From: Acidimicrobiaceae bacterium
GTDB lineage: Bacteria; Actinomycetota; Acidimicrobiia; Acidimicrobiales; RAAP-2
Assembly (NCBI GenBank): GCA_003133125.1
Contig: PKZO01000024.1
Span: 1,146-34,870, forward strand
DNA: 33,725 nt
Direction of reading: 5' to 3'
The notes below the pieces were generated by a model. The model ran no database searches. It saw only the letters and a list, made by a program, of their open reading frames with translations, and was not told the DNA's origin. The position numbers were made by a program, and so were the translations under genes. Positions 1 to 33,725 of this stretch are shown piece by piece (the stretch's first letter is position 1; the number at the start of each line of letters is the position of its first letter).

Positions 1-571
1 CCAAGACCAGGCGCACCAAGACCGAACACTTTAGCCAATGTCGTCAAGCTTCACGCCGTGGCGTGCCATAGCGAATATGCGAACGTACCGCTGCCAGCGA
101 ATTGCCCATCTGGTGCGACGTCGGGCTGAGGGCGGGCAGCCAAAGTGATGCGCGTGTTTGCGCGTGCAGTGATGTTCAGTCCAATTCGATGATGCAGCAG
201 CGAATTTGAGCGATTTTCGATCGTCTCTCATGCCAAGTCTCCTAGGGAAAAAAGTTGTCACCTAGGGTCTGGAGCGACGCTTGCACCTTATCGCGCAAAT
301 CAAAACTCGGACCATAAAGTTCGCGTACTAGCACGCAGCTTCGACCCCGGCACACTGGCCAGGATCGGTCGACAAGATTCTCCACCGAGTACGCCACTTC
401 TTGACTGAACCCTGCGCCACGGTCATTCACGCCACCTTCACGTGAGTGACCACCGGGCTCTACCAAGGAGAGAGCACGGACGCTGGGCGCCCAGAACAAG
501 GAAATTCCGCTAGAACACTACGATTTTAACTCGAGCAGAATCTCTACAATCATCGATTTGCTGGTGCTGGC
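1..571. other. Region without a confident gene
   Basis: This stretch lies downstream of the E2 gene stop. The only candidate I would keep is the short minus-strand reading frame at 242-430, listed separately. I see no RNA gene or transposase signature. A short inverted repeat, GGTGCT at 563-568 and AGCACC at 576-581, straddles the E2 stop and might form a weak hairpin, but it lacks a T-run. Confidence 0.4.
242..430 (-). CDS. Small hypothetical protein, 62 aa
   Basis: A GTG start at 430 follows a GAAGGTG purine-rich stretch that could act as a ribosome binding site. The frame runs 62 codons to a TAG. The predicted protein is mixed in composition, has two Cys in its middle (around CRGRSC), a basic/aromatic centre and a C-terminus ending FFP. 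I do not recognise a family. The frame extends further upstream to 499, but the start at 430 has the better ribosome site. It could be a remnant of a larger gene or chance, since it stands alone in an otherwise empty 570 bases. Confidence 0.25.
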   Translation of the reverse strand: MNDRGAGFSQEVAYSVENLVDRSWPVCRGRSCVLVRELYGPSFDLRDKVQASLQTLGDNFFP

Positions 572-1924
572 CTAAAGCACCGAGCCCCAATCCAGCTCGT
601 CAAGAATCGCGGCAACGCGCTGGAGGAAGCGTGCCGCGTAGGCACCGTCGACCGCCCGGTGATCGAAGGTCAGGGCGAGCATGCCCTTGGAGTGAATTGC
701 GACCGACTCCTCCCCCTCGTCGTTGGTCACCACCGTGGGTCGCCGGGTGACGCCATCGGTCGAAAGGATGGCGACCTGTGGTTGATTGATCACCGCGCCA
801 GTGATCAGTGTTCCAAAGGGGCCCGGATTGGTGATGGTGAACGTGCCCCGCGCGTAGTCATCCACGCCCAATGTCGAGTCCCTCGCGCCCTTCGCCACGT
901 TGTTGATGGACTTGGCAAGGTCTCGAAGGTTGAGTTGGTCGGCCGACCTGATCACCGGCACGACGAGACCCTCGTTATTGAGATCGACCGCAATTCCAAG
1001 GTTGATCCTTCGATGCACGACCAACTCGTCATGACCCACCGACGCATTGAGGTAAGGGAATTCGCGCAGCGCCAAGAGGCTCGCCATGGCGTTAAAGGGC
1101 AGGTACGTGAGCGAAAATCCCTCTTCTTCCTTAAAGTTTGAACCGTCGCGTCGACGCACACGCTCGACTTGCTCGTAATCGACTTCTCGAACCATCAACG
1201 TGTGTGCCGAAGTGGCCTTCGAGCGCACCATGTGTTCGGCGGTGACCTTTCGAATCCTCGTGAAGGGCACGATCTCGTCGTCGTCAGCGCTCCGCTCGGG
1301 CTCCGGCTGACCCTGTGCAATGTGCTCTTCCACGTCGTGACGCGTGAGACGACCGTTAGGACCTGATGGCGCAATGGACGTCGCATCAAGCGAATGCTCT
1401 TCGAGGAGACGGCGAACGACGGGCGACTGTGTGCTCGACATTGGACTCGCGAGCGACGTACTTGCGACGTGGCGTTCGACGTCATCCTTGGTGATGCGCC
1501 CACTAGGCCCAGTGCCCGTCACCTCGGACGCGTCAAGTCCGTGCTGGGCCAACAATTTTCGCACCACCGGCGAAAGCGAAACCGAACCACTTGGCGCCAT
1601 TTTCACCGTGCCGTCAGCGCTCTGAGGCGCGACACGACCAGGAGCAGGCGAAGGGGCTGACGGAGGAGTCGAAGTGGGTGGTGCGTCGTTCTCACTCGTG
1701 ATCACCGCAAGCACCGTGCCGACATCGACTGTCTCACCCTCGGCGACGAGGATCGCCGACAACACGCCCGATGCCTGGGCTGGAATCTCGCTGTCCACTT
1801 TGTCAGTGGACACCTCGAATAATGGCTCGCCCTTAACTACCGCGTCGCCAGGTCGCTTGAACCACTTCGCCACCGTGCCTTCGGCGACGGTCTCGCCGAG
1901 TTGCGGCATCTTGACGTCGCTCAT
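572..1924 (-). CDS. 2-oxoacid/acetoin dehydrogenase E2 (dihydrolipoamide acyltransferase) with two E3-binding domains
   Basis: This 450-residue protein is the acyl-transferring core of a 2-oxoacid or acetoin dehydrogenase complex. Residues 1-77 form a lipoyl domain with the lipoylated lysine K42 in the TDKV motif. An Ala/Pro-rich linker follows. Two successive peripheral-subunit-binding domains lie at about 117-154 and 166-204, each with the VVR(K/R)LL...GPxGR(I/L)T..DVE pattern. The catalytic acyltransferase domain covers about 217-450 and ends with the active-site HRAVDG motif (H422, D426). Most E2 proteins carry a single subunit-binding domain. An AGGAAGGG site sits just upstream of the ATG. 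The gene is divergent from the E1 pair at 2079-4054. The substrate (acetoin, pyruvate or branched-chain oxoacid) cannot be fixed from sequence alone. Confidence 0.93.
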   Translation of the reverse strand: MSDVKMPQLGETVAEGTVAKWFKRPGDAVVKGEPLFEVSTDKVDSEIPAQASGVLSAILVAEGETVDVGTVLAVITSENDAPPTSTPPSAPSPAPGRVAPQSADGTVKMAPSGSVSLSPVVRKLLAQHGLDASEVTGTGPSGRITKDDVERHVASTSLASPMSSTQSPVVRRLLEEHSLDATSIAPSGPNGRLTRHDVEEHIAQGQPEPERSADDDEIVPFTRIRKVTAEHMVRSKATSAHTLMVREVDYEQVERVRRRDGSNFKEEEGFSLTYLPFNAMASLLALREFPYLNASVGHDELVVHRRINLGIAVDLNNEGLVVPVIRSADQLNLRDLAKSINNVAKGARDSTLGVDDYARGTFTITNPGPFGTLITGAVINQPQVAILSTDGVTRRPTVVTNDEGEESVAIHSKGMLALTFDHRAVDGAYAARFLQRVAAILDELDWGSVL

Positions 1925-1950
1925 GGTGAAGTTCCCTTCCTAAACGGGGC

Positions 1951-1993
1951 TTGACAACACCCAGGTGTTAGGCAACACTAAACGAAATGTTAG
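1951..1993. promoter_or_regulatory. Divergent promoter/operator region between E2 and E1 genes
   Basis: A TTGACA box at 1951-1956 reads towards the E1 genes and abuts a perfect palindrome, AACACC-CA-GGTGTT, at 1956-1969. TGTTAG occurs at 1966-1971 and again at 1988-1993, 22 bp apart. AACA at 1974-1977 and TGTT at 1988-1991 form a second, looser inverted pair. No good -10 box is obvious for the plus strand. The arrangement suggests one regulator controls both directions; which one is unknown. Confidence 0.5.
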
Positions 1994-2078
1994 TCTCTAT
2001 GAAACATAGGCGACCGAACCGACACCAGGTGGTGTGGCAGAGGTCGGCGCCGTGCGGTATGGAGTCATGAGGAGGGCA

Positions 2079-3089
2079 ATGGCAACGAAGGAAGCGAAGG
2101 CGCCGGCGACGCTGGATCTAGAGACGCGACTTCACATGTATCGCACCCAGGTGGCGCTTCGCCAATTCGAGACGAGAGCGTACGACCTCTTCTTAGAGAA
2201 CTACGTCAAGGGAACAAGCCACCTCTCGATCGGCCAAGAGGCGATCGCGGCGGGAGTCGCCGAAGCAATGCGTCCCACCGACTGGACCTTCGCCACCTAT
2301 CGCGGACACGCGCACACACTGGCGCGCGGTGTACCAATGACGCCCGTCTTCGCCGAACTCATGGGCCGCGCGAACGGTCTCATGGCCGGCAAGGGCGGAT
2401 CGATGCACCTGACGAGCGTCGAACACGGTGTCATGGGTTCGTACGCAATCATCGGCGCACACCTGCCGATCGCCTGTGGCGCCGCGTGGAGTGCACAGTA
2501 TCGCGGGACCGATCAGGTAGCGGTCTGCTTCTTTGGCGACGGCACCACCAATATCGGGGCATTCCACGAGGCACTCAACTTTGCCGTGATCTGGTCGTTG
2601 CCCGTGGTCTTTTGGTGCGAGAACAATCTCTGGATGGAGTACACGCGCACGAGCGAGGTAACCGCCGTCGTGAACCCCGCCGCCGACCGCGCCAGCGCCT
2701 ACGGACTCGAGTCGATCATCGTCGACGGCAACGACGCCGACGCTGTCTACCAAGTCGCCTGCGACGCCGTGGAGCTCGCGCGAGCGGGCGGCGGACCAAG
2801 TCTCATCGAAGCTAAGACGTACCGGCACGGTGGGCACTCACGTGCCGACCCTGGTAAGTATCGTCCCGACGAGGAGATCGCGGAGTGGATGCAGCGTGAC
2901 CCCCTTCCGCTCTATCGCACGCGACTTCTCGAGGCGGGCGTCGCCGAAGAGGAGCTCGCCGCAATCGACGAGTCGGTACGCCTCGAAGTGGAGTTGGCAA
3001 CCGAAGAAGCGAAGGCGGGTCCCATACCCGGCGAGGATCTCTTATTAAAGGATGTATGGGCTGACGGAGGTGCAGCATGGCGCAACTGA
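2079..3089 (+). CDS. 2-oxoacid/acetoin dehydrogenase E1 component, alpha subunit
   Basis: This is the thiamine-diphosphate-binding alpha subunit of a heterotetrameric E1, about 336 residues. The TPP motif runs from GDG (153-155) to NN (182-183), with the usual ~30-residue spacing. The N-terminal region carries the family pattern SHLSIGQEA and a TYRGHAH segment, and SMHLTS precedes the TPP site. I chose the ATG at 2079 because AGGAGGG (2070-2076) lies immediately before it, although the spacing is short. An ATG at 2067 and a GTG at 2034 are in frame. The gene overlaps the E1-beta start by 13 bases, so the two subunits are probably made from one message with coupled translation. E2 is divergent. 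Confidence 0.93.
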   Translation: MATKEAKAPATLDLETRLHMYRTQVALRQFETRAYDLFLENYVKGTSHLSIGQEAIAAGVAEAMRPTDWTFATYRGHAHTLARGVPMTPVFAELMGRANGLMAGKGGSMHLTSVEHGVMGSYAIIGAHLPIACGAAWSAQYRGTDQVAVCFFGDGTTNIGAFHEALNFAVIWSLPVVFWCENNLWMEYTRTSEVTAVVNPAADRASAYGLESIIVDGNDADAVYQVACDAVELARAGGGPSLIEAKTYRHGGHSRADPGKYRPDEEIAEWMQRDPLPLYRTRLLEAGVAEEELAAIDESVRLEVELATEEAKAGPIPGEDLLLKDVWADGGAAWRN

Positions 3090-4054
3090 CGTACCGCGAG
3101 GCAATCGCGAGGGGCATCGCCCAAGAGATGCGCCGCGACCCGTCCGTCGTGATGCTGGGCGAGGACGTGGGCGCGGCGGGCGGGGTCTTTAAAGGCACCG
3201 TGGGTCTGCTCGAGGAGTTCGGCGATGTACGCGTGCGTGACACGCCCATCAGTGAGCAGGCGATCCTCGGAGCCGCGATGGGTGCCGCCATGACGGGGCT
3301 GCGTCCGATCGCCGAGATCATGTTCGCCGACTTCTTCGCGGTCTGTTGGGACATCGTCGCCAACGAGATCGCCAAGAGTCGCTACATGACCAACGGTCAA
3401 CTGTCCTTTCCACTGGTGATCCGTTCGGGCAACGGAGGCGGTCTGCGTTTCGGCGCCCAGCATTCCCAGGCGGTCGAGAACTGGGCCATGATGATCCCCG
3501 GGCTCAAGGTCGTCGTTCCCGCGAACGCCCTCGACGTGGTGGGCCTCATGGCGGCGTCGGTGCGCGACAACGACCCGGTCATCTTCCTCGAGGCGAAGGG
3601 CCTCTACGCCACGAAGATGGAAGTGCCCGACGGCGAGATCGTCGACACCCTGGGCTCGGCGAAGGTCGTGCGAAAAGGAACCAACGCCACCATCGTCGCA
3701 CTGGGCATGATGGTGCCTCGAGCCCTCCAAGCGGCCGAGGAACTCGCCGCTAACGGCATCGACTGCACCGTGGTCGACGTTCGTTCGCTCGTACCCCTCG
3801 ACACCGCCACGATTCTGAGCGAAGTCTCCGCGACGGGACGACTCTTCACGGTCGAAGAGAACCCGAGGCTCTGCGGCTGGGGAGGCGAACTGGCTTCGAT
3901 CGTCGCCGAAGAGCTCTTCTATGACCTCGACGGGCCCATCGTGCGTATCACGACTCCGCACATCCCTCTGCCGGCGGCTGACGTGTTAGAGGATCTGGCG
4001 ATTCCGTCAGTCGAACGCATCGTCACGACGGTTCACAAGTCAATGAACTCCTAG
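3077..4054 (+). CDS. 2-oxoacid/acetoin dehydrogenase E1 component, beta subunit
   Basis: This 325-residue protein matches the transketolase-like beta subunit of E1 enzymes. An EDVGAAGG motif near residue 28 contributes to the TPP site, FADF and RSGNGGG segments lie in the middle, and the C-terminal domain contains TVVDVRSLVPLD and VEEN. It starts inside the end of the alpha-subunit gene, the usual E1 order. It converges on the beta-hydroxyacid dehydrogenase gene. No dihydrolipoamide dehydrogenase (E3) follows, so the complex presumably borrows an E3 encoded elsewhere. Substrate cannot be told apart between acetoin and 2-oxoacids by eye. Confidence 0.94.
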   Translation: MAQLTYREAIARGIAQEMRRDPSVVMLGEDVGAAGGVFKGTVGLLEEFGDVRVRDTPISEQAILGAAMGAAMTGLRPIAEIMFADFFAVCWDIVANEIAKSRYMTNGQLSFPLVIRSGNGGGLRFGAQHSQAVENWAMMIPGLKVVVPANALDVVGLMAASVRDNDPVIFLEAKGLYATKMEVPDGEIVDTLGSAKVVRKGTNATIVALGMMVPRALQAAEELAANGIDCTVVDVRSLVPLDTATILSEVSATGRLFTVEENPRLCGWGGELASIVAEELFYDLDGPIVRITTPHIPLPAADVLEDLAIPSVERIVTTVHKSMNS

Positions 4055-4061
4055 GAGTTCA
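4044..4061. terminator. Perfect 18-bp palindrome between convergent genes
   Basis: TGAACTCCTAGGAGTTCA is fully self-complementary and contains the E1-beta stop codon. As RNA it could form a 7-bp stem with a CTAG loop. It lies 11 bases before the convergent gene's stop at 4072. There is no T-run, so a role as a bidirectional terminator is only likely, not shown; a protein-binding site is an alternative. Confidence 0.35.
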
Positions 4062-4071
4062 CCACTGGTCG

Positions 4072-5001
4072 TCACGCCGAAGTAGGCGCAATATCAGGAT
4101 CGTGACCGTGGGCCCGTTGCAGACGAGGCAGCAACGCCGCGAAGTCGACGTCGGCGTAGCCATCGAGGGCGTCTTCGACCAGCGAGGAGACGAGCGCCAC
4201 CGTGGGCAAGGTCAACTCAGCCTCATCGGCCAGATCGAGCGCAAGACGCAAGTCCTTGGCGAGTAGCGCCGTAGTGAACGTCGCCGCGTAGTTACGCTCA
4301 TTAAGCCCTTCGGTCTTGTAGCGCACGAAGGGCGAACCCAGCACCGACTGGCCGAGCACGCCGAGGAACGTGGCGCGGTCGAGCCCGTAGCGCTCGGTGA
4401 GTAGCACGAGTTCAGCGAGCAGCTCGGTGGTGATCGCGAGGCCGGCGTTGATGGCGAGCTTCACCAGCCGCGACCGCTCGCCGTCGCCCACGTACAGCAC
4501 CGTCGGGCCAATCGCCGAGAGGAGTTCACCCGCGCGTTCGAATACCGGTTCGGGTCCCGACACCACCAACGTCAGATTGCCCGCCGCGAGCACGAGGGGG
4601 TTTCCACTCACGGGCGAGCGAAGATACGCCACGCCCACGCTCGACGCGGCGATGGCGATCTCCTCGGACACTTTGGGTGAGACCGTGGACATATCGACGA
4701 GAAGTCCGTCCTCCACTGGCGCGCTGAGCACACCCTCGGGCCCGCAGCACACCGTGCGTAGCGCGGCGTCGTCCGCGACGAAGGTGATCACGACCTGCAC
4801 GTGAGTCCATAACCCGACGAGCGTGGTGAGGAGATGGGCGCCTAATCCGTACAAGACCGAAAGGTCGCGAGATGACCGGTTCCAAACGAAGACCTCATAG
4901 TCCTGCTCGAGCAGCCTCGCCGCGAGCGCGCGACCCATATTGCCCATGCCGAGTACGCCAACCGTGGGCTTCGCGCTCGAAGTATTCAGACCTTCGACCA
5001 C
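4072..5001 (-). CDS. Beta-hydroxyacid dehydrogenase (3-hydroxyisobutyrate dehydrogenase / tartronate semialdehyde reductase family)
   Basis: This 309-residue NAD(P)-dependent enzyme interconverts a beta-hydroxyacid and its semialdehyde or ketone. The dinucleotide-binding GMGNMG motif is at residues 18-23. N41-R42 after the second strand is a pattern usually linked to NADP preference. The substrate signature SPVSGNP is at 129-135, and the catalytic lysine is K181 with N185 in KLAIN. The gene ends a minus-strand run and starts 20 bases after the XRE-cupin regulator stop, behind a GAAGAG ribosome site and a GTG start. Within the superfamily it could reduce tartronate semialdehyde, oxidise 3-hydroxyisobutyrate or act on another small acid; the locus suggests it handles a product of the neighbouring pathway. 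Confidence 0.88.
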   Translation of the reverse strand: MVEGLNTSSAKPTVGVLGMGNMGRALAARLLEQDYEVFVWNRSSRDLSVLYGLGAHLLTTLVGLWTHVQVVITFVADDAALRTVCCGPEGVLSAPVEDGLLVDMSTVSPKVSEEIAIAASSVGVAYLRSPVSGNPLVLAAGNLTLVVSGPEPVFERAGELLSAIGPTVLYVGDGERSRLVKLAINAGLAITTELLAELVLLTERYGLDRATFLGVLGQSVLGSPFVRYKTEGLNERNYAATFTTALLAKDLRLALDLADEAELTLPTVALVSSLVEDALDGYADVDFAALLPRLQRAHGHDPDIAPTSA

Positions 5002-5021
5002 GCGCGACTCTTCGATACCGT

Positions 5022-5699
5022 CTAGTCGCCGGGCGTCCAGCGGTCCTGGACGAACCAGACCGCGCGCACCGGCGCTGGTCCGTCATTCCAGAATCGGTGG
5101 GGCGTCATTGGATCAAAGGTCAGCGAATCACCGGGTCCGAGCACGAGATCCTCCGAGCCAATGCGTGCGCTCAGCGTGCCCTCAAAGATCAACGCGAACT
5201 CTCGGCCGCTGTGATGAACGAACTCGTTCTGAGGTGCCGAACTCGAGCCAGGCGGATACGTAACTTCCATGAATTCGTTGTTGCGCTCGGGCGTGGGAGT
5301 CAGCAACTCCCAACGCACGCCGTGATCGAGATTGATCGCGAGCCGCGTTTCTTTGTGCTGCACATTCGATCCAGACACAGCCCCGATGCGAATCCCCTGC
5401 GCCCCGGTGTTCCCGAGACCGGCTTGGAACGCCTTGGAACTCTTGGGATTCTCGACGTCGTCTCGCGCCTCGAACATCGAGTCGACCGTGATGCCAAGGA
5501 CGCTGGCGATCGAGTACAACGTGTTGACCGACGGATTCGCCTTATCGCGCTCGATCTGGGAGATCAAACTCGCCGAGCAATTCAAGTGACGGGCCAGTTC
5601 GCGTACACCGTAGCCACGGGCCACTCGCGCCACACGAATCTTTGCCCCGAGCGTCGTCGCATCCACTTCGTCGCCGCCCATCAGGGGGTCTGCATTCAT
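5022..5699 (-). CDS. XRE-family regulator with C-terminal cupin domain (first of a pair)
   Basis: This 225-residue transcription factor has an N-terminal helix-turn-helix at about residues 20-72 (GAKIRVAR...VRELA...SASLISQIERDKANPSVNTLYSIA), followed by a linker and a C-terminal cupin at about 130-215 that probably binds a small effector. The cupin carries EFVHHSGREFALIFEG and a final PHRFWN motif. PuuR-type proteins with this layout repress catabolic genes until the substrate binds. The start at 5699 has no strong ribosome site, and a second ATG lies six codons in. The gene follows a paralogous regulator by 67 bases and precedes the dehydrogenase by 20, so all three are probably co-transcribed. 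Confidence 0.9.
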   Translation of the reverse strand: MNADPLMGGDEVDATTLGAKIRVARVARGYGVRELARHLNCSASLISQIERDKANPSVNTLYSIASVLGITVDSMFEARDDVENPKSSKAFQAGLGNTGAQGIRIGAVSGSNVQHKETRLAINLDHGVRWELLTPTPERNNEFMEVTYPPGSSSAPQNEFVHHSGREFALIFEGTLSARIGSEDLVLGPGDSLTFDPMTPHRFWNDGPAPVRAVWFVQDRWTPGD

Positions 5700-5766
5700 C
5701 GCCCAACTATCCGATCACGCTCACTGTGCAATGAATATTAACAGTCGCGAACCAGCCGCTCCCCGG

Positions 5767-6591
5767 TCACGGCTGATCATTGTGACCACCTTCGTCAAAC
5801 CAGATTGCCTCCACCGGCTCGTTACCGACGTTCGCCAGACGGTGAGGCGTGCTCGAGTCATAGGAGATCGCGTCGCCCGCTCTCATGAGGAAGGTCTCGA
5901 AGCCCAGTGTCACCTCGAGCAACCCGCGAAGGACGTAGCCGCACTCGGTACCTTCGTGGCGGATGAGCAGCCCTTCACTATTGGAACTTCCCCCCACGTC
6001 GTAACGCACAAAAACGAAATCGAAGTCGGCCTTCGATGTCGACGAGAGCCTCTCCCAGGTCACGCCAGAATCGAGAACGATGCGTCGTCGCTGCGAAGGC
6101 GACACGACGGGCGAACGACGCCCTCGCTCAGCGCGCGAGCGACCTTTCGGCGCCCCTTCGTCGGTCCCTTGAGTCTCGGCCGATCGAGCGAAAAGACTGG
6201 CGCTCTGGGACATCGCGCCACCCACTTCCTCAGTCGACTCAACCTCATGGACGGTTTCGGGCTCCACGTCGAAAACGTCGTCAATCGACATCTCGAGCGC
6301 CGTGCAGATGGCGTAGAGCGTCGCGACCGATGGTTGCGCCTTGCCGGTCTCGAGTTGTGAGATAAAAGACGCCGAGACGTTGAGGTCACGGGCGAACTGG
6401 CGTAGAGAGATGCCCAACGACTCGCGGCGAGCCCGCAGGCGTCGTCCCACCGCACCCGAACCGTTGTGCTCGCTCGCAACCGCCGACGGCGTTTGCTCTG
6501 GCGCCACGTCGCTCGCGGTGACCCCAGTAGCCGGGCGCTTTAGGCGAACGCGCTCGCCGGCGTCTCCCGAGGTTCGTCCCTTAACGGCCAT
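5767..6591 (-). CDS. XRE-family regulator with C-terminal cupin domain (second of a pair)
   Basis: This regulator has about 274 residues. After a ~65-residue charged, low-complexity N-terminal extension comes an XRE helix-turn-helix (GRRLRARRESLG...LRQFA...SASFISQLETGKAQPSVATLYAIC), then an acidic and Ser/Arg-rich linker, and a C-terminal cupin with RHEGTECGYVLRG and STPHRLAN. I placed the start at the ATG at 6591, after GAGAGGG; the frame stays open much further upstream, but that part overlaps the bicupin gene and looks like shadow. Layout matches the downstream regulator, yet the linker and extension differ clearly, so the pair is an old duplication or two recruits rather than a recent copy. 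They may read different ligands or form mixed dimers. Confidence 0.87.
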   Translation of the reverse strand: MAVKGRTSGDAGERVRLKRPATGVTASDVAPEQTPSAVASEHNGSGAVGRRLRARRESLGISLRQFARDLNVSASFISQLETGKAQPSVATLYAICTALEMSIDDVFDVEPETVHEVESTEEVGGAMSQSASLFARSAETQGTDEGAPKGRSRAERGRRSPVVSPSQRRRIVLDSGVTWERLSSTSKADFDFVFVRYDVGGSSNSEGLLIRHEGTECGYVLRGLLEVTLGFETFLMRAGDAISYDSSTPHRLANVGNEPVEAIWFDEGGHNDQP

Positions 6592-6667
6592 TGCGGGCCC
6601 TCTCGTCTCGTCTGTTTCGCCGGTCGACTTCGACCAGCGTTCAATCGTCTCATTCCCTGCGTGAAAT

Positions 6668-7573
6668 CTAACGCTCCCCGTGCAGTTTCTGGGCCAAATG
6701 CTCCCATTCACGACTGAAACGGTACGAGTGCTGTACGGGAGGTTGCGGGGCCTGTAGTTCGATCCAACGCACGAGCCCCTTGCTCCGGTTCTCGAAGCCG
6801 TGGTCGGCCCCGACCCCCGCCCACAGTACGTCGCCCGGATGCAGTACCAATTCATCGCCGTCAACCAAGGCGTGCACTTCGCCCTCGACGAAAACGTAGG
6901 TCTCTTCGAAGGGATGGTCGTGGGGGTGCGCAATCGCCGTTGGTTGGTAGTCGACGACGAACATGGTGTGCAACTGCGCTCCCACGCGTTGGTCAATGAG
7001 CATGCGCACCCCAATGCCGCTGTAAGCGAGCAGCGCGGTCGCCATGCTGGGCGAGGTCGTCGGCGCGTTCACGTCAGTGCCGCCCGCGAGAGCGCGCAGG
7101 TCCATCGACGCGGCGTCAAAGCGCACCGCGTGGTGATTGCGCGGATCACGGACGTCGGGTAGTTCGGCGTCGAACTCCTCCATCTTCTCCCTCGTGAAGA
7201 ACGTGTCCTGGCGCCGACCATCTTCGAGTTCGGAAGGCGAGTTCACGAGCAGCCAGCGAACCGGTTCGTCGAACGAGTGAAGACTGTAGGTCGTGCCAAT
7301 GGGGATCACGACGCAGTGATCCGTTGACAACAGCGTCGTCGCGCCCTGCATGGTCAGAGCGAGACGTCCCGAGAACACGTACATGCTCACCTCAAAGGAG
7401 TGCACGACGGGCTCAACGAAACCGCGCGGTGCTAGGTGACCAATGGATACACCCATATGGGGTGATCCGGTCGATCGGTTGATCAGTCGCTGTTCGGCGT
7501 AGTGCTCGCACGAACCCAGGTAGTGCAGTGGCGTGGTCGCCAACCCGTCGTCAATCTTAGTGACGTAGTACAT
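6668..7573 (-). CDS. Bicupin metalloprotein, ureidoglycine-aminohydrolase-like fold
   Basis: This 301-residue protein has two cupin halves. The C-terminal half holds the full metal-binding signature: HPHDHPFEETYVFVEG (the HxHxxxE(x)6G motif) followed by GDVLWAGVGADHGFEN. The N-terminal half (about 45-110) is recognisable but lacks most metal ligands. Two-cupin proteins of this size include (S)-ureidoglycine aminohydrolase (AllE/YlbA), various dioxygenases and isomerases, so the reaction is not settled. An AllE-like role would fit an N-containing substrate but is an inference from layout. The ribosome site GAGG lies just before the ATG. It sits between the SDR-fold gene and the twin regulators, all on the same strand. 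Confidence 0.75.
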   Translation of the reverse strand: MYYVTKIDDGLATTPLHYLGSCEHYAEQRLINRSTGSPHMGVSIGHLAPRGFVEPVVHSFEVSMYVFSGRLALTMQGATTLLSTDHCVVIPIGTTYSLHSFDEPVRWLLVNSPSELEDGRRQDTFFTREKMEEFDAELPDVRDPRNHHAVRFDAASMDLRALAGGTDVNAPTTSPSMATALLAYSGIGVRMLIDQRVGAQLHTMFVVDYQPTAIAHPHDHPFEETYVFVEGEVHALVDGDELVLHPGDVLWAGVGADHGFENRSKGLVRWIELQAPQPPVQHSYRFSREWEHLAQKLHGER

Positions 7574-7627
7574 AGGACCTCGCTATTTCTGGTTCTTCAT
7601 CAGGAGTATTGATCGCGCCCGCCGCCT

Positions 7628-8335
7628 TCATTTCAGGAGCCACCCACCATCCATGGCCAGGTTCACGCCGTTGACGCCAGTGTTGTCTAACAAGAACTGC
7701 ACCGAGTCGACAATCTCTTGCATGGTCACGAGGCGCCCGAGTGGTGTACGCGCGATGACGTTGCTGTTGTCCTTACCTTCCCAGAAAGGACTGTCACCGA
7801 TGATCCCCGGGTGCACGGCGTTCACGCGCACTGGCGCGAGTTCACTCGCGAGCGTGTGCACGAGTCCCATAACGCCACCGTTCACCGTAGATACGGTGGT
7901 CGAACCTGGGTACGGACGTTCCATGGCGAGCCCACCGAACAATACGATTGACGTCCGCAGCGTGAACCGGTCGTGCAGTACGTGAACGGTCTCGGTGTAG
8001 CCAACGAGCTTCAACGTGACGAGACGAATGGCTCCACGAATGTCGTAGTTGGCAACACTGTTCGCGTCGCGTTCGATCGCCGAGATAACGAGGTCGTCGA
8101 CCTCTTCGACGCTCGAAAGGGCGCTCGCAATAGACTCGGGATCGCTGAGGTCGAGCGCAAGCGGTGTCGTTCCCAGACCGATCTCGTGCGCGGCGGCCTG
8201 AGCGGAGTCCATTGTTCGACCGGTCAAGTACACGTGACCGCGTTGGGCGAGGGTCTTCGCGACTTGCATCCCAATGCCGGCGGTGCCGCCCACCACGACC
8301 GCGGTGCGCCCATCCTTCGTCTGCGACGTTGTCAC
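7628..8335 (-). CDS. SDR-fold protein lacking the catalytic Ser-Tyr-Lys
   Basis: This 235-residue protein has the short-chain dehydrogenase fold: a nucleotide-binding GGTAGIG loop (16-22), LDLSD after the third strand, and the C-terminal NAVHPGIIG and MDGGW segments. The active site is altered. Where classical enzymes read YxASK, this protein reads V148-STV-N152, and the catalytic Ser region reads LFGG. All three catalytic residues are therefore missing by alignment, so it may act as a binding or structural protein or use another chemistry. It starts with GTG after AGGGGG and opens the minus-strand run, divergent from the amidohydrolase gene across 341 bases. Confidence 0.85.
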   Translation of the reverse strand: MTTSQTKDGRTAVVVGGTAGIGMQVAKTLAQRGHVYLTGRTMDSAQAAAHEIGLGTTPLALDLSDPESIASALSSVEEVDDLVISAIERDANSVANYDIRGAIRLVTLKLVGYTETVHVLHDRFTLRTSIVLFGGLAMERPYPGSTTVSTVNGGVMGLVHTLASELAPVRVNAVHPGIIGDSPFWEGKDNSNVIARTPLGRLVTMQEIVDSVQFLLDNTGVNGVNLAMDGGWLLK

Positions 8336-8612
8336 GCCTGTCCCCCTCGTTCTCGTTGTTCAGTTCTGTCGAACATATCTCATCTCGGTGTACGGCGCGA
8401 CCCGTCACTCGGGTTCGTGGCGACGAGATGGTAGCTTCTGGGCGAACCGACGGCGGCGAGAATTCGCCAAGCTGGCGAAAAGGCTTGCGGGAAACGAAGA
8501 CCGGTCAGAAGCGAGCCTCTTGGCGCGACGGCGTACGTCACTTGCGCACTTCTCGCGCCTGGCGACTGCGTCGAGGTCAGTACCGCGAAATGGCTCATCC
8601 GTAAAGTGGGCC
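8336..8612. other. Divergent intergenic region with an inverted repeat
   Basis: Between the SDR-fold gene and the amidohydrolase promoter no gene is convincing. TGTTC at 8357-8361 and GAACA at 8371-8375 form an inverted repeat with a 9-bp spacer about 20 bases upstream of the SDR start. It could be an operator for the minus-strand run. The remainder is open in several frames but shows no family signature. Confidence 0.35.
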
Positions 8613-8639
8613 TTGACAATCTGCTCCCGGTGTTACAAT
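8613..8639 (+). promoter_or_regulatory. Sigma-70-type promoter for the amidohydrolase
   Basis: A TTGACA box at 8613-8618 and TACAAT at 8634-8639 are separated by 15 bp, short of the ideal 17, but TGT directly before TACAAT gives an extended -10 element. Transcription would start near 8646, about 30 bases before the ATG. Confidence 0.6.
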
Positions 8640-8648
8640 CCGCTGAAC

Positions 8649-8659
8649 ACTCGACGAGT
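8649..8659. promoter_or_regulatory. Candidate operator at the amidohydrolase transcription start
   Basis: ACTCG-A-CGAGT is a perfect 11-nt palindrome placed just downstream of the -10 box, where a bound repressor would block initiation. The twin XRE-cupin proteins encoded across the divergent region are natural candidates to bind it; no binding data exist. Confidence 0.35.
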
Positions 8660-8676
8660 TCGATTTGGGGGGAACA

Positions 8677-10155
8677 ATGAGCAAGGGTCCAGTGAGTTCG
8701 ACGGGAGCGTCACTCGAGAACGGCAGGCCGATCGTCTTTCGACATGGCCTGGTGCTGACGATGAACAACGCCACTGAGGTACTGCACGACGCCGACGTAC
8801 TGGTTGTCGACGGGGTCATCAGCGCCGTCGGTCCGCGACTCGAGGCGCCCAACGACGCACTCGAGATTGACGCGCGCGGCGGCATCATCATGCCCGGGAT
8901 GATCGACACGCACCGGCACATGTGGCAGACCGCGATGCGCGGCTACGGCGCGGACTGGACCCTCTCGCAATACTTCGTGTGGTACTACCTCCAGCACGGC
9001 AAGACCTTCCGTCCCCAAGACATCTACGCGGGCAACCTGCTCTCAGCAATCGAAGCCATCGACGCCGGCGTGACGACGACCGTGGACTGGTCCCATGGTC
9101 TACAGACCGTCGAGCACGCTGACGCGGCGGTCGACGCACTCGAGGAAGTACCGGGGCGCTTCGTCCTCGCGTACGGCAACATCCAGGCGGGCCCCTGGGA
9201 GTGGTCCGCCAGTCCCGAGTTCCGCGACTTTCACCGCCGACGCATCGACGGGCGCGGCGACATGCTCGGCTTCCAGATGGCCTTTGACGTCACGGGCGAT
9301 CCAGAATTCCCCGAGAAGGCGGCCTTCGAAGTGGCGCGCGAGCTGGGCGTGCCCGTCACCACCCACGCTGGCGTCTGGGGAGCGACCGGCGACGACAGCA
9401 TCCGTCTCATGCACGAGCACGGATTCATGAACTCCGACACGATCTACGTCCACGCGTCCTCACTTTCGGACGACTCCTACCAACGCATCGCCGCGACCGG
9501 TGGGTCCGCGTCGGTGTCGACCGAGAGTGAGGAGAGCGCCGGCCAGGGCTACCCTTCGTCGTGGAAGTTGCGTCAGTACGACATACCGGTGTCGATGTCC
9601 ATGGACACCAGCGTGTGGTTCAGCGGCGATCTCTTCGCCGCGATGCGCTCGACCGTGGGTGCGGACCGGGTACGCGAACACTTCGAGGCCCAGAACAAGG
9701 CTGAGACCGTCACCCACCTACAACTGCGTTGCGAGGAAGTGGTGAACTGGGCCACCCGCGGCGGTAGCAAGGCGCTCGGACTCGACGCCAAGATCGGCAG
9801 TCTCGAAGTGGGTAAGCGCGCAGACGTGGTGCTCCTTAAGAACGATGACTCGCCGGTCATGTTCCCCATCGTCAACCCCTACGGCCACGTGGTCTTCCAA
9901 GCGGGACGCGGCGACGTGCACACGGTCGTCATCGACGGACGCGTGGTCAAGCACGAGCACGCCCTCGTGGACTCGAGCCTCGCCAAGGCTCGCGAGTCGG
10001 TTAGCGCGACGGTTGAGTTTCTTCAATCCGAGTTGGGTGACGAGACCTGGCGTGAGGGCATGTACCCCGAAGTGCCCCAGCGCAAGATCCACGAGAACCC
10101 GTACACGTACACGACCTACGACGCGGGCGACGCGGCGTGGAAGAAGAACGACTAA
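8677..10155 (+). CDS. Metal-dependent amidohydrolase, TRZ/ATZ-cytosine deaminase-like
   Basis: This 492-residue enzyme of the amidohydrolase superfamily probably deaminates or hydrolyses a C-N bond in a ring or amide substrate. Metal ligands are visible in order: H79 and H81 in THRH after the first strand, the His of TTHAG, the His of YVHASS, and the Asp of SMDTS. The C-terminus re-forms the small beta-domain (GSLEVGKRADVVLL), typical of the TRZ/ATZ and guanine/8-oxoguanine deaminase group. The ATG at 8677 follows GGGGGGA; a TTG four codons upstream lies inside that site. The gene leads the plus-strand block with the ABC importer and M24 hydrolase. A substrate cannot be named from sequence. 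Confidence 0.88.
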   Translation: MSKGPVSSTGASLENGRPIVFRHGLVLTMNNATEVLHDADVLVVDGVISAVGPRLEAPNDALEIDARGGIIMPGMIDTHRHMWQTAMRGYGADWTLSQYFVWYYLQHGKTFRPQDIYAGNLLSAIEAIDAGVTTTVDWSHGLQTVEHADAAVDALEEVPGRFVLAYGNIQAGPWEWSASPEFRDFHRRRIDGRGDMLGFQMAFDVTGDPEFPEKAAFEVARELGVPVTTHAGVWGATGDDSIRLMHEHGFMNSDTIYVHASSLSDDSYQRIAATGGSASVSTESEESAGQGYPSSWKLRQYDIPVSMSMDTSVWFSGDLFAAMRSTVGADRVREHFEAQNKAETVTHLQLRCEEVVNWATRGGSKALGLDAKIGSLEVGKRADVVLLKNDDSPVMFPIVNPYGHVVFQAGRGDVHTVVIDGRVVKHEHALVDSSLAKARESVSATVEFLQSELGDETWREGMYPEVPQRKIHENPYTYTTYDAGDAAWKKND

Positions 10156-10298
10156 ACCTCCACCTCTTCTTGGTCGACGCGCTCTTGGGCGTGCGATCAC
10201 GTTGCTTGGTTTAGGTCACGAGCACCGCGTTTCGTCAACCTGGCGGGCGACATCGTGTTCAGTCAGAGTGTCATGCACTGGTTAATGTTCTATGTGGC
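10156..10298. other. Intergenic stretch before the binding-protein promoter
   Basis: No gene or clear terminator was seen here. The 143 bases separate the amidohydrolase stop from the importer promoter, which suggests the two transcription units can be expressed independently. Confidence 0.4.
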
Positions 10299-10327
10299 TT
10301 GACACCTTTCCTCGAAGTGTGTAGTTT
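10299..10327 (+). promoter_or_regulatory. Sigma-70-type promoter for the ABC importer
   Basis: TTGACA at 10299-10304 and TAGTTT at 10322-10327 are separated by exactly 17 bp. Transcription would begin near 10334 and leave a leader of about 158 bases before the GTG start of the binding protein. Confidence 0.55.
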
Positions 10328-10449
10328 CAGAGAACAGTAAGCAGGCAGTTGGTAGGGGGGTTTCGCGGGGGATCTTGATCGAAGCACGTGTTCGTGATTG
10401 GCAGTACTGAACAACGTCGGTTTTGGATTTCGCCGCGAGGCACAACAAG

Positions 10450-10475
10450 GAGTCCGCGCAGAGCGCGCGTGACTC
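10450..10475 (+). promoter_or_regulatory. Leader hairpin just upstream of the binding-protein ribosome site
   Basis: GAGTC-CGCGC (10450-10459) pairs with GCGCG-T-GACTC (10465-10475), giving a 10-bp stem with a bulged T and an AGAGC loop. It ends five bases before the AGGGGG ribosome site (10481-10486). It may stabilise the message or tune translation; I do not recognise a riboswitch class. Confidence 0.35.
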
Positions 10476-10491
10476 GCTAAAGGGGGATTCA

Positions 10492-11511
10492 GTGGTAACA
10501 AAAGCATTGCTACGCAAGCCAAGCGTGTTCTTGTGCGCCGCGGCACTGACGTTGGTGGGCCTCACGGTTGCCAGCGCAAGTCCCGCTCAGGCCGCAACAC
10601 ACAGAACAATCAAAATCGCATTTCTGTCGTTTGCAGTGAACAATCCGTACGACGCACCAATGCTCGCAGCAGCTCAAACCACTGCGGCGGCTGACGGGGT
10701 GAAGTTGGTCGTCTTTGACGCGAACAACAGCCCGCAGACGCAGTACACCCAACTGCAGTCGGTGATCAATGGAGGCGGCTACCAGGGCATCATCACCCAG
10801 CCGATTGAGAACACCAACCTGATCCCGCTTGTGAAGCAAGCGATCAAGAAGAAGATCAAGGTCGTGAACATCGACCAGATCCTTGGTGCCAGTGCTTCGA
10901 CCGCAGCGGTGCAGGTGGCGGGGTTGTCAGGCAACGTCGTGTTCGTCCCGACAGCGATTGGTAAGACACTGGGTCAGCAGGCGGCACTCGCGTGCAAGAC
11001 CTTCACCACGTGCAACATTGGCTACCTGTACAACATCCAGGGATCGACGGTGGACACCGCGGTGCACTCGGCGTTCATCTCGGCGCTTGGTAGCGCGGGC
11101 ACGGTCTTGAACGACTCTGGTCAAACGTACTTCAACGTGCCCGACGGCCAGTCAAGCGTGGCGACCGAACTGACGGCTGACCCCAGCATCAACGTCATCG
11201 TGGCAGCGGACCAGGGCTGCGTGGGCGCACAGAACTACCTCACCAGCATCAACGAGTACAACACCGGCAAGGTGTTGCTCGTGTGTTGGGGCGCCAGTTA
11301 CGAGGCTCAGCAGGGCGTCGAAGCGGGCGGCTGGTTCTCTGACGCCGCTCAGGCCCCCGCGAGTGAAGGTCAGCTCGGAATCCAGGCCGTGGTAAAGGCC
11401 ATCAAGACAGGCAAGAACAGCGGAGCGCTGGACCCGGTCGCCTCAGAGCCGGACCACGGACTTCTCACGAAGTCTGACGCGAAGCAGTTCACGCCGCAGT
11501 GGACGGCCTAG
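10492..11511 (+). CDS. CUT2-type ABC transporter substrate-binding protein
   Basis: This 339-residue exported protein captures the imported solute and delivers it to the permease. The GTG start at 10492 follows AGGGGG and begins a classic signal peptide: basic KALLRK, a hydrophobic stretch and a likely cleavage after SPAQA. The mature part has the periplasmic-binding-protein type I (ribose-like) pattern: IAFLSFAVNNPYD at the start, VVNID in the first domain, IVAADQGCVGA in the second. Two nearby cysteines (LACKTFTTC) could form a disulfide. There is no lipobox cysteine at the cleavage site, unusual for a monoderm binding protein. The ligand is unknown; family ligands include sugars, nucleosides and autoinducer-like compounds. 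Confidence 0.9.
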   Translation: MVTKALLRKPSVFLCAAALTLVGLTVASASPAQAATHRTIKIAFLSFAVNNPYDAPMLAAAQTTAAADGVKLVVFDANNSPQTQYTQLQSVINGGGYQGIITQPIENTNLIPLVKQAIKKKIKVVNIDQILGASASTAAVQVAGLSGNVVFVPTAIGKTLGQQAALACKTFTTCNIGYLYNIQGSTVDTAVHSAFISALGSAGTVLNDSGQTYFNVPDGQSSVATELTADPSINVIVAADQGCVGAQNYLTSINEYNTGKVLLVCWGASYEAQQGVEAGGWFSDAAQAPASEGQLGIQAVVKAIKTGKNSGALDPVASEPDHGLLTKSDAKQFTPQWTA

Positions 11512-11572
11512 AGACAGTTCGGTAGGAAGGTTTCAGTGACACTCGCGACTCAACTGACGTCTGGGTGAACTT

Positions 11573-13114
11573 GTGACCGATGTTTCAAGAGAGGCAGTGC
11601 CCCGCCGCAACGCGACGGACGGTGACGTGCAAGTCGTCAACGTCTCGAAGCGCTTCGGCGGGGCGCCCGCCCTCGCCGAGGTCTCCGTCACGATCCGCCG
11701 AGGCGAGATCCACGCCCTGGTCGGTGAGAATGGCGCCGGAAAGTCGACGTTGGGCAAGATCATCTCGGGAGTGCACAGCCCCGACCTAGGCGAAATACTC
11801 GTAAACGGGGAATCAGTGAATTTTCGTTCGCCGCGCGACGCCATGGACCGCGGCATCGTCACCATTGCCCAAGAACTGGCGGTCGTTCCCTACCTGAGCG
11901 TCGAGGAGAACGTCTTTCTCGGCGCCGAGCCTCGACGGTGGGGCTTCGTACGTCGCCGCGAGATGCGACGCCGCTATAAAGAGCTCGTCAATCGGGTCGG
12001 CTTTCGCTTGCCGGCGAGCCAGATGGCGGGTTCTCTCGTCACCGCCGACCAGCAGAAGTTGGAAATCCTTCGCGCGCTCTCGCGCGACGCGTCAACGATC
12101 ATCATGGACGAGCCCTCGGCCGCCTTGTCGATGCACGAGGTCTACGCCCTGCACGGCGTGATCCGGTCGCTCACGGCGAGCGGCAGAACCGTCATCCTCA
12201 TTTCACACTTTCTCTCCGAAGTACTCGATCTCGCCGACACCATCACCATCTTGCGCGACGGTCGAGTCATTCGTAGCGGCCCGGCGAATCAGGAGACCGA
12301 GAACTCCTTGATCGAAGGCATGCTCGGCCGCTCACTCGGTCAGGCCTTTCCCGACAAACAATTGGCACCGAGCGAATCTCCGGTCCTGCTCGAGGTGAAC
12401 GAACTTTGCGCTCCGGGGGTGCACGACGCCTCGCTGCGCGTGCGCGCCGGCGAGATCGTCGGTCTGGCCGGCCTCGTTGGGTCAGGGCGAAGCGAGTTCG
12501 CCAGTGCACTCTTTGGCGCGTCCAAGGTGACTTCGGGCACCATCCTCATCGCCGGCAAGGACGTGACCCACCATGATCCCCACCAGTCGCTGCGCGAGGG
12601 CATCTCGTTGATCCCTGAGTCGCGTAAGGAACAAGGGCTACTCATGGGCCGCCCGATCTCGGAGAACGTGAGTCTCGCCAACCTCAACGTCTTGAGCCGC
12701 CTGGGTATCGTGTCGCCCACGCGAGAGCGAAACCGCGTCTCGATTGCCCTCGAGAATGTGCGCGTGAAAATGGCCAGCATGCGCACGCCCGTGAGTTCAC
12801 TCTCCGGGGGGAACCAGCAAAAGGTCCTCTTCGCGCGAACGACGCTCTGCGAGCCACGCGTGCTCATCGCCGACGAGCCCACCCGCGGCGTGGACGTGGG
12901 TTCCAAACGCATGATCTACGACGTGCTGGTCGAACAGGCGGCCGCCGGACTTGGCGTCGTGGTCATCTCCTCGGAACTAGAAGAAGTGCTGGGTCTCGCC
13001 CACCGGATCATCGTGATGCGCGCGGGACGATTCGTCGCTGAGTTGACCGGCGAGGCGATGACCCAACAAGCAGTGCTCGAGGCGGCTTTCGCCGAGACGG
13101 CCACCGCGCCCTAA
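11573..13114 (+). CDS. CUT2-type ABC transporter ATP-binding protein (two nucleotide-binding domains)
   Basis: This 513-residue protein powers import and resembles RbsA/XylG. Domain 1 (about 15-245) has a full Walker A (GENGAGKST) and Walker B (IIMDEPS), but a degenerate signature (ADQQKLE). Domain 2 (about 260-505) has the degenerate Walker A typical of the family (GLVGSGRSE), a full LSGGNQQK signature and a Walker B (LIADEPTRGVD). The GTG start lies 61 bases after the binding-protein stop, and the permease follows 23 bases downstream, so all three belong to one operon. Confidence 0.95.
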   Translation: MTDVSREAVPRRNATDGDVQVVNVSKRFGGAPALAEVSVTIRRGEIHALVGENGAGKSTLGKIISGVHSPDLGEILVNGESVNFRSPRDAMDRGIVTIAQELAVVPYLSVEENVFLGAEPRRWGFVRRREMRRRYKELVNRVGFRLPASQMAGSLVTADQQKLEILRALSRDASTIIMDEPSAALSMHEVYALHGVIRSLTASGRTVILISHFLSEVLDLADTITILRDGRVIRSGPANQETENSLIEGMLGRSLGQAFPDKQLAPSESPVLLEVNELCAPGVHDASLRVRAGEIVGLAGLVGSGRSEFASALFGASKVTSGTILIAGKDVTHHDPHQSLREGISLIPESRKEQGLLMGRPISENVSLANLNVLSRLGIVSPTRERNRVSIALENVRVKMASMRTPVSSLSGGNQQKVLFARTTLCEPRVLIADEPTRGVDVGSKRMIYDVLVEQAAAGLGVVVISSELEEVLGLAHRIIVMRAGRFVAELTGEAMTQQAVLEAAFAETATAP

Positions 13115-13137
13115 GTAAGACAAGAAAGGTTACGGAC

Positions 13138-14142
13138 ATGACGGAAGCCTCTAATGGCGTGCTGAATCCGACGGAGCTCGACACCGCGAATTTCTCGTGG
13201 CGACGCTTCGGGGGCCTGTGGCGCACGACCGGGATCCTCATTCCCTTCCTCGTCCTCTTCATCACCCTCGCGATCGCCAATGGCCAATTCCTCACCCGCC
13301 AAAACCTCGTTGTCAACATCCTCTACCTGCAAGCCCCGATTCTGATCATCGCGGCGGCGGGCACCCTCGTGCTCATCGCCGGTGGTCTGGACCTCTCGGT
13401 GGCGGCGACGTTCGTCCTCGCCGAAGACGTCGCCGCGGGTGTGGCCCTGCACAGCAATCCCATATTCGCCGTCATCCTGGCCCTGCTCTGTGGAGCAGTG
13501 GTCGGACTGGTCAATGGCTTCGTGGTCGCCTATCTGCGCATCAACGCGTTGATCGCGACCCTCGCCATGTCCTTCGTGGTGGCGGGCATTGCCGAGGTGG
13601 CGACGAACAACACGTTCTATTCGCTCTTTGACCGTCCCTCACTCGGCAAGTTCGCGACCCAGGACTTCCTCGGTGCGCAGAGCGCAATTTGGATTGCCCT
13701 CGTGGTGGTGGTGATCCTCGGACTCACCCTCTGGCGTTCGACCTTCGGCCGTTACGTGTTCGCCGCGGGAGGCAACGCCGAGGCGGCCCGACTCGCCGGT
13801 GTGCGCGTCTCGCGCGTTCGCATCACGACCTTTGTGTTGAGTGGAACCGCCGCCGCGCTCGCGGGCGTGATCAGTCTCGCCCAGACACTCACGACCACGC
13901 CGTATTCGAACGAGAGCTCACTCGCCTTCACGGTCCTCGCGGGAATCGTGGTCGGTGGCACGTCCATCGTGGGTGGCGACGGGTCGGTCACTCGCACGGT
14001 GATCGGGACACTCTTCATCGCGTTGATTCAGAATGGCTTTGACTTGCTGCAATTCAATACGTTCTACATCCCACTGGTCACCGGCGTGATTCTGATCGTC
14101 GCGGTGTCACTGGACGTGTGGCTGCGCCAGCGCCGTCGATGA
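13138..14142 (+). CDS. CUT2-type ABC transporter permease
   Basis: This 334-residue inner-membrane protein is RbsC-like, with about eight to ten hydrophobic segments. The cytoplasmic loop after TLWRSTFGRYVFAAGGNAEAARLAGV is the conserved EAA-like motif that docks on the ATPase, and the GGTSIVGGDGSV segment after it is also typical. An AAAGG site precedes the ATG. It completes a three-gene importer with the binding protein and ATPase, and the M24 hydrolase follows 29 bases later. Confidence 0.95.
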   Translation: MTEASNGVLNPTELDTANFSWRRFGGLWRTTGILIPFLVLFITLAIANGQFLTRQNLVVNILYLQAPILIIAAAGTLVLIAGGLDLSVAATFVLAEDVAAGVALHSNPIFAVILALLCGAVVGLVNGFVVAYLRINALIATLAMSFVVAGIAEVATNNTFYSLFDRPSLGKFATQDFLGAQSAIWIALVVVVILGLTLWRSTFGRYVFAAGGNAEAARLAGVRVSRVRITTFVLSGTAAALAGVISLAQTLTTTPYSNESSLAFTVLAGIVVGGTSIVGGDGSVTRTVIGTLFIALIQNGFDLLQFNTFYIPLVTGVILIVAVSLDVWLRQRRR

Positions 14143-14171
14143 ACTAGGGAACTACAAGGAGAGGAAGCTTC

Positions 14172-15512
14172 ATGGGAATTCACACCAACGGAACGAACGC
14201 AGTCGACTGGGAAGCACGCGTCGACATGGCGCGTCTGCGTGGCAACCGACTAGACAAGTTGAAGGCCGAACTGGAGCAGTCCGACCTGGGGGCGTTGCTC
14301 ACCTTTGACTTCCACAACATCCGTTACATGACCGGCACGCACATCGGTACCTGGGCCATGGACAAGTTGATCCGCTTCGCGCTTCTTCCCCGAAGTGGTG
14401 AACCCATTGTCTGGGACTTCGGCTCGGCCGCGCGCCATCACCAGCTCTACAACCCTTGGTTGAGCGGCGTCCAGATGATGCCCGACGGTTCCCAAGCCCC
14501 CTACGAAGGCGCACGCGCGGGCATCTCCACGCTGCGCGGCGCGATACCTCCCGGCGCGGACCGCGCGGGATCGGTCGCCACCAAGGTGAAGGAGGTCCTT
14601 AGCCAATTTGGCCTCCAGAACGAGCCGGTAGGGGTGGACGTCATCGAGATGCCCGTGCTCAGCGCGTTCGCCAAAGAGGGCATCAGCCTGGTCGACGGAC
14701 AACAGGTCTTTCTCGCCGCACGGCGCATCAAGACCAGTGACGAGATCTCGCTACTCACCCAGGCGGTGTCGATGGTGGACGCCGCCTACGAAGACCTCTA
14801 CGACTTCCTTCGACCCGGCGTGCGAGAGAACGAGTGCGTCGCGCTCGTGAATAAGACGCTCTACGACCTGGGTTCAGAGCACGTCGAAGGTGTGAACGCC
14901 ATCTCGGGCGAGCGATGCTCCCCTCACCCGCACGTGTTCAGTGACCGGCTCATCCGACCGGGTGATCCGGCCTTCTTTGACATCCTTCACAGTTTCAATG
15001 GTTATCGCACGTGCTACTACCGCACCTTCGCGGTGGGAAGTGCCTCCTCCGCGCAGCGCGACGCCTACACCAAGTGCCGCGAACTCATCGATTCGGCCAT
15101 CGCCCTGGTCAAGCCCGGCGCGACCACGGCGGACATCGTCGCGGTCTGGCCGAGCGCCCAGGAGTTCGGCTTCGCGGACGAAGAGGCGGCCTTTGGCCTC
15201 CAGTACGGTCACGGCGTGGGCCTTTCGATCTGGGAGCGGCCGATCTTCAGTCGGATGATCTCCTTTGATCACCCCGAGGTCCTCGAAGAAGGTATGGTCT
15301 TCGCGCTCGAGACGTACTGGCCCGCCAAGGACGGCTGGTCGGCGGCGCGCATTGAAGAGGAAATGGTCGTGACCGCTGACGGGTGCGAGGTGATCACCAA
15401 ATTCCCCGCCGACGAATTACTCGTCGCTGGCAAGCGCTACTACTCAGCCGGTGGACCTCTCAACGGTCTTCGCGAGTCCCAGTCGAATCTGAACTCTCCA
15501 CCCGCCAACTGA
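14172..15512 (+). CDS. M24-family (pita-bread fold) hydrolase with altered metal site
   Basis: This 446-residue protein has a creatinase-type N-terminal domain (about 1-185) and a pita-bread C-terminal domain. The family includes aminopeptidase P, prolidase, creatinase, ectoine hydrolase and the DMSP lyase DddP. Of the five usual metal ligands, D270 (FFDIL), H347 (GHGVG), E380 (ALET) and E395 (RIEEE) are present. The second Asp, normally 11 residues after the first in GYxxDxTR, is replaced by C281 in GYRTCYYR. The enzyme therefore may hold one metal, bind it differently or work without, as creatinase does. An AAGGAGAGGAAG site precedes the ATG. Being last in the importer operon suggests it acts on the imported compound rather than peptides. 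Confidence 0.85.
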   Translation: MGIHTNGTNAVDWEARVDMARLRGNRLDKLKAELEQSDLGALLTFDFHNIRYMTGTHIGTWAMDKLIRFALLPRSGEPIVWDFGSAARHHQLYNPWLSGVQMMPDGSQAPYEGARAGISTLRGAIPPGADRAGSVATKVKEVLSQFGLQNEPVGVDVIEMPVLSAFAKEGISLVDGQQVFLAARRIKTSDEISLLTQAVSMVDAAYEDLYDFLRPGVRENECVALVNKTLYDLGSEHVEGVNAISGERCSPHPHVFSDRLIRPGDPAFFDILHSFNGYRTCYYRTFAVGSASSAQRDAYTKCRELIDSAIALVKPGATTADIVAVWPSAQEFGFADEEAAFGLQYGHGVGLSIWERPIFSRMISFDHPEVLEEGMVFALETYWPAKDGWSAARIEEEMVVTADGCEVITKFPADELLVAGKRYYSAGGPLNGLRESQSNLNSPPAN

Positions 15513-15518
15513 ACCCCA

Positions 15519-15539
15519 CGCTCAGCGCGGCGCCGAGCG
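15519..15539. terminator. Weak hairpin between convergent genes
   Basis: CGCTC at 15519-15523 and GAGCG at 15535-15539 could form a short stem between the M24 hydrolase and TetR stop codons. There is no T-run, so this is only a tentative bidirectional terminator. Confidence 0.2.
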
Positions 15540-15555
15540 ATGGACTGCGAACCCG

Positions 15556-16155
15556 TCACAGGTCAAAACCCTGGTCGAGCGCGGCGAGGGATTCATCGAG
15601 CAAGCTGAGCAAGTCCCTTGACGGGTCTTCGGCCAGCGCGAACATCCCCGAGATGGCGATCCCCACGACCGCCCCCGCCAACGTCCGTACCTCGACGTCC
15701 TGCGGTGATCGCCCGCTGCGCTCGACGAGTTCACCCACCAGCAAGTCCATCGTGCCCGCCAGCTGGTCCAGTATTGCCGAACGCAGTTCGGGAACCGAGA
15801 GACAGAGACGCATCCGGTCCATCTGATCGTCGGCGTCTTGGGTTGATAACTGGCGAAAGGAATCACTGAACGCTCGGCGGAACGCGCTGATCGCACTGAG
15901 TTCCTTGGGTTGACGGCGGAAGGCCTCGACAATGACCGGATCGAAATCGTCGAAGAGCACGACGTCAGCTTTGGTCGGGAAGTAACGAAAGAACGTACTC
16001 TCAGAAACGTCGGCTTCTTCGATGATCTGTTGGACGGTGGTTGCGTCATAGCCCTGCTCTCGAAAGAGACGCAGTGCGAGCGTCTGGATCGCCGAGCGGG
16101 TCTTGGCCTTCTTGCGCTCACGAAGGCCCTGGGTCGCCTCGTTACTTGGTGCCAA
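15556..16155 (-). CDS. TetR-family transcriptional regulator
   Basis: This protein of about 199 residues has a TetR helix-turn-helix at about 14-62 (ATTVQQIIEEADVSESTFFRYFPTK) and a helical ligand-binding C-terminal domain. I chose the TTG start at 16155, preceded by GAGGGAAAG; it overlaps the exporter's end by 14 bases, so translation is probably coupled. The frame extends upstream to 16245, but that part reads as shadow of the exporter. It most likely represses its own operon with the exporter through the repeats at 17717-17750. Confidence 0.9.
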   Translation of the reverse strand: MAPSNEATQGLRERKKAKTRSAIQTLALRLFREQGYDATTVQQIIEEADVSESTFFRYFPTKADVVLFDDFDPVIVEAFRRQPKELSAISAFRRAFSDSFRQLSTQDADDQMDRMRLCLSVPELRSAILDQLAGTMDLLVGELVERSGRSPQDVEVRTLAGAVVGIAISGMFALAEDPSRDLLSLLDESLAALDQGFDL

Positions 16156-17695
16156 TGGTCTTTCCCTCTTCCTTGTTCCCAGTTTGGCGCAACTGCGGCG
16201 AGGAGTTCGTCTTAGGAAGAAAGAGCGCGGCCAGCAGTGCGCCAAGCAGGGCGATACCGCCCGAGACGAGCAGTGCCCGGTCCATGCCCGAAACGAAGGC
16301 CGCGCGCACTGAGACGAGCAGCGCCCTCGAGTGCAGTTCCTGGGCGACCGCGACTCCCCCGAAGACGCTCTGGCGAACGAGGCTCGCCGCGGTCGCGGAC
16401 AGACCCCTCAGGTCGAGGTGTGCGAGGTACCCGGCACTGAGGACGCTGCCGAGGATCGCGGTGCCGAGGGGAGCGCCGGTCTTGTTGACCGCCTGGAGGA
16501 CCGCGGAACCAACACCGCTGCGTTCCTCTTTCAGCTCAACGAGCGCCGCCGACGCCGAAGAGGTGACGGCAATGCCGACGCCCAGACCGAACACGGCCAT
16601 CCAACTCAACAAGAAGATCCCACTCGAGCTCGCACTCGTCGCCGAGCCAATGAACAGTCCCGCCGCCATGAGAACGAAGCCCGCGGCGGTGGCGACTTTG
16701 GCGCCCACCCATTGCACGAGTCGCGCCGTGGGCAACGCCCCCACGACCAGACCCCCGACGAGCGAGAGGAGGCGAAGGCCCGAACCAATGGGGTTGGTGC
16801 CCAGTACGCCCTGGAAGTACTGGGGCATGGTGAAGAGGGCCCCGAACATGGCGAGGACCACGAACGCCGCCAGTATGACGCCCCACGTGAACGACTTCGA
16901 TTCGAACAGCGTGAGGTCGAGCAAGGGCTCACCCGCGCTCTCGCGGGTGAGGCGCCGCTCGAGGGCGAAGAAACCGACCAGGACCACGAGACCCGTCGCG
17001 ATGAAGACAAGCGCCGACACGTTGTTCCAACCGTGCTGACCCGCTTCGATCAACCCGTACATCAACGCCACCAGTCCCGCGGCCGAGGTCAGCACGCCGA
17101 GAAGGTCGACGCGAGGGCGACGGACGAGACGCGACTCGGGAATGAGCGTCGCGCCGGCGATGAGACCAATCACGGCGACGGGCACGTTGATCAAGAACAC
17201 CCAACCCCACCAGTAGTGGGTGAGAAGCCATCCCCCGAGGATCGGTCCGAGGGGAAGCGAGAGGAAGTTCGCCGCTGACCACACGCCGACCGCCTTTGGT
17301 CGCTCCGCCTTGGAGAAAAGCACCGTGAGGGCGGCGATCGCCATCACGATGACTCCAGCCCCGGCCATCCCCATGAGCACGCGGGCCGCCATGAACTCTC
17401 CCACCGACGTCGAGTACCCCGACGCCGCCGACCCCAGGCCGAAGAAACCAAGGGAGATCAGCAGGACCTTCTTATGGCCGTAACGGTCACCGAGCAGACC
17501 CGCGGGCAACATGGAAGCCGCCAGCACGAGCAGATAGATAGAGGTGAACCACTGCAGATCAGACTCGGTTGCGTGAAGAGCCTTCGAGAGCGTTGGCAGC
17601 GCGACGCTGAGCACGGTGCCGTCCAAACCCACGGCGAGAACGGCCAGACTCACCGCACCTAGGGCCCACCACCGGCGATTTCCCGTAGTCTTCAC
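16142..17695 (-). CDS. MFS multidrug exporter, DHA2 family (14 TM)
   Basis: This 517-residue transporter is EmrB/QacA-like and probably exports drugs or toxic metabolites by proton exchange. Motif A is visible in GLLGDRYGHKK after the second helix, motif C in LSLPLGPILGGW at helix five, and the hydrophobic pattern fits 14 membrane spans. I chose the GTG at 17695 because AGAGGTGA lies five bases upstream; in-frame codons further upstream, to 17740, run into the presumed operator. Its end overlaps the TetR gene. The pair is a standard efflux-repressor operon and shows no direct link to the catabolic locus. Confidence 0.92.
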   Translation of the reverse strand: MKTTGNRRWWALGAVSLAVLAVGLDGTVLSVALPTLSKALHATESDLQWFTSIYLLVLAASMLPAGLLGDRYGHKKVLLISLGFFGLGSAASGYSTSVGEFMAARVLMGMAGAGVIVMAIAALTVLFSKAERPKAVGVWSAANFLSLPLGPILGGWLLTHYWWGWVFLINVPVAVIGLIAGATLIPESRLVRRPRVDLLGVLTSAAGLVALMYGLIEAGQHGWNNVSALVFIATGLVVLVGFFALERRLTRESAGEPLLDLTLFESKSFTWGVILAAFVVLAMFGALFTMPQYFQGVLGTNPIGSGLRLLSLVGGLVVGALPTARLVQWVGAKVATAAGFVLMAAGLFIGSATSASSSGIFLLSWMAVFGLGVGIAVTSSASAALVELKEERSGVGSAVLQAVNKTGAPLGTAILGSVLSAGYLAHLDLRGLSATAASLVRQSVFGGVAVAQELHSRALLVSVRAAFVSGMDRALLVSGGIALLGALLAALFLPKTNSSPQLRQTGNKEEGKTIGTK

Positions 17696-17716
17696 GATGG
17701 TCACCTCTTTTTGATA

Positions 17717-17750
17717 GTTACACTCAAAACATGGTAACACTCATATTACC
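17717..17750. promoter_or_regulatory. Operator-like repeats upstream of the exporter
   Basis: GTTACACTCA (17717-17726) and GTAACACTCA (17734-17743) are direct repeats 17 bp apart with one mismatch. GGTAA (17733-17737) and TTACC (17746-17750) form an inverted repeat spanning 18 bp, the size of many TetR operators. The cluster lies 22-55 bases upstream of the chosen start. No clean -35/-10 pair was identified. Confidence 0.45.
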
Positions 17751-18051
17751 TCTTAGCAATTCCAGACGTCATCCGCGGGCGCACTAAATCACTAAACCGT
17801 GGCCCAAGACCTCTCCATTCGCGCTGACCTCGACACTTACGGATTCCGGCGTTATTGGAAGAGCGAGAATCACAAGATCACCGAACTTGTGAGCGACACT
17901 GCGGCGAGCAGAACTTCGCACTGTTAATGCGTCGAAAAATCGATTGTTAAAGTTCCCGTATGTTGACCACACGAGCCGAGTGCGACCAGTTACGAGGGTC
18001 CGCGGTTCGCAACCAAAGAACGCCGCCAGCTCGGTCATCGATGGCGCTCTA
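17751..18051. other. Intergenic region between exporter and glycerate kinase
   Basis: No convincing gene. A minus-strand frame ending at 17784 and a plus-strand extension of the glycerate kinase frame back to 17944 both run through it, overlap each other and show no family features. Promoters for the two divergent units must lie here. Confidence 0.35.
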
Positions 18052-19128
18052 GTGAGTTCGCCGCCCGACACCTGGTGGCCCCTTCCGCGTTCTCGGATAC
18101 TTGTGGCGATGGACAAGTTCCGCGGTACGGCGTCGGCCAAGGAACTCTGCGATACCGTCGCCGAAGTCCTCAAACAGTTTGACTACGTTCCCGATTGCCA
18201 ACCAATGTCCGACGGTGGCGAGGGTTTTCGTGAGGCATTCTCCGGAGAAGACTTCGCTGCGTTGGTAAGAGGCCCGCTCGGCGAAACCGTCAGCGCGAGC
18301 ATCACGCTCGTGACCAACGACACGGGACGCGTCGCGGTCATCGAGAGCGCCGACGCGGTGGGCCGTCAACACCTACCTAATCCCACCGGCGAAGAGGCTC
18401 TCGCCGCCTCGAGCGCGGGCGTCGGCGAACTGATCCTCGCCGCCGCCAGACTCGGCGCCACGTCGGTATTGCTGGGCCTTGGCGGTTCGGCGACCTCCGA
18501 CGGTGGTCTTGGATGCTACGAGTTCTTGTGCGAGCACGGCGGACTTCCAGTGCCGGTCATCGCCGCCACCGACGTCACCGCTCGATTCAGCGGTGCTCGA
18601 CGCTACGCCCTCCAAAAGGGCGTGCGCGAAGGGGATCTGGCTCTCGTCGACGGACGCCTCGCGGAACTTCGCTCGAGGTACCTGCACGAACAGGGAATCG
18701 ACGTCGAGACCCTGGAGCGCACCGGCGCCGCCGGAGGCATACCGGGTGCCCTCACCGCCCTGGGCGCTTCGCTCGTCGGGGGACTCGACGCCGTCGTGCA
18801 AGTCGTCGACCTCGCCTCGCGCGTCGAGGCGACGGACATGGTCATCACCGGCGAAGGTCGTTTCGACGAGGGAAGCCTTGAGGGAAAGGTGACCGGTGGC
18901 CTCGCGGCACTGGCCGCAGGGCGCGTTCCCCTGCTGCTCGTCTGCGGGTCGGTCCAAGCCCAAGCCGAAGAGCAACTCCTCGCGCGCTACAACAACCTTC
19001 ACTTCCTCGACCTCAGCGCAATGGTCGGCCCTGAGGCGGCCACCCGCGACGTAGTCGGATCGATCGCGCGCGTACTGCGCGAAGCACTGCACGAAGCAGC
19101 AACAACTCACCAAAGGAGAAGGGCATGA
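18052..19128 (+). CDS. glxK: Glycerate kinase (type 2 family)
   Basis: This enzyme of about 358 residues phosphorylates D-glycerate with ATP, feeding glycolysis or completing glyoxylate and glycerate use. The family opening RILVAMDKFRGTASA lies about 17 residues into the chosen frame. SDGGEG, the GLGGSATSDGG glycine loop, ERTGAAGGIPGAL and ITGEGRFDEGSLEGK follow in the usual order. The start is uncertain: GTG at 18052 is the nearest candidate that keeps the whole fold, but it lacks a clear ribosome site. The stop overlaps the PPK2 start by four bases (ATGA), which indicates coupled translation. Confidence 0.9.
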   Translation: MSSPPDTWWPLPRSRILVAMDKFRGTASAKELCDTVAEVLKQFDYVPDCQPMSDGGEGFREAFSGEDFAALVRGPLGETVSASITLVTNDTGRVAVIESADAVGRQHLPNPTGEEALAASSAGVGELILAAARLGATSVLLGLGGSATSDGGLGCYEFLCEHGGLPVPVIAATDVTARFSGARRYALQKGVREGDLALVDGRLAELRSRYLHEQGIDVETLERTGAAGGIPGALTALGASLVGGLDAVVQVVDLASRVEATDMVITGEGRFDEGSLEGKVTGGLAALAAGRVPLLLVCGSVQAQAEEQLLARYNNLHFLDLSAMVGPEAATRDVVGSIARVLREALHEAATTHQRRRA

Positions 19129-20030
19129 AACTCAACAAAGCGGTACTGGAAGAGCTACGAGTCGAACCAGGAAAGCACGCGCACCTCAACAAGCGAAGCA
19201 CCGAGAGGACCACCACCGACTGGTTGAAGGACAAGGACGAGAAGCGCAAGAAGGTCGCCGAAAAGGACCTGACCGACTTCGTCAGCGAACTCGCCGAGGC
19301 CCAGGACCTGCTGTGGGCCGACGGCACGCACGCATTACTGATAGTCCTCCAGGCACTGGACGCCGCGGGCAAAGATGGCACGATCAAACACGTCATGTCG
19401 GGGATCAACCCTCAGGGATGTCGTGTGGAATCCTTCAAACAGCCCTCCGCCGAGGAGCTCAGCCACGACTTCCTCTGGCGTTGCACGAAGTCGCTGCCGG
19501 CCCTCGGCGGCATCAGCATCTTCAACCGCTCCTACTACGAGGACGTGCTCATTGTTCGGGTCCATCCCGAACTTCTCGACCGGACCCACGAACTACCCGA
19601 TGACGGCAACATGGCCAAACTCTGGAAAGACCGTTACGAGGACATCAACAACTTCGAGCACCATCTGCACCGCAACAACACGAGGATCGTCAAGGTCTTC
19701 CTGCACCTCTCTCGTGATGAGCAGAAGAAACGCTTCCTCAGCCGGCTCGACGACCCGGCCAAGCGCTGGAAGTTCTCCACCAGCGACCTCGCCGAACGCC
19801 AACACTGGGACGAGTACCAGCAGGCGTACGAAGAAGCGCTCAGCGCCACTTCGACTCCCTGGGCGCCCTGGTACGTGGTGCCGGCAGATCACAAGTACGC
19901 CTTGCGAGCCCTCGTAGGTGGCATCATCGTCGACGCCATCGATCAGATGGACCTAAAGTCGCCCAAAGTGCCGGCGGACAAGTTGAAGGCCCTCGACGAG
20001 GCCAAAGAGGAACTTCTCGCAGAAAAGTGA
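19125..20030 (+). CDS. ppk2: PPK2-family polyphosphate kinase
   Basis: This 301-residue enzyme transfers phosphate between polyphosphate and nucleotides. The Walker A-like loop DAAGKDGT is at 79-86. The lid-module residues SFKQPSAEELSHDFLWR and the Walker B region (IFNRSYYEDVLIVRVHPE) follow. The C-terminal half has the family FLHLSRDEQKKRF and WKFSTSDLAER segments. PPK2 subfamilies differ in whether they act on AMP, ADP or both, and I cannot assign one by eye. It overlaps glycerate kinase by four bases, and the ribosome site AAAGGAGAAGG lies within that gene's last codons. Confidence 0.95.
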   Translation: MKLNKAVLEELRVEPGKHAHLNKRSTERTTTDWLKDKDEKRKKVAEKDLTDFVSELAEAQDLLWADGTHALLIVLQALDAAGKDGTIKHVMSGINPQGCRVESFKQPSAEELSHDFLWRCTKSLPALGGISIFNRSYYEDVLIVRVHPELLDRTHELPDDGNMAKLWKDRYEDINNFEHHLHRNNTRIVKVFLHLSRDEQKKRFLSRLDDPAKRWKFSTSDLAERQHWDEYQQAYEEALSATSTPWAPWYVVPADHKYALRALVGGIIVDAIDQMDLKSPKVPADKLKALDEAKEELLAEK

Positions 20031-20045
20031 CTCGAGGTCAGACTT

Positions 20046-20930
20046 CTACTTGCTGTAGCCGTACTTTCGAAGAAAGGCTCGCAGCGCGATTACGAAGCGC
20101 CGTCCACTGGGCTCGATCGGGCTCAACGCGCTATTCAAATGGCCCGCTCTCGCCTGCCCGGCGAGGAACGTGCTCACCACCGCGCCGTGTCCGAGCATGT
20201 CCTCGTCGGCGGCCCAGGCCGCTATGACGCCCACGGAGTCTTGGTAGTGAGTGGCCGCCTGCGCGTCAAAAGCCCTTCGCCACTGAGCGGCGTCCTTGGC
20301 TATCAGACTGGGAAAACTCCGGGTCACGTCTCGAAAGTAGTGGTGCGAGAAACTGAAGATTTGTATCGGCACGCCCGACGCGGCGTAGTCCGTGAATGCG
20401 TACGCGAAAGCGTCATTGGCACTCACGAAGTCCACTGCGCCATCGGCGCCGATTGAATCCATCTTCACGCCCGGGTCGCCAAAGTTCCGTTCAGTCTTCA
20501 GTACGGTTCTCGACGTCGCACCAAAGGAATACACCTGCTCGATGGAGCAACAGTGCGCTCCGCCGCTGTAGAGGTCCAGTACGACCGCCGGTTGCGCGTG
20601 AGCTTTCAGTCGCACTACGTGGACGACCTTCCGGCTCGCCGAAATGGTGTCGGGCCAGCACTCTTGCCCGCACCAGACCGAGTGCACCAATTCGTCGTAA
20701 AGCACGGCTCCCGAACGAGTAATCGTCAGGCGTGGGTGCAGCGCCTCGGGGTACGTGCCCGAATACGTAAACGTCGCGGTCACGCCCGCGAGCGATGCCG
20801 ACTGGGTGGCGCCCGCGGCACTTGTGACCGGTACGAAGGAGGCAACGAGAACCAGTACCAACGTTGCGAACGTCCCGAAGTGAGACGTGGCCCGCTGGGA
20901 AGGGCGAGTCGGGGCTATCGAGAACTTCAT
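20046..20930 (-). CDS. Secreted protein of unknown function
   Basis: This 294-residue protein begins at an ATG at 20930 with a basic N-terminus, a hydrophobic run (FGTFATLVLVLVASFV) and a likely signal-peptidase site near TSAAGA. The mature part has HSVWCGQECWP and LYSGGAHCC, four closely grouped cysteines that suggest disulfides, and a C-terminal ~70-residue helical segment. I do not recognise a named family. The frame continues upstream to 21083, but the signal peptide argues for the internal start. It converges on the PPK2 gene with 15 bases between the stops. Confidence 0.75.
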   Translation of the reverse strand: MKFSIAPTRPSQRATSHFGTFATLVLVLVASFVPVTSAAGATQSASLAGVTATFTYSGTYPEALHPRLTITRSGAVLYDELVHSVWCGQECWPDTISASRKVVHVVRLKAHAQPAVVLDLYSGGAHCCSIEQVYSFGATSRTVLKTERNFGDPGVKMDSIGADGAVDFVSANDAFAYAFTDYAASGVPIQIFSFSHHYFRDVTRSFPSLIAKDAAQWRRAFDAQAATHYQDSVGVIAAWAADEDMLGHGAVVSTFLAGQARAGHLNSALSPIEPSGRRFVIALRAFLRKYGYSK

Positions 20931-21065
20931 GGCACCACCGTAGGTCGCGTGCGTCGCCGCCGCGACGAACCGTAGCCGCACGTTCGCCGTCGACCTGAAA
21001 CGAACGTCCCGCGAACCCGCAGTGCGTAGAGTCGTGAAGGGGCTTTCGCCGAGAATAGGACAGCT
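20931..21065. other. Divergent promoter region, secreted protein and MFS unit
   Basis: No gene was seen. The stretch must carry promoters for the secreted protein (minus) and the small ORF/MFS unit (plus), but I found no clear -35/-10 pair. Confidence 0.3.
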
Positions 21066-21266
21066 ATGAACACCCAGCAGCAATGCGCGCCACCCGCCAA
21101 GGCGAAATTCGACCGCTACAGCTCTCGCGGCGCGAGTTTCCCGATCGTGAAGCTTCCATTGGCATCATTTTCACAGATGTGCACAGCAGAGATGTCCACC
21201 GAGCGGTCAGGCGCAGTGCTTCAGCAAACCGTCCCGCCCGACGCTGAACCGAAGCCATTGTCATGA
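21066..21266 (+). CDS. Small ORF coupled to the MFS gene, 66 aa
   Basis: An ATG at 21066 sits six bases after an AGGA site. The frame runs 66 codons to a TGA that overlaps the MFS ATG by four bases (ATGA). The product is soluble, without membrane segment, starts MNTQQQCAPPAK and ends PPDAEPKPLS. I recognise no family. It may be a real small protein or a leader frame that delivers ribosomes to the MFS start. Confidence 0.35.
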   Translation: MNTQQQCAPPAKAKFDRYSSRGASFPIVKLPLASFSQMCTAEMSTERSGAVLQQTVPPDAEPKPLS

Positions 21267-22450
21267 ACTCTGAAGAATCGTTCGCCCCAGGGCCGCCCAC
21301 AACCCAAGTAACGCTGAAAACTTTCGCGTTCGCGAACCTCAGTTCGATGTTCGTGCTGATTGGCGCGACCGCATCGATCTATGGTCCACTGCTCATCCGT
21401 TTCTCCCAGAAATTCCACGTCACGCTGCCCGCGGCGGGCATCGTGCTCAGCATTCACTTCGTGGGTTCTTTCGTCGGGGTACTTCTCGGTTGGGCGGGCG
21501 TGCGACGCTTTCGTGGCAACGTCGTGATCGGTGCCACACTCTCGTGCCTCGCGCTCGGCGCAGTGGTCGTCGCCCTCGCGAACCACTGGGACCTCGTCCT
21601 CGTTGGCGTCTTTCTCGTCGGCGTAGGTTTCGGTGGCGTGGATTTCGCTCTCAATACGGTGCTCGCGAGGACCGCACTAAAGGGCCGCGCGCACCGACTT
21701 TCACTCGCAAATGCTGGCTATGGCGTCGGTGCGGTCATTGGGCCGCTCTTGGTATTTGCCGTGCACCCGAAAAACTTTCCGTTGCTCTTCGGCGGCGTCG
21801 CGGTGTTCGCCGTCGTGCTCTCGACGCTCAACCGAGGCATCGTCGCGCCACCGCTCAGTGCCGATGCAATGGCTCAGGAGCGCTTGGCCTACAGCCGCGA
21901 GCGTCGACCTATCCTGGTCACGTTCATCATTGCCTACGTGCTCTACACCGCCGCCGAAACGAGCACGTCTGGTTGGATTGCGTCCCAGCTGCACCGCGAA
22001 GGATTCGCGACCTCGGTCGGGAGCTTGGCGACGGGAGGTTTCTGGCTGGCCATGGCCTTCGGGCGTTCCATGGGCGGACCGCTCTACAAGCGCTTCTCAG
22101 ATAAGTCGCTCGTTCTCGCCGGACTCGCCTCGTGCATTGTCTTGAGCGTCGCTGCGTACTCGCACTCGGTCGCGCCCTACGTGTACCCGCTCATTGGACT
22201 CGTGCTCGCGTCGGTTTATCCGATGGGTCTGATCTGGTACACGGTCCTGTGTCCGCACGACAGTAACGGACTCGCACTCATCATTTTATTCCTCATGGGC
22301 GGCGGCATCATCGGGCCAGCCGTCGAAAGCTTGATGGTAGCGACCTACGGAATTCACGCGGTGCCACTGGTCATCGCGGCCTTCGCGTTTCTCGACATAT
22401 TGGCCTTCAGCTACGCGCTGCGCTACAAACCACTCGCTATCACGGTCTGA
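21263..22450 (+). CDS. MFS transporter, sugar-type (FucP-like group)
   Basis: This 395-residue protein has about 12 hydrophobic segments in two halves joined by a loop around SADAMAQERLAYSRERRP. The first half contains GWAGVRRFRGNVV, a motif A-like loop, and GVGFGGVDFALNTVLA, like the sugar-transporting MFS proteins in the FucP/YfkF group. The second half has TSGWIASQLHREGF and FGRSMGGPLYKRFSDK. No substrate can be named. The start overlaps the small ORF stop. It converges on the DUF2630 gene with 11 bases between stops. Confidence 0.85.
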   Translation: MNSEESFAPGPPTTQVTLKTFAFANLSSMFVLIGATASIYGPLLIRFSQKFHVTLPAAGIVLSIHFVGSFVGVLLGWAGVRRFRGNVVIGATLSCLALGAVVVALANHWDLVLVGVFLVGVGFGGVDFALNTVLARTALKGRAHRLSLANAGYGVGAVIGPLLVFAVHPKNFPLLFGGVAVFAVVLSTLNRGIVAPPLSADAMAQERLAYSRERRPILVTFIIAYVLYTAAETSTSGWIASQLHREGFATSVGSLATGGFWLAMAFGRSMGGPLYKRFSDKSLVLAGLASCIVLSVAAYSHSVAPYVYPLIGLVLASVYPMGLIWYTVLCPHDSNGLALIILFLMGGGIIGPAVESLMVATYGIHAVPLVIAAFAFLDILAFSYALRYKPLAITV

Positions 22451-22461
22451 GGCGCTCAGAG

Positions 22462-22704
22462 TCACTGCTCGTAGCTCTCGACAACGCCTTCGGGTCGCAG
22501 GCCTTCGTCGTCGGGATCGAGACCGGCGCTGCGACGCGCACGGCGTCGGCGCAGCAAGTCCCAACACTGGTCGAGCTCGATCTCAATCGCGCGAAGTCGC
22601 GCCAACTTCTCCTTGGAAAGTGGCTCAAGCTCGTGGGATTCCTCGAGACCCTTTTCCTCTTCAGTGAGGTCGCTCACCTTCTGCAAGATAATGCTGTCAT
22701 CCAT
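22462..22704 (-). CDS. DUF2630 family small protein
   Basis: This 80-residue acidic, helical protein has the DUF2630 layout: MDDSIILQKVSDLTEEE at the start, a Glu/Lys-rich helix, then LRAIEIELDQCWDLLRRRRARR and a C-terminal PEGVVESYEQ. The family is small, mostly actinobacterial, and of unknown function. The start at 22704 follows AAAGGAT; the frame stays open to 22854, but the homologous part starts here. Confidence 0.85.
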   Translation of the reverse strand: MDDSIILQKVSDLTEEEKGLEESHELEPLSKEKLARLRAIEIELDQCWDLLRRRRARRSAGLDPDDEGLRPEGVVESYEQ

Positions 22705-23004
22705 GGTCTGATCCTTTTCTCGACAGGCGCTGTCCTCGACTCTAGGGCCGAAACGGACGTCGCGATCCGAGTGGCCCCTTACGCATGATCGCAGGCAGCG
22801 CTCGCTAGCGAACACTACAAGCGCGGCTCGAACCTCGGACGCTATCGAACGCAAGATTATTGCCTAGGGATCCAGGCGTGGCCGGCTCACCGAGTTCGAG
22901 TCAATCCACTCGCCACTGTGACGACGAACAATTCTTCACCCTTCCGATTGTGCGTTGCCTGGGTCCATTGTGTGGAAGCGAGAAATCTTCTGACGGACCC
23001 TCGC
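22705..23004. other. Intergenic region
   Basis: About 300 bases without a convincing gene. A GTTCGAGTC segment near 22895 recalls a tRNA T-loop, but the flanking bases do not pair as a T-stem. Nothing else was recognised. Confidence 0.4.
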
Positions 23005-24885
23005 TCAGTGTTGGTTGTACTTCACCTGGGTGGTCTTGCCGTTTAAGAGTGTGATGGTGAAGGTAAAGATGCCATTGCGTGAGCGTGGTTTGACGTTCAC
23101 GCGCACTCGAAGCGCGGTGCGACTATCACTCAACACCAAGGCGGAGGTGCCGGCGTGGCTCGTAATGGTCGGTCGACCGTAGAAACCGGTGCCGATGATC
23201 TGAAGGACGACTGTTCTACCCGCGACGGCGTGTCCGACCACGTACTGGGCGACCGGACCGGCGGGCACCACCGGAGCAACCGGCGTGGTGGGCACCGCAG
23301 TCACGGTCAAGGTGAAGACGAACGTCCCCTGATCGCCCTCAGTGTCAGTGGTCGTGCCGGTCACCTTGTACGTACCCGGCGCTAAGGTCGCGCTGCTCGT
23401 CGAGACGACGCCGCTGGTCGAGACCACGAGGCTCGGGGCACCGGTGCTCTGGGTGAACGTCACCGCTCCAGTGTTTCGACTCACGCTCAGTTGAGCAGTG
23501 AACGTCGAGGACGAGGTCGTCACGACCGAGCCCGTCGTCGGTTTGTTCTGGGTGATCGGTCCCACCGTCATGGCGAAGGTGAAGACGCCCACGTCCCCGC
23601 TCGAGTCACTCGTCGTGCCCGACGCACTGTAGGTCCCAAAGGGTAAGGCACCGCTCGTCGTGAGCAACCCCGTGCTCGAGACCACCAGGTCCGGTGAACC
23701 GGTGCTTTGAGTGAAGACCGGTGTGCCCGAAGCACCAGTGACCACGAGTTGGACCGAGTAGCCCGGGGTCTGCGTGGTCTTCAGGATGATCGTCGTCGGC
23801 GCCAATTGCGTAATCGTTCCGACGCTCAAGATGAAACTGAAGAGACCGACGTCACCCTTGGTGTCACTCGTCGAACCCGTCGCACTGTAGGTGCCAGGGC
23901 TCAGGGCACCGCTCGTCGTGAGCAGTCCCGTGCTCGAGACCACGAGGTCCGGTGAACCGGTGCTCTGGACGTAGGTCACTGGGCTCGTCGCGCCGCTGAC
24001 GGTGAGTTGTTGGCTGTACGTCGCCGACGAGGCGACCGAGACCTGCGCCGCTCCGGGCGTGCTAATCAGCCCACAGGCGTAGTCACCGTCGAGCCCGTTC
24101 ATTGGATATTGGATCATCGTGACGCGACCGCCGTCGAACGAAGGACTGGCGCACGCGGCTTCGGCGGCGGCGAGCGACGCGTAGCCCGGCATCCACGCCG
24201 GGATGGTGGCGAAGGCGGTGGGCGGCGTGCCGGTGATCGTGTGCCACTGCTGGGAGGTCGAGTAGATGCCGAGATTCTTCACCCCGACGCTGCTGAAGTA
24301 CGCAATGGCGCCCAGCAGCATCGACTGATCGATGTTTTGTGATCCGCTCGAAGTGCCATAGGCGGACTCGATCGCTTCCCAGTGATTGCCCGTTTCGACG
24401 TCGAGCCACCAGTTCGCACTCGTCACTGCGGTCGTGGGCGACGCCGAGCCGTTGGCGGTCTCGGCGCTGATGGCGCCGGCAAAGGAGGCCTTGGCGGCTC
24501 CCCAGCCGTAGTCGTACGAGCACGCGGGCGAATTGGCGCCCGAACAGGCTTGCGGACCGGTCGAGGTGGTCGGCCAGTTCGACGTGTCGACGGGACCGGG
24601 ACTGTCGGTGTTCATGTAGAACGCGGGAACCCCGGCGGTGGTCGCCTGAGCCCAGGTGATCTCACTGGCCAGACACGGATTGGTGGAATAAGGATGGCCG
24701 TCATTCACGCCCACCACGCCAAAGCCCGCGGGATACGTGATTGTCTTACCGCACTGGGGATAACTGATGTCGTAGCCGGTCGAGGCGGTCGCCGTCTGGG
24801 CGCCCGACGTCGGGGTCAAGATGACCAGAAGCCCTAGCGAGGACATCGATACGGCGAGCAGGACCTTCGTCAAGAGTTTTAACAC
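23005..24885 (-). CDS. Secreted GH25/DUF1906-like protein with three tandem beta-repeats
   Basis: This exported protein of about 626 residues opens with a signal peptide. The N-terminal domain (about 35-270) looks like a lysozyme-type (GH25/DUF1906) barrel: GYDISYPQCG, the acidic pair in WWLDVETGNHW, GIYSTSQQW and PAWMPGY. Three immunoglobulin-like repeats follow, each about 86 residues and each with TQSTG(S/A)P.LVVS..G..(T/S)T and GTY..(T/S)G(T/S)T(T/S)D. A C-terminal all-beta domain ends GKTTQVKYNQH. Cell-wall hydrolysis or wall binding is likely but not shown. I chose the GTG at 24885; a TTG three codons upstream is also possible. Confidence 0.8.
   Translation of the reverse strand: MLKLLTKVLLAVSMSSLGLLVILTPTSGAQTATASTGYDISYPQCGKTITYPAGFGVVGVNDGHPYSTNPCLASEITWAQATTAGVPAFYMNTDSPGPVDTSNWPTTSTGPQACSGANSPACSYDYGWGAAKASFAGAISAETANGSASPTTAVTSANWWLDVETGNHWEAIESAYGTSSGSQNIDQSMLLGAIAYFSSVGVKNLGIYSTSQQWHTITGTPPTAFATIPAWMPGYASLAAAEAACASPSFDGGRVTMIQYPMNGLDGDYACGLISTPGAAQVSVASSATYSQQLTVSGATSPVTYVQSTGSPDLVVSSTGLLTTSGALSPGTYSATGSTSDTKGDVGLFSFILSVGTITQLAPTTIILKTTQTPGYSVQLVVTGASGTPVFTQSTGSPDLVVSSTGLLTTSGALPFGTYSASGTTSDSSGDVGVFTFAMTVGPITQNKPTTGSVVTTSSSTFTAQLSVSRNTGAVTFTQSTGAPSLVVSTSGVVSTSSATLAPGTYKVTGTTTDTEGDQGTFVFTLTVTAVPTTPVAPVVPAGPVAQYVVGHAVAGRTVVLQIIGTGFYGRPTITSHAGTSALVLSDSRTALRVRVNVKPRSRNGIFTFTITLLNGKTTQVKYNQH
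23647..23964 (-). repeat. Direct repeats with a 258-bp period within the secreted protein gene
   Basis: Bases 23647-23706 and 23905-23964 match at 57 of 60 positions. A third, more diverged copy ends at 23448 with the same 258-bp phase (GGTGCT at 23443, 23701 and 23959). The period equals 86 codons, so the units are in frame and code for the three Ig-like repeats. The near identity of the first two suggests a recent duplication or gene conversion. Confidence 0.85.
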
Positions 24886-25043
24886 GTATCCCAAGCCTAG
24901 GACGAGGCCTCATTACGACCGGGTGACGATTGCTTAGAAGCCCATGAGAGTTGGACGAATTAAAGCGCCGTAGACGACAATTCATCGAGTTTCACCACAC
25001 CGTCAGGAACCCACACCTTTCTCGCCTAAATTCAGTACTGAAC

Positions 25044-25148
25044 ATGAACGCTCTCTCCGCGATGGACAAACTCACAAGCATGCCTCGTGGATCGCTCTCG
25101 AAGCTTCGCGAGGAATTGATTCGCCACGTGGTCACGGTCCGCCCATGA
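25044..25148 (+). CDS. Small ORF overlapping the pgi start
   Basis: A 34-codon frame from the ATG at 25044 ends in a TGA that overlaps the pgi ATG by four bases. The product starts [10 protein letters not shown] and ends VVTVRP, with basic residues towards the end. An earlier TTG at 24951 would give 65 codons. Because pgi itself has no clear ribosome site, this frame could deliver ribosomes to it. No family is recognised. Confidence 0.3.
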
Positions 25149-26788
25149 AGAGCGAACTGCGTCAGCGTGACGCGTGGCGAAATCTCGAAGAACACTTCGA
25201 GCAGACCAAGGGCCACCTCCTTCGCGAACTCTTCGCCAATGACCCCGCGCGAGCAACGAGATTTAGCGCCGAAGCCGAGGGGATCTATCTCGACTACTCG
25301 AAGAATCGCGTCACGAGCGAGACGATGGCGCTCTTGTTCGAACTCGCCCGCGAGTCAGGCCTCGAAACCCGTCGCGACGCCATGTTCAAGGGCGAGCACA
25401 TCAACGTCTCCGAGGACCGTGCCGTTTTGCATATCGCTCTTCGCTTGCCCGCGGGCGCGTCGCTCGTCGTTGACGACGTGGACGTCGTGTCCCAGGTGCA
25501 CGACGTGCTAGCGCGGATGACGGACTTCGCCAACCGCGTTCGTTCGGGCGACTGGAAGGGTGCCACCGGAAAACCCATTAAGAACGTCGTCAACGTAGGC
25601 ATCGGTGGATCAGACCTGGGTCCGGTGATGGCCTACGAAGCCCTGCGCTACTACTCCAAGCGCGACCTGACGTTCCGATTCGTCTCAAACGTCGACTCGA
25701 CCGACTTCGTCGAAGCGGTCCGCGACCTCTCGCCCGACGAGACGCTCTTTATCATCTCGTCCAAGACCTTCACCACCCTCGAAACACTCACAAACGCACA
25801 AAGTGCGCGCGACTGGGTCACGAGCGCGCTCGGCACCGATGCCGTCGCGCATCACTTCGTCGCCGTCTCAACCAACGAGAAACTCGTGACTACGTTCGGC
25901 ATCGACACCAAGAACATGTTCGGTTTCTGGGACTGGGTGGGCGGCCGCTACTCCATGGACTCAGCGATCGGACTCTCCACGATGCTCGCGATTGGGCCCG
26001 AACTCTTCGCCGAACTCCTCGCCGGCTTTCACGCCATGGACGAGCACTTTCGCACTGCGCCGCTCGAGAAGAACCTGCCGGTGTTGATGGGACTGATCGG
26101 TCTGTGGAACCGGGACTTCCTCGGTTGTCCCAGCGTGGGCGTCATGCCCTACGAGCAGTACTTGAAGCGACTACCCGCCTACCTCCAGCAACTCACCATG
26201 GAGTCAAACGGCAAACACGTGACGCTTCGTGGCGGCGAAATCGACTACGACACCGGGGCGCTCTACTGGGGCGAACCGGGCACCAACGGCCAGCACAGCT
26301 TCTACCAACTGATCCATCAGGGCACCACCATCGTGCCCGTCGACCTCATCGGGTTCGCCCAGAGCCTGAACCCGCTCGGTCGCCACCACGACATCCTCAG
26401 CTCGAACGTCTTTGCCCAGGCCGAAGCCCTCGCCTTTGGCAAAACCGAAGAGGAAGTACGCGCCGAGGGGACCCCCGAACACGTGGTGGCCCACCGGGTG
26501 ATGCAAGGAAACCGGCCCACCAACGTGCTGCTCTGCGAAGTTCTGACGCCGCGTCTGCTCGGATCACTCGTCGCGCTCTACGAGCACGTGGTGTTCACCC
26601 AAGGCGCGATCTGGGGCGTCGACTCGTTTGATCAATGGGGCGTAGAACTCGGTAAGGTGCTCGCCGTGAGGATCATCCCCGAACTCGAATCCTCCGACGA
26701 ACCCGAACTCCATCACGACTCCTCCACTAACGAACTGATCAAGCGTTATCGCGCCCTCAAGCGAAACGACCACGACGCTGGAAGCTAA
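25145..26788 (+). CDS. pgi: Glucose-6-phosphate isomerase
   Basis: This 547-residue cytoplasmic enzyme interconverts glucose-6-phosphate and fructose-6-phosphate. The hallmarks are all present: [20 protein letters not shown] (phosphate-binding), [16 protein letters not shown] (PGI signature 1), the catalytic Glu in MESNGK, the His of [12 protein letters not shown], and [10 protein letters not shown] near the C-terminus. The length is that of the long bacterial/eukaryotic-type enzyme. The ATG overlaps a small upstream frame by four bases and lacks an obvious ribosome site of its own. The following HAD gene is on the same strand. Confidence 0.98.
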
Positions 26789-26799
26789 CCGTCTCCACC

Positions 26800-26835
26800 G
26801 CGCCACTCACCGCGAAGGTTCGCGGTGAGTGGCGC
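26800..26835 (+). promoter_or_regulatory. Perfect 17-bp-stem hairpin over the HAD gene start
   Basis: GCGCCACTCACCGCGAA (26800-26816) and TTCGCGGTGAGTGGCGC (26819-26835) are exact reverse complements separated by GG. The likely GTG start (26825) lies in the right arm and its GAAGG ribosome site (26814-26818) at the tip. As RNA the stem would be very stable. It may end pgi transcription or hide the downstream start; there is no T-run. Confidence 0.75.
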
Positions 26836-27655
26836 CGCCCCGGGCCCGAACCGTCGCGGCATCAAGCTCGTTCTCTCCGACGTCGACGGCACATTGGTCA
26901 CCAGTGACAAGACACTCACCAAGCGCGCTATCGAGTCGGTGGCCAGGTTACGAGACGCCGATATCATTTTCGCGCTCACCAGCGCCCGACCGCCCCGGGC
27001 CCTCGTTCGATTCGTCGATCCACTCGAGATTGCCACCCCGCTCGGTGCCTTTAACGGCGGGCTCATCGTGGACCCTCAGATGCGCGTCATCGAGGAAAAG
27101 GTGATCGCCCAGGATATCTCGGGGCCCATCATCGAACTTCTTTCACAGCACGGTCTGGACATCTGGGCCTACCAGGGCGAGAACTGGTACGTACTCGACC
27201 AAGACGGTCCCCACATCGAGCACGAGTCCCAAGGATGTTCGTGCAAGCCCACGCAGGTCACCAACTTTCACGGCATCGACGGTGGCTTCGTGAAAGTGGT
27301 GGGCATCGGTGAGGACACGACGACGATCGCGATGGCGAACGCTCTGATCAATGAACGCTTCACGAACGAGGTTTCGGCAAGTCAGTCGCAGAATTTCTTC
27401 GTGGACGTGACCCACGCGCGTGCCACCAAGGGTCACGTCGTGAAGTACTTGGCCGCGACCTACGGACTGGACCTCGATGAGATCGCCGTCATTGGTGACA
27501 TGCACAACGATGTCTCGATGTTCGAAGTCGCAGGCTTCAGCGTCGCGATGGGCAACGCACTCGAAGAGGTCCAACTCGCCGCGGACGTGGTGACGACCAC
27601 CAACGACCACGAAGGCTTCGCCCGGGCGATTGAAACGTTCATCCTCCCCTCGTGA
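26825..27655 (+). CDS. Cof-type HAD-IIB phosphatase
   Basis: This 276-residue hydrolase probably dephosphorylates sugar phosphates or similar metabolites. HAD motif I is DVDGTL (about 18-23), motif II lies in FALTSARPP, and motifs III and IV are K in TKGH and GDMHNDVSMF. A large cap domain lies between motifs II and III, as in Cof/YbiV proteins. The only in-frame start that keeps motif I is the GTG at 26825, inside the hairpin described above. It follows pgi by 36 bases. Confidence 0.9.
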   Translation: MSGAAPGPNRRGIKLVLSDVDGTLVTSDKTLTKRAIESVARLRDADIIFALTSARPPRALVRFVDPLEIATPLGAFNGGLIVDPQMRVIEEKVIAQDISGPIIELLSQHGLDIWAYQGENWYVLDQDGPHIEHESQGCSCKPTQVTNFHGIDGGFVKVVGIGEDTTTIAMANALINERFTNEVSASQSQNFFVDVTHARATKGHVVKYLAATYGLDLDEIAVIGDMHNDVSMFEVAGFSVAMGNALEEVQLAADVVTTTNDHEGFARAIETFILPS

Positions 27656-27693
27656 TCTCTTTCGGGGATTCGCCTGCACACCGTCTCTGACTC

Positions 27694-28134
27694 CTAGAGC
27701 AGCCGAGCGGCGTTGAACCTGATTTCTCCCAGCACGATGCGACTTTGGATATCGCGAGCCCCCAACTCGCGAAGGGCGTCGATCACCGACTGGAGCTCGT
27801 CGGTGTTGGCGTTGGCGGTCCAGAGCTGGTAGTCGAATTCGCCGGTGGTGTGAATGGCGCTCAACACCTGGGGCACGCGTTCGAGATCTCGCTCGAACTG
27901 ACGTCGATCGACCGATTCGCGAAGTTTGATGTCGGTGAGAGATTGCAGCGAGTGGCCGAGCGCTTCGAGGCCAATCTCCGCGTGAAAGCCCACTAAGACG
28001 CCGCTCTGGCGCAGCCGGCGGATCCGGTCCGCGGTGCTGTTGGGGCTGAGATGGACCTCGTTGGCCAGCTGCTGGTAGCTGAGCCGACCGTCGTCGATGA
28101 GAGCCATAAGTAAGGTGCGGTCGATACTGTCCAT
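27694..28134 (-). CDS. Lrp/AsnC-family regulator
   Basis: This 146-residue protein has an N-terminal helix-turn-helix (YQQLANEVHLSPNSTADRIRRLRQSGVL) and a C-terminal RAM/AsnC effector domain (about 65-140). Proteins of this kind usually sense amino acids and control transport or metabolism genes. It opens with MDSIDRTLLMALIDDGRLS, the family start, and GGGGAG precedes the ATG. It is divergent from the membrane protein at 28264, a probable target alongside its own promoter. Confidence 0.94.
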   Translation of the reverse strand: MDSIDRTLLMALIDDGRLSYQQLANEVHLSPNSTADRIRRLRQSGVLVGFHAEIGLEALGHSLQSLTDIKLRESVDRRQFERDLERVPQVLSAIHTTGEFDYQLWTANANTDELQSVIDALRELGARDIQSRIVLGEIRFNAARLL

Positions 28135-28148
28135 GTGGTCTCCCCATC

Positions 28149-28171
28149 GTTACCTTGTTAACTAAGGCCTT
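28149..28171. promoter_or_regulatory. Candidate Lrp operator in the divergent region
   Basis: GTTA (28149-28152) and TAAC (28159-28162) form an imperfect inverted repeat, followed by the palindrome AAGGCCTT (28164-28171). Both lie just upstream of the Lrp gene and before the divergent membrane protein gene. No binding evidence exists. Confidence 0.3.
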
Positions 28172-28263
28172 CTAGTAGTTCTACCTCATGAAACGAGTCT
28201 TAGACGGCCTAAGGGTTACTGAGTCCGAGTCATTTGAGGTTGAGAGGCTCGTACTCTGTAGTC

Positions 28264-29133
28264 ATGGTTTTCCTGGTATTTCGCATAATTTGTGCGCCTC
28301 TTTCGGTGCTCCTCGGGACGCTCGCCCAGCGTCGGTTCGGCCACGCCGTGGGCGGACTCATCGTGGGGCTCCCCCTGCTCTTCCTGCCCTTCCTCTGGCT
28401 CATCGGGCGCGACTACGGCGTCAATTTCGCCCGCTCGATGTCAGCCTCGCTGCTCATCGCCGCGACCGCCGAGGTCGCCCTGATGTGGACCTTCGCCTAC
28501 CTCGCCCAGCGCTTCTCCGCGACTCGCTCGATGCTCGGCGCGCTCGGGGCCTTCGCCCTGGTCGCGGCGTTGCTCAAGTTCGCCCACGTCTCGATCATCC
28601 TTGGAACCGTCCTCGCTATCCTCAGCTTCGCCCTGGCGCTCGTGCTCTGGCCGCGCGCTACGCCGAGCGAACACCAAAACGGAAAACAGCGACTCGCACT
28701 TCGCCTCGCGGTCTCGACGATCTTCACGGTCGTGCTGATCTCCTTCGCCGGTCGCCTCGGGGCAAGCTTGTCGGGCATCCTCGACGCCATTCCGCTCACC
28801 AGTTTGATGATGGCCTTCTTCACGCGTCGCGAGATCAGCGCTGATGGGTCCTCCGACTTCCTTCGTGGGGTCACCATGGGTTCGTTCTCCTACGTGGCCG
28901 CGATGTTCGTGCTCGCCGAGATGTGGCGCGCGGACAACGAACTCACCGCCTTCGGCGTTTCCCTAAGCGCGGCGCTGCTCGTCCAACTCGCCGTGCAGTC
29001 CGGGGGCACGTTAACGCGACTCTGGCGCGTGCTCAACTCTGATCGCGTCACCGAGAGCGTTGGCTATCAGGTCAACCAGCGCGTACCCGGTGCTTCGACC
29101 TTCAAGAAGTTCTACGAGTCCATCTCGGTCTGA
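28264..29133 (+). CDS. Duplicated integral membrane protein of unknown function
   Basis: This membrane protein of about 289 residues has roughly eight to nine hydrophobic segments. Two halves share a pattern: RRFGHAVGGLIVGLP in the first and GRLGASLSGILDAIP in the second, each followed by a hydrophobic run and then a polar loop. This suggests an internal duplication, as in many small transporters. No family is recognised. I placed the start at the ATG at 28264; a TTG at 28234 would add ten residues, and neither has a strong ribosome site. Being divergent from an Lrp regulator, it may move an amino acid or related solute. Confidence 0.75.
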   Translation: MVFLVFRIICAPLSVLLGTLAQRRFGHAVGGLIVGLPLLFLPFLWLIGRDYGVNFARSMSASLLIAATAEVALMWTFAYLAQRFSATRSMLGALGAFALVAALLKFAHVSIILGTVLAILSFALALVLWPRATPSEHQNGKQRLALRLAVSTIFTVVLISFAGRLGASLSGILDAIPLTSLMMAFFTRREISADGSSDFLRGVTMGSFSYVAAMFVLAEMWRADNELTAFGVSLSAALLVQLAVQSGGTLTRLWRVLNSDRVTESVGYQVNQRVPGASTFKKFYESISV

Positions 29134-29150
29134 GAAACAAGGCCGACGTC

Positions 29151-29199
29151 GACCCGAGCGAACCGTCGGAGCTTCGTCGCTCAACGGCTCGCTCGGGTC
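29151..29199. terminator. Bidirectional hairpin terminator
   Basis: GACCCGAGCGA (29151-29161) pairs perfectly with TCGCTCGGGTC (29189-29199). After one mismatch, CCGT (29163-29166) pairs with ACGG (29184-29187). The hairpin lies between two convergent stop codons. T-runs are absent, as is common in GC-rich actinobacterial terminators. Confidence 0.65.
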
Positions 29200-29234
29200 A
29201 CTTGCGTGTCACCACCCGCAAAGCCTGTTCGTCG

Positions 29235-30776
29235 TCACGCCATATTGGCGACCTTGGACGTCGCCGAACTCACCGAACTCGAGAGTGATGCCGCGTCGAT
29301 TTCGGGCTCGTCCTCGAGCACTTCGTCGATGGGTGCCAACGTAAACAGCGTCTTCGGCTCGGTCTTTTCCAAGTCCGCGCTGATCTCGGCGAGGATTCCG
29401 CGCTTGCGCTTGGCCGCCACGTACAGCCAGCCCGATCCCACCAGCATGTAGGCGAGGAAGACGTAGGGAAAGACCCGCACGGGATAGGGCGGCACGGGCA
29501 CGAAGCTGCCGATGGTGGGTACGAGCAGTAGCACGCACGCCGCCACGGCCATCACCACGTGTGACGCGCGCAGTTCGCCAATCCTCTTCAAGTAAACCGG
29601 CGCGGCGATCGTGATCATGAAGTACGCGAGCAGGAAACCGAACGCCGCGAGGGTGCCCGCGTCGCCGAAGATCGTGAGCGGGTTCGTAAATGCCTCGAGG
29701 ATCAAGGGCACCGTCACGATGATCGCCATATAGATTGAGATCGCTACGTGGGGCGTGCGGTTCAGGTGATGAGTTCGACTGAGGTGCGAGTGAAAGACCC
29801 GGTGATGCGCCATTGGATAGATGATGCGCGAACCCGAGTTGAGGCACGAGAGCGTGAGCGAAAAGAAGCTGATCATCGCACACAGTGACACCGGCACCCG
29901 GAACCAACTCACGCCGTAGACCTTGGCGAGTACGTTGAGCGGAGCTGCTATCGAGCTGAGCGGCGTCGCCAGGTGACTCGTGCCCGCGACTTCGACGTAG
30001 CTCATGAACACGAAGAAGGCACCAGCGATGAGCAGGCTCACCCCGACGGCCTTGGGTATGTTGCGCTTGGGATCCTTCGCCTCACCACCCAACGTCGTAG
30101 CGCTCTCGAAGCCGACGAGTGAGAAGACCGAGATCACCACCGCCAAACTCAGACCGTGCAAGTCCATGCCCTTCAACTTGATCTGAGTAGTGTCCACGCT
30201 AAGGCCGTGCTTGAACAGCACAATGGCCGAAAGGATCAGGATGCAGGCCATCGACAACGCCTCGATGGCGAGGGTGAGTAGCGACGAGATCCGGATGTCC
30301 TTGTAGGCAACGAACCAGCAAAGACCCGCGCTCAGTAAGAACAGCAGGACTGGCGCGATGGTGACGTGAATACCCACCGCCCCTATGAATTGCTGGGCGA
30401 AGACCGCGAAACCCGCCAGGCCAGCGACGCCAATGAAGAGGTAGGACCAGATGAGCGACCAGCCCGAAAGCACCCCCGAGGTCGGACCGAGACCTCGTGC
30501 GGTGTAGGCGTACATCGAACCCGGACTCGCCGAGCGATGTGCGAACTGATTGAGACCGTAGACCACGAAGAAGAGCATCACCGTACCAAACAGATACGCC
30601 AGCCACGTTCCTTGACCCGAATCCGCGAAGGCAATCGGGATGATCAACACCGCCGTCATCGTCGGTGAGATCACCGCGATGGACTGCGCTAACACTGTTG
30701 GAAATCCGAGGGCGTTGGACCGAAGACCACTCGACACCGCTCGCTCTTCAGATTTGCTTTCCATGAGTTTTGCCAT
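29235..30776 (-). CDS. APC-superfamily amino acid/amine permease
   Basis: This transporter of about 513 residues has around 12-14 hydrophobic segments. An early PTVLAQSIAVISPTMTAVL helix, GSMYAYTARGLGP and FSLVGFESATTLGGEAKDPKRNIPKAVG are all typical of amino acid/polyamine/organocation permeases. The C-terminal tail is hydrophilic and acidic. I chose the ATG at 30776 (MAKLMESK); the frame extends to 30836. The M24 hydrolase, XRE-cupin regulator and glutamine amidotransferase lie upstream on the same strand, so the permease probably imports the compound they process. Confidence 0.9.
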   Translation of the reverse strand: MAKLMESKSEERAVSSGLRSNALGFPTVLAQSIAVISPTMTAVLIIPIAFADSGQGTWLAYLFGTVMLFFVVYGLNQFAHRSASPGSMYAYTARGLGPTSGVLSGWSLIWSYLFIGVAGLAGFAVFAQQFIGAVGIHVTIAPVLLFLLSAGLCWFVAYKDIRISSLLTLAIEALSMACILILSAIVLFKHGLSVDTTQIKLKGMDLHGLSLAVVISVFSLVGFESATTLGGEAKDPKRNIPKAVGVSLLIAGAFFVFMSYVEVAGTSHLATPLSSIAAPLNVLAKVYGVSWFRVPVSLCAMISFFSLTLSCLNSGSRIIYPMAHHRVFHSHLSRTHHLNRTPHVAISIYMAIIVTVPLILEAFTNPLTIFGDAGTLAAFGFLLAYFMITIAAPVYLKRIGELRASHVVMAVAACVLLLVPTIGSFVPVPPYPVRVFPYVFLAYMLVGSGWLYVAAKRKRGILAEISADLEKTEPKTLFTLAPIDEVLEDEPEIDAASLSSSVSSATSKVANMA

Positions 30777-30829
30777 AGCTATCACGTCCCTTGTGCTCGG
30801 CGATGTGTTTGCTTGACGTCGCGTACAAC

Positions 30830-30855
30830 ACTTCAACTCTCGCCAACTTCAACTC
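30830..30855 (-). promoter_or_regulatory. Direct repeat in the permease promoter region
   Basis: ACTTCAACTC occurs at 30830-30839 and 30846-30855, a 16-bp period, which on the minus strand reads GAGTTGAAGT twice. TTGAAG within the upstream copy could act as a -35 box for the permease, but no good -10 follows. The repeats could be regulator half-sites on one face of the helix. Confidence 0.35.
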
Positions 30856-30979
30856 ACCGCATGCTTGACTACGACCTCAGAGTACGAAGACAATGTTTCG
30901 ACGATGCATACGAGTTGTAAACGGTGAATGAAATACAAAACGTTGCGACGCAAAGTGGTGTTACGGCATCGCAACGACA

Positions 30980-31030
30980 CACGACGAGTCACTCGCCTTA
31001 CAACTTCGTAAGGGCAAGCAACTCGTCGTG
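30980..31030. terminator. Nested stem-loop between M24 hydrolase and permease
   Basis: CACGACGAGT (30980-30989) pairs exactly with ACTCGTCGTG (31021-31030). Inside, CCTTAC (30996-31001) pairs with GTAAGG (31008-31013) around an AACTTC loop. It lies 28 bases past the M24 stop and about 200 upstream of the permease start, so it could end the first message or act as an attenuator for the permease. Confidence 0.55.
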
Positions 31031-31058
31031 ACGTTACGTCGTAAATGAAAGAGTCGAA

Positions 31059-31763
31059 CTACACCGCGAAGACCGATTCTGGAAACGACTGATCCTTCAA
31101 GAGCAGGTCCTCGTAAAACGCACCGAACGTTTTGTCGGGATGAATGATCGCGATCTCCAGCACCCAGCGATCGGGGTGTAGTTCGAAGGGCACGTCGGCG
31201 ATCGAGCCGTCGTAGTGGGCCGAGTGCGGAAAGTCCGAGAGGCGGTGTCCCGAGAGGTCGAGGTTCAACTTCCAACCGAGATCCTCGGTGGTCTTGACGG
31301 CGAACTCGTAGAGCGCCTGGCCGGTGACGCCGCTGTCGAACCAGTATTCCCTGGTCCTCTCCCATATTTCGCGGACGTCGCGCTTCGCGCGGGCGTGGTC
31401 GGGGTTCTCGCCCAGGACAAACGTGTCGCCGCCGTCACCCTCGGTTTCTTCGTAGATGGGACCGATGTCCACGAAGAAGATGTCATTGTCACCGAGCACG
31501 ACCCCGGTTTCGGAGCGCTCCATGAAGTCCTTGGTGGTGTTGGGTCCACAGCGCACGATGATGTGGTGCCAACCGCGCCGCATACCCATTTCAGTAAGAG
31601 TTGACTTGGCGATGTCCTTGGCGTCGTCCTCGGACATGCCGGACTTGATCTGTCTGGCGATGACGTGAATGGCTCGGCGCGTACGAGCTCGCACGTCGAG
31701 CAACTTGTCCACTGAGAAGTTCTCTCCCGTGGCCTCAAGCTCATCCAAGGTCTTTTCAATCAC
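31059..31763 (-). CDS. M24-family (pita-bread fold) hydrolase, single-domain, metal ligands intact
   Basis: This 234-residue protein is a short member of the M24 family, lacking the creatinase-type N-terminal domain. The expected metal ligands can be read: D99 (FFVDIG), D110 (EGD, 11 residues later), a His among H173-H183, E203 (VLEI) and E218 (YEDL). Related proteins act on peptides or on amide/amidine bonds in small molecules. The GTG start at 31763 follows AAAGGAACAAC. Its position next to an XRE-cupin regulator and a permease suggests a small-molecule substrate. It is unlike the M24 protein at 14172, which is longer and lacks the second Asp. Confidence 0.85.
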   Translation of the reverse strand: MIEKTLDELEATGENFSVDKLLDVRARTRRAIHVIARQIKSGMSEDDAKDIAKSTLTEMGMRRGWHHIIVRCGPNTTKDFMERSETGVVLGDNDIFFVDIGPIYEETEGDGGDTFVLGENPDHARAKRDVREIWERTREYWFDSGVTGQALYEFAVKTTEDLGWKLNLDLSGHRLSDFPHSAHYDGSIADVPFELHPDRWVLEIAIIHPDKTFGAFYEDLLLKDQSFPESVFAV

Positions 31764-31841
31764 AGTTGTTCCTTTCTGGTTCGCGAATGGTCGAAACGAT
31801 CGTCGTCGGCGTCGCGCGTGGCGCCCGCCATTGAAGCGAGA

Positions 31842-32417
31842 TCAGTGGTGAAGTGCATGCAGACTCCTCGAGTCCTTGCCCGCGACGACCAATACTTCGC
31901 AGGTCTCGCCTACTGCCGCGAGTCGATGAGCAAGCAACGCGTCAAAGTGCACGCTCTCGCCCTCACGAACAATGTGAGGCTCATCGTCGAGTTCGAGCAG
32001 CAAAGTGCCGTGGAGAACGTAAAGCCACTCTTCGCCTTGGTGGCGAGCGGGTGAGCTCGGCTCACGCTCAGGCGCGATGAGCACGTTGAGCACCTCGATC
32101 GCGGACGAACCGGGAAAGCCACTGCGGGTGGCGATGCTAAGACCGTTGACCTCGTGGCGTGGTGCTTGACCCGTCGAGATCAAGAGTTGGGGGTGACCAT
32201 CGGCTTCGCCCAGGAGTTGCGAGATAGGTACACCCAGCGTGCGAGCCAAATCGACCAGGGCCGCGAGCGAAGGCTGACGCTCTCCAGACTCAAGGCGCGA
32301 GAGGTGGGCCTTGGAAAGACCCGTTTCGCTGGCGAGCTCTTCGAGGGTGAGTCCGACGTGCGCGCGAGCGTTTCGAAGTCGTTCCCCAAACTGGGTCACC
32401 GCGGTTCCAAGAGCCAT
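31842..32417 (-). CDS. XRE-family regulator with C-terminal cupin domain (third in the window)
   Basis: This 191-residue regulator has an N-terminal helix-turn-helix (FGERLRNARAHVGLTLEELASETGLSKAHLSRLESGERQPSLAALVDLA in segments) and a C-terminal cupin (about 105-185) with HQGEEWLYVLHG. The layout resembles PuuR-type repressors. The ATG at 32417 lies only a few bases from the predicted transcription start, so the message may be leaderless. GTTGTC/GACAAC half-sites upstream suggest autoregulation. The M24 hydrolase follows 78 bases downstream on the same strand. Confidence 0.92.
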   Translation of the reverse strand: MALGTAVTQFGERLRNARAHVGLTLEELASETGLSKAHLSRLESGERQPSLAALVDLARTLGVPISQLLGEADGHPQLLISTGQAPRHEVNGLSIATRSGFPGSSAIEVLNVLIAPEREPSSPARHQGEEWLYVLHGTLLLELDDEPHIVREGESVHFDALLAHRLAAVGETCEVLVVAGKDSRSLHALHH

Positions 32418-32423
32418 GACGTG

Positions 32424-32465
32424 ACAATACTGCGTTGTTGTCTTTTAGACAACCCAAGTTGTCAA
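32424..32465 (-). promoter_or_regulatory. Promoter with alternating GTTGTC/GACAAC half-sites
   Basis: On the plus strand GTTGTC (32437-32442), GACAAC (32448-32453) and GTTGTC (32458-32463) alternate with spacers of 5 and 4 bp. On the minus strand TTGTCT (32452-32447) and TATTGT (32429-32424) are 17 bp apart and would start transcription at or near the ATG. A second TTGACA lies at 32465-32460. A bound regulator would cover the -35 box. Confidence 0.6.
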
Positions 32466-32553
32466 TATTTCACAGCCCCGAAACATAGGCAGTTCCGTGC
32501 CACGAAGCGGCAGCGACGGACAAGGCGAAGTCCCGAGGATTGACGCGAGCGAC

Positions 32554-33294
32554 CTAACGCTGGGCGAGAGACTCGTCCACTGGCTGAAAAGCCGCCACGA
32601 GCAGGGCGTAACGAGTGCTCACCTGCTCGCGCAGATTGCCCAGTCGACCCAGCGCTTCGGGAGTCTCGGCGAGAATGTCGCGCGGGTCCAGCCCCGACGC
32701 GATGACCTCACCCTCGAAGGCGTCCACGAACGCGGCGATCGCGTTGCGGTCCACCTCGAAATGAAACTGGAACCCCCAGGCGTTACCGTCAAGGCCGAAA
32801 GCCTGATTCGCGTAGAGCTCGTTGGCGCAAAGACGAACCGCGCCCCGGGGCAGATCAAAGGTGTCGCCATGCCAGTGCAGGACCGTCTGGTTCGAAGCGA
32901 GCGAGGAAAGCAAGTAGTCCTCTTGCGCCGCTTTCTCCAGACTTACGACGCCGAAGCCGATTTCAGGTCCGCTCGAGCCCGCGTAGACGTTACTTCCCGC
33001 GGCCCGGGCGAGCAGTTGCGCACCCAGACATACGCCGAGCGTGGGCAGGCGCAACTGCAGTGCCCGTTCGAGTAACGCGAGCTCGTGGCGCCTCGTTGGG
33101 AATCCCGCGTCGCTGGTGACCGACATCGGGCCGCCCATTACCACGAGACCGCAGTACCCCACTAGATCGTCGGGCAACTCCTCGCCGCAGAATATTTGGC
33201 GTAGGTCGACCTCAACGCCGTGCTCCTCGAGGGCGGTACCAATGGCGTACGGGCCTTCTGGTTCGACGTGTTGGATCACCAGGCAGCGTGACAA
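32554..33294 (-). CDS. Class I glutamine amidotransferase-like protein
   Basis: This 246-residue protein has the class I (GuaA-type) amidotransferase fold: VVMGGPMSV (51-59), the nucleophile C89 in GVCLGAQLLA, and H178/E180 in FQFHFEV, so the full triad is present. Stand-alone members hydrolyse glutamine-like amides or gamma-glutamyl compounds, as in gamma-glutamylated amine degradation. The start is TTG at 33294 with GGAG four bases upstream. It is divergent from a class III aminotransferase gene and shares the strand with the regulator and M24 gene, supporting a role in amine or amino-acid-derivative metabolism. Confidence 0.88.
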   Translation of the reverse strand: MSRCLVIQHVEPEGPYAIGTALEEHGVEVDLRQIFCGEELPDDLVGYCGLVVMGGPMSVTSDAGFPTRRHELALLERALQLRLPTLGVCLGAQLLARAAGSNVYAGSSGPEIGFGVVSLEKAAQEDYLLSSLASNQTVLHWHGDTFDLPRGAVRLCANELYANQAFGLDGNAWGFQFHFEVDRNAIAAFVDAFEGEVIASGLDPRDILAETPEALGRLGNLREQVSTRYALLVAAFQPVDESLAQR

Positions 33295-33610
33295 GAGACT
33301 CCATTCGAGTGCGACGTGTGCTCGATGCTACAACGCAGGATCACTGGACTCGATTCTCCCGGTGTTAATTCTTCGCTACCGGAGAGCCAGCCAATCTGCG
33401 CCTGCGAGTTCACCCAGAATCGGGGCCACCGATGGGATCAGTTGGTCGAGGTACGCCCAGTCAGCCCCGTAGGCGCTCGCGACCTCTCGGTGACGAACCC
33501 GTCAGCCTCGTGTTGGAAAACGAGGCGAAGTCACGTCGCGCTCACCTTGCGCTCGCTAAACGTTCCAGAGCGTGCGTTACAGTTCCAAGAGAAGCATCGA
33601 AAGGACCGTC
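33295..33610. other. Divergent intergenic region before the aminotransferase
   Basis: No intact gene. A minus-strand frame at 33376-33501 reads like the tail of a protein (see findings) but lacks a start. GCCTCGT (33505-33511) pairs exactly with ACGAGGC (33520-33526) around an 8-base loop. TACAGT at 33578-33583 preceded by TGCGT could serve as a -10 for the aminotransferase; no matching -35 was found. Confidence 0.4.
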
Positions 33611-33725
33611 ATGTCAACCGATCGTTCCCTACTAACGTCCAAGGAACGCGAAAAGGCTTCGGTCTTTCACTCCTGGTCCGCGCAAGGATCACTCGACCCG
33701 CTCATGGTTCGAGACGCCCATGGCG
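33611..33725 (+). CDS. Class III aminotransferase, N-terminal part (cut by window end)
   Basis: The ATG at 33611 follows AAAGGA. The visible 38 residues contain VFHSWSAQGSLDPL and a following VRDAHG segment, a pattern known from the N-terminus of PLP-dependent class III aminotransferases that use pyruvate or oxoglutarate with taurine, beta-alanine, GABA or diamines. The rest lies beyond the window, so the PLP lysine cannot be checked. It faces away from the amidotransferase gene. Confidence 0.75.
   Translation, partial: MSTDRSLLTSKEREKASVFHSWSAQGSLDPLMVRDAHG

Follow-up and report, generated by a model that had tools for sequence, protein, structure and literature searches.

M24 enzymes are the textbook example of a dinuclear site in which two carboxylates bridge the metals. 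What does such an enzyme do if the Asp that normally joins both metals is a Cys? This question is raised by a gene in a DNA stretch from an Acidimicrobiaceae bacterium (GCA_003133125.1, contig PKZO01000024.1, positions 1,146 to 34,870 of the forward strand). The whole stretch of 33,725 nucleotides was analysed and is called the window. The gene and the codons of its active-site residues are located as follows:

14172..15512, plus strand: Cys-type M24 (creatinase/prolidase fold) enzyme, 446 aa (ORF call, Pfam, alignment, structure comparison)
14979..14981, plus strand: D270 codon, loose metal-site ligand, equivalent to Asp260 of E. coli aminopeptidase P (AMPP)
15012..15014, plus strand: C281 codon TGC, at the position of the bridging Asp (AMPP Asp271)
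15018..15020, plus strand: Y283 codon, co-occurring with C281
15210..15212, plus strand: H347 codon, equivalent to AMPP His354, tight site
15231..15233, plus strand: W354 codon, at the AMPP His361 position
15309..15311, plus strand: E380 codon, equivalent to AMPP Glu383, tight site
15354..15356, plus strand: E395 codon, equivalent to AMPP Glu406, bridging

The M24 protein and its metal-ligand positions

A Shine-Dalgarno-like AAGGAGAGG precedes the 14172-15512 ORF at about 14156-14164; the start codon of the ORF lies 30 bases downstream of a permease stop codon. Its product matches Pfam Peptidase_M24 (PF00557; E=1.6e-38, 133 bits, cut-off 23) and is a full-length creatinase/prolidase-fold protein. 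In an NCBIfam search, every equivalog match scored below its own cut-off. The AlphaFold2 model, built with 33 homologues, has a mean pLDDT of 69 and a pTM of 0.71 and is weakest at residues 239-256 and 351-355 (pLDDT <50). Foldseek ranks DddP (4b28) as top match for this model. VIA-align yields a Z of 26.9 over 353 residues for the Xaa-Pro dipeptidase 4r60, a close value of 25.8 for DddP and about 25 each for creatinase and ectoine hydrolase. The predicted pita-bread fold is secure.

Searching with the M24 protein as query gave no further copy in its own genome and no viral homologue, and no promoter, terminator, Rfam RNA or repeat near the gene stood out above chance. Elsewhere in the window, a short single-domain M24-like ORF of 234 aa is located at 31059-31763 (-) (PF00557, E=6.8e-17). 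It apparently keeps both Asp with a spacing of 11, and its neighbours are a Puu-like set of amino-acid permease, HTH-cupin regulator and class-I glutamine amidotransferase.

The alignment to solved prolidases has no gap between D270 and C281, which correspond to the first and second Asp with a spacing of 11, and H347, E380 and E395 align with the remaining ligands. This bears out the earlier note, which had read four ligands and a Cys 11 residues after the first Asp from the letters. Of the five-ligand set D, D, H, E, E of dinuclear M24 metallopeptidases, four are present and the second Asp is Cys281. In AMPP from E. coli and P. aeruginosa, the tight site is composed of D271, H354, E383/384 and E406/408 and the loose site of D260, D271 and E406/408 (PMC5774706, PMC5723419). 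Since D271 belongs to both sites, C281 occupies the residue common to both metals, and the replaced Asp was correctly described as one that bridges them.

Two further active-site residues deviate from AMPP. In place of the second active-site His (AMPP His361), the M24 protein and its subgroup have Trp (W354), while a sister subgroup at 53-60% identity keeps the His at this position. The equivalent of AMPP His350 is L343. The core clade shows no variation at H252 (AMPP His243), at R393 (AMPP Arg404) or at any of the four ligands that remain. This means, with C281 and W354 the protein lacks two residues that define Xaa-Pro peptidases, and the rest of the scaffold is kept.

Conservation and origin of the Cys type

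Residue 281 is Cys in all 128 homologue copies at at least 50% identity, none of which has Asp here. The codon is TGC in 105 copies and TGT in 23. As the codon varies synonymously and the amino acid does not change, position 281 appears to be under purifying selection. An isolated substitution or a sequencing error is ruled out by the 128/128 Cys and the two codons. The core clade, represented by 49 sampled rows, carries the motif GY(R/K)TCYYR and has a support of 100/100, so that the Cys defines a clade, a point the earlier note had proposed to check; close homologues with Asp, which the note had named as a refutation, did not turn up. The clade-wide variant within the known M24 superfamily is real.

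When one genome per species was scanned, 474 related stretches came up, and the sequences of the best 80 were taken. Within the same phylum, about 27 of 296 sampled genomes have a copy at >50% identity. The family extends over Actinomycetota, plasmids of Rhodobacterales (54-56% identity) and haloarchaeal plasmids (31-34%). The directly read Roseobacter members and most of the directly read haloarchaeal members are Cys-type; L152, a haloarchaeal relative, has the Asp instead. D270, H347, E380, E395 and R393 are invariant across the core family and the haloarchaeal relatives, which suggests that purifying selection retains the geometry of the metal site. In the open literature, outside of which most subscription journals fall, no paper on the Cys-type clade or its operon was found.

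For the origin of the Cys type, 86 sequences were compared, 64 rows with Cys and 22 with Asp, including distant relatives and DddP-type proteins. Tyr at position 283 is found in 64/64 Cys-type and 0/22 Asp-type rows; the latter have Ser, Gly, Val or Ala. In a careful tree, a single branch with a support of 82/89 divides Cys from Asp rows, and the labels need one change compared to 19.7 when shuffled. A quick tree without the motif columns requires two changes, although one is still compatible with its strongly supported branches. These trees make it likely, but do not prove, that the Cys types, the distant ones included, arose only once. In three distant Cys types from Actinomycetota genomes (L137, L141 and L143), D270 is replaced by Trp, Trp and Asn, respectively, and Cys-x-Tyr-Arg, His, Glu and Glu are all retained in spite of this loss. 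The alignment thus suggests that these proteins depend more on the tight site, or on the Cys as such, than on the loose site.

In addition, some contigs carry two M24 genes: L129 and L131 have a Cys-type and Asp-type pair about 4-13 kb apart, and L136 has two Asp-type genes within about 4-13 kb. L014 and L079 are MAGs titled 'Acidobacteria bacterium' and 'Bifidobacterium breve'. Their copies cluster with sequences from Acidimicrobiaceae or other actinobacteria, so these bins may be mislabelled or contaminated.

Gene neighbourhood in the window and in relatives

In the window, the M24 gene is the last gene of an ABC operon encoding a binding protein, an ATPase and a permease, with an amidohydrolase gene ahead of the operon. 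The following genes are located upstream:

13138..14142, plus strand: ABC sugar-type permease (BPD_transp_2)
11573..13114, plus strand: ABC sugar-type ATPase (AraG/RbsA-like)
10423..11511, plus strand: periplasmic binding protein (Peripla_BP_4)
8665..10155, plus strand: amidohydrolase, triazine hydrolase/guanine deaminase type
7628..8335, minus strand: short-chain dehydrogenase (SDR)
6668..7573, minus strand: bicupin protein
5767..6480 (start approximate), minus strand: HTH-cupin regulator
4072..5001, minus strand: dehydrogenase of the HIBADH/tartronate-semialdehyde-reductase family
3077..4054, plus strand: 2-oxoacid dehydrogenase E1 beta
2034..3089, plus strand: 2-oxoacid dehydrogenase E1 alpha
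572..1924, minus strand: 2-oxoacid dehydrogenase E2 acyltransferase

The position in an importer operon, from which a small-molecule substrate had been proposed, is therefore confirmed and broadens to an importer/catabolic cluster. On the other side, at 15556-17740 (-), an MftR-like TetR regulator gene and the gene of a DHA2-type MFS efflux transporter lie side by side and converge with the M24 gene. Further downstream, the ORFs at 20046-21083 (-) and 23005-24894 (-), encoding 345 and 629 aa, have no Pfam match and may be spurious in this GC-rich DNA.

The same neighbour genes recur in other loci in differing order. Of the neighbour classes counted in 49 long loci outside the genus of the window, HIBADH-type genes lead with 37 loci, followed by the ABC ATPase (33), an E1 of any kind (26), SDR (23), amidohydrolase (17) and aldehyde dehydrogenase (15). 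E1 alpha is located directly 3' of the M24 gene on the same strand in 27 of the 128 copies, many of which lie in short loci; Rhodobacterales plasmids are among the 27. On Roseobacter plasmids, ABC genes, SDR, M24, E1, E2 and a succinate-semialdehyde-type dehydrogenase form one block. In the haloarchaeal relative from Haloferax mediterranei, E1, HIBADH and aldehyde dehydrogenase genes adjoin the M24 copy. Many distant loci have short flanks, and the comparison of neighbours is weaker for it. No E1 was found next to Asp-type relatives, and none beside distant Cys-type loci except in one haloarchaeon. The E1 link thus appears to belong mainly to the core clade. On the Halorussus plasmids L149 and L150, a Cys-type M24 gene is found near genes for an EthD-domain protein and an LLM flavin-dependent oxidoreductase, not near E1.

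Candidate reactions of the Cys-type enzyme

The reading we prefer, at an even chance of being right, is that of a Cys-defined M24 subfamily that acts in small-molecule catabolism instead of peptide trimming and uses a rebuilt Cys/His/Glu/Glu site as a hydrolase or lyase. It is directly supported by the fold, the ligand positions, the clade-wide Cys281/Tyr283, the loss of the second peptidase residue in the subgroup and the conserved catabolic neighbours. A bound metal is expected because the ligands are conserved and a small-molecule substrate because of the gene neighbours, and the thiolate argues for an altered metal preference or for one metal in place of two. The tight site would consist of Cys281, His347, Glu380 and Glu395 and would probably hold one thiolate-tolerant metal, such as Zn2+ or Fe2+. 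In that case, the loose site (D270/E395) would be weakened or serve proton transfer. The distant Cys types without D270 keep Cys/His/Glu/Glu, as they should if only the tight site counts in them. The ABC transporter would bring in the substrate, and the enzyme might hydrolyse or eliminate a bond either in this compound or in an intermediate formed early on. Its product could be oxidized by SDR, HIBADH-type and aldehyde dehydrogenases and finally be cleaved by the E1/E2 complex. The neighbour classes are compatible with many pathways, and the neighbours' best PDB and NCBIfam matches single out no particular substrate.

Creatinase catalysis needs no metal. From this, the earlier note had argued that the fold can work without metals and that a different reaction is plausible. 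Creatinase (PDB 1chm, 1kp0, 7yto) shares the fold and fulfils a catabolic, non-peptidase role on the same scaffold. Ectoine hydrolase DoeA/EutD (PDB 6twk, 6yo9) has the fold too and is a small-molecule hydrolase encoded in a catabolic operon. Accordingly, Cys281 could be a nucleophile or an acid/base in a metal-independent enzyme. Position 281 faces the active site in this fold, the active-site His of creatinase (equivalent to AMPP His243) is present as the core-invariant H252, and the three distant members without D270 keep Cys and the C-x-Y-R motif. However, a metal-free enzyme would not need H347, E380, E395 and, in the core clade, D270, all of which are invariant. Because these four ligands do not vary in the core clade, creatinase-like catalysis is less likely, and we consider it improbable. 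The invariant ligands together with His252 and Arg393 point to a metal site that was remodelled, not lost. Hence, of the creatinase analogy the different reaction remains plausible, whereas the metal-free mode is not supported. By these comparisons the protein is neither a creatinase, given the kept ligand set, nor an ectoine hydrolase, given NCBIfam scores of about 62 bits compared to cut-offs of 575-613; furthermore, the gene neighbours of ectoine hydrolase are unlike those of the Cys type.

Among characterised families, the DMSP lyase DddP (PDB 4b28, 4rzy, 4s00; NF043017) comes closest along the entire protein and tops both the profile search and the Foldseek search. It shares the two-domain architecture and the pita-bread fold and, as proposed here, has been recruited to small-molecule catabolism. 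A DddP-like lyase would eliminate a leaving group from a small carboxylate at a modified metal site. The structural similarity, almost as high as that to Xaa-Pro dipeptidase, speaks for this possibility, but over residues 18-417 the NCBIfam model of DddP gives 117.9 bits, far from its cut-off of 600, and a similarity of about 22-28% cannot fix the reaction. DddP has six metal ligands, D295, D297, D307, H371, E406 and E421 (PMC4108388). Two of them are lost: D307 corresponds to C281 and D297 to L272. The residue aligned with Asp377, the proposed catalytic base of DddP, is W354. Judged by the low score, the two lost ligands and the lost Asp377, the protein is not a DddP; a lyase of similar chemistry has the same slim likelihood as the metal-free enzyme.

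The annotation 'Xaa-Pro peptidase family protein' would fit an ordinary dinuclear peptidase in which the Cys thiolate bridges the metals. Such bridging is possible in principle, and Xaa-Pro dipeptidase and AMPP (PDB 4r60, 3q6d, 1pv9, 1a16) share the fold, D270/H347/E380/E395, H252 and R393 with the M24 protein. They differ in the bridging Asp271, His361 and His350, which are Cys, Trp and Leu here, and the M24 gene is located in catabolic clusters. Moreover, E. coli AMPP Asp271 mutants were reported to be inactive (PMC10377022). We regard a conventional peptidase as very unlikely. An inactive pseudoenzyme with a structural or regulatory role, conceivable as one ligand is lost clade-wide and a second active-site residue in the subgroup of the window, can be practically dismissed, since the remaining ligands, H252 and R393 are invariant and the operon position is stable across phyla.

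Among the more specific forms of the preferred small-molecule reading, we tentatively propose that a mononuclear thiolate Cys/His/Glu/Glu site with a Tyr two residues on performs a reaction new to the superfamily and opens an undescribed pathway whose last step is a dedicated 2-oxoacid dehydrogenase complex. Actinobacteria and roseobacters, and perhaps haloarchaea as well, would have this pathway. A cofactor formed by cross-linking Cys and Tyr is much less likely than this mononuclear thiolate. A conserved exchange of Asp for Cys across a large clade would illustrate how a dinuclear site can be rebuilt for a new reaction. Many genes annotated as 'Xaa-Pro peptidase' are probably misnamed, judged from the 474 related stretches in one genome collection and the best 80 taken from them. 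The conserved operon would offer a direct route to the substrate and, hence, to a new catabolic pathway.
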